64,000 bases of DNA from Antedon mediterranea (lineage: Eukaryota > Echinodermata > Crinoidea > Comatulida > Antedonidae), in the NCBI RefSeq assembly GCF_964355755.1, contig NC_092670.1:29749795-29813794 (forward strand). Reading direction: 5' to 3'. Under the pieces are notes generated by a model. The model had not been told where the DNA came from, ran no database searches, and saw only the letters and a list, made by a program, of their open reading frames with translations. Of the stretch, positions 1 through 64,000 are shown piece after piece; position 1 is the first letter of the stretch; every line of letters begins with the position of its first letter. The translations under genes were made by a program, and so were the position numbers.

Positions 1-366
1 CTCGATTGGATAACGTGGTACGGCGGAACAGCACTAGTCCTCAGTTGTACGCACGCGCAACAGAGATCAAATTGATACGCCCTCATCTTTCAGTATTTTT
101 ATTCACGAGGAGGGATCTCCGAAGAGATACTTTTATATAATTATATAAACACAACAGGGAAAGAACATTAATTCTAAACCGTCCGGTGATATACTGAAAT
201 TTAATTAATTAATTTGAAACGATAAAGATGAGGAAATCTGTGAGAATGAGAAAAAGGAGACTCGAACTCGGACCGATATATATATATATAAACGGACTAA
301 AGGCAACAATATATTAAAACCCACAATGTTAGTTACTTTGCCAACACGTTTCATTATTGTTTTCAG
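1..366. other. Upstream intron or intergenic sequence
   Basis: No exon could be supported here. The 3' end of this stretch is the intron that ends in the acceptor at 365-366. It contains a short (TA)n run near 278-292. The exon carrying the first cysteine of the LDLa module must lie in or upstream of this stretch. Confidence 0.4.
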
Positions 367-2342
367 TGCGTCTCTGGAGAATGTCTGTCAAATCAGTTTG
401 TGTGCAACAAGCACAAAGATTGTACTGACGGCAGTGATGAGTTTGTAGATGTCTGCACCCCAGGTAATTTTTAATAGTTTACATTCAGATTTGAGTTATT
501 AAGTTAATAATAATGGGTTTCTTGGCAGATATACACAAAAAACATTAAATCTATTTTAAAAAAAACAACATACAAGAAAAATGTCGATTCTATGCTTTTT
601 CTAGTAATTAACTCGTTAACCTATTTACATTCTTGTAGCATTTTCTATTAAAAATATTTTTCCCGTGAAAAAATAATTTTTTGAAATGTTTTGTTGAATA
701 TGGCTTTGTAATGTCGCATAATAGATTTTCATTTTGACCAAAAATTCATTCTAGAAAATTTTAAGTTAAAGTGAAAAATTCAAATAATGAGTTATTGGTT
801 AAATTTAACCGTTTTTGTTGTTTATTCAAAGTCTGATTTTATTAACCTTTATTTTTCATGGTTTTTGGAAGAAAATACATCTTGAATTCTTATTAAATAA
901 TATTCAATTTAATAATCTAGAGCCAATTGTTGGAGAATGTCCAAATGTGCCAGCTGGTACAATAGGTCTTTGTGTACATGGATGTGGTACCGATGATGAC
1001 TGCCAAAATGAGAAAAGATGCTGCTTCAATGGTTGTGGAAAAGAGTGTGTTCATCCAATTTTCCCACCGGAACCTTTTGGTAAGTTTAAGCGCTTGGCCA
1101 TAAAATAGGAAAGGATATTTTCGTGAAACAAAACCAGGAATGTAATGTAATATTATGGGTTTGGAACATGGGTCATTATTATACCAACTAATAATACTAT
1201 ACTATACTATACTACTAAGACTATAATATTCTTCTCGATACGGTCTAACATCGCTAAATCATATTTAAATGTCAGTCGTGATTTGTTTATGAAATGCGAT
1301 TTATACAAAATTTAACTTCAGTTAAAGATGGTGAATGCCCTGTGCTGAGCGCACCTTATGGCGCACAAAGGTGTACAGATTTGTGTCTCGAAGATTCAGA
1401 TTGTCCAAATAAAGAAAAATGCTGCAGTAACGGATGTGGTAAAGTGTGCGCAGAACCATTCAATCAACCAACCAATGAGGTTGAAGAAATCAACACCGAC
1501 GAAATAGAAAAAGAGTTAGAACAAGTCAAAGATCAACTTTCTTCACTGGATACCCGTTTTGATTGGTTGGAAAGAACAGGTAAGTTCCCTTAGTAATTGA
1601 TTTTAAATATTTAAAAAAAAATGAATCAAACCTTGAGGCACCGTGTAAAATGCCGTGATTAGCTCCGGATTCAAACAGGACATCCAATTTCTATTGTTAT
1701 ATTATAAACCTGAATAACTGATTACTGTGTAGTCATTTTTATTTATTTTTATTTTAACTTTCACCACCAATAAACAAGTCCTGGAGACGTGACAAAAATA
1801 AAATTTTTCTGGTATATACCTATACACTAAAGTTTGCTTCCACATCATATTTACCGGATTGAATTACTACTGAATATAAAATGCGATTGGTAATCTAGTC
1901 TTAATTTTAATTAAAACGTTACTTTATTTTAGTCTCGGACGTTCTAGTTGAGCTCGGAATACTGCAAACTGAGATTACAGACCTTAAAAACCATGAGCAT
2001 TATGGAGCACCAGCTGCGCCGTACCATGCACCATACTATCCACCACCTGCTCCATATCACCCACCACCTGTTCGTTACCAAGCAACTACAACTAAAGTAC
2101 CTGAAACGCCCGAGCCCCCACAGAACGTTGTAAACGGTTACCCGACTAACACTGGTTCACGACCTGGTTATCAGTCATCACCTGAACATAACAGACCAAA
2201 CGTTAATGTTGGGCGACCTGTTAATACATATTCTAAAAGACCACACAGAAAAAGGATTGAGAAGAAAAAACAAGAAAAGGATGAGGAATTTAAAAGAACG
2301 ATATCGAGATGGGGACAGCTATTAAGATCGAACGATAACTAA
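367..2342 (+). CDS. 3' end of a secreted LDLa-WAP-WAP protein (partial gene, four exons)
   Basis: Exons are 367-463, 921-1079, 1322-1579 and 1933-2342, all with GT-AG borders. All three introns are phase 1, giving 307 codons and a TAA stop. Exon 1 carries the distal half of an LDL-receptor class A module (four cysteines and the Ca-binding DCTDGSDE motif); its first cysteine must be in an upstream exon. Exons 2 and 3 each encode a WAP four-disulfide core with all eight cysteines, including the CC pair and GCGKxC ending. Exon 3 then enters a probable coiled coil (EIEKELEQVKDQL) that continues into exon 4. After it come a Pro/Tyr/His-rich stretch (YYPPPAPYHPPPVRY) and a very basic Lys/Arg tail. 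WAP domains are usually protease inhibitors or antimicrobial modules of secreted proteins. The architecture is not one I can name, so function is not assigned. The N-terminus and signal peptide are off the window. Confidence 0.85.
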
Positions 2343-2864
2343 AACATTAATTAAATCTAAGCGATAACTCTAAATTCATGCAAAACTTATTGCATATTGT
2401 ATCAAGAATGGTATTAGTATGGTCTTTGTAATACCTCAATAAAATAACAAATTCTTTCTTAGGAATTGTGAATTGTATTATATATTTATAGTGTTTATAT
2501 TATGTTACCTGTACATCGAACTTCACCAGATCATTCGTCGAAAACTAGCAATGACTACCCGTGTGTTAAATGTCCATGTCCTTCATACTTTATTTTCTTA
2601 CCGGATAAACCTAATGCGAAATGTAGCAATCCCAGTATTTTTTTACAGCATGCAACACTGTGTAAGCAGGCAATACAGTACAGTACTCGTCCATGTCTCA
2701 AAAGGAATGTTTGTGGTGATTCTCCCACCATGTTCGTGGAGAGGGATGTTAGAAAGTTTCCTCTTCGTACACCACTGTTGGTTTGTGTATTTAAAATGGA
2801 AACTGAAACATTATATCTAAGAAGTTTTCCAAATGTTTTGCTTTCAAAAAAGTACAAATAGGAA
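2343..2864 (+). other. 3' UTR and downstream region of the WAP gene
   Basis: An AATAAA at 2438-2443, about 95 bases after the stop, is the likely polyadenylation signal. Beyond it, three open frames overlap on both strands (about 2473-2861). None resembles a known protein, and open frames on both strands at once suggest chance. No gene is called. Confidence 0.5.
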
Positions 2865-3650
2865 CTAGAATTTAATTCGTCACTTTAACGAATTATAGGT
2901 GATCATTTTTATCATTTTAATGAAATTAAAATTTTTTAAACATGCATCTACGTTAACATGCGATCGTACAAAGTTGATGTATGCATATATGCTTATAGTG
3001 CTGAGTTGTAACTATTATGTGTCCTATATAATATGTACAGTATACTGTATATCCATATACCGTGTAGCATAGGTGAAATTACAGGACCCACATCATGTTC
3101 TAATTTTTTGGTATGATTTTTTCAAAATAAACTTGAAGATCACAATTTCGAAAGACAATGAAATTGAGCAAAAAATGATTTTGAAGAAAAATTAGGTACG
3201 TAGAAGCGCACTGCGCGCTCTTTGAAATTTGTATAATTGGGGGTCAGTGTGCATTCTGAATTATTTTCAATTTAAAAATTCCATATTTTTCACCATTTTC
3301 AGCACTTTTATGCAATTAATGTGCGCATTTTTAACCTGCTTGATATCGTTATTTTAAATCGGAACGGAGTAAAATTTGGTGAATGTACTAAGGTTGGTGA
3401 GTAGAATGCGATTTGTACAAAAAATTCGTATTTTTTACGCTTTTTAAGAACCGCGCGCGCAAAAGTGTTTTTGCGCAGTAATTTTTTGAAACACGCAAAT
3501 GGCCCAATTCATGCTCTAAATTGATCAAAACTAAATTTTATTTGCTAATATTTTTACCCTTGACCTGAAGTTTACGTATAGTGAATTTTATTGATTTGTG
3601 ACAAAGAGTTATGGAAATATGATTGATGTGATTTCACAAAATGGCGTATA
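2865..3650 (-). mobile_element. Helitron-like element, family A, 5'-truncated copy
   Basis: On the minus strand the element ends in a short hairpin (AATTCGTTA / TGACGAATT), then CTAG (2865-2868), then host T. This is the canonical Helitron 3' terminus (hairpin, CTRR, insertion before T). Inside the hairpin lies AAATGATCACCT, the family A subterminal repeat. The interior is homologous, in opposite orientation, to the 3' half of the element at 11564-13086, up to about 3650. The 5' hairpin seen in the full copy is not found, so the copy looks truncated. No Rep/helicase coding is present. The left boundary is precise and the right one approximate. Confidence 0.7.
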
Positions 3651-4147
3651 AATTGGTCAGAACAATCTCTCATTTCAATCTGAATCCGATTCAGCTTTTG
3701 CTGACCGATTGATTTATCCAAGTTAAGACGGCTAACAAAGAAGTGAATGAACATTTTGATCAGCTTAACCGACTGACCGTACATATACAAAATGAAATGC
3801 ATAGAAAAAATCATTTTGTTACTGCATTTTATTTTAAAAATCCCTTAAAATTCATCAACATCTCTGCATTTCATTTATATCATAAGCGACATTACAAGTC
3901 TTGATGCCATTCTGAAACATAAATTATATCCAATACATGTAGGCCTAAATGACGCAGCAATATTGGTTTATCTACCCGTACTGAATTATTGTAAGTGAAC
4001 ACAGATGACGATACAATCAGCCAAAAATGCAGCTTTATCTCTTGGGGTCTCTTTTCAGTTACTCCATGTAACAGCAGAAGAGAAAATCTGTACAATTACA
4101 GCCTGTGCTCAAACTTTTACCAAAATCAAGTTAACAAGTAAATGATT
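3651..4147. other. 3' flank of CLP1
   Basis: No coding sequence is supported. The stretch holds the CLP1 3' UTR on the minus strand, with an AATAAA on that strand at 3828-3833, about 315 bases beyond the stop. It lies between convergently transcribed genes. Confidence 0.35.
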
Positions 4148-7100
4148 TCACTTTATGTCCATAAAACGGACATCACTTAGCAATAAGTAACGCTGAGGTA
4201 AAGGTCTTGGTGCCGGAGACAGTACTGTAAATGTACCTCTTTCAATATCAACATTTGTTCTACAAAAAAAAATGTAAACATTCCTATAACCAATAAATGA
4301 CTGGTAAAGTCATAATTTCTGTTGCTGGAACTATATTTCAGTAATATTCAATTTATTTTCATAAGACCCATCATTGTGAAATAATATTACAGTGTTTTTT
4401 TTTTTTTTTTAATTAGGATGCACTTATGCTGGAGAAACATAAATAAGCCCAGATGGCTTTAAGGCTAGTTCCACCAGAAAAAAAATAATTCAAAAAGTAT
4501 ATATAATAAATGTTTCAAAAGTAGTCAATAAATAAATAAATGAAAATAAAATATGAATAAATAAATAAGAATAAAGAAAAAATAATAAAAAATTTAAGCT
4601 ACATACACAAGCACAAGAAGACACAGGAAAAAAACATGTGACGAACGAGGACAGAAGGGACGAAGACGCTGGACAAGAGTTAAAAAACTGGGTTAGAGGA
4701 TAACGACTGAATTCTTAGGGGAGATCGATTGAATACTTTGATACCAACGATGATTTGTAGCAAAACTTGAAAGATTCGAAAGAGCGGTTAGTTAGGGAGG
4801 TGTGAAAAGAATTCCATAAAATAGGGCCAGTGGATTTAATTGAGTTTCTTGCTGTTAGTACGGGTTATTATGTCTTCCAGCTCGATATTTGTGCCAAAAT
4901 AGATTTTTTTAGCTAACTTTGTTATTCTTGAGATGCTGAATCCAAAAAAGTTAGGTGCCATTTTTTTCGACCACTCCTTCAGCCGACATTTTGTATTTCA
5001 AAATGGCCGACGTTCCACACTAAACTTGGTCATCCATGGTATCATTGGAAAGGGAATGTAATACCAATTATTTTATTCCATTACACCCATATCAATAAAC
5101 GCATTGTTACATAGTTATTGCGAAATAAAACAAATCATGTGACCAATAAAGGTCAAAAGGTCAAAATGAAATTTCACCAAAATACTGTACTGTTTGGTAT
5201 CGGATAGAATTTTTTATTCTGAATATAGTTTTACTAATATCTATTCTATTTTACTTTGTTTATCGTCATAATTTTCCAATTATGTAAATAAATTGTTTTT
5301 AAATGTTCCTTGTGTTTTATCATGCTAATTACTTTCTTATTTACATACAACCTGTCCTATTGGTATATAAGTAGTTTAGGCGTTGTTTTCTGTTCTTCTT
5401 CTGATGAGAATAGTTTCTCGAAACATGCCACTTTTTAAGGCAGTTTGCCTATTCATTAAATCGCTATACTCATTTTAACAAAAAAAAAGTAGTCTCCTTC
5501 ATTTTAAAATAAATACGGTTTTTCTTATTGGTTTTACAATTTATTCAAATGTTTGTTTGATTTTCATTCTACTTTGTTATTGTTCATTTATATGTTTTAT
5601 AGTATGTTATATATTATCTTAATACTAAATAAGTACCGTACGGTACTGGATTACACTTAACTTCAATGTCAAGTTTCCGAGTTATTTAATTTAAAATCAA
5701 AATAACTATAGTCCGTGAACAAAGGTGAAATAAACTGTTGTCAAATCACATCTTTGTTTTGTTTCGTTGGATAGCTTTTTAAATTCTGAATCTATTTTAT
5801 TTTTAGTAGTTTACATTTCTGTTTTTCGTAAAAAGAAAAAATTCTACGGGTCATGGTATCATTTGCGTAGCGTTCAAAATCATTTGTATTTTTGTCAAAG
5901 CGGGTACCACACAATATAAAGCCATCTGTGCACAATGCCAATGTTAATTGGCACGCCTTTCTCTTTGAACGTCAGATGAAGTGCAGCAAACAGAATGTTT
6001 GCATTTGATATTATTATACAGTGAAAAAATCTTAAGAATTTAAAACAAAAATTAAGATCAATTAGTTTTCCTCAAATAAAGTTTACATGAAATAAAGAAA
6101 AGTCAGTTTCCTACTGCTGCCTTTACAAACTACCAATCGATATTGTAAAGAAACAAATTACGGTGTTTTTAACATCTAAAGGTTCCCTTTGATTTTTACG
6201 TATGGTTTGTGATTATCGCAATATAAATCCTAACTATACGTTGTTATTATTAAAAGTCATATAGAATAATTAATCAAACTATACTTGTTTGTGGTAACTT
6301 AACTTTAAGAACTTATCGGAAAGAAGGGAAACAAAATCCGCTTTCCAGCAATAATATTCAAATTAGTTTGAGAAAAACGAAATCTTTTAACTATAGACAC
6401 TTTATAAATATGTACTGTATGTAACGATTTCAGTTATTGAATTCCCTTTTATAAATTTGTATTTTAATTTTGTTACTTTTACTGCATTTCTCAGTTATAT
6501 TTATCAAAAATGCAAAATGCAGTGAGTTTTTTTTTAAAGAGTGAAGTGCGACCACACACCGGTAGGAGATGGAATCGGCCTTTCAGTCATCGGTGCGTTT
6601 TCAATTATTATTATTATTTTATTGTTCTTGGGCATGATCCTATTGTATCCGTTTGTTGTTACTATTTGTATTCTTATGAGTATGAGCATATGCCACCGAT
6701 TTAATTTATATTCAATAAAATTATGTTATCATCTGACTACTTATACATAGTGTAGATGAGCTGTTTTCTATCCTGCCTTTATGGTCACACAAATATCCAA
6801 TATATATAATATAAGAATGTGTACATAAATTAATTTAAATAAGCAACAACTTTTTTATCGATTTACTTTATATATATAGGCCTAGGCTTACAACATTCAA
6901 CCATGTTATTGGCAGAAAACCATGTTTGAAAAAAACAACATAGATGCCACTGCACTGGATATAGTTATAAATAAAAAAAAATTAACTAGCAGAATTAAGA
7001 CAAATCTAAATTACTTTCCAAAGTTACGTTTCTGTTTCTGCTGTAGTAGTTGTATGAACTTGGTCAAATAAAAGGTACTAAAATCAATTACTTTACCTCC

Positions 7101-10100
7101 AAATCATGTTTGCGTCGCAACTAATTTACCTGCAAAGCAATGGTTGTTTGATCTTGTTTTTTACTTGCAATGCAAACACCGGGCATATCGAGGATCTTGA
7201 TAGTTAAACTTAACTTATACTACAGTAGTTTCACACACTGAAATTGTTATTATAACCAGATAAATGTTACCAACATTTGAATGAATTTTAAAACCAATAG
7301 GAAAAACCGTTGTTATCTTAATACGAAGGAGACCTTTTTTATTGTACATTTAAAAATTTATTTACATAATTGGAAAATTATGACAATAAATAAAGGAAAA
7401 TTAAATAGATATTAGTAAAACTGTATTCAGAATAAAAAAAGCTATCCTACGATACCAAACAGTAAAGTATTTGAGAAAATTAAAATGTTGACCTTTTTGG
7501 TCACGTGACTTGTTTTATTGTTAAATAACTATGTAACTATGCATTTTTTGATATGGATGTAATGGGATAAAATGATCAGTATAATATTCCCTTTCCGATG
7601 ATACCATGGATGACAATGTTCAGTGTGGAATGTCGGCCATTTTGAAATACAAAATGGCGGCTGAAGGAGTGGTCGAAAAAAATGGCACCTAACTTTTTTG
7701 AATTCAGCAACTCAAGAATAACAAAGTTAGCCAATAAAATGTATTTTGGCACTAATATCGAGCTGGAGCTAGTTTTCCTTACTTATGTGACTGTACTATG
7801 TGGAATGGTTATTGATTGGGATATATTTATTAGAGTTGCAGGTGTTATAATTGTGAACTTCGTTGTTTTTTGTAAAAAATCGGTTAAATGTGATAGGAAG
7901 TCTCTGATTACTAAATTTGTGCATGAACAAAGCAGTCTGTAATTTATTTATGTCGAAGATGTTAAGAGTTTTTACTTTGTAGAAAAGGGGTTTGGAATGA
8001 GTGAGGTGTTGGGAATGGGTACAGATGTGGATCGCCTTTTTTTGTAGTTTAAAAAGTTTGTCAAGTCTTGTTTTTTCTGTGCTAGTCCATGGATAAAGTG
8101 TTTGGTGTTTAGGATGTGTGACAGCCCAAGCAATTTTGCAATTATTAAGATGTGGCAGGATAAGGGTATTATAAAGGGAAAGTAAATGTTTTGTGGGAAA
8201 GTGAATTTGAGTTTGTTTATTCTACCTATAGATCGAGAGATTGTGTTGGAAATTGTATTAATGTGACGCTTCCAGTTCAGTTTGTTGTCAATTGTCACTC
8301 CAAGGAATTGAGTATGATCAACTTGTTTGATTAAAACATCGTCTATGAATATTTCGATGGGGTTTTCTTTAGATTTTTTACTATTTGAGAAGTGAATAAA
8401 GTTAGTTTTATAAAGTTTAATGAGAGTTTGTTAGTTTTGAACCAGTTTGAGACGTGGTGAATTTCGGAATTAAAAGTTGAAATTAATTGGTTAAGGTCGG
8501 GATGAGAGAGGAAAATATTGGAATCGTCGGCAAAAAGAACATAAGAAAAAGAACTTGAGGCTTGTTGGATATCATTGATGTAAATGAGGAAAAGGAGAGG
8601 TCCGACTATAGATCCTTGGGGGACGCCACAAGTCATAGGAAGGCAGCACAAGGAGTGAGAATTAAAGGATGTGATTTGGGTTCGGTTTTGGAGGTAGTCA
8701 GAGAGTAGAGAGTAGAGAGTAGGGAGTCCCACGAAAACCATAGTGATAAAGTTTAGATAGTAAGATGGAATGATCAATTGTGTCGAAGGCTTTAGAAAGG
8801 TCAAGGAATAAGCCGATTGTGTGATGATGTTCAGAGAGGGCAGAGGAGATTTTGTTAAAGATATCGAGAACGGCAAGATCAGTGGAGTAGTTTGGTCTGA
8901 AGCCATATTGGTTGTCTTGAAGAATATTGTGATAAGAAAACAAGTTAAAAAGTCTATTATATATAAGACGTTTGATTATTTTTGAAAAACACGATAGTAG
9001 AGAGATGGGATGATAGTTTGCAAAAGAGTGAGGGTTTCCTTTTTTATAAATTGGGATAATTTTAAAAGTTTTTAAGGCTGTAGGGAATTTTCCGGTAGAC
9101 AAGCACAGATTGAAGATGTTTGTTAACGGTTCCGAAATTAGAGGTACAATGTCTTTAACTACTTTTGGAGAAATATCGTCAAGGCCCGAACTTTTACCGT
9201 TTTTGAATTTTGAGGTTATGTCAATAATTTCTTTTTTAGAAGTAGGAGCGAAAAAAATTGAGTTTTTATTAGGGTCTTTTAGAAAATCAGAATGGCTCCT
9301 GGAAGATGATTGAATGTTTGAGGCATACGTAGGACCTATTTCTGCAAAGTATCGGTTAAAATTGGTAGCAATATCTACGGGGTCGGTGATTTTTTAGTCA
9401 TTGTTATTAAAGAACTTAGGTATAATTTTAGTTGTGTTTTTGCCAAGTGCGTTGTTGATTGTTTGCCATGTTTTTTTAATGTTGTCTTTGTAGCTGTTAA
9501 ATTTGTTTGAGAAGTGTTGTTTACGTGATATTTTTTGTTAGTTTATTTCTATAGTCTATGTACTTTGTTTTGTTCTTTGAGATTGGTAATTTTAAATATT
9601 TTTTGTACAATTTGTATATATGAAAATATTGTAAACATTTAGATTGCAACCTCTAGTGTTTGTTTGTTTTCATAGAAACTATATGTTAATTGTAGTGGCC
9701 TCTATGTCTTTCCCACAAAAGACGGAACAAGAATAACTCTGGCAGTAAAAGTGTAAAACTTTATCTTTTTAAATAAATATTTTAAATTGAAATTGAATTT
9801 CAATTTGACTTACATGCATATGAATCCTACTACATTGGCAGTGACCAAGTCATCTTCACGAGATTTTGCTGAGCTTAAACTAAGAATGTGATGTACTAAA
9901 TTTTTATCTGTAAAGAAAAAAACAAAATTCAGCACCATCTTATTGTTCAAGATATCCTTTACTCAAGGCATCAGTGAATCAATGTCGACGGCTAGGACAT
10001 TAAAAAAGGCGTTGTTCTGACTTCGTTGAATAGAACAGTTAATAGACGTTACACACTACAGGTTGGTTTTGAAATGCGCAAGTCACCATCCTGGTTCTTT

Positions 10101-13100
10101 TTACCCAATTTTATAAATAGCTACCATGTAATAGCACTATCAAATAGAACTTTACCATGCAATAGAACAAATACTGAACTTCATATAATTCAAAATGAAC
10201 CAATAAAATGTGTTAGCCTATATACAATGCTATTCAATATTGTCTATTAATCAGAATACCAAACTTACTTGGCTGGACTGGTACAAGCTTTGTCTGGTTG
10301 TCTTCTGGCGTCATACCAATTGGAAGACAAGAGTTTGGTACAGCTGGTGCTAGAAGAATAAACCGAATTATCATTTTTACACATGTAGTTTTAGAGAGAG
10401 AAATGTCCTCAAAAACTTGCGTTATTTAAATGTGCATTTATTTAAACCGTATGACAGTACAGTCAATTCTACAGACTGAAACCAAACTGTCTGGAGATTG
10501 TAAACAGATTGTCAGACAATTTTTAGCTACCACACTGAGCATCCAGTTTTTGGGGCGAATTGAGTTTAAAAAGTATAAAAAAAAACAAAACAAACACCAC
10601 AATGAATGCAAATCACAAAAATATGCACTTCAATTTCCTCATTTTAAGACTTTAATGCAACACTATTTAGTATAAACAATTCCATACCTCCTATCTTATA
10701 TATTTCAACTGAACCAAAATCCACATCAAAAGAATGAGGATAAAAACAATTTCTGAATCCATAGAAGTATTCCCTCACTCGGTCATCCCTAGTTGTTCTA
10801 CGGAATGTTTGTGATCTGTCCACAGTCTGCCATACAATATTAATTGTATACAAATAAATGTATTTATTTATTCAGCAATCAAATAGAAATTCTGAATTCA
10901 GTCAAATTAATATTATACAATTACAATATAAAATGATCATTAATTCATAAGGTTTATAATTAACATTTCTTGGGTGTTTTTATTGTTTAAAAATAAGAGG
11001 ATTTAAGAGGATAAATAAAAAGGATAAAATATTTTTATAAAGTGGTCACTACAGTTTTTAACATGAGTCATATTGCACTCATTGTCTCATTTTCATACAC
11101 TGTACTAATTAACTTACCCCTCCTGATTTAGGTTGAAGCACCACCTTTACAAAAGATGGCATGTCTCTTACTAATTCATTGTATAATCTTTCTTGATCAA
11201 GTACAACAATTACATCAACTAAAATAAGAATGTTTTAATTATAAATAACATAACAATTATTATATTATTATTACCCGATTTTAAATATAATTAGTGTTGG
11301 ACTAAGAGACTAGAGGTTTCTGGCCTTATAAATTTAAGGAGAGTGTCATGGATATAGGTTCTAAGTGTTACAGTACTATGAACATTCAGAAACCTGGGAT
11401 AACACTACCACTTGTAAGATTTAATTTTGAACTATTGATTACCTTCAAATGCTTGTGCTGCATGAGTGATGCATTTATATCCATCACCTTTGACCCAACC
11501 ACATGTATTGATAACACAGCCACTTGTAGAAGCTATGTATAACAAAACAAAAACATCCAGTAATCTTTTTAGGTGATCATTTAGAATAAAATGATCACCT
11601 ATTGTAATTGTATCAAATTTTTATTGTTATTGTTTCTGGGCACTATTTTGTGTAACAATTATCTCAAAAAGTTTAATGTCAATGATTACCAAAATTTCAC
11701 AATATCTTTCAAATAATATAACTTAATCCTAATAAGCTTTTCAGCGTGATCACTCATCCGTGACGTCATTTATACGCCATTTTGTCACATTTCCATAATT
11801 CATTATCACATATTAATGAAATTTCACTACACGTAAACTTCAGGTCAAGGGTAAAAATATTAGCAAATAAAAACGCATACGTACATAGGGTCATGCGCGT
11901 GAAATCGCGCTTTAAAAATTTAAAAAGTTCAAAATTAAATTTTTATCAATTTAGAGCACGAATTAGGCCATTTGTTTCAAAAAATTACTGCGCAAAAAAT
12001 AATTTTTGCGCGCGCGATACTTAAAAAGCGTAAAAATACGATTTTTTTTACAAATCGCATTCTACTCACCATCCTTAGTACATTCACCAAATTTGAGTCA
12101 GTCCCGACTTAAAATAACGCTATACGATTAATTAATTGCACCAAAGTGCTGAAAATGCTGAAAAATAAGGCATTTTTAAAATGAAAATAATTCTCCAGAA
12201 TGCACGATGACCCCCAATTTTTTTAACTTATTCTGGAAGCCATTGAATTGTAGATATGAATACATGTTGTGTAAAAAAAAATGTTGTGACGTCATCAAAT
12301 GGCCACTTGAATTTAAAATTAAGTTTTTTTTCTATTGCGTCATATTTTATCATATTCAATAGAACGCAACTCTGTTATTTTTTACCCGATTTTTGCTCAA
12401 ATTTTAGTATGTGATTGCTCAATTAATTGACTTTCTCATGACTGGCCACTATTTTTATTTTGATGACGTCATCACGCGTATAAACTTGAATAACGTATGT
12501 CGTGTAATTTCACCTTCGCCGTAAATTTGAATATCATACAGCTCTTCAGAATTGAAGGTTACCTTGATGATTATAATTTATTATGAAAGCTGATGAAATG
12601 TAGATATGAATTCGTATAAAAATCAGGCCTATCGGATGTTGTGAATTTAACATATGGCCAGTTGAAGTTAAAAAGTAGTTTTTTCATCTTTTTCGTCACA
12701 GTTATACAAATTTCAAAGAGCGCGCATAGCGCTTCTACGTGCCAAATTTTCTTCCAATTCTTATATTTATTTGCTCAATTCATTATCTTTCTAAATTGTC
12801 ATCTTCCGAGTTTATTTTGATAATTCCATCATACCAAAAAATTAGAACATGATGTGCCCCGTAATTTCACCTATGCTACACTGTATATAGATATACAGTA
12901 TATACTGTACATATTATATATGACACATAATAGGTACAACTCAGCACTATAAGCATGCATCATGTCATAGGATGGCGTACGATCGTATGCTAACGTACAC
13001 GCATGTTTGCAAAATTTAATTTCATTAAAATGATAAAAATGATCACCTATAATTCGTCAAAGTGACGAATTATTATTAAATTCTAGTTATTTTTAGATTT

Positions 13101-16100
13101 GGTGTATATAAAATTAACAATAGCAATAAGCAACCCGAAGCCTGTTGGCTTAGATTTTAAGTACTGTACTATGTACGGTAGGATCTTCATGATTTAACTA
13201 GTGTTTTTTATTAATCAAAATATATACATTGTTTGGAAATGCAATTTATGTTTACTACTATGAACACATGCTCATACACAAATCTCTCACTTTTGCAGTC
13301 AATTGTGAAAGAGTACAGATTCAATGCTTTAATATTGTGTACAGATGGTTGTTTGATGTACTAATACATTATTAGTGCACAAGATATAAAATAGTAACTT
13401 CACAAGTATGATTACCTAAAGGATTGAGTTTGCAGCGTGTGTTCAAAATATCTGCAATCTGTGATGTGAGCAGGTTGTAAAGTTTGAGGTTAGCCCCTGG
13501 CGTAGTGACTCCAAAGTGATATACTAATGGTGCATTTAGTGGTAAGCCTTCTTCAACATCTGCTGGTCGTTCTACAAGAAGTGCTCCCACTGTACCAGGC
13601 ACTGACAGAGTTCCCTGGATGTGGGAAAGATAAAAATGTGTTTAGGAAAATCAATCAATTGATATTGTAGTAAAATCTGATACCCATATGCAAGACTTTG
13701 ACACCCCTTTATTCATGGAACAATCCTCTGATCCCGCTGATAGGTGGGTAGATATGGGTAACATTAGACGGGAGAAACCACATGGTAGTCAGTCAGGCTT
13801 CAATCTCCATAAGATTACAGACCTATATTATTATTACTGACTGCATTAGCTAAAACACCTCTATTGAATCTTAGATAATACAATGTTTACCTCCACCAAG
13901 GAGGTATATGTAGTCGATCACGTTTGTCTGGTTGTTTGTTAGCAGGATTACTCAAAAAGTAATTACAAGATCTTTACTAAAATGCCAATAATACACTAGA
14001 TATGTGGTCAAGGACCATTCCATTAAATTTTAGAAGCAATCTGGACCACAGTCCCAATTCTGGACCACTTTTTAGTATAATTTTTAGACCTGCTAGTGTT
14101 AAAAGATAGGACAGAATTTTCTAAAGCTGGCGAGCAGTCTTAAAATAACAAGTAAACTGAAATTGCATTTTTTCGAAAACTACTTGTCCAAAAAACTTCA
14201 TTTTTGTACAAGAGGCAAGAGTTATAATTTGTGATTTGTAATTTTAAAATATAAATTGATTTAATTTACAGGTTTTTTGATACGAGTAGTTTAAAATTTT
14301 CTTTTCAAATTCACCCGTTTGTTTTTGCCGTTGCTGTTCTATTGTTTAGTCAACATAATCTATTGTTAGTTGAAAGGCTGGTTACATAACCATTAAACTA
14401 AATTCGCATACACATACTTGAATGTAGTGAAATTAAATCACACACAGCATTAAGACACGCACAAATATATATATATTTTCCCGGAGAAATCTTATGTAGG
14501 AGAATTTTACAGTAGGCAGAGGTATGCACTCTTGGAGTGGCTTTCTAATTATTATTGTGTACTCTATTGTTTAAGTTTAAAGGATAATTAAAGCTCTTTG
14601 AACCATTAGCAGATCGTAGTGTGTGTTTCTGTGAATCATCTGTATTTATTATTGTCTTAGGAATAACACCGATGCCGAAGCCACTCAACAAGGCAGATAA
14701 AAAGTTACAATATATAAAACAAAATGAGAACTAATGTTCCACTGACCTGTCCAACATCTAGTTCTACATAAGTTGGTTGTCTACCAACTCTGATGGCGTA
14801 GTTCAGTAACAGCTTACAAACTGTACTCTTACCAACATCCTGAGGCCCAACTACCATAACCTATGTGTAATAAAATAAATCAATTACAAGTATTATTAAT
14901 AAGATTGATTGAATTCTAACTGACAAACATGAAGATAACTAACATGTTGATCCCTCAACAAGAAAACACAAGGCACAACATACAAATACAACAAAAGAAA
15001 AACAAAAATTATTTATACAAAAAAATCAATTTACATGACTTTTGTCATCTCTTGCATCTTGTCCTCTTTTGTGCCTTTTCACCTTTATTTGATGGTGTAA
15101 CACCACTTTTTTTCATATTATATAATGCAAGTACTGTATACATTGTTTGGAATTATTACCTTATAAAAGGAAACTTCAACAATTAATCAATCAATAAATT
15201 AAACAGATTATACTTTTAGCAGCAGGTATAACATAATAGACCTCCATAAATGCACCTAACTTACTCTAGGCCCTCTGGTTCCATCCATCTCTGCTTGGTT
15301 TCTCATCTGTTCTAATGCTGCATGAGTGTTGAGGTACATCAGCATTGGTGTGTCTCTAGATACATAAGCAGCCTCTGTTTGTCCTCGTAGGTGCATTGCG
15401 GTTAAGGGTTAAACAATTATGTAATATGCTGATAAAATGTAATTTATGTCTCTGTAGTGTTAGATAATAATTCTTCCCTAATAATTACATTGAGGAAAGA
15501 ATAGCTTTAAAACAAATTATCATGAGATATAGGTCATGAATAAATAAAATGCCCTTCTGCCAATAGTAGTGTCATAGACTATGTCATAGAATGTAAGTAA
15601 TAGTAAATTATATACAAAAAATATTTCTCATTCGAGCGAGTCAAATGGTTGAGCAGTTAAGGAAAGGGGCACCGTTTACCATACCTGAAGAGCCTACAAT
15701 ATCGGCATGGGGTCCAGTGTACACAGCCGTGCACTTTAAATAACACAGTTCATCATTCAAGATGAGGAGGGGTTACAAAAATAACACCTGTGTCTGGAGG
15801 ATTACCACTTATCTGATAGAACAGTGATTCATTTTCTATTCATAATGCTTGGCATAAAGATTTTAAATAAACAAGAAATTTTATTTCTTTAAAAAACGCT
15901 GCCACTTTCTTTTGTCTTTTTTCATTTATAAATGATGCTATTTGTATTGATATTCTATTTTATAATAATAAATAATGATTCATTTTTAATTATTTTTGTT
16001 TAACAATCAGTAGTGTAGACATTTTGTAACATAAATATAGTTGGAAATGAACAAAACTATACTCCTTAAGGCCGTAGTGACCCTCCGAGTGACGCACACC

Positions 16101-17908
16101 CCAACATTCCAGTAAACAAAATGTGTAATTTCTCAGCCGCCCACAAACGTACTCACTAATCAAACAATTCTTTATCTATACACACCATTCACCAACAATA
16201 TTTACCACAGAGGAAGGCTTGTTTTGACCATTATTAAATGATCAATCAATAGTATTATACAGCCAAAATGAACAAATTGTTTATTGAACAGGTCTCACAG
16301 ACTATAGTTTCATGCTTTGGGGTTTGCACATGCCCAGTCTGAGTTTACAAATTCCGATGTTTTCGGCAATAGTAAACTATAAGCTTAAACGTGATACAAT
16401 TTCCAAATGCTTCCGTCCTCTTGGATATAACTGCCTATGGCTTGGCAAGAAAAATAAAAATTCCTAATAAACTGTAAATAAAGAAGGATATATAGATTAA
16501 GCATCCATGCCATGTGAACACAGCTACTTTGGCCCCTGCAGTAAACTTGTAAATGTGATTGCGTAAAAGCTCTGTACCAAATACCTCAGCTAGACCTTCT
16601 TTTAACTAATAAAAGTAACAAACTATTAATTATAATTTGTGAATATTTTATAATAGAGAATATGGATTATTTTATAGCCTACTGTAGTTTGGATTAAAAA
16701 TAAACATCATCTATAGAATAAATATTAATAGTAATAATGTCTTTAAAGAATATACAGTAATACTTTTCTATCTAATCTAATGAACATGATCAGTAATGTT
16801 TAGATGTTTAATAATTATCGAGGACCCCTTCTGAAACAAGCCCGCCTCAGCTTAAAGGGTTATCCTCTGCTATTCCATAACTGTTTTATTATTAATAGTT
16901 TTTGTTTGATTTTGGTAACTTCCAACTACTGTATATGTTTGTATTGTATCCTGTATTTATGGAAAGCAATAAATATTACAAACGAACAAACAATTGATAC
17001 GATACAATGTTCTTGTGTTTATTGCTGATGATGTAATGTATATTTCATGTATTTATTGTTGTTTAACATTCTCAGTATAAACAGGCCTTAATAGATCAAG
17101 TGTGGTCAATTTTAAATATTCCCATGTAATAAACAGCACTATAAAATAAATTTCACTAGTATTTCATTTACAAAGTTACATAGACAATTATTTAAAAACA
17201 TTAATTTTTTGAATGGCTATTATAAAAGAATTTAAAATGCTATTTGGCGGAACAATTTCAATAGTTAAGTAGCATGAAAACATTAGAGTAAATGTGGAAA
17301 GTCCAAAAAAAACCAAAAATTATATTACAGTGTTTGTCCTACACACAAATTAGTACAGTGTACATACAGTACGTACAGTTTTAGATGGGTAAATTTTAAT
17401 GACAGAAATTTACTTACTTCCATCTGCACCTCATGTTCAACTTCGAAGCGCAATTCATTATCTTTTTCAAGACGGAATTCTCGCCATTCCTATATTATTA
17501 GTGCACAATGACATAACAATTTATGATTATGAATGAATAGAAATAAAACACTGTTTTTATTTATATAATTTGATATTCTTTTTTAAATTAGAGAAGTATA
17601 CATTTGTTTAGTTCAGCACTTTCAACTGACCGAACATTAAATCATAAAAAACAAATAGTTTAATTATGTATTATCGTCTATTAATTTGCTCACTACTAGA
17701 TTATCAAGAATGTTATTTGTGGTAAATAACAACTGACTGCACTATTTAGAAGGCAAAAACAAATTCATTGGTGATTTTGATTATTATTATTTAATAATTG
17801 TAGTGTAACTGGTAGCTGCGATCTGCGAACCTGATAGAGCCTACCACCTATACACTACTGTAGGCCCACCTTATTTTCAGGCTGTAATTGGGATGTACTT
17901 GGTTCCAT
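4148..17908 (-). CDS. CLP1: CLP1: polynucleotide 5'-hydroxyl kinase, pre-mRNA cleavage complex II / tRNA splicing subunit (complete, 12 exons)
   Basis: Coding exons in transcript order: 17908-17870, 17489-17418, 16605-16492, 15390-15265, 14860-14747, 13614-13416, 11532-11443, 11218-11118, 10826-10688, 10349-10269, 9907-9814 and 4259-4148. They total 1281 nt (426 aa plus TGA), and human CLP1 is about the same length. All phases agree. The N-terminal domain includes ELRFEVE and [10 protein letters not shown]. The P-loop [11 protein letters not shown] (about residues 120-130) has the kinase Lys-Ser. After it come [44 protein letters not shown], the Arg-rich lid [17 protein letters not shown] (about 293-309) and the C-terminal domain ending RFMDIK. 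In other animals CLP1 phosphorylates 5'-OH RNA ends and acts in 3'-end processing and with the tRNA splicing endonuclease in the nucleus. Intron 3 is U12-type AT-AC; the rest look GT-AG. The gene is intact, with mobile elements confined to introns. Confidence 0.95.
4396..4876 (-). mobile_element. 3' end of a split LINE (CR1/L2-like), distal part
   Basis: Read on the minus strand, this is the C-terminal tail and 3' UTR of a non-LTR retrotransposon. It includes the typical [12 protein letters not shown] motif and ends in an A-run (T-run on the plus strand at about 4396-4411). It continues the ORF remnant at 7767-9560, interrupted by the inverted-repeat element 4877-7766. The reading frame has several stops. 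Confidence 0.75.
4877..7766. mobile_element. Terminal-inverted-repeat (fold-back type) element nested in a LINE
   Basis: The outer sequence CCAGCTCGATAT at 4877 is mirrored by ATATCGAGCTGG ending at 7766. Arms of about 420 bases (4877-5305 and 7345-7766) are recognisable reverse complements. The 2 kb between them has no recognised transposase. It includes a small frame (about 6541-6750) with a run of hydrophobic residues, which I do not call as a gene. The element sits exactly between two halves of one LINE. No clear target-site duplication was seen. Confidence 0.75.
7767..9560 (-). mobile_element. LINE (CR1/L2/Jockey-like) reverse transcriptase remnant, proximal part
   Basis: On the minus strand the reverse transcriptase reads in broken frames. 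Motifs in order are [63 protein letters not shown] and [13 protein letters not shown]-terminal tail with [20 protein letters not shown] follows. The FADD box has the catalytic Asp pair, but stops and frameshifts make this copy dead. The 5' part of the ORF (endonuclease) is missing; similarity fades near 9560. It lies in the last intron of CLP1, same strand as the gene. The distal part is at 4396-4876. Confidence 0.88.
11564..13086 (+). mobile_element. Helitron-like element, family A, full-length non-autonomous copy
   Basis: The element starts with TC after host A (11563) and ends in CTAG (13083-13086) before host T (13087), 1523 bases in all. These are textbook Helitron borders. Seven bases in is a long hairpin with arms AGGTGATCATTT and AAATGATCACCT (about 11571-11600). 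Near the 3' end the arm AAATGATCACCT recurs, followed by the short hairpin AATTCGTCA / TGACGAATT and then CTAG. No Rep or helicase coding exists, so it is non-autonomous. It lies in a CLP1 intron, antisense to the gene. Confidence 0.85.
13889..14550 (+). repeat. Widespread invertebrate 'CTCCACCAAGGAGG' interspersed repeat
   Basis: It begins ACCTCCACCAAGGAGGT and continues with TTTGTCTGGTTGTTTGTTAG and GCAGGATTACTCAAAAAGT. It ends near GGCAGAGGTATGCACTC and GGAGTGGCTTTCTAATT. I recall this start and end pair from a repeat spread across many aquatic invertebrate genomes, but its transposition class is not clear to me. It lies within a CLP1 intron. Borders are approximate. Confidence 0.55.
15391..16491 (-). 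other. U12-type AT-AC intron of CLP1
   Basis: The minus-strand donor reads ATATCCTTCT directly after the codons for GCLIY, matching the U12 AT-AC donor consensus. The 3' end has a CCCTTAAC branch-point box (15401-15408 on the plus strand). About 11 bases later the intron ends in AC at 15391-15392. Joining there gives [16 protein letters not shown], aligning with CLP1 without a gap. No GT-AG solution fits: an in-frame TAA lies just upstream of the exon and no AG lies between it and the conserved codons. Minor-spliceosome removal follows from the motifs; it is not shown by transcript data here. Confidence 0.88.
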
Positions 17909-19918
17909 TGTTTATAATCTGTAATAAATACAAATATTTATTATTATCTAGGCCTAATATTTTGTATATTGGTGTAGCTGAGGTTAGTACTGTAGCAGCC
18001 AATAGTAAGACTATAGTTGGCTTAATATTTATATCAGTGGTAGCGTGCGTAGTTATAGTCCGGTTGAGTTCAGTAGGCTATATTAAAACATTTTAAAGCT
18101 CAGGTACAGGCATGAATTTTAAATATAATATCTGGTTAATTGTACATAAATCAAATATTTGTAACAGAAATCAAGACGAAAAACCATGAATTTCCCCTAA
18201 TATGGTCAAATACAAAATTTGGCAAAATTCTGCCAAAAAAAAACCGGAAGACTTTTTTTTAGTAGTTAGGTAGTTAACATAATGTAATAACATGTCTGGT
18301 GACTCCCTAAAAGGTGAAAAAAGATGGTGGATATACGGTGGATAATTTTTGCTATAGCATGAAAATAAAATTCTGAAGTTGAATAAAAATACCAGAAATG
18401 TAAAATTCAAGTTATATTACCTATATTTAGTCATCTGATAACATTTTTTACCACACCGTTTAGCTTTTTAAAATGCCTCTCTATTTTTAAAATTTGTGTA
18501 CAAAAGAATAGAGATTTTACTGTGTAATTTGAACTACTAGAGGGTGAGCTCGCTTCGCTCGTTCCCCCTCTAGGAAGTGTAGACGATGGTTTTCGGAATG
18601 ATAATGTTCTCCTTATACGTTTTCGGTTACCATTATTGAAAATGCTTGACATTCGTAAAACTAAACTACTTTGTTTCACAGTGTTTTAGATGATTAATAA
18701 CATTTTAAAGTACAGTTTTTATTGTTTGGTAGGGCCCTTTGGGGAGGCGGAGGTCATTTGAGGGAGGTGCTTATTCGAGGGATATATGTTAAATTTTGTA
18801 GTTTTAATAATATGGTAACATTTATAATCAAATGAAATCCTCTAATAGATATGAAAAGTGCTAAAAGAATAACAAATGCTTGGTAAATAGTAGATAACAG
18901 TGCGGTGAATTCTACTACAAATAGTACCGTATAATTGTGTTGTTATAATATAAGTATGTGGATGGACGTTTATTAGATAGTTGGGTGGGGGGGGGGGGGG
19001 GTTATTATTCAAAGTGATGTTTTATTGGAGAGGCGTTTATTCAAATGAATACCATCCTAATAATTATTAATACATTATTTAATTTAATCATCTTTTGAAA
19101 CTAACTGCCGTGACAGAGTGGGCCCAAGAAAGAAGACATTATGGTACGGCTTGCAACATGGGCAGACATCTCGGTCCTAACGGGACACAGGAAGATAGCC
19201 TACAGTTATTCCTGCAAGCTTACTCAATAAAACTCAGCTATCGGGATTTCACTCGAAAAATGTCTTATCATCAAATCTCCCTATGTAAATTTATAATACT
19301 ATTCCCCACAATATATTCTGATTCTTTATGGCGTATATTTAATTTGATCTTTATTAATTTGCAGTATAATTCCTATTATTTAACTACTGTACCTTCACAC
19401 ACGCGCCGCGGTATGTTTTAAAATAAACAAAAAACTGAAATGGCTATGATTAATGGCCTATATCTGATTTTTTTTTCATCTTCCAAAAAACTGAAATGGC
19501 TATGATTAATGGCCAAATATTCTGGGTTTTTTTTGTCTTCCAAAGGGACACTGTATTGATTGATGGAAAGTGCCGGTTTCCAGTCACCTTTAGGGTCAAA
19601 TCTATTATTTTAACTGCACCCTTGTGTATAAAAGAGAGAAAATATTTGAAAACAGGTTGTTGCAAGGTGAACTTATCTTAAACCCGGAAATTAGTTTGAC
19701 CGGGAAGAATTGAAATTGAGATGAAAATCTAATGTTGAAATCATAAATTGTGTTAAAAAACTCTTTATAATATCTTCCTAAGATAGAAATATGGAACAAT
19801 AGCGTCGCCGTGAACACTAATGTTATCAAATCTACGTTTCGCGGTACATCTCAGATAGATAAGGTAGGTATCCAAGGCGGAGATTTGTACCGAAGTTTTT
19901 GCATTGTGCTCGCCTATG
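17909..19918. other. Upstream flank of CLP1 with degenerate repeats
   Basis: No gene is supported. A GC-rich scrap at 18540-18580 resembles the ends of old hAT-like elements. A run of 15 G at 18987-19001 sits in sequence with GTTTATT / TTATTC words typical of a MITE. An approximately 65-base tandem duplication of GAAATGGCTATGATTAATGG lies at about 19435-19515. The CLP1 promoter and 5' UTR must be immediately upstream of 17908, but no core element is clear. Confidence 0.4.
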
Positions 19919-21409
19919 TCAGAATTAACCATAATTAGGTTATATGCATGATATGCATATAACCTCTTGATTCTGTCAAAATCTTTATTTATTTATTTAT
20001 TTATTTATTTATTCTTTCCTTAGCACTATTTTGTCCGTGAATTATCTTGATATCAGTTTCATCTATCTAAGTCAATTTTTCAGAGTATATTCCTTATGGC
20101 CAGGAATCGATGTGGTTATATTTTCACGATGCGTAATCAAAAATTACGCGGTCTACGCGCGATTTTACGAAATCACGTTTGTAATCATATCTTCACAAGC
20201 ATGAATCACAATTAAACAAAATTTGGTACTCATAAATTTCAGGTCATATTTCATCATATGGCAATACAATTACGTGCGTAGCGCATATAACGCTTGCGTA
20301 CGCGCGCTTAAAATGTTCAAAATTGTCAAAATTTATTTTCGATGAAATTAGAGTACGTTTCAGGCAATTTTAAGCGTTTAAAAAATTGCCATGAGTGCGC
20401 AGATTTTTGCACGCGCACTGCGCGTTATACGTTAATGCGCACTCTTTTTGTCCGATTTCGGTTGTACAACCTTTCTTTAATAATATCATCATATTTTATT
20501 CACTTTTCAACGCGTAATTGCCTTATACGAGCACGTCAAAAGTGACAGGCTACGCACGTGTAAGTTAACAAAATGGTGAAAATATGCTAAATTTTAAAAT
20601 TAATATAGATCGTCAAAATGCTCGGGAACACATATTTTTTATTTCATTTTCTTGAAGTGTATGTATCTTATGTATGATTTATTATTAAACTAAGGGAACA
20701 AAAGTTGATTAAGCCATAATTGATTGCATATTAAATTAAAAAAAATTCATTTCGACAATCAAACAAATTATGACATTTTCTTAGGCCAAAATAACAAACT
20801 TAACATTAACTTTCTTCCTCCAAAAGTTCATATATTAAAGTTAAAAGTATATAGTTTGACAGTGCATCATTTTTGTACATTTTTAGAGATGTCATCATAG
20901 TAAAAAATTATAATTCATTGCGGTATTTAATAATCTATCTGCACCAAAGTGGTTACTGCATAGTAAATACACGGAGGAATTTTTCTACAATTTTTAGACA
21001 GTTGTGTATGGCTCGGTGGTGTGTGCTCGTGTCTATGGCACTCAAGGTACCGAGATCGAGTCTCACCTTGGGAAACGAAATAAGATTTTTTTTTTTATTA
21101 TCCGTATTGTTTGTTCAAATTTATTTCTTAGTGTATATATTATACACATGATTTATAATGAAATCTAGATAAAAAATAACTTATGTCTTTATTATTATGT
21201 AACAGCAAATGACATTATACGCAGAGGGATCTTTGATCGGATTGTGATACCGGCTATTGTATTCGCGTTAGCAAGGTCCTATCATATATTATAAATAATT
21301 ATAGAATCTGAGAAAATCAATGAATCAAAATATCTTTTAAAAATCAATTATCTTTATTAAAATCAATGCATATAACCTATAATTCGTCATAGTGACGAAT
21401 TAAATCTAG
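19919..21409 (+). mobile_element. Helitron-like element, family B
   Basis: The 3' end is precise: the arm TGCATATAACCT, hairpin AATTCGTCA / TGACGAATT, then CTAG (21406-21409) and host T. Near the 5' end is a hairpin with arms AGGTTATATGCA and TGCATATAACCT (19937-19965). The arm therefore recurs at the 3' end, as in family A but with another sequence. The TC at 19919-19920 is the probable 5' border, but the preceding base is G, so this end is less sure. The interior is non-coding. A (TTTA)n run lies at 19988-20012, and a tRNA-like scrap lies at 21008-21075. Confidence 0.72.
21008..21075 (+). other. tRNA-related (SINE-like) scrap inside Helitron B
   Basis: GGCTCGGTGGT resembles a pol III A box. 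About 35 bases later GAGATCGAGTCTC resembles a B box, and a T-run follows at about 21090. The similarity is loose and no cloverleaf was drawn in full. Confidence 0.3.
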
Positions 21410-22199
21410 TTTATATATAGATATGATATGAAAGTGCTAATTTTCAACAAGCTCCTGTAACACAAATAAAATCCCCAAAATTATGAAACATAGGGGAAAC
21501 TATAGATCGATAATTATTGGAATGTATGATCAATAGAAATTTTTTTCCCGCACCTGGCCTTTAATTTCAGGAAAAATTTTGTTGGGCCAAGGAATACCTG
21601 GCAATAAGACTAACTAGGCTAGTTGGTGTACTTCGTCCGTGGCCTAGCTCGCTGTAGTGCGGTATTAGTCCAGTCAATCTAATGATATACCCACCACAAA
21701 TTGCAATAGTAACAAAGCAAGTATTTTTGAATTCCATATAAAGTGTAGAACGACATACTAAAAGTCACCGAAAATCCAAGCATTGGGTCAAGGGGTCAGA
21801 GATCAATAAAGGTCATTTTAAGTCAAAATTAATATGCCCCATTAATTACATATATTTAAACATTTGAAATACATTATATACAAGTGTGATTTATGTCATC
21901 CGAAAGTTTATTAAATTTCCTATTCAGTGATATCAAACTTATAGTCATAACATTTTATTTAGCATGTCATTTTTTGCGGAAAAACACAACATAATGTGTC
22001 AATTGGCTAAAAATGTTGTTTTCGCTGTAAACAACAATGGTATACACACAGGGATACTGTGGGGTGAACATTTCAGTCCAAAGCGATACACATGACTAGC
22101 TCAAGATGCAGATGAGTTCCTGTTCCTGTTGCTTCTGGATGATCTACATTCCATTTTTTTTCCAGATGGCATTTGTGTTGCCATGGTTACAGTATTTAT

Positions 22200-23885
22200 A
22201 TTGGGATGTGTAAGTATTTTAACGATTTTTTAACCAGTAGAAATACAAAGATGTTCAACAGCAGTTTGACAATGACCTCCATGTTGTATGACGTTCGGAC
22301 CATCTGGGCTGGATTGTCAACAGACCTGGTGATTGAAAAGGTTTCTATGAGAAGCCTCAAAGAAAACCAGAGGTTTGAAAAGAGATTTAGGAATGAGTAC
22401 ATCCAGACCAAATCTGCGTTGAATGTAATGCCTCGCAATAGTACCAGGGCGTTACTCCAGCAGCGGCCAACATGAGAACTTTGGCCACACGTCAGGAACA
22501 CAATAGCAATTGACAAATCCATTTGGTTACGACTCAGAGACTTCATACCATTGACACGGGAGTTACTGCAGGTGACTCGGAATATTGGCAATGTGGTATT
22601 AAGCATTGAATATTTTGGACGGATGTTAGGCCAGAAAGTCTTGCAATGTATTCAAGATTCTGCCAATAAAGTACATAATGGCAAATATGTGTGCATTGAT
22701 CCTACAGTTCCAGAGGAGACTCGAGGTGACAACAAGGAAGTTTTTGAACATGAACTTTGTTATCCACCAGCACTTTTTGAAACAACCAACTTACAATACT
22801 TTCAGCTAATAAACCAACATGATGCCATGTTGAAACAATGAATAGTCTAACACATCCAACTCACTGAATGATGTCCAGTAGGCCTACATTCTAGATGGTA
22901 GTGCTCTACTGCACAGCATTCCATGGAATAGTGTAGAGACTTATGATGCGATCTGCCATCATAGTCTTTGATGATTATGAAAGCGGCTCATCCACCAAAG
23001 ACGGCGCACATGGTAAGGCGGGTCAGGTGGTAGTATCCCTGTACATTTTACCAGTGACATGTTCCACAAAATAGGATCACTTTCTGTAACAAACAACAAT
23101 TTATAAATCTTCGTAATTAGTACCCGTATTTGAACAAAATGGCAATGAGTGAATGCAGCTGCTGATGCAGATGTTATTTCGGATAGTACAAAAAACCATT
23201 GAATCAGCAAACAGGAAAACAACTGTCATTATCCGATGACACGGATCTATCTAGTGCTCCTCTACAATCAAACATTTAAAACATCTTGTGATATTCTTTA
23301 GACTGGAACTGAGATGCTGGACTATCAAACTCAAACTGGTTCAAACAGTACTTTTGAGAGACATCTGTGATAACCTTCTGTTTGCTCATGCGATACTGGT
23401 GACAAAACATATACAGAGTTTTTGGAATTGGAAAACAAGTGGCTCTAAAAAAAGCTTGTCATTGCACTTATTTCTGACATTATGCTGTAGTCTTCAGATG
23501 CAAACAAGCTACAAAGGATGACATTGTGGTTGCTAGAGAAAATGATTTAGTTTGTCTGTACAATGGACGACCTGGAAAACATGGAATGCCTTTGACTCCA
23601 TCCCATCTACAAGTACAACCTCGCATATATAACTTCATAATCGTACCACAACCAAGGTACATAACATAATATTCAAGTTCAAATTCAAGTTATCTTTTAG
23701 CAATGGAGTGGGGTTGATATGTGTACCGAAGATTGGGGATGGAAGATCAGATGATGGAAACATGGTTCCTCTACACACAGACTTAAAGCCAGCACCTGAA
23801 TCTCATTGAAGCCTTCAGGGGTAACTATAACTACATGTGGTGAATGCAACGGCATTGCACTGTACTGATACCCGAACAAGAAAGT
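22200..23885 (+). pseudogene. Decayed copy of an expanded uncharacterised invertebrate protein family
   Basis: Fragments in three frames read in the family's order. They are WAGLSTDLVIEKVSMRSLK, LGQKVL, FEHELCYPPALFETTNL, LDGSALLHSIPWNSVETY, IVFDDYESGSSTKDGAHGK, ADADVI, a DDTDLSS motif, DNLLFAHAI, then EDWGWKI near the C-terminus. I recall a multi-copy family in cnidarians, arthropods and echinoderms with a VFDGY..GPSTKD..H motif, a DDTDLLVLL motif and a Cys-rich tail. I know no established name or function. The acidic motifs suggest a nuclease-like fold, which is only an inference. Several stops and frameshifts make it a pseudogene. Confidence 0.65.
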
Positions 23886-23949
23886 GATACTGATTTTCTA
23901 TTTGAAGGATTAAACAATATCATCCCATACGGGGCAATTCAAATAAAAA

Positions 23950-24775
23950 GGTCTGGATTAAAATGATCTTACAAAATATACAAAAATATCACAATACACA
24001 GTACAATATAACAAGAGTCAAAGTTCAAGAATTTAAGAGTCGGGTGGCAACTGGCAAAACAGAATTTCTTTTACGGTGTGTTCTACATGCCAGGCATCGA
24101 AAGCGACGCCCAAGAGGCATGAGCTCGAAATCACTGAACAAAGCATGGTTAAAATTTTTTAGAATAGCTCTACTTTTTTCTAGAGTTTGCATGTCACAGA
24201 AGAAAGATAAGCTACGAAGTTGACAACCTATTAATTTAGAACTTAAATTAACAATTCTTTGTAGTGAGTCTCTCTTTTTGACCCTAAGACTAAAAAACCA
24301 GCATATAAAGTAAAACAGTTCAAACGTTCTCAATAAAGGAATTATAAAAAAAAACCTGAGAATGACTTTATCGACATTAAAATGGTTCAGCTTCCTTAAC
24401 AGATAAAGTCTCTGGTGCCCTTTCTTTACTATTACCTCTGTATTTAATTTTCAGCTGAGATTGTCCTAGGTATTTAAAGGAATGGACAATTTTGCTGGTT
24501 CGTCATTTATGAGGGATACCATAGGGCTGCGTCTTTTCTCCTTCCTAAAATCTACAATCATCTCCTTGGTTTTGGTCACATTGACTTCCATCTAATGCGG
24601 AACCATGGCCGTCCTGTGAATTTTTAAGGAGAGACAGCAAGACAGTGTCGTCAGCAAATTTGACAAGATGACTATTGTCCTGTTTGCTGCGACAGTCATC
24701 CGTGTATATAATATACAGGAGAGGAGAGAGGACGCAACCCTGGGGAGATCCAATACTTGTCATTACGTACATTCA
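23950..24775 (-). mobile_element. Rex1/CR1-like LINE, truncated C-terminal half of reverse transcriptase
   Basis: On the minus strand it begins near GSPQGCVLSPLLYIIYTDDC and continues with LVKFADDTVLLSLL, a frame change, then NVTKTKEMIVDFRK. A 102-residue frame follows with ICWFFSLRVKKRDSLQRIVN, SKLIGCQLRSLSFFCD and FELMPLGRRFRCLACRT. These are the reverse transcriptase palm and thumb and the C-terminal tail of a Rex1/Babar-type LINE. It is 5'-truncated and frameshifted. Confidence 0.85.
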
Positions 24776-24989
24776 TTGATACTAAAATCATCAAAAATCT
24801 ATCAATAGTAAATCATGAGTTGATTCTAAATTATCAAGACTCATTAATTAATCAGCAATAGTACATACCGGTAATGAATTTCAATGTTCTTCTAGCTAGC
24901 ACCATTTTTCCTATTTCATGACGATACAATAGGTACAGGAAAAACATTATTTGCACCAAATACTTCCAATATATAATTAAAAACATAAT

Positions 24990-25790
24990 TTAGTTTTACG
25001 CTATTTTAAGAAAATTTGAGTTTTCGTGAAAGGTCACTGACCTCTATAGTTACATAACAACTGTTGTATCAATTAGTTTTTAGAGTAAGAAATACATATT
25101 ATACACATTTGTAGTTATTTAGATTTTATTGGCAGGCATAAATGTTACCTCTAAACACAAGTTTCATCAAATGCATCGGCAATTATGGAATAAGACATTG
25201 CAGATAATAATTTTGTTAGGAAAAATTTGAGTTTTTGTAAAAGGTCAATGACCTTTTGACCTCTAGTTACGTATAACTGTTGTATTAATTGTTTTTTTAA
25301 TGTATATTATTAGGATATATATACTATACACATTGGTACTAAAGCTATTTAGATATGGTTATAAAACAATGGATTATAGGCATAAACGCTACTCCCTACC
25401 ACAAAATTGTTTACATAACATTTGATCAAGAATCAATTTCAATAAGAATAGTACATCATTACTTTTAAAATTCTTCTAGTTAACATCATGTTTCCTATTT
25501 TATATATCGATAGGTACAGAAAAAACACAATTTTGATTAAATGCATCCACAATTATGGCATACGATATTAAAGTTAATAATTTTTTTATGGAAAAAAATG
25601 AGTTTTTGTAAAAGCTCAATAACCTTTTGACCTCTAGTTATATAAATAGGTGTTGTATTTTGGTTTTTTAAATTGTATATTAGAAAGACATATATATTCT
25701 ACATATTGATATCAAGATTATTGAGATTGGATTATAAAACCACAAGTTATGGGCATAAATGTTACCCCCTACCCCAAAAATATTTACGGA
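24990..25790. repeat. Degenerate direct repeats
   Basis: Three diverged blocks share GGTCAATGACCTTTTGACCT, followed by an ATAACTGTTGTAT stretch. They also share GGCATAAAYGYTACC and GCATCxxCAATTATGG words. Block starts near 25030, 25240 and 25613 are unevenly spaced, so this is old tandem or shuffled repetition, not a clean satellite. Confidence 0.5.
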
Positions 25791-25966
25791 ATAAAATCGC
25801 TATATAGTTGTTGAGATTACGTAAAAAATAATGTGTTCCAATGCTTCAATTTTCGGTGACTTTTAATATGTCATTCTAAAGTACATTTGGAATGAAAAAA
25901 TCAATGTTTCGTTACTATTGCAATTTGTGGTGGGTTTACCTCTAAATATCACTAGATTGACTGGAC

Positions 25967-26616
25967 TATAGGCCTAGGGCCTAGCCTATTTCGGATCTCA
26001 TGTCTTGCAATATCTGAAAATACATAATGTACTAATAATACTGTACATTATTGTTATTTTTTATTCGCACTGGAAGGAAGTATCTAGGCTTTCCTGTTAT
26101 GTTAAAATTAAATATATTATTTATTATCCTCAGCAGTGAAAACAATTATATTTTGTTGTATATGCCGTCATTTTAATTGTTAAAAACATGATCTTCAGTC
26201 GATGGCTCAGGAGTTTCGATAAATCTCGCGTCGCGCGTGGTGGAAAACACGCTCAGCAAGTTTGCTTCATTAATATGCACGATACTCTGTGACGACCCAC
26301 TTTAACGTGACGTCATTTTACTTTAGCTGCATGCGAAGAAGTAGTCACCGAACATGGCGTATGCGAAATTGACGAACCGATGTGCGAGAAACGCGTCTGT
26401 AAATTCATCAATTTAAAGGATTTATTTGTCACTTTTTGTGTGATCTCCTTCGTAAAAGTATTTTTGAGGCCTAATTCTAAGGTGTGGTACTCACAATAAA
26501 GTTTCTTAACACATTTTGAGTCGAGATAAATGACAGGTGCGAAACGGAACTAGCGCCGCATAGCCAGCTAGCCATGATGAATGATTATAGGCCTCTAGCC
26601 TAGCTAGGACGGATTA
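25967..26616. other. Unassigned GC-enriched stretch
   Basis: The block at 26200-26560 is richer in CpG than its surroundings and contains TGACGTCA-like words (around 26310). No open frame or known element is recognised. Confidence 0.3.
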
Positions 26617-28530
26617 CGGTCGAAGCGGCCGCCAACTAAAGCGGCCGCTAGTTCAATAACGGTAATCTGTATGGAACGCCGTGTGCGCTTTGATTGTCGT
26701 TGTTTTGTAATCTTTGATTGTCATTGTTTCGACAGGTTTTCTTTACCTCGGACGTAAATAACAATCTACATTATTATGTAATTTATTCTCTTTTTTTTAC
26801 AGATTGAATGTGATACGCGTACGTTCTTTTAAACGAAATGGCAAATCGATGATTACTTAATTTTAACTGTTCTAAATGATATACATATGTTTAATAAAGT
26901 CTAAAATACATTGTGGTGTTTATATTGTATATTAATATAATATAATGATAAGCCAATTATTAAGAATTATATATAAATAAACCAATCAATAAAGTATATC
27001 AAAATATATAAATATATTAATAATTAAAAATATTTGTTATTGTATATTAATTAATTAGTAAAATAACTAGTAGTGTTCGCAATCGAAATTTAATTACAAT
27101 AACATGATGACAGCAATTTATTTAATATCCCTACACTATTTTATTACTTCAGATATTTAAATATTGATCAATTGAAAATGAGTTTTAAATACTAAAATAA
27201 GATGAAAGTGTCTGTTTGATACGGTAATTAATTACGCGAATTATTACGCGTGACGGCCAGCAATAGTGCTGCTGCACATTAGGTGCGCGTCCCATGTTGC
27301 TTTATTGAAAACACAAACAATGTATTACAATGGAATAACACTTAAATGTATAACACACCCTATTACTAATAATAAAAACCAAGATTCGATAGTACAGTAT
27401 GTAAATGAGATATAAATATTCGGCAATACCGTACGTAAATTATTAATGCAATACTGTATAAAGATTCAATAGTATGTAAACGAGATATAAAGATTCGGCA
27501 ATACCGTACGTAAATTATTAATGCAATACTGTATAAAGATTCGATAGTATGTCAAATGAGATATCAAGATTCGGCAATACCGTACGTAAATTATTAATGC
27601 AATACTGTATAAAGATTCAATAGTACATATGTCAAATGAGATATAAAGATTTGGCAATACCGTATACGTAAATTATTAATGCAATACTGTATAAAGATTC
27701 GATAGTATATAAACGAGATATAAATATTCGACAATACCGTACGTAAATTATTATTGCAATACTGTATAAAGATTCGATAGTATGTAAACAAGATATAAAT
27801 ATTCGGCAATACCGTACGTAAATTATTAATGCAATACTGTATAAAATTCGATAGTATGTAAATGAGATATAAATATTCGGCAATACCGTACGTAAATTAT
27901 TATTGCAATACTGTACTGTATAAAATTCGATAGTTAAATGTAAATGAGATATAAATATTCGACAATACCGTACGTACATTATTATTGCAATACTGTATAA
28001 AATTCGATAGTTAAATGTAAATGAGATATAAATATTCGGCAATACCGTACGTAAATTATTATTGCAATACTGTATAAAATTCGATAGTATGTAAATGAGA
28101 TATAAAGATTCGGCAATACCGTACGTAAATTATTATTATTGCAATACTGTATAAGGATTCAATAGCATATAAACGAGATATAAAGATTCGGCAATACCGT
28201 ATACGTAAATTATTATTGCAATACTGTATAAGGATTCAATAGTATGTAAACGAGATATAAAGGTTCGGCAAAATATATTTCGATATTATGTATTAGTTAA
28301 TAGTAAATACAAATAAAATATACATTGATTTATCGGCAGGCAAACTTAATTATTATAGAAATATAAAGATTTGATAGTACATGAGTTGGCTTATATTTAT
28401 TTAGCTGTAACTCAACTCGCCATAGGCCATGGCGTTGACAACGACAATCAAAGATTCAAGCGCACATGGCGTTCCATACAAATGACGATATTAAACTGGC
28501 GGCCGCTTTGGTTGGCGGCCGCTTCGACCA
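26617..28530. mobile_element. Terminal-inverted-repeat element with paired GCGGCCGC ends
   Basis: The left arm (26617-26725) begins CGGTCGAAGCGGCCGCCAAC and is mirrored by the right arm (28428-28530). Each arm holds two GCGGCCGC words about 10 bases apart and a TATGGAACGCC word. The centre holds the minisatellite at 27385-28275. No transposase frame was seen, and the target duplication is not clear. Confidence 0.75.
27385..28275. repeat. Minisatellite, about 75-80 bp unit, 11 full copies
   Basis: The core CAATACCGTACGTAAATTAT recurs near 27424, 27499, 27575, 27654, 27732, 27808, 27880, 27962, 28040, 28115 and 28190. A broken twelfth copy follows. Units differ by small indels (GTATACG for GTACG, an extra TTA). 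The overlapping minus-strand frames with repeated SLYSIALIIYVRYC-like peptides are a by-product. Confidence 0.9.
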
Positions 28531-28839
28531 TACTCCGCTAGGACTAGTGTCTTGCTTCTCTGTAGTGTAGTAGTAGACAGGCTTGGGAGGCCTGGCTAAA
28601 GGTTAAATGAAATCACTATTTAGTTATAGGCCTATGCTTACCTTTTTATTAGACAAAAAATATATAACAAGCTATTATTAGGCCTTACTTTATATAGGCC
28701 CTTCCTTCTTGTATCTTCTTTTCAATTATTTTGTTTGTTTGTTGATTATTAAAAATGGAAGAACGCCCTCTATATAAGATATACATGCGCCAGGCCACCA
28801 ACTGCTGTGCATGCTAGATTAGTCAATTAAATCTAGCAT

Positions 28840-30301
28840 TTTGAGTGAAACAAATTGCAAACAGAGATTTTTTTAAATGGTTACATATCATAAGGTGATT
28901 ATTTTTTGAGCATCACACTCGACATCCCGAAGGTATGCAAATTAGCTTAAATATGCAAATTAGGGTGAAATTACAGGCCTGTTTCCATATCTTAAAAAAT
29001 ACTAATCGTTCAGAATATACAGTATTTATATATACTAATGAGACATTTTACAAAATAATGTCCGGAAGTACCAAATTTTGACCCTTGACCCCATTTCTCA
29101 ATATTTGCATAAATATTTATTTGGGACTCAATGACTTTGATATTGTTTTTCAATACCCACCATAGAACTGTATTATAATTCCCCAAATCACACCTTTGTT
29201 ACGCACCTCGAAAGTATGCAAATTAGTAGTACAAATAACATTAAATATGCAAATTAGGGAGTGAAATTATAGCGTTGCCATATCTCGAAACCGCTAATTC
29301 TACTGTAGAGTGTTGGTTTTTTCACTAAAATATTTGAAATATGTATATTTATATTTGCTGTAATGAGACATTTTACAAAAAAATGCCCGGAAGTATGACA
29401 TTTGACCCTCGACCCCATTTCTCAATATTGCATATATATATTGAAACTCAAATGTCTTATTAGTACAAGTTACATGAAATATGCAAATTAGGGGGTGAAA
29501 TTACAGGTTCCTATATATCGAAAACCGCTAAGGCTAGAGAGTTGATGTTTTCAAAAACTTGTTCAGAATGTACATATTTATATTTGCTCTAATGAAACAT
29601 TGTATTCGAGTCATTTGAAGGCAAAACAAAGTCTCTACAGCAGACATTTTAGCTTCATTATATATGCAATATTGAGAAATGGGGTCGAGGGTCGAATTTC
29701 ATACTTCCAGTCATTTTTTGGTGAAATGTTTTATTGGAGCAAATATAAATATGTACATTCTGAATACGGCTGTGAAAAAAATCAACTCTCTAGCATTAGT
29801 GGTTTTTAAGATATAGGACAACTGTAATTTTTCCCCCTTATTTGCATATTTTATTTAAATTTTACTACTAAATTGCATACTTTTGAGGTGTGTGACAAAG
29901 GTGTGATTTTGGGAATTACAAAGTGGTCCTATGCTGGCTATTATGAACCTATGTCTGGGTCATTTGAGGGCAAAATAAAGTCTCTACAGACATTTTAGTC
30001 ACATTGTGTATGCAAACATTGAGAAATAGGATCGAAGGTCAAATGTTGTACTTCCGGTCACTTTTTCGTAAAATGTTTCATTAGAGTAAATATAAATATA
30101 TACATTTTGAATAAATCAGCTCTCTCGGACTATTGGTTTTTGAGATATGGTAACCCTGTAATTTCATCCTAATTTGCATATTTAATTTGCCTATCATCGG
30201 GATGAGTGACAGGGGTGTGATGCTCAAATTTTGATCTCCTCATCATATTATGATGACATGACATAAAAATCTCTGTTTGCAGTTTGTTTCACTTTGGGAT
30301 G
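28840..30301. mobile_element. Long near-palindromic element with internal direct repeats
   Basis: The left end AGTGAAACAAATTGCAAACA at about 28843 is mirrored by TGTTTGCAGTTTGTTTCACT at about 30271-30296. Each arm, about 700 bases, contains blocks of ATGCAAATTAGGGTGAAATT, GAGACATTTTACAAAA and CCCCATTTCTCAATAT. These repeat in one orientation on the left and inverted on the right of about 29590. A plus-strand frame at 29600-29809 is incidental. Confidence 0.8.
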
Positions 30302-30689
30302 TTTTTTGTATAGATTTACTAGCCTATAATACTAACTTTCTAAATCAAAATTTATGTCACAAAAAAATATGATGTGCCCATATATAGACATGATGATGTC
30401 ATATCACTACCATTATTATTTGGGCACACTTTTTTTTTTCTAGTTTGATAGTGTAGACAGAGTTTTAGATTTTTTCTACTACAGACTGTTTGACAAAACT
30501 ACTGTAGGCCTGTCTGCTCTTTTTAATCTGACATCCCATTTTGAGGATCGGACGATTGTCGATACTCGGATTATAAACTTTTTACTTTATTCCTCTTCAT
30601 TGAAAAAAAAAGGTTCCATAGAAAGGAACTTTCTACAAATCAGTCTCATTCGCATTAGCATTAGAAGCGAGTCATTAACAAAATAAGTC
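30302..30689. other. Unassigned intergenic stretch
   Basis: No gene or clear repeat is seen beyond short T-runs. Confidence 0.3.
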
Positions 30690-31475
30690 TTGCTTGACCA
30701 ACCTATTAAAGTATAAAGACCTTGTTACGCAAGGATTTAGATTATGGAGTCCCGGCAGTGGATTTTATATTTCTAGACTTCGAAACGGTACGATATCATG
30801 ATATCAAAATTAAAATCGTATAAGGTATCACTCCAAATGAGGTGGATCGAGAATTGATTACGTACTTGCAAAACATCGCGATCAAGTATCTCTTCCGTTT
30901 CCAATTGAGACCCGAAAGGATCAGTAGGCCATACTGGTCTTCTTTTTTTGTTGATGTTTTTGACTTAAAATTTTCTTTTCAAAAACTTGGATACGGTTAT
31001 GAGAATGGGTCAAAAACTCACATGGTTATTACAATTTAATGTTGGAAAATGTAGCTGCATGAATCGCGGTTCTAAAAACCAGACTACTTACATCATCAAG
31101 AAAACCACATGTGAAAGAAAAAATAGGCTAATTCAATTTGTTATTACACTTGAAAAGGAGAGCAAGAGGAGATCTCATTGAAGTTTTCAAAATCTTCACT
31201 TTGATGATGTCGACTCAGTTTTTTACCAAATTGAATTTTACCAGAACTAGAGGACATTCATCTAAATTGTTTAAAAATAAACTAGTTAGGCCTAATTCCC
31301 TCAAATGCACCTACTTCTTCTTTCAAAGAATCATTATTTCTGGAATTCTCCCCTGACTACGTGGTAACTGCTCTCTCTCCCCCTCTATCTCTATGAATAG
31401 TTTCAAGAAGTCTCGAGCGAACGTGGAGTTTTATAGGCCATGCGGGTCTAACCATTTCCCACTACTATCAAGTAC
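30690..31475 (+). mobile_element. Decayed CR1/Jockey-like LINE, C-terminal part
   Basis: Plus-strand fragments include FLDFETVRYHDIKIKI (AFDTVPH region), LLQFNVGKCSCMNRGSKN and RARGDLIEVFKIFT. These are followed by FFTKLNFTRTRGHSSKLF and a WNSLP-like end near 31340. Multiple stops and frameshifts are present. The GDLIEVFKI block is characteristic of a LINE clade common in marine invertebrates. Confidence 0.75.
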
Positions 31476-31609
31476 GGTAAGTATTTCTTTATTAAAACAT
31501 TTTCATTAAACTATTTCATCATAAATAATACGCTTTATGCTACGTTGCTTCAATTTGCAATTTTACTATACAGTGGTATTATTTAAAGATTTTAGGGTTA
31601 AATTAAATA

Positions 31610-32440
31610 AAAAATCATTAAATTATTCACAACCATTATGCTGATGAGTTACAGCTATATATCGATTTTAATCCTTCTGAATCTCATTTATAACTAAACG
31701 ACTTGAAATCTGTCTTTCTACATAAAAAATATCATCCTGGCTATCCAACAATCTTAACAATACTTAAACTGAATTTATCTTTTTTTCCACCAAACACATA
31801 CGTTCTAAATTTATTTTGATGAATTATTATCCTTCAACAGCCATTAAGTCATGTTATGAAAACTACTAACTTCCATCTACGTAACATGCACTGCTTGCAT
31901 TCGAAAGTAGGCCTACCTGTCAAAGCGTACTACCGCTACATTGTAAATGCCTAGCCTCAGTCACTTCTCGCCTTGACTGTTGCAACTCTCCTTTTTTTGC
32001 CCTACCGAAATATTTGATGAATCGACTTTGACGTCTCCAGAACACTTACTAGAAGATCGTCACACATATCTCCGATAGCATTATATATAACCTCCATCGG
32101 CTACCTATTGACTCCATTGTAAAAAATCCTTTTACTAACATTTGCGGTACTTCTTAAACTTCTTGATCTTCTTCCCTCCTACACCCCTCTTGCTTGTCTT
32201 CGTTCGGCTGATCAAAACCTACTGGTTGTTCCTAGAATAAACATCAAACCCTATGGACAAAAGTATTTTTGTTCTCTGCTGCTTCTCTATGGAATTTTCT
32301 CCCTCGATATAGGCCTATTACTAAATCAACATCTATTGCTATTTTTTAAATAACTTAAAACGCATATTTTTAACATATAGGCCTAATACAAGAGCCTTTG
32401 ATTTTTACCTCCGTTTATTTGATACTGACGCTCAGTACAA
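31610..32440 (+). mobile_element. Decayed L2-like LINE, C-terminal part
   Basis: HHYADELQLYIDFNPSESHL (the YADD box altered to YADE) is followed by recognisable but broken blocks ending LKLLDLLPSYTPL, LRSADQNLLVVPR and YGQKYFCS. It is heavily mutated and distinct from the LINE just upstream. Confidence 0.65.
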
Positions 32441-33943
32441 ATACCTAAATTATTATTATTACAAGTTGTGCATTTTGTCGGTCAGCTTTTCGATGACATC
32501 ATTAATGAACGGTCGTTGATATTTGCGTGAATACATTCTTTTCCAATTTCCTTTAGTTCTCTTACAGTGTCGACCTATTTCATCAAACAGGCTCCCGAAG
32601 CTTTTAATATCCTCAACTAATTTGCTTTCTAAATGCTACTACGCTTTCTATGGCTGTGTGCTCTCGATGTAATTCAATCCTGTGTGATATCGGATCCAAT
32701 CTCTAATTTTGGGAGTGATATAAAAGAACGTCCTTACTACTCTTATGTCACCGTGTGTAAGACCATGGTTGTAAAATGCCCACTAATGTAAAAATGCTAA
32801 TCAAATAAAACAAGAAATATTTCTTACAAAAAACGCTGCTCGACATTTTAAAATTAATCATTGTTCTTTCTTCAGATATAGGCCTATTTATGATTAATTA
32901 TTAACAAGATGTCTTTTAATCGCCAAAATACATACAAATCAAAGATAGTTCTTTAATTATGAATCACATGCCCATTTAAAAATGGTCAATTTTGAACTTT
33001 AATGTGCTGTGTCACGGCGGTACAAGTGAGAAATTCTTCTCAGTCTGTTGATTCGCGTCAACCAATCAAAGGGCGAGAATCCAAAATCGTTCAACCGTGA
33101 GCTCTCATAGACTCTCTTTTCCCAAACGTTTTTTGGGTCCAGCAGCTGGGATCTATAAATTATAGGCGATCGGTTTACAAAGTCTCAAAACTGTCGGCCT
33201 TAGATACTATAACTGCTGCTTGCTTCAGCTGCTGAATGAGTAGTCCTCATGGGATGTAGCTGGCTAGAGCAGCAGCGTGAAAAAACATATTTAGTGCTAT
33301 ACTCACACTACATTGTATTTTCCGGCGTGTCGGTTGTTTTTAGAACTTGCTACAGCGCCCTCATATTACCACCAGTCAAATTGATGAAATTGGAAGTGTG
33401 TACTTTGCATTGAGAAAGATAAACAACCGCGTTATGGAGTGGTGGTAGGAGTGGATTACCATGAGTGAGCCTTCGACCTGAAAAATAGCCACATTGAATT
33501 CTTATTTCTTTGGGATTGTACACGTACATTAGAATTTTGGTATACTGTGTATGATAAGCCATATATATGACGGATCTTATCCCGCTACCCGATGTCTGAA
33601 GTTGGTATTAAATAAAGCCATACATACAACTACTGGTTTCACGCCCTGCTGCACACAGATTTTATTTCTGTAGCACTTATTCAAGGCCTTATTAAGCTGG
33701 ATGCAAAACTCAGAGGAAGTGATCCTCGTTTAATGCTTGTTTTTCGATTACCCAAATGGATTTTAAGTTCTGACTAAACATACATTACGTCATATAGGGA
33801 TTTATATTGACCTTCAATCACTCCAACGTTGTGGAAACTATAAGGAACTTCATAATAACATTCAAAATTTAACATTATTTTGAGTTCATCGACTTAAGGT
33901 TTTTGCTGGAGAGCGACCAGTTAGATATAATCTGCAAACCAAC
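32441..33943. other. Upstream region of the formin-like gene
   Basis: No additional coding exon is supported. The 5' UTR and promoter of the downstream formin-like exon probably lie here. A CTGCTGCTTGCTTCAGCTGC block sits near 33210. An open frame on the minus strand (33350-33562) has no recognisable content. Confidence 0.35.
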
Positions 33944-34060
33944 ATGGGTAATGAGCCTAGCACTAGTGAAAAGTCTGGCAGAAGAAGACCTCACAATGTC
34001 CACCTACAGGAACCAATGCCGGCCAAAACAGATCTGGATGCCAGATTTACCAAAGTACTG
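33944..34060 (+). CDS. Formin-like (FMNL/FRL family) first coding exon
   Basis: An ATG at 33944 opens 39 codons that end exactly at a GTAAGT donor (34061) in phase 0. The peptide starts MGNEPSTSEKSG and ends EPMPAKTDLDARFTKVL. FMNL proteins begin MGN (Gly2 is N-myristoylated, anchoring the formin at membranes). Their first exon ends in a MPxxxELEERFxxVL segment before the GTPase-binding domain, so start, ending and phase all fit. Formin-like proteins nucleate and elongate actin filaments downstream of Rho-family GTPases. I found no second exon to the right end of the window, so intron 1 is probably over 30 kb and contains the Helitron array. The identification rests on one short exon. Confidence 0.78.
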
Positions 34061-34164
34061 GTAAGTACGGTTGATGTATTTTATTTTGGTTGAAATAAAA
34101 ACTACTTCTGGTATAATGTAGTGAGATAATTATAAGTAAATTCACATTCCCAACAAAGAAGGTA

Positions 34165-34425
34165 CCATAGTCCGTACCCCTTCTTAAGGATACGGCAGAA
34201 ATTTTTTACAAACTCTATTATCGACACATGGAACAACTTGCCTCAGGATGTAATAGAAGCTGCAAATGTTAATCAATTTAAAAACCGACTAGAGAAGTTT
34301 TGGAAACACCACCTCCCACTAAAGTTTTTCCCATATGATAGAACATGTAATAGAATATACCGGAGGGACACACAAGCATTGCTTTAGATGTCCAAGATCA
34401 AGGTAAAATCAATTGCCAACAAAAA
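34165..34425 (+). mobile_element. CR1-like LINE 3' terminal fragment
   Basis: The plus-strand frame reads FFTNSIIDTWNNLPQDVIEA, then NQFKNRLEKFWKHH. This is the terminal tail of a CR1-type ORF2. It starts about 105 bases after the formin-like exon, inside its first intron. Confidence 0.75.
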
Positions 34426-37400
34426 CGTTTACTTGATTCCCAGGAAAGCAATACCTGGGTATAGATAGATAGAGGTCAAGCTTCGATGAATTCAATTGAA
34501 TCTTGTTATTTACTTTACTTATAAGGGGTTAATGTCAGCCCAATTTGCAACGAGCATCGATAGCCAATTTCAACAAAACTAAAGATTTTGCATAACATCT
34601 CGATTGTTTAGATATTCCCATACTGTACTGTACCTTGCCCCTTTTTAGTTTCTGCCATCAATACATTATACCCCTTCTAATTCATTTCCTTATGACCCCC
34701 TTTTTTAATATAATAAAAAATTGTTTACTGCTAAAATTTAGTGGATGATAGGTCATGCCCTAATAATTTCAGAGTTCAATGACAGTTTATTATTTTTTGT
34801 ATTGAAAATAAAATAATCATATTTATAAAATTTTAAAATATAAATAAATATTTTTCTATGGATTTTAATTTAAGAAAATAATTACTTTCATCTTTTTACT
34901 TCAAATTTCTGTTGAAAAATTTAATTTTTTAATGTCAAATGTAAAAAAGAAAATATTTATTGCCTTGCTAAGTTCATTTATTTTGCTTATAAAAAGAGAA
35001 AGCATTATTTAACGTACACATAAGTTTAATTTTATTGTTTATATTTATATTGATGTATTCGGGCCAATGCCCTACGTATAATAAATGGCCTAGGCAATGC
35101 TGGAAAGAAAGAAAGAATAAACTGAGTGTACAGGTAGTTATCAAGTACAGTATACACTAGCTACAACTACTTACTTGCATTTTGTTGACATTTCTCTTGA
35201 TGATTGTACAGTATGCTTGCTAGTGTATTTCAAAAGATTAAGGATTATCTGAAAAATAAACTAACTATTCATTACCTTTTGAAAGATATTTGAATGCGAT
35301 CATCAGCCTTTGTGCAAGACTGGTTTAAATGGTAAATATTTCTAAAGTAGTTCTAACTATTAAATTCATTAGCAGTTTTGATCATTCAATCACAGATTCA
35401 TCATCTACAGTACAGTATAAAGGATTGTCTTTAGTTTAGGGCTTGTCAGACCTACTACAGAATTATTATGGTACAAATCTATTGATGTTGAACACCAACA
35501 ATGTTTACACAACTGCACAGTATACTGTAGTACAACCATGAGGTTATAAGACAATTCCACACAGAAACTAGGCAATATATAGTGTGCATGCTAGAGTTTA
35601 TACTTCTATTCATGTGTGAAAAGAGGCGTACCAAAAGGTGCTACATTGGCATTTTTACAGAATTCTGAAGGTGAAAGTGGTCGATGTATAGTCTGCGGGT
35701 ATTTTAAAAAACCAATTAAATAGAGAACACATTGTTCTACATAGAAAGTGAAATGAACATCCAAATTCTCAAGTACACAATATTAATAAGGAAATAAAAT
35801 AAAATTTTTTCTGATAATTTCCTAAAATATTTAGTAATAATTTATATCAAATGTAATCTTTTCTCTTGTTGATATTTAGTGTTGTCTGAACAATTTTTAA
35901 AAATTGTCCCTGTTGTGATGTTAAGATTGATTTGGTAAAGGTTTTGTTTCTGCTGCAAACAAATAGCCCTTTATCATTGTAGTTCCCACAATCATCATGT
36001 TGATTATCACAGTTACACTTTTCCTACAGTTTTTAGCCCTTATCCGATAAGACTCGCCCAAAGCCAGAAGCGATTGAGTGTAGAACCTTTGCTGAATGTA
36101 TGGCTGTGTTACATTCCCACTGTACTGTTTTAATCAGTCGACCACTCGATACGTTAATGCATTATTTGTCACCATTTGGCTATAAAAATCAACATAGTAC
36201 CTGTACAAATAACTGTTTAAGATGTTCTCAAAATACATAAATTATACCCAGTGATCACATTTGGAAGGCCATAACAATGGATATCACATAATCTTGTTGA
36301 ACGCTTTTGAGCCCTGTCAACTAACGGCTAGCATCTTGACCATTTTACTACCCACAGTAAATACATTGGGAATAATAATAATGAAGTGGATCACCGTACC
36401 CACATGATTAAATCATATTTTGCTAAAACATGTTTAACAGAAAGTCTGTAATTGAGTGTTAATTGCAATAACAATGTATTGTCTGTACATTTTGGTTTGT
36501 ACACATGCAGAATAGAAAACAAATATTTAACCTTCTGTTTGGCAGGTTGCCTCAATAAAATCAATACTTTATTGAAGTTGGTCGGCCTCATAATAATCAA
36601 CAATTATTATGTCATGAACTGTTGACATGCGTAAACAAAAGCTTTCATCTGAATTATGTAGTGTACAAAACATTACTCATTTTTCAAATATACAGTAGGC
36701 ATTTCAAATTATTTTTTTTTAAAGCCTTTCCAGTCAATAATCGGCAAATGAATGATGTTCTGGAAAGTAGGCGTGGTATTAGGTAGGATCTTCAGCCTAG
36801 TCCAAAATTCTATTATTGTACAACTAGGTTATGCATACTAAGAACGAAGAATTATCAGTTTAGAAATAGTAGAGTAGGGCTAGTAGGCTACATCTCTTAC
36901 ATCATCATGACAACGTCGAGTAAGAAGACGGGTTTCAACTCTAACACTCAATGCTAGAAAGTAAATGTTCTATCGTTATCATTTCAAGAAACGCTAAACA
37001 TCGTTGATCATTAAAAGTAAGTACAACGATGATAAAAAACAGGCTTTGGCTACCAGATTAGAGTATAGAAGAAGAGTAGAGCTCCATTGCATGCAATTCG
37101 ACCAACCACAATAGTGCATCATCCAAAATGTCGCTCGTTATTGGTCAACTCACTTGTTTCGTCCAAGTGGGAACCAATGCATCTCCTCAATATTAATTTT
37201 TTTTTAAATATTAGCTACGAGCAGAGTCTAGTTAATGCTGTAAAATCTGATGTGCTGGATGGAAAGCAGATTCTGCAAAATCTGCCATCTTTCTCATTTA
37301 TTTTGTAACAAAATTCTAACCTATCTGAAACTACTGATGGTATATCAATATGAAAAAAAGAAAGTATAGAGCTCCCCATAGTGCCTTAACACATTGTAAA

Positions 37401-37692
37401 CCTTTTCCAAATGTACAATACATGTCATATCCCACATGAGAACTGGCAAAGCAATTACTGTACTGTTATTCATTGTTATAATCCAATCCCAGATAAACCT
37501 AAAATTATTAGGATGTGGTTTACAGTAGGTGTGTAAAGTTCAAAATTTCAGCAAGTATACTCCTATTGATTAAAAATAAAAAACAATCATAAATTGATAG
37601 TACTGTGTACTTTAAGTTATTACCTGTAGTTTTGTTTACATTAAAAATAATACAATTTACATTAAATAAATATTGTCAACATTTATGTCAAA
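34426..37692. other. Intronic sequence, no gene recognised
   Basis: AT-rich sequence, probably part of the formin-like intron 1. I see a possible LINE 3' end near 35060-35115 (GAAAGAAAGAAAG tail) and no exon with homology I recognise. Confidence 0.35.
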
Positions 37693-39229
37693 CTAGACAT
37701 GTAACTCGTCACTTTGACGAGTTTGGTTATCCGCCGCGCAAGTGGTGCAACATTAACATTAAGGGGATAGGTTGAGGACAAAAGGAAGTGTTCACGTTGG
37801 CATTATGACCTGAACTGAAGAATATGATATGTTGTTATTGCTGAAATTTATTGTTTAAATTCATATATACTGTAGTATACACAGTATAATCTGTATCCAT
37901 ATCACATACAGTGTAGAATAGGTGAAATTACGGGACCCGCTATTTATTGCAATTTTTAACATGTTGACGGTTTTAAAATGAAACGCGAAGGTAGCAATTC
38001 CGAAAGGAAATTATCTCAGCAACAACGTATTAGCATGTAGAAGAAATTTGAATACGTGAAATATTGATGCGCGCTCGTTTAAATGTAATGAATTATGACG
38101 CAAAAGATGAAAATACGACCTTTTTTATTTAACTGGCCATATGATGACGTCACAACATCCGATTGGCAACATTTTTACATAATTTCGTATCTACAGTCCA
38201 ATAGCTTCCAGAAAAAGTTTTAATCGTGATTATCACATTTTATTCTTACGAACTATAACAGATTAAAATTTACTGTAAAGATGAAATTAATGCCACACGT
38301 GATTTAAATTTTTAAGCACGATGACGTAAAAAAAATTAAAATATTTTTAACTCATGCGAAAGATAGTTGATTGACCTAGACAATATCAAAATCGGGGTGA
38401 AAATGGAAAACGGATAAGTGGAGATGCGCTCTATTCAATGTGATGAGCTATGACGAAAGATACAAAATCCTAAATTTTATATTTGCGTGGCCATACGATG
38501 ACATCACAATGTCCGGTTAGCCATATTAATACCTGATCCAATATCTACAACTCATCTACTTCCAGAAAATGCCATCCACAAAAAGTTGACCGTTTAGTTT
38601 AGAAATTACGACTGTTTTAAAAAAGGCATATTTTAAACGAATTTTTTAACGTTTTCATAAAAAACGCGCGCAAATTGTCCAATTCGACGTGCTCGTATGA
38701 CGTATCTTTAAGTCAAAATTGTTTAAAATTTGGTAAAATTACTAGAAAAGGCTGGAAAAACATAAATCACGCGAAAAAAATACGTTTTCAATGCTACGTG
38801 CGCTCCGCACACGTAAAAATGTGCGCATGCGTGGGAATTTTTGACATGCTTAAACCGACATGAAACGCGTAGAAAGTTGATTAGAAATTAATTTTGCGCA
38901 TTTTGAAATTTTAAATGCGCGTGCGCGCGTAACTTTGTGTAAAACACGCAATTTTTTTTCAACAGAAGGTTAGCGCATGATATAAATTAAACTTTTGCAA
39001 AGTTTCACTTTAAAATGTTATTTGGTTTTCGACATATGTTAAATACGAGAAAATCGTTAAATCGCGCGTACGTCACGTTGCGCGATTGTAAACATCATGA
39101 AAAGCTTCGCTTGACGACGTTACATAAATGTCAAAATGTTAACATAGTTAACAAAATGTTATGTTTGCAAGTTTTAGAGAAAAGCGTTACACAAAAATCA
39201 TACAGAAAGAAAGAAGATTAAGAAAAAGA
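37693..39229 (-). mobile_element. Helitron-like array unit 1 (family C)
   Basis: On the minus strand the unit ends with arm GCGGATAACC, hairpin AACTCGTCA / TGACGAGTT, ACATGT, CTAG (37693-37696) and host T. Its 5' edge begins TC directly after the CTAG of unit 2 (39230). Length is 1537 bases. It lacks the long 5' hairpin. Small frames near 38675 and 39015 recur in other units only because the DNA does. Confidence 0.85.
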
Positions 39230-41134
39230 CTAGACATGTAACTCGTCACTTTGACGAGTTTGGTTATCCGCCGCGCCGCGCAAGTGGTGCAACATTAACA
39301 TTAAGGGGATAGGTTGAGGACAAAAGGAAGTGTTCACGTTGGCATTATGACCTGAACTGAAGAATATGATATGTTGTTATTGCTGAATTTTATTATTTAA
39401 ATTCATATATAGTATACACAGTATAATCTGTATCTATATCACATACAGTGACATACATAGAATAGGTGAAGTTACGGGACCCGCTATTTATTGCAATTTT
39501 TAACATGTTTACGGTTTTAAAATGAAACGCGAAGGTAGCAATTCCGAAAGGAAATTATCTCAGCAACAACGTATTAGCGTGTAGAAGAAATTTGAATACG
39601 TGAAATATTGATGCGCGCTCTTTTAAATGTAATGAATTATGACGCAAAAGATGAAAATACGACCTTTTTTATTTAACTGGCCATATGATGACGTCACAAC
39701 ATCCGATTGGCAAAATTTTTACATAATTTCGTATCTACAATCCAATAGCTTCCAGACAAAGTTTTAATCGTGATTATCACATTTTATTCTTACGAGCTAT
39801 AACAGATTAAAATTTACTGTAAAGATGAAATTAATGCCACACGTGATTTAAATTTTTAGGCACGATGACGTCAAAAAAATTAAAATATTTTTAACTCATG
39901 CGAAAGATACTTGATTGACCTAGACAATATCAAAATCGGGGTGAAAATGGAAAACGGATAAGTGGAGATGCGCTCTATTCAATGTGATGAGCTATGACGA
40001 AAGATACAAAAATCCTAAATTTTATATTCGCGTGGCCATACGATGACGTCATAATGTCCGGTTACCCATATTAATACCTGATCCGATATCTACAACTCAT
40101 CTACTTCCAGAATATGTCATCCACAAAAATTTGACCGTCTAGTTTAGAAATTACGACTGTTTAAAAAAAGGCATATTTTAAACGAATTTTTTAACCTTTT
40201 CATAAAAAACGCGCGCAAATTGTCCAATTCGACGTGCTCGTATGACGTATCTTTAAGTCGAAATTGTTTAAAATTTGGTAAAATTACTAGAAAAGGCTGA
40301 AAAAACATAAATCACGCGAAAAAAATACGTTTTCAATGCTACGTGCGCACCGTACACGTAAAAATGTGCGCACGCGTGGGAATTTTTGACATGCTCAAAA
40401 CGACATGAAACGCGTAGAAAGTTGATTAGAAATTAATTTTGCGCATTTTGAAATTTTAAATGCGCGTGCGCGCGTAACTTTGTGTAAAACACGCAATTTT
40501 TTTTCAACAGACAGTTAGCGCATGATATAAATTAAACTTTTGCAAAGTTTCATTTTAAAATGTTGTTTGGTTTTCGACATATTTTAAATACGAGAAAATC
40601 GTTAAATCGCGCGTACGTCGCGTTGCGCAATTGTAAACATCATGAAAAGCTTCGCTTGACGACGTTACGTGAATGTCAAAATGTTAACATAGTTAACAAA
40701 ATGTTATGTTTGCAAGTTTTAGAGAAAAGCGTTACACAAAAATCATACAGAAAGAAAGAAGATGAAAAAAAAGATGATTTCGTACAATCACAAGAGGTTA
40801 TCCTGCAACTTCGTTGCGGATAACCAATGATGATGATGATTTCGTACAATCACAAGAGGTTATCCTGCAACTTCGTTGCGGATAACCAAAAATAAAAAGT
40901 TGATGATGATGATGATTTCGTACAATCACAAGAGGTTATCCTGCAACTTCGTTGCGGATAACCAATGATGTTGATCTCGTACAATCACAAGAGGTTATCC
41001 TGCAACTTCGTTGCGGATAACCAATAAAGATTTTGTACAATAACAATAGGTGATCATTTTATTCTAAATGATCACCTAATAAAGATTTTGTACAATAACA
41101 ATAGGTGATCATTTTATTCTAAATGATCACCTAA
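39230..41134 (-). mobile_element. Helitron-like array unit 2 (family C) with stacked 5' ends
   Basis: The body (39230 to about 40770) is a near copy of unit 1. Beyond it the 5' side carries four family C hairpins (40796-40825, 40858-40887, 40934-40963, 40993-41022) and two family A hairpins (41048-41077, 41103-41132). The last one abuts the CTAG of unit 3. Total length is 1905 bases. Confidence 0.85.
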
Positions 41135-42661
41135 CTAGACATGTAACTCGTCACTTTGACGAGTTTGGTTATCCGCCGCGCAAGTGGTGCAACATTAACA
41201 TTAAGGGGATAGGTTGAGGACAAAAGGAAGTGTTCACGTTGGCATTATGACCTGAACTGAAGAATATGATATGTTGCTGAATTTTATTATTTAAATTCAT
41301 ATATAGTATACACAGTATAATCTGTATCCATATCACATACAGTGACATACATAGAATAGGTGAAATTACGGGACCCGCTATTTATTGCAATTTTTAACGT
41401 GTTGACGGTTTTAAAATGAAACGCGAAGTTAGCAATTCCGAAAGGAAATTATCTCAGCAACAACGTATTAGCATGTAGAAGAAATTTGAATACGTGAAAT
41501 ATTGATGCGCGCTCGTTTAAATGTAATGAATTATGACGCAAAAGATGAAAATACGACCTTTTTTATATAACTGGCCATATGATGACGTCACAACATCCGA
41601 TTGGCAACATTTTTACATAATTTCGTATCTAAAATTCAATAGCTTCCAGAAAAAGTTTTAATCGTGATTATCACATTTTATTCTTACGAGCTATAACAGA
41701 TTAAAATTTACTGTAAAGATGAAATTAATGCCACACGTGATTTAAATTTTTAGGCATGATGACGTCAAAAAAATTAAAATATTTTTAACTCATGCGAAAG
41801 ATAGTTGATTGACCTAGACAATATCAAAATCGGGGTGAAAATGGAAAACGAATAAGTGGAGAGGCGCTCTATTCAATGTGATGACCTATAACGAAAGATA
41901 CAAAAATCCTAAATTTTATATTCGTGTGGCCATACGATGACGTCACAATGTCCGGTTAGCCATATTAATACCTGATCCGATATCTACAACTCATCAACTT
42001 CCAGAATATGTCATCCACAAAAAGTTGACCGTGTAGTTTAGAAATTACGACTGTTTAAAAAAAGGCATATTTTTAACGGAATTTTGAACTTTTTCATCAA
42101 AAACACGCGCAAATTGTCCAATTCGACGTGCTCGTATGACGTAACTTTAAGTCGAAATTGTTTAAAATTTGATAAAATTACTAGAAAAGGCTGGAAAAAC
42201 ATAAATCACGCGAAAAAAATATGTTTTCAATGCTACGTGCGCACCGCACACGTAAAAATTTGCGCACGCGTGGGAATTTTTTACATGCTTAAAACGACAT
42301 GAAACGCGTAGAAATTTGATTAGAAATTAATTTTGCGCATTTTGAAATTTTAAATGCGCGTGCGCGCGTAACTTTGTGTAAAACACGCAATTTTTTTTCA
42401 ACATAAAGTTAGCGCATGATATAAATTAAACTTTTGGAAAGTTTCAATTTGAAATGTTATTTGGTTTTCGACCTATGTTAAATACGAGGAAATCGTTAAA
42501 TCACGCGTAAGTCACGTTGCGCAATTGTAAACGTCATGAAAAGCTTCGCAGCACATCTTCATGTGCATGACGATATGTTGAGAAAGTTACAAAATGTTAT
42601 GTTTACAAGTTTTAGAGAAAAGCGTTCCACAAAAATCATACAGAAAGAAAGAAGATCAAGA
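41135..42661 (-). mobile_element. Helitron-like array unit 3 (family C)
   Basis: Length is 1527 bases. Its CTAG is at 41135-41138. The right edge read on the minus strand is CTAG|TCTTGATCTTC, a direct head-to-tail joint with unit 4. It lacks the long 5' hairpin and has small deletions relative to units 1, 2 and 4, including near 42545. Confidence 0.85.
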
Positions 42662-44199
42662 CTAGACATGTAACTCGTCACTTTGACGAGTTTGGTTATC
42701 CGCCGCGCAAGTGGTGCAACATTAACATTAAGGGGATAGGTTGAGGACAAAAGGAAGTGTTCACGTTGGCATTATGATCTGAACTGAAGAATATGATATG
42801 TTGTTATTGCTGAATTTTATTATTTAAATTCATATATAGTATACACAGTATATTCTGTATCCATATCACATACAGTGACATACAGTGTAGAATAGGTGAA
42901 ATTACGGGACCTGCTATTTATTGCAATTTTTAACATGTTGACGGTTTTAAAATAAAACGCGAAGGTAGCAATTCCGAAAGGAAATTATCTCAGCAACAAC
43001 GTATTAGCGTGTAGAAGAAATTTGAATACGTGAAATATTGATGCGCGCTCTTTTAAATGTAATGAATTATGACGCAAAAGATGAAAATACGACCTTTTTC
43101 ATTTAACTGGCCATATGATGACGTCACAACATCCGATTGGCAACATTTTTACATAATTTCGTATCTACAATCCAATAGCTTCCAGAAAAAGTTTTAATCG
43201 TGATTATCACATTTTATTCTTACGAGCTATAACAGATTAAAATTTACTGTAAAGATGAAATTGATGCCACACGTGATTTAAATTTTTAGGCATGATGACG
43301 TCAAAAAAATTAAAATATTTTTAACTCATGCGAAAGATAGTTGATTGACCTAGACAATATCAAAATCAGGGTGAAAATGGAAAACGAATAGGTGGAGATG
43401 CGCTCTATTCAATGTGATGAGTTATGACGAAAGATACAAAAATCCTAAATTTTATATTCGCGTGGCCATACGATGACGTCACAATGTCCGGTTAGCCATA
43501 TTAATACCTGATCCGATATCTACAACTCATCTACTTCCAGAATATGTCATCCACAAAAAGTTGACCGTCTAGTTTAGAAATTACGACTGTTTAAAAAAAG
43601 GCATATTTTAAACGAATTTTTTGACCTTTTCATAAAAAACGCGCGCAAATTGTCCAATTCGACGTGCTCGTATGACGTATCTTTAAGTCGAAATTGTTTA
43701 AAATTTGGTAAAATTGCTAGAAAAGGCTGGAAAAACATAAATCACGCGAAAAAAATACGTTTTCAATGCTACGTGCGCACCGCACACGTAAAAATGTGCG
43801 CACGCTTGGGAATTTTTGACATGCTTAAAACGACATAAAACGCGTAGAAAGTTGATTATAAATTAATTTTGCGCATTTTGAAATTTTAAATACGCGTGCG
43901 CGCGTAACTTTGTGTAAAACACGCAATTTTTTTTCAACAGAAAGTTAGCGCATGATATAAATTAAACTTTTGCAAAGTTTCACTTTAAAATGTTATTTGG
44001 TTTTCGACATATGTTAGATACGAGAAAATCGTTAAATCGCGCGTATGTCACGTTGCGCAATTGTAAACATCATGAAAAGCTTCGCTTGACGACGTTACAT
44101 AAATGTCAAAATGTTAACATAGTTACCGAAATGTTATGTTTGCGAGTTTTAGAGAAAAGCGTTACACAAAAATCATACAGAAAGAAAGAAGAAGAATAA
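42662..44199 (-). mobile_element. Helitron-like array unit 4 (family C)
   Basis: Length is 1538 bases. Its CTAG is at 42662-42665. The joint with unit 5 reads CTAG|TTATTC on the minus strand, so the first two bases are TT, not TC. It is otherwise closely similar to units 1 and 2. Confidence 0.85.
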
Positions 44200-45793
44200 C
44201 TAGACATGAAACTCGTCACTTTGACGAGTTAGTTATCCGCACGACAAACGCCACGTGCACGTCATACATTGGACACAGAAAAAGATTATGGCATATTGAC
44301 ATGAACTGAAGAGTATAATATGTTGTTAGTGCTAAATGCTGTATATTTTGTGTCATATACTATTTACAGTATACATAGTATAATCTGTATACATATTAAT
44401 ACAGTGTAGGATAGGCGAAATTACGGGTCCCGTCATTTATTCCAATTTTTAACATGGTGACGGTATGAAAACGAAACACTGATATAGGAATTTCGGAAGG
44501 AAATTATCTCAGCAACAACATATTAACGTGTAGAAGAAATTTGAATACGTGAAATATTAATGCGCGCTCTTTTAAATGTAATGAACTATGACGCAAAATA
44601 TGAAAATACGACTTTTTTTATTTAACTGGCCATATGATGACGTCACAACATCCGATTTGCCAAATTTTTACATAATTTTGTATCTACAATCCAATAGCTT
44701 CCAGAAAACGTTTTAATCTTGATTATCACATTTTATTCTTACGAGCTATAACAGATTAAAATTTTCTGTAAAGATGAAATTAATGCCACATGTAATTTAA
44801 ATTTTTAGGCATGATGACGTCATAATAATTAAAATATTTTTAACTCATGCGAAAGATAGTTGATTGACCTAGACAATATCAAAATTGGGGTGAAAATGGA
44901 AAATGGATAAGTGGAGATGCGCTCTATTAAATGTGATGAGCTATGACGAAAGATACAAAAATCCTCAATTTTATATTCGCGTGGCCATACGATGACGTTA
45001 AAATGTCCGGTTAGCCATATTAATACATGATCCGATATCTACAACTCATCAACTTCCGGAATATGTCATTCACAAAAAGTTGACCGTGTAGTTTAGAAAT
45101 TACGACTGTTTAAAAAAAGGCATAATTTTGACAAATTTTTGTACTTTTTCATAAAAAACGTGCGCAAATTGTCCAATTCGACGTGCTCGTATGACGTAAC
45201 TTTAAGTCGAAAGTGTTTAAAAGTTGGTAAAATTACTATAAAAGGCTGGAAAAAACTAAATCACTCGAAAAAAATATGTTTTTAATGCTACGTGCGCACC
45301 GCACACGTAAAAATGTGCGCACGCGTGGGAATTTTTTACATGCTTAAAATGACATGAAACGCGTAGAAAGTTGATTAGAAATTAATTTTGCGCATTTTGA
45401 AATTTTAAATGCACGTGCACGCGTAACTTTTTGTAAAACATGCCATTTTTAGTGCACTAACAGTTTGCCCTTCATATGACTTAAATTTTCATAAAGGGTA
45501 AAAAAAAAATTACTCTTGGTCTTTAAGCTATGATCGATCATTAAAAATCATAAAATCGCGCGCAAGTCACGTTGCGCAACTCTGACGTCATTCAAAATAG
45601 GAGATGCACAACTTCACGTAAATGCCCACATGTTGTCAAAGTTATAAAATGTTATGTTTACACATTTTAGAGAAACGTGACTCACAAAAAAATGGGAAAG
45701 AAATAAGAAGAATACAGAAAAAAAAAAAAAAAATATTGATCCACTACAATCACAAGGAGTTATCCGCTACTAAGCGGATAACTAAAAAGTTGA
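44200..45793 (-). mobile_element. Helitron-like array unit 5, divergent family C variant
   Basis: Its CTAG is at 44200-44203. The 3' arm is GCGGATAACT, not GCGGATAACC. At the 5' end a hairpin with arms AGTTATCCGC and GCGGATAACT (45758-45783) precedes TCAACTTTTT, whose TC (45793-45792) is the probable start. The body is more diverged than the other four units. A 15-base A-run is at about 45718-45733. Confidence 0.8.
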
Positions 45794-45853
45794 TGATGAT
45801 GATGATTTCGTACAATCACAAGAGGTTATCCTGCAACTTCGTTGCGGATAACC
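45794..45853 (-). repeat. Extra family C 5' hairpin stacked outside the array
   Basis: A TGATGATGATG run and TTCGTACAATCACAAGAGG lead into a further hairpin (45824-45853) with arms GGTTATCC and GGATAACC. It is the same module as the stacked ends in unit 2. A CTAG follows at 45856-45859. Confidence 0.75.
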
Positions 45854-46511
45854 AACTAGGTAATTCAATTACTATAGAGAAATAGTAATAGACTACCAAC
45901 TCCACTTTTGGTTCAATGTATAATGTGTTTTACTTGGATTTCGTAGAAATTTAACCAATCATTATATTCTGAAAATTAATAAAATCACATGATACTGAAT
46001 ACGGTGCACCACCCTGCCAAAGATAAATCAATTGCCTTAGAAATCACTCATCTGGGGAAGAAGCATGTGTAATGTCATCATCTTTTATGTTGTAAAATCA
46101 TTTGCACCATGTGTTGGTGAGCATGTGAGAAAATAATATTCAATGTTGACTGTTGCTAAGGTTAGAACAGTTAATAGAACTGTGCAATTCCATAAACAAT
46201 GCGTTTATCTGTCTGTTTTGCAACAACTGTGACTATAAAAATTTAACATCAATTTTACTTGTTTACCAATTGTTGAATATCATTGAGGGTGAGCAATTAT
46301 AAGGCCAATTACAAACAGTTGCACATTTTTAACACTTCCAATTTGTTTACATCAGCACATATTCTGTAAGGAATACAATACTGTAGGCACTGTGATGTAG
46401 CCAGGGATAACATTGTATGCTATGAGCTATCAGACAGAGGTTCCAAGATGGAAAAATAAATTTTCGGGTAATTTTTAAAAACATGACCAAACAATAGAGG
46501 CACTATAACTA
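45854..46511. other. Spacer, no feature recognised
   Basis: AT-rich single-copy-looking sequence with no recognised exon. Confidence 0.3.
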
Positions 46512-47269
46512 CAGTCGACTACGCCTAAGTCGAATCTAAAGGGACCGGTATAAAAATTTGAGTTACGCGAACTTCGACTTACAGATTTGAAGAAAAAAAT
46601 GCAAGGCCTAGGCCTATGTTCACTCACTAGCTGCGCTTTGGCTAGGCCTAGTAGACCCTGCCCTGTCGCGATTGCGGCCCACGCGATGAGCCTTCTTGAA
46701 TTGAGTTTGCTTAGCTAGCTAGTTAGGCCTAATAAATGCTAAGCCTCTTTTATCGGCAATGATAAACGGTATTTTTTTTTATGGTTTAAGCCCGAAACAA
46801 TACGAAAACGTATAATAAATAAATTTCGGTTCTTATTCAAAATCGGTATCCATTGTTTATTGCCATCTGTCTAGCACAAAATGGGTACCCACAAAACGCC
46901 ACTCAAGTTCTCAACTCTGAAACAACTCATACACTATACACTAGCGCGAGTTGTGTACAACCTGCTTGAGAGAACCGATATGGTCCTACATTATCCCCTC
47001 TGTCGTTTGTTTATCAAATTACGTACGTTTCATTGGCTTTTTTAGCGCGTTGTTGCCGCGTGATTTGTGACTTCGACTTATACGATATAAATCACTAAAG
47101 AATGTGTGTATTCGGAGTGACGTCGACTTAGACGAATTTCGACTTAGAAAAATTTGACTTGCAAATAAAAATTACACAGTAATGTATAGGAAAGAATTGG
47201 GACTTTCATAAAAATTCGACTTTCGCGATTTTTCGACTTACGCGAATTCGACTTTGGCGGAGTCGACTG
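46512..47269. mobile_element. pogo/Tc1-like MITE with TA duplication
   Basis: CAGTCGACT at 46512 mirrors AGTCGACTG ending at 47269, each flanked by TA (46510-46511 and 47270-47271). Both ends carry several TTCGACTTACGCGAA words as subterminal repeats. No transposase is encoded in the 758 bases. Confidence 0.85.
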
Positions 47270-47271
47270 TA

Positions 47272-49031
47272 TTTGGCATAAGCTATGGGCACCGGCACTA
47301 TAAAAAAGTGGATTATAATAGTATATGTTTTGTCAGTGTGCCATCTCCAAACATGATCCAATTGGTATCAGTTGCTTTACAGGTCACTGTGTGGTATAGA
47401 CCCTCAAGTAATCTTTTCAATTTGAATGAAGTACGTAGGCATTTTATTCACTATGCCAGCCAGTGTTTCTCTGCATAGTGCTGAATAAACCATTTATTTC
47501 AAAATTAATGTAAAAATAGTTTTTGCTCAACAGTGGGTGGTCATTGACAGAAATCATTAGCAGTACCCAAAATGCAATGAGCTCTGGCAGTCAATTCAAA
47601 CATTTAGTTGACTCAAGGTCAGTGGCTGTCAATCAAATAAACATTATTTTGCTTTTCAACTAAAAGTTAAACAGCAAATAATTGGTTATATGGTGTTATA
47701 ACACTGAATTGATTGGGTGTTTTTAACAATTATTTTCAGGCTACTATGTCCTGTTACTGCTGCCAAGAAATTGGGATAATTTATTCACAAGGTTAATACA
47801 CATTTCCAAGTTATATACATAAAATGTGAAAATGGCCAGTCCATTACTTATTTTGGTGACAATGTTTTGCACACTCTCAAAGGGTGCAGTCTGTAGGCAA
47901 AAGAATGGGCCAAGAATGCTTTTGTTTTCTTTCATTGAATACAAGGGCGTTGCTGTAAACAGTGCAAGCAAGCATTTGTTAATTCTGTAAAATATAAGAA
48001 TTCATTAACCCTAAAAATTGGGGGACCTCACAAATCAGTAGGAGGTCACCTTGCCAACAGTTATAAATTAATTAAAATTGTTTAATTTAATTGGACTGCA
48101 GAAACAGCAAAACTGATACAGGGAATCATAACAGTAGACCTATTTTTACTTTCAGATGTCATATATGATTATTATTATTATGGCAAAAAAGTAATTTGAT
48201 TGCATTATTAATTTCTATCCTTTTTCAATAAACAATATTGTATTTTTCGTAACCTTTCTGTATACTCATTATAATGGTAATTGTGGTTTTTGTTATGAAC
48301 AAAATTACACTAATATATTGGCTTGCAAGATTTCGCAAGTACTGTAGTATTTAGTACAGTAATACCTAAATCATGTGACCTTTGAACTGCTCTGATCCTT
48401 TTAATGCCCTTTCAAGGGATTACTTATTGTCTGTCTATAGACTATGGTACTCTACAACATGATACAGTGCTCTTTCTTATACATCTCCCTGCCATAGATA
48501 ATTACAAGCCTAGTCATCCCAAAGATTTAAAGGTGTGCTTATGTCGACATGGAACTCAATTGACATAAGCACGCTCCGAGCAACCGAACTCAACTGACTG
48601 GCACACAAAAAATGTCAATATACTGTAAGCATACAGTTGTTCTCTTTTTTTCGGAACTGAAAGGAAGTGAGTGCATCTAAAAACTTTGAATCACGATCAG
48701 TGGTAACCGGTTTTATTTTAACCAGTTTGATGTTACCAAATAAGTGCTTGTGCACACTGGTTCATATCATGCATGATTTGCACGTTTTGGTAATCACGAC
48801 TAGTTACAATCATTTCTACAGTAGTGTCAAAATATATTGTTGGAATCCCTTTTATACATTAACAATATTAAATACCCTTCTGTGAGAAGTGGTCTAGACT
48901 GTCAATAATGCCTATTTATTTACCAAAATATATTTTGCAATGTATTTATGTGTGAAAAGGACTAAGCAGTAGGGATGAAAATATTGATTTCTGGTAGAAT
49001 TTACACTTTAAAGTGAAATATGATGGTCTTA
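47272..49031. other. Spacer, no gene recognised
   Basis: No exon or clear repeat was recognised. Frames at 47744-47971 (minus) and 48667-48885 (plus) lack recognisable content. Confidence 0.3.
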
Positions 49032-49089
49032 GGGCCTGTTTCTATTGAAAAATAAAAAAAGAATGGTTTTTTGGAAACCGGTTTCGGCT

Positions 49090-50070
49090 GTTGTTTATAA
49101 ATAAATGACAACGGAACAGTTACCATCTCAGTCTATCGGAAGCCCACTCACACAGACCAATATTTACATTTCAACTCACATCATCCACTCGAACACAAAC
49201 TGGGGCTTATAAACACGCTTGTGGACAGAGCTGAGAAGGTAGTGGGAGATATGGATTTGAGGAAAGTTGAGATGGATAACATCAAGAAAGCGTTACACAA
49301 CTGCCAGTATCCAGAGTGGTCCTTCCAGAGAGTTATGGAAAACCGAAAGAGAAAAAAGAACAAAGGACACGAACCACAGAAGGAAAAGATCAAGATGAGA
49401 GGTAGCATAGGAATCCCCTATGTAAAAGGAATGGCAGAAAGAATAAGACGCACTCTCTCCTATCACAATGTCGAAACCTATTTCCTACCCCAAAATAAAA
49501 TCAAGAATAGCCTTGCCCACCCAAAAGATAAAATCGAGAAGATGGATACATGTGGAGTAATCTACGAAGTCACCTGCCGCAACTGTCCACAAGTTTACAT
49601 TGGGGAAACAGGGAGGGCATTACAAACACGAATTAATGATCACAAAAAAGATGTTACAACAAACACGGGGGGAGTAATGACTAGGGCCTCCAGAACATCC
49701 ACATCATCGATCATACACAAATCTGCCATTACAGAACATGTCATAAAACACAATCATGTACCGAACTGGGAGGCTACCATCTTAACCAAAGAGCCTAAAC
49801 GCAAAGACAGACAGATTAGAGAATCATTACATATAAGGAGAAATAAGGAGAAGACCATGAACCGGGACACTGGAGCCCACGAACTCTCGCATTTGTAAAA
49901 TGATTTGATAGACACATCACCTGGCCGAGCTCCGCACAACCTCCAACCTACAACCGGAGGCGTACGACGTCATCAACAGATGACGTCAAGCATGACCAGG
50001 CTGCATTAACACTCCGCAGTCAGTTGAGAATGATCTCTGATAGAGATCGAAACGTTCGAGTAAGTACTCC
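49090..50070 (+). mobile_element. Penelope-like element, 5'-truncated, with GIY-YIG endonuclease domain
   Basis: An open frame runs from about 49101 to the TAA at 49896-49898, longer than the stretch after its first GTG. It starts in the reverse transcriptase C-terminus (ISVYRKPTHTDQYLHFNSHH, HKLGLINTLVDRAEKV) and a linker (SIGIPYVKGMAERIRRTL). The GIY-YIG domain has CGVIYEVTC, then CPQVYIGETGRAL, then RINDHKKDV and AITEHVIKHNH. These are the usual endonuclease motifs of Penelope-like retroelements. The tail holds a GATCTCTGATAGAGATC palindrome followed by GAAACGTTCGAGTAA, as in other Penelope 3' ends. The C-terminal frame is intact, but most of the reverse transcriptase is missing. Confidence 0.88.
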
Positions 50071-50071
50071 G

Positions 50072-50390
50072 TTAACTTGTGCTTTTACAAAAACGAAATT
50101 TGTCATCTATATAAATAAAAATCGCGTTGCAGCTCAATTTTTTATCCAATAAAACCGGTTCCGTCCATGTGCGTTCGTTATGAATGATGTCATTATATAC
50201 ACCACAATGCAGTTCGTTAGGCGGAAGCGCGATTGGATCAAAGTCATGTTTACTTTTTTTCGCATAGCGCGATCCCCAAGAAATAGCATCCATTTCATCA
50301 TAGAAAGGGGAATTATTACCTGAAACGTTATTGTGGTCCTTGGTTAAAGTATAGGTACGTCGCACCCTCTGATATTGTCAAGTTGAACTC
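50072..50390 (-). pseudogene. Myb/SANT-like DNA-binding protein fragment of a Harbinger-type element
   Basis: The minus-strand frame reads VRRTYTLTKDHNNVSGNNSP, then FYDEMDAI. The KDHNNxSG..P.(F/Y)(F/Y)(D/E)E(L/M)D signature is that of Myb/SANT-like (trihelix) proteins accompanying Harbinger transposases. A possible acceptor AG lies just upstream of RVRRTY. The C-terminus seems to run into the Penelope tail (last residues FCKSTS), so the original end was probably cut off. DNA binding is inferred from the family. Confidence 0.55.
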
Positions 50391-50566
50391 GTCTAGCTTT
50401 CACACGCTTTACAATATTCTTAAAAACATGTAGGCCTCTAGGCCTACGTGAGTCTTTCTTCCGACTCCCGACAAGTCCCTCATCTTCTTCCCTTCACATA
50501 TTTTTTACGAACCTCGTAATGGTATCGGTCAACATTTTTTAGTTAAATAAAATACTCACTATCTAA

Positions 50567-50710
50567 GCCCCTTTCTCACAGATGTGCCTGCAATATACTG
50601 GTATTCTGATGGGGTCATGCCGGTATCGTTACCGGCATATACCCATTCTCATCGTACTATCATGCCGGAAATATAACCGGTATATACCGGCTTTTTGTGA
50701 GAAAGGAGTC
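50567..50710. mobile_element. Small MITE with CCCCTTTCTCACA ends
   Basis: CCCCTTTCTCACA on the left is mirrored by TGTGAGAAAGGAG on the right, about 144 bases in all. ATACCGG / CCGGTAT words lie inside. It sits within the Harbinger-like element. The target duplication is unclear. Confidence 0.6.
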
Positions 50711-51611
50711 GGGCATATTCGGCCAATAAAAAGTCTCTGACAAAATAATTATTGAGAGCATCCTTTATTGTTATTATTTTTGTCTAGCGATATATGGCGG
50801 CGAATTTTAAGTTACAGATTATTATCTTCCTTTATAGCATATTTATGCAATACATGCTATGTACAGTATATTGTGCATATATTATACAGGTACAGCAATT
50901 AATTAGCCGTCATTGGCAATCTGTAAAACACCTTAGAAGGCTGTACAATTTACAAGGCGACGAAGGGTCAGGCACCAACAAAGAGCTACGCCTGGCCTAG
51001 GCCTATAGAATATGCTACAAATTTCTTCTTGTCCCCTTATTTAAGCAGCTCTCTTATCTCATTATCCCTCCAGTTCGACATTATTATTGTTAATTGATTT
51101 GAATCGGTGCCTAGGCCTAGGTCCTATCGCGCGGGTTTGACTGCGAGTTGACCGCAATCAGTGCAGCAGACTGCAGAGTTCAGTTTTTTGGGGTCAAATT
51201 GAGACCGCGATTGTGTTGCAGCTAAAAATTGCTCCGCGGAAACCGGTTTCAGAATGGTTCTTTGCGATCGAGACCGCAATCAATTGGGGTTTTTGAAACC
51301 GTTTTTAAGATCGGTTCTTTTTTGTGGTTTTTTGTGGGGACCCATTTCTGCTGGCAAGAAAAAACAGTTCTTGAAAAGAACGGTATTCAAAACCGTATTC
51401 TCTGCTCTGTAGAAACAGGCCCTTACAACCGTATTCTCTGCTCTATAGAAACAGGCCCTTACAACATGTGGAATGCACAACATTTCTAAGAACTTTAAAC
51501 CAAATACTTCCTACAGGCCTGGAAGATATACCAAAAATAAACGCTTGAAAAACTATGCTATATTAACAGAAAGTTATGTTCACTCTACATTTTGGGAGTT
51601 ATTGGTAGATA

Positions 51612-51761
51612 CAGTCAACTCTCCAAATACCGGACTCTTTGAAAACCAGAAACTCTCCCAATACCAAAAATGCTCAAATTCATTTTAGCATTAAAAACAC
51701 ATTGCCAATACCAGACATTGGTCAGACCAAAGGGGTCTGGTATTGGGAGAGTTATTGACTG
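51612..51761. mobile_element. pogo/Tc1-like short MITE with TA duplication
   Basis: CAGTCAACTCTCC at 51612 and its mirror ending TTATTGACTG at 51761 are flanked by TA on both sides. It is 150 bases long with a GGTATTGG / CCAATACC interior repeat, and non-coding. Confidence 0.8.
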
Positions 51762-51763
51762 TA

Positions 51764-52800
51764 ATACATTTGATTCTGATAGTAGTAGTAATTAGTATGT
51801 AACCAGTTTATACCCGAGAAGGGTTTGATTACTGTAGCACTATCGAATTAGCAGGATCTGGATCTACTGATTTAACTTTGTATGGGTCAGATGTTAGCAT
51901 CTTCATTCAAGATTTTTCTTATTACCTGAAATTGAAGAGGTTTTTACTGTGTATAAATAAGGTCTTTGTTCTTGGAGCCTAAACAGACCTGTTCCATTGA
52001 AACTTAGACCTGGTTCATTTGAGCGATGAAATACAATAAATGAATAAATTCAGGTCTGGGTTAGTGGTGATGGACTTGTAATATTATAAGATTACCCACT
52101 CTCCCATTTACAGTCCTTTATATCATGCATAAATTAACTAGATTAATTAACAGTATGCCTAGTGATTCCCATTAAAATCCACATGATAGATCTATAAATT
52201 ACAAAACTTAGGATGGCCTAGAGCATTACACTTGTTTGTACAATACATACCATACATGCCCAACTCTTCACAAGATAATTTGAACTTTTGATTTATCAGT
52301 TGAATATTCCTCCCTGTGATTTACAATATCAGAGTATTTCTAATATGCATGGTATGGTGTCATCATAAGCTTAGAAACCTAATGAAAATGTTAACATATT
52401 TTTAACATTAATATATTATGGTTTTTGTTTACTGTAAAAAAACAATTTTTACAAAAATTTCCATATAAGATGGATAAAAAACACAGAGGCTCATTCATTC
52501 ATGTATGTCACACTTGCTTAATTGTGTGGGTATTAATGATTGTCAATGCCAAGTACCCTGTAGTAGATTAGGATGTGGTTATAACATCCCAAAGGAATAC
52601 ATCACAATGCTCAGCTGGCTAGTTTATATTCACCACATTAATGTATGTACAGTATTCTTTATTCCATTATTGCTTAGAATGATACCCTGCAAAACAACAT
52701 CTGTTTTCCCCCTAGTTTTGAGAGAAAAACCAATGAATGAAAACAGTTGTATTGAGAAACCAAGCACCAAATAAGAGCTAACATTTCAGTTTGTTAGGGC
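51764..52800. other. Spacer, no gene recognised
   Basis: AT-rich, with no recognisable exon or complete repeat. A plus-strand 89-codon frame (52505-52774) has no known motif. Confidence 0.3.
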
Positions 52801-52808
52801 CTTTTGAG

Positions 52809-54031
52809 CAGGGGTGGCGCCAGGATCTTCCCGACGCGGGGGCTACATTCCCCGAGGAGGGGGCTATGCGAGCGAAGAGCGAGCATCACTAGGCTGGGGG
52901 CCGCCAAGGGCCTCCGGTGGGGGTCCAGGGGGCGAAGCCCCCGGAAGCAACGCGTTCTAGCGTCATTTGAGGTCATTTTAATCAGATTTAGGGTAGCCAT
53001 TTTTTCCATTTTTTATAATGCATAAATAAAATACTGCGTGCAAAAAAACGATGCGCGATGACTGTTTCAATCCATATTTTTCAATTTAAAAAATAAAAGT
53101 TCAAAGAAAATTTAGAAAAATAGAGTTGGAGGTCCCGGAAATTGGACTTCATATACTTCAAAACATAAAACAAAATATATAAGTCCCTACCATGGTTGTG
53201 ACTGAGCTAAGAAATGTTTGAAAAATAGAGATGTTAGGTCCCGGAAAATGCACTTCTTGTACTTCGAAATATGACCAGCTTTATTGTTGGGGCTGAGCTA
53301 AGAAACTGTTTAAAACTAGAGCTGCATGGTCTTCAAAAAATTGCATTTTATACTTTGGAAACATCAGGCCTAGAGGCTTAAAAAACGCAAGCGTACCGTA
53401 GACCTTTTTCAGTCGGGGAAATAAGTTTATTCCTCCCAAGTGTATGCGTGCGTACTATCTGGACTTCCGAGTGGTGAGAAATTCATGACATACAGGACAT
53501 TGAAAATGTAATAACTTAGCTATAATAAGATGTTGGCTAAGCGAAAATGGCATGTTTTTTTGTTTAGTAATGGATGAAAAATTTATTTTAGGTGCCCCAC
53601 GGTACAGAAGGTTACTTGTAAATTAAAAAATTGGTGAACATACGAACAATTAACATAATTCGTTTTTGCTGTAGTGTAGCGTACGTCGACGCAGTACACG
53701 ACGTAACCGTCAGTAAACTTCGCCTGGAAAATAACTACAGTACACATTTTGGTCCCTGGATGGAACATGATATCACGCGTCTCGACCCAACGTTGAACGA
53801 TTCGTACAAAGGGATACCGCCAGACAAGTGCGAACCTAGCTATTGTTTAGTAGTAAGTTAGGTCGCTGGCAATAATGAATGCATATAAAGTGCATAATAT
53901 CACTCTGACGTACTCTCACGGTCAATGAAACGTCGCGGTTTTCTAGGCGTTTTTTACTGTATATTAAAAAGTACCCGTGTTCCCCGACGGGGGGGCTAGG
54001 CTCCCCGACGAGGGGGCTAGAGCCCCCGTAG

Positions 54032-54066
<35 letters not shown>

Positions 54067-54081
54067 CTGGCACCACCACTG
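52809..54081. mobile_element. Non-autonomous hAT element with 8-bp duplication
   Basis: Ends CAGGGGTGGCGCCAG and CTGGCACCACCACTG are inverted copies, flanked by identical CTTTTGAG (52801-52808, 54082-54089). An 8-base duplication and CA-TG ends fit hAT. Inside are three diverged copies of a block around GGTCCCGGAAAxTG (53130-53370). GC-rich ends with GGGGGCTA words and a run of 34 C (54032-54065) are also present. No transposase. Confidence 0.88.
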
Positions 54082-54366
54082 CTTTTGAGATCTACATAGT
54101 TATGCTTTCACATTACATGCACCATACAGTACACAACTCCATACAATAGGTCAGGACCAGGAAAACAGTGCAAGCTTCAGTACCTCATATGACACTGACC
54201 TATCGTCAGGGTATGCTCAACGGTTTTTACCTCCAACCTATCAAATTTACTCTCTTACAAATGTTCATCCCAATTTTTTTGTAACAAAAGCGTTAATTAA
54301 TCGAGTCTGAAAGCTTCCCTGTAAGGACTCTTAATTGTAATGTGACCTTGCTTGTGATAAGATTTA

Positions 54367-55373
54367 GGCCCTGTTCAGACCCATGGCGTTAGACCGTTTT
54401 AGCGTACGACGCTAAAAGAATGTGTGTCTGAACAGTTGGGGATTAGCGTACAACGCGTCGTACAACGGTTGTAGCGTTGTAGTGGAAAACGGTTGATAGT
54501 ACCGTTTTAGCGTACGACGCTACTGTAAGTCAACGTTGTATCCAATCAGAACGTTTCCTGTTATGACGCGAAACAAGGTTTGACCTAGGCTGACATCTTT
54601 TGTATCGTCAATGTGTGAGATGGATTTCAATAACAAAAAGGCCAGAATAAATAAGGCCTAACTACACTACAAATACAACTGTTACAAAGGCTACAAACTA
54701 CTATCAACTGATTACCATTATATTTTCTAACAAATGACATAAATACATGCACCTTGTATTTAAACATAGGGACTACGATCCCATCCGCTTTTAGGCCTAG
54801 CTAGGCCTAGAGCCATTCACGCATTTCATTCAAGCTAAAAACTAGCCTGGGACATCAAGTCACTCATTCATACAAGGCAGACTAGACTGGACAAGTTTAA
54901 TGCTGAAAACCCCCTAACTCCTAAAAAAATCAGTAAACAAACAAGGGGAGCTGTGTCCCTTTTATTAGCATTAAGGGTTATTTTCAACCGACTGGACCAA
55001 AGAATATATATAACACAAGAGCCTGGGGAAAATATTTTTTACTACAAACAAAATAAAAACAATAGAAACAGAAATTTGGCTTTACTATATTTTTCTTAAA
55101 TAAATGCTGAGGTATGTTTTATTTACGGCAAATTTTGTCATAATTGTAGGGCTGAGATCTAGGCCTATATACAGTGGAAATAATGATGAAAACACGTGGG
55201 TAAGAGCACATGAATATGCAACTAGAAACAACCTGGATGACGTACTTCCGTTGTAACAATAATCGTACGCTATGGGTCTGAACACCTCGTTTTTTTCTCT
55301 GCGGTTTGTAACGTGACCTTGATAGACCGTTTTAGCGTACAACGTTACTAACGCCATGGGTCTGAACAGGGCC
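54367..55373. mobile_element. TIR element with GGCCCTGTTCAGACC ends
   Basis: GGCCCTGTTCAGACCCATGG at 54367 is mirrored at the right end (55373). Subterminal TTTTAGCGTACGACGCTA motifs recur near 54395, 54505 and 55330. It is about 1007 bases and encodes nothing recognised. Flanks (AAGATTTA / AAAGATAC) are only loosely alike, so the superfamily is uncertain (hAT or Harbinger). Confidence 0.75.
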
Positions 55374-57496
55374 AAAGATACAAGGCAATGTAAAAACAAA
55401 AAGAAAAGTATCAAAAATAACATTCAAGTTTTAAATAAGAAGCAAATTATACAAGTAAAATGAAATAATAAAAACAAGGTAATCTTACAGAACGAACAAT
55501 ACTTAATCTATATGATGGAGTTAATGGATTATTATTAAAAAAAATATAATTGATAATTGATTTTATTATACTGTTATTATTAAAATAAATGCAACTGTTA
55601 TATGATTATTTGTTCTTATTATATTTAATTTTAATAACTTTATTTGTAATTTAATTAAACGTGATACTATTTTTATTATACTATTTGGTCTCATTTTTAG
55701 TACTGTATTATTTATTTATTTTATTTAGATTTAGGTTACATTATATAATTTTGGAGGAAGAAAACAAAATTTAAAAAATATATATAATATATGAATTAGA
55801 TAAATGGTCATGAAAGCCATGAACTCTCTCAAATAATTGATAGTGTTTCTCTGAAGAGGCCTTTTCTATGTTTAAAAAAAAAATAATCCTCTATACAAAA
55901 ATGTTCTTGTAAATTTAATTTGCATGGGTTTTAGTACTGCAGTTTATTTTATGGTGTAAAAGGGTATGTATATCAATTAATGGCCAGTTTTCAAATATGT
56001 GTAATTAGGTCAACAAAGGAAGTGGTTTCCTCTTCACCTGTCTAGACTTAAGGTGTCCTCCTCAAGTAGCCTCATAATTCCAGACTTTTCATGTATACTG
56101 AGTGAAAATGTGTATGTATGCACCTATGGTAAAGAGCTAGAACATTGTGGGTGGCTATTGTGGTGGTAATTGGAAGTGTCTGAACCATGTCCTTCAACAT
56201 TGGTAATTAAGTTATGTTAAAGAAATATTAAAACGGCAATGTTGATATTATTATGTTGTGAACATTTCAACTAAATATACAGTAAACAAATCCTAAAATA
56301 AACTTAAAAGTACTCAAACATTTAATACAAAATACTTTTTCAGTAATAGATTAAGCCATACTGTGATTGTGAATATCTATAATGTATTTTAAAATATATA
56401 TTAAATAAATTAGTAAACTTAATTATATCTTGTTTTTTTCTGCATACAAATATTTGCAAGGTTAAAACACATGGATAAGCAGTGATACATAGTATTGTTT
56501 TCTATGAATTTCAAGTAATCAATAATTGATTGTCATTATTTCGGTTTGTGGAATAAAACAACTTTTGTATGTAAAAATAAAAATGGTATTTTTAGTATAG
56601 TTTGGAACGCATTTTCCATTTGCCATATTCCATATTAAACAATTGTTTATCATTAACAACCAATATGAAATAACCATACCAGAGTAACCCCTATCAAATG
56701 GATAAAAATGTACCCTTTATCTGCATTATGCTTACAAAAGGAGTTGACAATATTAAAACATATACTGCAGAGTGCTGCCTCTTCCTCTTGCTCATTTCTT
56801 AAGAAAGCATCACCTTAATAGGGGTGTTGGAAGGGGTTGAGTGTAGTGTAAGTAAATAAAAATATCATTGATTTCAATTGTTGTTTTTAAAATGCATATC
56901 TTTTAACAATATCCATGCCAAAACTCACCAATTTGTGTTTTTTTTAATTGTTTTTCAAAAAGGTTCCTAGTGTAAACAGTGACTGATACATCCAAAATAA
57001 TCATATCAGCTTCATGCCTACTTGAAGTTTTACACTCCTTGACCTGAATAGCAATTGGTAACAACCTATGGAATGTGGAAATATCAGTAGGAACAAGTAC
57101 TTGTCTCAGAGAATGAATAATAAAAATGTCTGGTTATTTATAACTCAACCTGTTAAAGAAATTATGACTGCATTGTGTACTATTTAATACCTGTAGTACA
57201 ATTTTAACTGGGTGTTTTATAGTTATATTATACAATGCAGTTACATGCCTCTATTAATTATGTAAAAACGAACTGTGTTGAATAATTCAAAGCGATTGTG
57301 TTTAATTAGAATTTACTTGCAAAACCGTCTATATTTCCGCAAATGTGTAAATTCCTTGTGGTTGTTTGGTGTATTTTGGAGGTGTCTATAGCTCTTGTTA
57401 TAATAAGACCAACTAAAGCACCTAATTCAGGCCTAGTAGTGGTTGCTGACCAATTAAACCTACATCATTTACCACTCACAAAGGCGCAGTATGGAT
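55374..57496. other. Spacer, no gene recognised
   Basis: Very AT-rich sequence with poly-A and TA tracts. No exon was recognised on either strand. Confidence 0.3.
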
Positions 57497-58205
57497 TAGG
57501 CCAAGTTGAGCCGCCGACAAGTTGAGCCGCCACCAGAAAAACGTTATTTTTTATGGAACGCCAAATGCTAACTTTCGCCGGTGCTCGTTCTATTTATATT
57601 ATTAGGGATCGATGTACATTCAAAAGTTTATACTGTATATCATGGTTTTTAGTATATATATTATTAAATATATAATTAAAGAAATAATTATGAAAATCTG
57701 GCTTGTAGATTCCAAAATATAAAACATCACCGAAAGTGATCGTTTTTAGCCAAAAATGACGTAAACATGTTGCCCCTCAGTCGGCAGTTGTATGAACTAG
57801 GCTTACTCCATTTTTCGGTAAAATAATTACATAAAATCACGTTTTTTAGTAAAATATTTTGTGTATTAACATTGTAAAATTCAATAAAATATGATATTAA
57901 AAGATTAGTAAATAAAAAATAATATTTATTTAACCTCATTCGAAGAATGTTAATACTCTATTAATTAGTCCTGAGAGAGGACAACGTGACTTTACGTGGT
58001 AGGCCTACACGTGGCGAGAAAAATTATGAGTGCACTGAATTTTTTCCTCGAAAGATTAAAAACAATTACATTATTAAATATTACTTATGTAATATGAACT
58101 TATGTACACCATCCTAATCGCTACGCGAAATGTCGTAAAAGACGGATGCACTGGGCGTTTCATAGAAATCACCGGCGGCTCAACTTGTCGGCGGCCCAAC
58201 CGGTC
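57497..58205. mobile_element. TIR element with doubled GTTGAGCCGCC ends
   Basis: The left end has GTTGAGCCGCC twice with GACAA between. The right end has the mirror GGCGGCTCAACTTGTCGGCG followed by a mutated second copy. About 85 bases are inverted, including a GGAACGCC / GGCGTTTC word. Borders are approximate and no target duplication was resolved. Confidence 0.7.
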
Positions 58206-59191
58206 ATATCCCTTGGTCTAAGTACAAAAGAGCATAACAATCAGAATACTGTAAATATAATCCATTCGCTTACTTTGCAAACTAAGCATAATTTCTTTTT
58301 ATAACCTTGCTTGATGGTCTACAGTCATGAATGTCAGATTAGTGATCTACCGTACTAAATGTAAATTACTTTGGTAGTTGTCTTTAAATTATTTTTATTA
58401 TGTTAATGTTTCTCTACTGAACCACTTTGGAAATCAATGCTTTAGCACTGACAGTGAAGGTGTCATTCAGTATAAAGACAGAATAAATAAATAATACTAG
58501 AGGTCATGTATTTAAATCCCACCAAATTTTTTCACAAACACAAATTTACTTTGCATAAAATACAAGTGCATTAGAGTAAGGGAAATATCTGACCATTTTT
58601 TCTGAATTTAGTTGTTTTATGCGGGCTCCAAATCAAACTTTAGTATCAATCATTAACAAGCTAGTTTTCTTTATAAGTATAAAGTTCAATTTATATAGCA
58701 TCAAACCTAAACTTTTAGTTTGTTTGCATAGTATTTGATATTAATAATATTGTTTTATATCACAAGAGTTGAATTGCTACTGGCAGGGTATCTGTTTTGT
58801 GTATCTTCCAACAATACAAGTGGTGTGACTAATTGTTAGATTTGACCTTGATCTTGTATGACATCATTGTTTAGCCACACTTGTATGATAATACCTTTTA
58901 AAAAGATCTGTTGATAATTCTGTATTAATTCAGTATCTGCTGTCTATGGCTATAGAAGCTTGTTCAAAATTAATTTTTAATTTTGAAATACTTTTAGTGC
59001 ACTGAGTGCAAATGAGCATCTTCTATGAAACAATTTGGGAATTATAGCCTTAGGGTTCTTTGCGAATCTAGTGTTTATTTGAATATAGAATGTAGATGAT
59101 TCCATTATAAAAATAGAAATATACTGCTTTAAATCTGAAAGTAGAATTATAGCCGAGATATAGACTATGTGAAGATCATATATATGCCAAT
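58206..59191. other. Spacer, no gene recognised
   Basis: AT-rich sequence without recognisable coding or repeat structure. Confidence 0.3.
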
Positions 59192-59196
59192 CCTAC

Positions 59197-60312
59197 CAGT
59201 GGCGGATCTAGGATCTGACGAGGGGGGGTGGCCACGAAAGTGGCAAAGGAGGTGCGTATCACCGAGCGGGGGAGGGTTTGGAAGGGGTGTGCCCCTCCCG
59301 AGGCTCCGAAAATTTTTGAAAAAATAGAAGCTTACATACTGTTTAATAGGCTAGAGAAACTGTTTCCATCACACTTAATAACAAATATTACATAATGTAA
59401 ATTTAAATAAATCCTTCCTAAATACTGTACGGATCTTTTTCGACGAACTAATAATAAACTTTGATTGAAAAACCTTCAAACAAAATGAACATTTGGTAAT
59501 GCTGCACTCCGAAAATGCCTCAATAGTGCATGTGTTGTGTACCGTATTTTGGTGGTCTGTTAACCTCAGAGATATATACCCTACAGCCGAGTGAATAACT
59601 CAATGTAATTTGGTATACAATGATTGCAGTAATCGCCGTGTCTATAACACAAATCCAAAAACAACAAATACGCCACATACTTTTTTTCGACCATCTCGCC
59701 GTGTACATACAAGACATTTTATGTTTATTTTATGCCTATAAAATAATAAAAGAACACCATGTTTCTCGTTTATTTTTATCGTTTATTTTTATCGTTTATA
59801 CTGCATACTATAATATTATACAAAAAACCTTCTTGCGCGAGAAAAAAGTTCCCGATATTACACTCTCAGGGGTGTAAATATACCACGCTAACGCTTGCAC
59901 ATGCGGATCAGAGGGCGGTGGAAATTAACTGCAATGGAAAATGGTGTATTTTTGGAGAGTGATGACGTCAGTATTCACACGATGAACGAGCTAGACAACG
60001 TGACGCTGGTAGTTTTAGGAGTGCGTGTGTTTTGAAAATAACTCAGTTGTGGGTATTTTCCGAAGATTTTAAATCGTGTTTTCTTTTTAAACTCTTGAAT
60101 TCATAATAGTAATTGAACTCTTAGCTCTTTCACTGTGTAGGCCTATTTACACAACTATTAATGCTAACCCTAGCTCTAGTAGGGCCTAGCTAGCCTAGAC
60201 TAACTCTTCTTAATTAAAAGATTAATCCACGACAAGCGACGGTCAATCGAGAATTAATGGGGGTGGCTAGCCACCCTATTCACCCCCCCCCCCCCGCCTA
60301 GATCCGCCACTG
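59197..60312. mobile_element. Non-autonomous hAT-like element, CAGTGGCGGATCTAGG ends
   Basis: CAGTGGCGGATCTAGG at 59197 is exactly mirrored by CCTAGATCCGCCACTG ending at 60312. CCTAC flanks both sides (59192-59196, 60313-60317), a possible 5-base duplication. It has the GGGGG-rich end composition of this class and a C-run near 60283-60296. No transposase. Confidence 0.82.
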
Positions 60313-60317
60313 CCTAC

Positions 60318-60712
60318 ATAGTGTTGTGTCTGATTTCAGTATTATATTCTTAAAAATGCAAGACAATTCTTAGACAGTTAATTTAATTGATTTTCCAGAT
60401 TAATGATGAAGGCATTATTTTTTTCATTATGGTTTTATAATTAACTAAAGCCTGGTAATCCAGTCATTAAACCATTAATTTTATATTGCTCATCAAAGAT
60501 CATGTATACTGAAAAAGTGCATTTTGATATTGCAGTTGTTTTGGTAGATGATGTGATGACCAATATATTGTTAACTGTATCAGTGGCCTTGTTCAATTAC
60601 AAATCGACCATTAGAATGCAAGTATATGATAATTAGTTGACCATTTTTGCAATTAATGGTTTTGTAATTTACATTAAATGCTATTTTTTTCTAGTTCATT
60701 ATTGCTATTTGC

Positions 60713-60745
<33 letters not shown>

Positions 60746-63700
60746 TATATAATAATAATAATATAATAATTTTATATTCCTAGAGCCTGATTTCTTCATC
60801 ATATCCACTTTAAAATGTGAGGGAGGGACTTCCATACAGTAGCTCCTCGACTACCACCTTTCCACATATCCAGCCCTGATTCTTTACTTAAAATAGTGAA
60901 TGTTGATGCAAATTGAAGACATTTTCACTTGAAGAAATAGCTCACAAGAATCAGAAATACAAAACTGACATACACTTGTATAAAATGTACCTAAAAAAGA
61001 CTGAAAACTTGTCAAAACATAAAAGCGTTTAAAGTATAGTGGATTACACATTACAAAGATTTACAAAGAAGATCAGAGTTTTTTTAAATTAAGGTCAAGA
61101 AAAGTGGATTGTAGTAAAATATTAATAGGGCTGAACTCAACATCACTCTAGAATCACCTGAAGATAGCTGAGACCATGGAGGAACCTTCATGCTGAGACC
61201 AACAACAAAAGTTTCTGCATCTTTACCTATACCAAAAAGACCTACCGTATTGTTTGTGAATGATTTCATTTCTTATTTTCAATATCTCACATAAGAGCAG
61301 ATGAATGTAGCACATTGGCATGTATTTAACTAATAAAAATAATTCATACTGTAGAGAAAGGTATGATTGAGACATTGAGGCCCATAATGGGTCAGTTCTC
61401 ACCTGAGAGTACATGCTCTTATCCAGCTTGTTTGATTTAATTTCATGCATCAGTTACCTTTCTCTTCCATCTAGAAATAGCTAATTTCAGCTCTTTGGTC
61501 ACTGAGCATATTATATTATGAACACCCAATGATCATCAGAATGACAGAATATACCAATAAAACATTTGAATTGAAAAATGATGGTGTTTATGTTTTGAAC
61601 AATTCCAAAAATGTGTTCAGATGACTTCTCTTACTGCCAAACTGTGCCTGTGTTTTCAATTAATGTATGAACTATGAATGAAGGGAAATAGAATGTATTT
61701 ATTTATATGCAACATAAGATGAGACCTTTTTTCGCTATCTAATATTTTGTTGCAGCAGAAATGGTGCTAAAAAGAATATTATTTAAGCCAAAATTATGTG
61801 AAAGGATTTAATTTGTTTTAATTAACTCCATTTAATACATACAGTATGTGACAAGGTGATAAGTTAAAATTTAATTTTAGTTAGTTCTGTGCTTATAATG
61901 CTTGATTTAAACTAATTCGTATTTCAACAGATTTAAAAGTATATTAAATAAAAACATTGAGTGAAAGATATCCTAATCTGATAGATATATTAAATGGATC
62001 AATAGTAAATACAGTGAGAAAACTCGCGTATTATTGAATTTCATATTGCTTCTAGCCATGGATGTATGGTATTTAGATCCTAATAGAATTGACCAATTAG
62101 TCATTCATCCCCCCACCCACCTGCCCCATTGACTCACCAACTTCCTAATGATAACAACCATGATGAATTATAAACAATACAGGGATGAGTAATTTTATGA
62201 TGAGATATAATTGCAACACAAAGGTTGTTCGTTGATGGAGTTTCATATTTTAATTAGAACATTAACAGTGAACATATGTTCTGGAAAATGTGCAATAGAT
62301 GATTATGATTAATATGTCATTTGTATATGGTAAATATTGTCTGGCCATCTGTGTACCTAAAATAGACTGGACATGTATTTAGATTTTGAATTTTATAATA
62401 TTCCATAACTCGACTCCATAAAAATGGAAATGAAATCCTGTTAAATTTAAATAACATATTCGTTAATAAATTTAACAGTGCCTATTATAACTAATTATAA
62501 CAGTAAAACCACTATAGGATACCTTCAGGACCAAACAAAGTGTCCCCATTAATAATAGCATATTGTATTTAATTTCTAAAATGGTTATAAAATGTTTGGA
62601 ATACATTGATTTTGATGCCTTTGTTGGCTAATCAAGTTTGTTGATAGCGTGATTGGTTTTTAAACTGTTGAATGTGTGAAATCTTTTTTGATTGAACTGT
62701 GAAATTTGTATTTAGAACATGCTAATTTCTCGTTTATTCAGGAAATCATCAATTTATAACAAAAGGCCATTGTTCTTCATTCATTGTGTTCTAATATATT
62801 CTGTATAATTTGTATTTTAAAAAACCCCAAACTTTGTAACCCAAATGCTGTGTCCCGTGTACTGGATTTGAAGAACAGTAAACACTTGCTGGTTATGATA
62901 ACGATATTTTCGTACCTGAAAATTGCTCCTGAAAGCGTGTATGCACAGGAAAAAAGTGAACAAAAGTATGATCTTTATCGCTTTATCATTTGCACACTTG
63001 CCTTAGTAAAATGTAGCATATTCCATTTGGTAAGTATTTTAGAAATAATTGTATAGTGTTGATAGATCTCACTATGTTTAATCCACATGTAATTTGTATC
63101 CAATTATTGGCAACATATTTTTGGAGTTCATGCATAATTTTCCTTTCTAACCTTTGGCATGGATAATCGTAATTTTGAAGTATCTAGAATGCATCATAAC
63201 TTCACATCATAGATTTTGTTCCTAAAAGTCCTTCAATTATTCATGCGATGGGTTCAATTTTACACATCTATTTCATGCCTACTTTTGATTAGTCCTCTCT
63301 GAAGTGGGAGAACTATACAGTAAAAAAAAATAAAATAAAATAACAAAAATAGTTTAAACTTGACATTGGACAGTCCTATCATGGGGACATAACCATTTGA
63401 TTTTTATTCTAAACAAGATATTTCTTGCACAATGGTAATTGTTCCATAGTACCTAGTAAAAACAATTAAAATTTAGAAATATGTAAAAAGTATGAACTAG
63501 GTTGCCACTATAGGTAGAACCATTTCCTTTCCTAGAAGTACCACACACATGTATTTACATTTGCATTGCACTTTATTTAGTAATTTACAGTGTATAAATC
63601 TGTACTATTCACCATATTTTGGATTACTTCCTCATTTTCATACATTATATTGTGGTTTAAACTGTATTTTCTGACTTTAGAATGAATTTATTCAAGAAAA

Positions 63701-64000
63701 TCTAAAAACCTAGTGGCCATACGAAATAATCTATATCAGAGAAGATTAACAGATGTGAACTTTGAATTAAAATGTTATTCCTAGAAGTAAAGTACTTATT
63801 TAAGTAAGAACTTATTTAAGTTTATTATGGACATTGAAACATGATTGGACAATTTTAGGAAAATCATTTTAAAATATACAATTACTTAAAACATGTACTC
63901 GCATACAAGAAAAATACATGGAAGATTTTAAAGGCCAGGTGCGGGCAAAAAATTTCTATTGATCATACATTCCAATAATTATCGATCTATAGTTTCCCCT
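60318..64000. other. Spacer, no gene recognised; repeat end at right edge
   Basis: A (TAA)n tract lies at about 60717-60770. Small open frames (61084-61450 minus, 62784-63056 plus) show no known domain. From 63928 to the edge the sequence is the reverse complement of 21492-21563, so a dispersed element is cut by the window end. Confidence 0.4.

Follow-up and report, generated by a model that had tools for sequence, protein, structure and literature searches.

Serial insertion of HINEs into the front ends of resident copies as the very probable origin of a head-to-tail array in Antedon mediterranea

We identified a head-to-tail repeat of five units, A to E, on the minus strand at 37693-45855 of a 64-kb stretch of Antedon mediterranea contig NC_092670.1 (the window), a regularity far beyond chance. 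Very probably, this array grew as HINEs inserted one after another into the front ends of copies already present. The copies are nested within each other, they entered at defined target dinucleotides and they are independent of one another. The parts of the array are compiled in Table 1.

The units look, on the basis of their sequence organisation, like HINEs, i.e. non-autonomous elements of the Helentron/Helitron2 type. The left end is formed by a palindromic module TTGGTTATCCGC...GGATAACC and a conserved stretch TCTTGTGATTGTACGAAATC, followed by an ATC repeat and a T/pyrimidine tract, a body of ~1.45 kb, a subterminal repeat, a hairpin and CTAG; an (ATC)n microsatellite in the left part, after the conserved stretch, is found in most type II leaders. 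The subterminal inverted repeats are asymmetric, with TTGGTTATCCGC at the 5' end (palindrome z -7.4) and GCGGATAACCAA near the 3' end, and the 3' hairpin has a 9-bp stem located 6 nt before CTAG. The earlier note had assigned Helitron-like ends to the units, which holds for the rolling-circle-type ends and the CTAG 3' ends, a CTRR end as in canonical Helitrons with T following CTAG at all 112 3' ends in the places read in the genome, but not for TC as the 5' end. Complete copies start with TTGGTTATCC or TTAGTTATCC instead of the canonical TC, and a reading as canonical TC...CTRR Helitrons was ruled out, the 5' end being the palindromic module and TC being leader sequence. CTAG as a target-site duplication was rejected as well, since CTAG is missing to the left of a related copy at 11.57-13.09 kb. 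No coding capacity is apparent, the longest array-overlapping stop-to-stop frame (frames of at least 70 aa) comprising 95 aa, and no Rep/Hel domain was found in the 10 window ORFs scanned by Pfam. The array matches no Rfam family at the gathering threshold, and the exact 3'-end pattern has no match in the viral contig or genome contig collections.

Table 1. Units of the array and their parts after bracket parsing (window positions)
Feature	Position	Strand	Details
Unit A	37693-39229	-	1537 bp
Unit B	39230-41134	-	1905 bp
Unit C	41135-42661	-	1527 bp
Unit D	42662-44199	-	1538 bp
Unit E	44200-45855	-	1656 bp
Unit A remainder	37693..39229	-	body, 3' hairpin, CTAG
Unit B, complete type II element nested in A	39230..40827	-	leader II-d, tract, body, 3' hairpin, CTAG
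Leader II-c of unit A	40828..40889	-	ATC repeat cut at A|T; tail ...ATCATCA
Four leaders without matching body	40890..41134	-	I-a 41134-41080, I-b 41079-41025, II-a 41024-40966, II-b 40965-40890
Unit C, orphan	41135..42661	-	body and 3' end without leader; joint CTAG|TCTTGATC to D
Unit D remainder	42662..44199	-	tract TTATTCTTCTTC, body, 3' hairpin, CTAG
Unit E, complete, from a different subfamily	44200..45785	-	type III leader (palindrome TTAGTTATCCGC...), body, 3' hairpin, CTAG
Type II leader (5' part) of unit D	45786..45855	-	exact match to the type II palindrome; tail ...CATCAACTTT
Hairpin and CTAG abutting D's leader outside the array	45856..45889	-	ATTACTAT..ATAGTAAT, 8 nt, CTAG; hairpin z -3.4

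The sequence bears out the five same-orientation units described earlier as well as the joints reported for them: TC directly follows CTAG at 39229/39230 and 42661/42662, i.e. at two of the four internal joints, and the outer end reads CTAG followed by a host T (outer flank TTTGACAT). The other joints read CTAG|TTATTC (44199/44200) and CTAG|TTAGGTGATC (41134/41135), and unrelated DNA is absent from the joints of the window array. Units A, B and D share pairwise identities of 96.9-97.3% and C is 95.1-95.4% identical to these, whereas E shows 84.5-85.3% identity to A-D, being diverged from its neighbours by ~15%. Eight palindromic left-end modules are present, six stacked at 41134-40796 and two at 45855-45759.

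Unit E sits at T|T within the leader of D, and its excision joins D to a linker which is uninterrupted elsewhere. Removing B brings the tail of leader II-c next to the remainder TCTTTTTCTTAATC of A, restoring a linker present without interruption at C1:0.92M, C4:7.7M and L007; leader II-b appeared plausible as partner of A at first, but II-c yields the exact linker instead. The TC at 39229/39230 is target sequence within the ATC/T-rich leader of the resident copy and no element terminus. The earlier note expected independent insertions to be separated by host bases; this argument fails, as the target is the resident element's own leader. The window array is unbalanced, with C lacking a leader and four leaders lacking a body, the type I leaders I-a and I-b being identical (55 nt each). 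A palindrome search allowing up to 7 substitutions revealed no open leader for C in the window, with type II at five sites only. The hairpin and CTAG outside the array are possibly the 3' end of another family, of which neither a 5' end nor a second copy was found in the window.

Insertion into a leader would split the resident, its leader coming to lie 5' of the newcomer and its body 3' of it; with each such split, leaders pile up to the left and bodies to the right like nested brackets. We compared this rule with arrays across the genome. The search scored 39 of 2667 candidates and gave 93 matches, copy numbers being lower bounds; of these, 85 with a length of 1280 bp or more were kept (8 shorter ones dropped) and grouped into 33 places. 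Nineteen of these were parsed, comprising the window, 15 stretches (four extended) and three short stretches, on one strand per place, leaving out opposite-orientation copies at C1:3.16M. A joint was counted as matched if leader tail plus remainder equals a linker uninterrupted elsewhere, ignoring the ATC-repeat number. Among 45 type II joints, 15 without an open leader in the stretch were excluded, and joints of types III and I were inspected visually, outside this count. The leader on top of the stack restores the exact uninterrupted linker at 25 of the 30 testable joints (19 places), compared to a mean of 2.4 and a maximum of 8 matches with random leaders from any array, the relatedness of leaders being ignored, and a mean of 9.6 and a maximum of 18 under the stricter null of random leaders from the same array (5000 draws). 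Four of the five misses share one further linker, at three places, and two residents that had been cut twice were restored. Of the eight places covered in full, six are balanced, the largest having 13 leaders and 13 ends, and balanced arrays include ones of 13 and 10 elements; C4:1.48M contains one true misfit and one orphan. Under the parsing rule applied, none of the joints lies within a body. An earlier count with a stricter 3'-end pattern matched 19 of 27 joints; the second 3'-end pattern was introduced when the rule was already known, turning three misses into matches while two misses left the count. A chance estimate for three insertions in one tract (~1.3e-4) was dropped, as it is superseded by the genome comparison. 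The matched sites comprise 12 A|T and 13 T|T dinucleotides, insertion occurring before T in 25/25, and the rejoined pieces show no target-site duplication (ATC number ignored), in line with the T-rich/TT preference of HINEs.

Divergence amounts to 2.70% within and 2.63% between places, and this equality is evidence against local multimerisation as well as unequal crossover. Of 66 bodies, 7 have their nearest relative within their own place (permutation 4.5 +/- 2.5), and in 13 of 18 cases a joined body has the same linker lineage as its closest uninterrupted relative elsewhere (mean of 5.8 and maximum of 12 under the null). The origin preferred in the earlier note, a single event in which either rolling-circle read-through occurred or a multimeric circle was inserted, would produce the head-to-tail order without spacer, and Helraiser circles join TC exactly to CTAG (PMC4778049). 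Exact end-to-end joints, reading CTAG|TTGG or CTAG|TTAG, make up 33 of 112 and are compatible with either nesting or concatemers. However, the CTAG|TC joints do not involve the 5' end of the family, leaders predicted by the brackets complete the remainders in the proportion given above, and neighbours, E with its divergence included, come from different subfamilies and resemble each other no more closely than they resemble copies at other places, making a one-event array very unlikely. We consider it even less probable that a tandem repeat was expanded by unequal crossover or segmental duplication: the spacing is regular (1500-1600 bp for 42 of 52 neighbours) and the two identical type I leaders and a few near-identical same-place pairs would fit, the latter making some local copying possible, but the position of the joint varies among joints, the within-place divergence equals that between places, and only six sites split A-D 2:2, two per pairing.

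Composite transposition alone, in which units reaching from an outer leader to an inner CTAG land adjacently, could account for the four surplus leaders in the window and is the explanation given for Fusarium FoHelis with several 5' termini (PMC5148889). As balanced arrays of 13 and 10 elements are impossible by this route alone, it is hardly credible as the sole origin, while being likely as an added step in the window array. In the model of serial self-insertion, newcomers would enter as complete elements before T (A|T or T|T), frequently in the tract of the resident or immediately ahead of its first TT, with a Helentron-type Rep/Hel enzyme presumably supplied in trans. The T-richness of the tract on one strand might fix the common orientation, and the leader might be a hot target owing to easily melted T-rich DNA beside the palindrome or to leader-bound enzyme. 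The surplus leaders and the orphan C may be due to deletion between leaders or to subsequent composite transposition of units reaching from an outer leader to an inner CTAG.

HINE/DINE-1-like non-autonomous Helentrons, including oyster Cg_HINE (PMC4067079; PMC7492417), share with the Antedon elements subterminal inverted repeats with a palindromic 5' side, a microsatellite in the left part, a 3' hairpin, T-rich insertion sites and no visible coding capacity; the Antedon elements differ in their CTAG ends, in A|T being about as frequent as T|T and in having arrays that resolve into repeated nesting within the left module. Proto-Helentron-Pi of Phytophthora, as characterised there (PMC4067079), likewise has 5' TT, 3' CTAG and insertion between A and T, but is autonomous, ~14 kb long and Helitron-like in structure without the palindromic 5' module of the Antedon type. 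Canonical Helitrons such as Helraiser (PMC4778049, PMC5876387) have the 3' hairpin with CTAG, T after CTAG and head-to-tail junctions in common, yet start with 5' TC and form a TC-to-CTAG circle joint (PMC4778049), in contrast to the exact Antedon joints. They insert at A|T, compared to both A|T and T|T in Antedon. FoHeli of Fusarium (PMC5148889) shows asymmetric terminal inverted repeats and several 5' termini stacked before a single 3' end, for which self-insertion was proposed as the cause; most of these termini represent short duplications, accompanied by one 3' end, whereas Antedon has balanced arrays of up to 13 elements with interrupted copies that can be rejoined. The origin of a tandem triple in Metarhizium was left undecided there between 5'-end insertion and rolling-circle replication (PMC5148889).

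Self-insertion is already known from Fusarium. In the open-access literature searched, we found neither the bracket regularity of the Antedon arrays nor larger nested Helitron arrays, the Fusarium paper being the one that came up. Tandem Helitron arrays are cited for bat and plants (PMC4778049, PMC5876387), and head-to-tail junctions and tandem arrays have been cited as genomic support for rolling-circle transposition (PMC5876387). In Antedon, each joint of such arrays can be deciphered as one step of serial self-insertion by a simple rule, in which the tail of a leader and the remainder add up to an intact leader. This rule separates nesting from multimers, is applicable to any assembled genome and yields the relative order of insertions and the exact target sites. 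More tentatively, with the balance slightly against it, the machinery might target the left terminus of resident copies, e.g. by enzyme binding or nicking there, the family spreading for the most part by nesting into the 5' ends of its own copies, and head-to-tail Helitron arrays read as rolling-circle concatemers might in good part be such nested brackets. The family's own leader acts as a landing site, renewed with each insertion, so that the arrays can keep growing.

The array at 37693-45855 of the minus strand consists of five units, all in one orientation, confirming the observation of the earlier note, including CTAG directly followed by TC at two joints. Common to all five is a hairpin (AACTCGTCA..TGACGAGTT) followed by 6 nt, CTAG and then T, and near the 3' end they carry a subterminal repeat, being GCGGATAACCAA in units A-D and GCGGATAACTAA in E. 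The inverted partner of this repeat, TTGGTTATCCGC, sits within a strong palindrome (z -7.4) opening the left (5') module, the leader, in which TCTTGTGATTGTACGAAATC, an ATC repeat and a T/pyrimidine tract follow, and only then the body. Units A, C and D begin within the tract, and no leader belonging to them precedes it at the joint. The TC after two CTAGs had been read as a canonical Helitron start, which does not hold since the real 5' end is the palindromic module upstream of the tract. The layout of left module and body matches the anatomy described for HINEs, i.e. non-autonomous Helentron/Helitron2-type elements, in PMC4067079 and PMC7492417, whereas the 5' anatomy differs from that of canonical Helitrons. 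On sequence grounds we correct the canonical Helitron reading to a HINE-like element class. The window has three further, related 3' ends (CTAG at 2865, 13083 and 21406), and in these CTAG is likewise followed by T. The unit body also holds a 355-bp offset repeat of ~70% identity, and in the bodies of B, C and D TGACGTCA is repeated every 177-178 bp (in B at 39689, 39866 and 40044).

Array units, leaders and further features of the window
Feature	Position	Strand	Basis
Units A; B; C; D; E	37693-39229; 39230-41134; 41135-42661; 42662-44199; 44200-45855	-	
Leaders	starts 45855 and 45785; six stacked from 41134 down to the body of B	-	
Related type I element, complete copy, AGGTGATC palindrome at 5' end; hairpin and CTAG, then T, at 3' end	11571-13086	+	
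Related type I elements/fragments, hairpin and CTAG, then T, at 3' end	3622-2865; 21381-21409	-; +	
Hairpin and CTAG directly outside the array, sequence unlike that of the array; perhaps a 3' end belonging to a second family of rolling-circle elements	45856-45889	-	
Two direct repeat copies, 80% alike; hairpin and CTAG, then TT, in the first	25153-25787		
Tandem array, units roughly 75-80 bp, copies about 88-92% alike	27381-28271		
GIY-YIG domain ORF, presumably Penelope-like	49101-49895	+	Pfam scan
Two overlapping RVT_1 fragments, LINE-type element	8346-9393	-	Pfam scan
Weak ALKBH8_N match	24028-24450	-	Pfam scan
Exon-like pieces of an intron-split host gene, which we take to be CLP1	9800-16605	-	

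Unit E belongs to a different subfamily (~85% identical) and is a complete copy; upon its removal the leader at 45855 (...CATCAACTTT) meets D (TTATTCTTCTTC...), forming a linker, i.e. leader tail plus tract, known uninterrupted elsewhere, the ATC number apart. Unit B is complete as well, comprising leader II-d and body, and without it leader II-c (...ATCATCA) runs on into A (TCTTTTTCTTAATC...), the resulting linker being likewise known uninterrupted elsewhere. Because removing B restores this known linker, the CTAG-TC joint at 39229/39230 marks an insertion within the ATC repeat of A. The other CTAG-TC joint, 42661/42662 from D to C, has the same form; with the leader of C missing, it would be an insertion of this kind too.

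The window spans C1:29749795-29813794 of a genome of 354 Mb in 18 contigs, probably that of an animal to judge from the LINE, GIY-YIG and intron-split host gene remnants. Searching this genome with unit B, 39 of 2667 candidates being scored and counts thus being lower bounds, yielded at least 93 matches, 85 of them of at least 1280 bp and located at at least 33 places; at least 24 of these places have more than one such match. Among the matches scored, neighbours are spaced by 1500-1600 bp in 42/52 cases. Nineteen of the 33 places were read and all joint counts refer to these, which contain 105 leaders and 112 3' ends. CTAG is followed by TT in 85, TC in 22, TA in 4 and TG in 1, hence by T in 112/112, and TC, present in only 22, is therefore the minority case of a T-rule. 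Of the 112 joints, 59 run on into tract and body. In ten, a leader follows after a short intervening piece, which is part of a leader in seven cases, a T run in two and the 3' end of an older element in one. Ten are left over: nine enter what looks like flanking DNA, and one proved on inspection to continue in tract and body. By the joint-sorting rule none of the 112 joints was found inside a body. The remaining 33/112 abut a leader directly; these exact end-to-end joints fit insertion right before the first TT of a resident, but may also be joined ends of circles. Leaders within leaders lie 51-82 nt apart in 48/48 cases, scanning up to 150 nt and requiring an intact palindrome.

We modelled the arrays as brackets, newcomers inserting into the tract of a resident: each leader opens a bracket, each CTAG closes one, and the topmost leader of the stack is required to complete the remainder, i.e. 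tract and body 3' of the joint. Type II remainders follow 45 joints, and the test covers the 30 of these for which the stretch contains an open leader. In 25/30, top leader and remainder reproduce the linker of uninterrupted copies (ATC number ignored), compared to a mean of 2.4 (maximum 8) for random leaders from all arrays and 9.6 (maximum 18) from the same array (5000 draws each). Four of the five misses, at three places, yield one common linker never seen uninterrupted; the other one, at C4:1.48M, is a genuine misfit. Bracket matching also restored two twice-cut residents. The first version of the test matched 19/27 joints; a looser second 3'-end pattern was introduced later, with which three misses became matches and two others dropped out of the count. 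Stretches fetched once the rule was set gave five new testable joints, three exact and two with the repeated linker. The origin from a multimer, as proposed earlier, is unsupported where testable, given the fit to bracket-predicted leaders. The 25 matched insertions lie before T (13 between T and T, 12 between A and T), complete elements (TT...CTAG) having inserted in resident leaders with no duplication apart from the ATC number, which the matching ignores.

Both flanks lie within the stretch at eight places, six being balanced in starts and ends: C1:0.92M with 13 each, ((((()))())((())(())(()))), C2:5.48M with 10 and 10 (one end detected solely by the looser pattern), C1:12.40M with 4 of each and, as simple pairs, three isolated copies. 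At C2:5.48M a type I leader stands outermost, and the final remainder, by eye, reads as type I as well. C4:1.48M is unbalanced by one orphan; in the window array, C is an orphan and four leaders stay unclosed. Such surplus leaders and orphan bodies would be explained most simply by deletion between leaders of a stack or by transposition that starts at an outer 5' end and stops at an inner 3' end, the latter being a possibility proposed for Fusarium elements (PMC5148889). The one-strand T-richness of the tract would fit the uniform orientation; at C1:3.16M (C1:3159500-3169499) opposite-orientation family copies adjoin a minus-strand array. The transposing enzyme and the cause of the leader hot spot are parts of the model that we infer.

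Regarding INDEPENDENCE of copies, 7/66 intact type II bodies from the 19 places have their nearest relative at their own place, versus 4.5 +/- 2.5 upon permutation (P 0.20), and divergence of these bodies is 2.70% within versus 2.63% between places. Among 18 bracket-joined bodies with a named linker lineage, 13 have the same lineage as the closest uninterrupted relative from a different place (null mean 5.8, maximum 12; 5000 draws). The similar divergence within and between places together with the lineage sharing indicates that array units were mostly drawn from a genome-wide pool. Private changes in the window number 18 in A, 16 in B, 19 in D and 46 in C, and 22 of those in C fall in one 200-column bin; comparing A-D gives six 2:2 splitting sites, two per pairing. 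A few same-place pairs are nearly identical (closest 0 and 0.13%), and local copying may on occasion be behind these.

The sequence data strongly support serial self-insertion as the origin of the array. Self-insertion is known in principle from Fusarium and, as far as our literature search shows, its scale and decodability are new.
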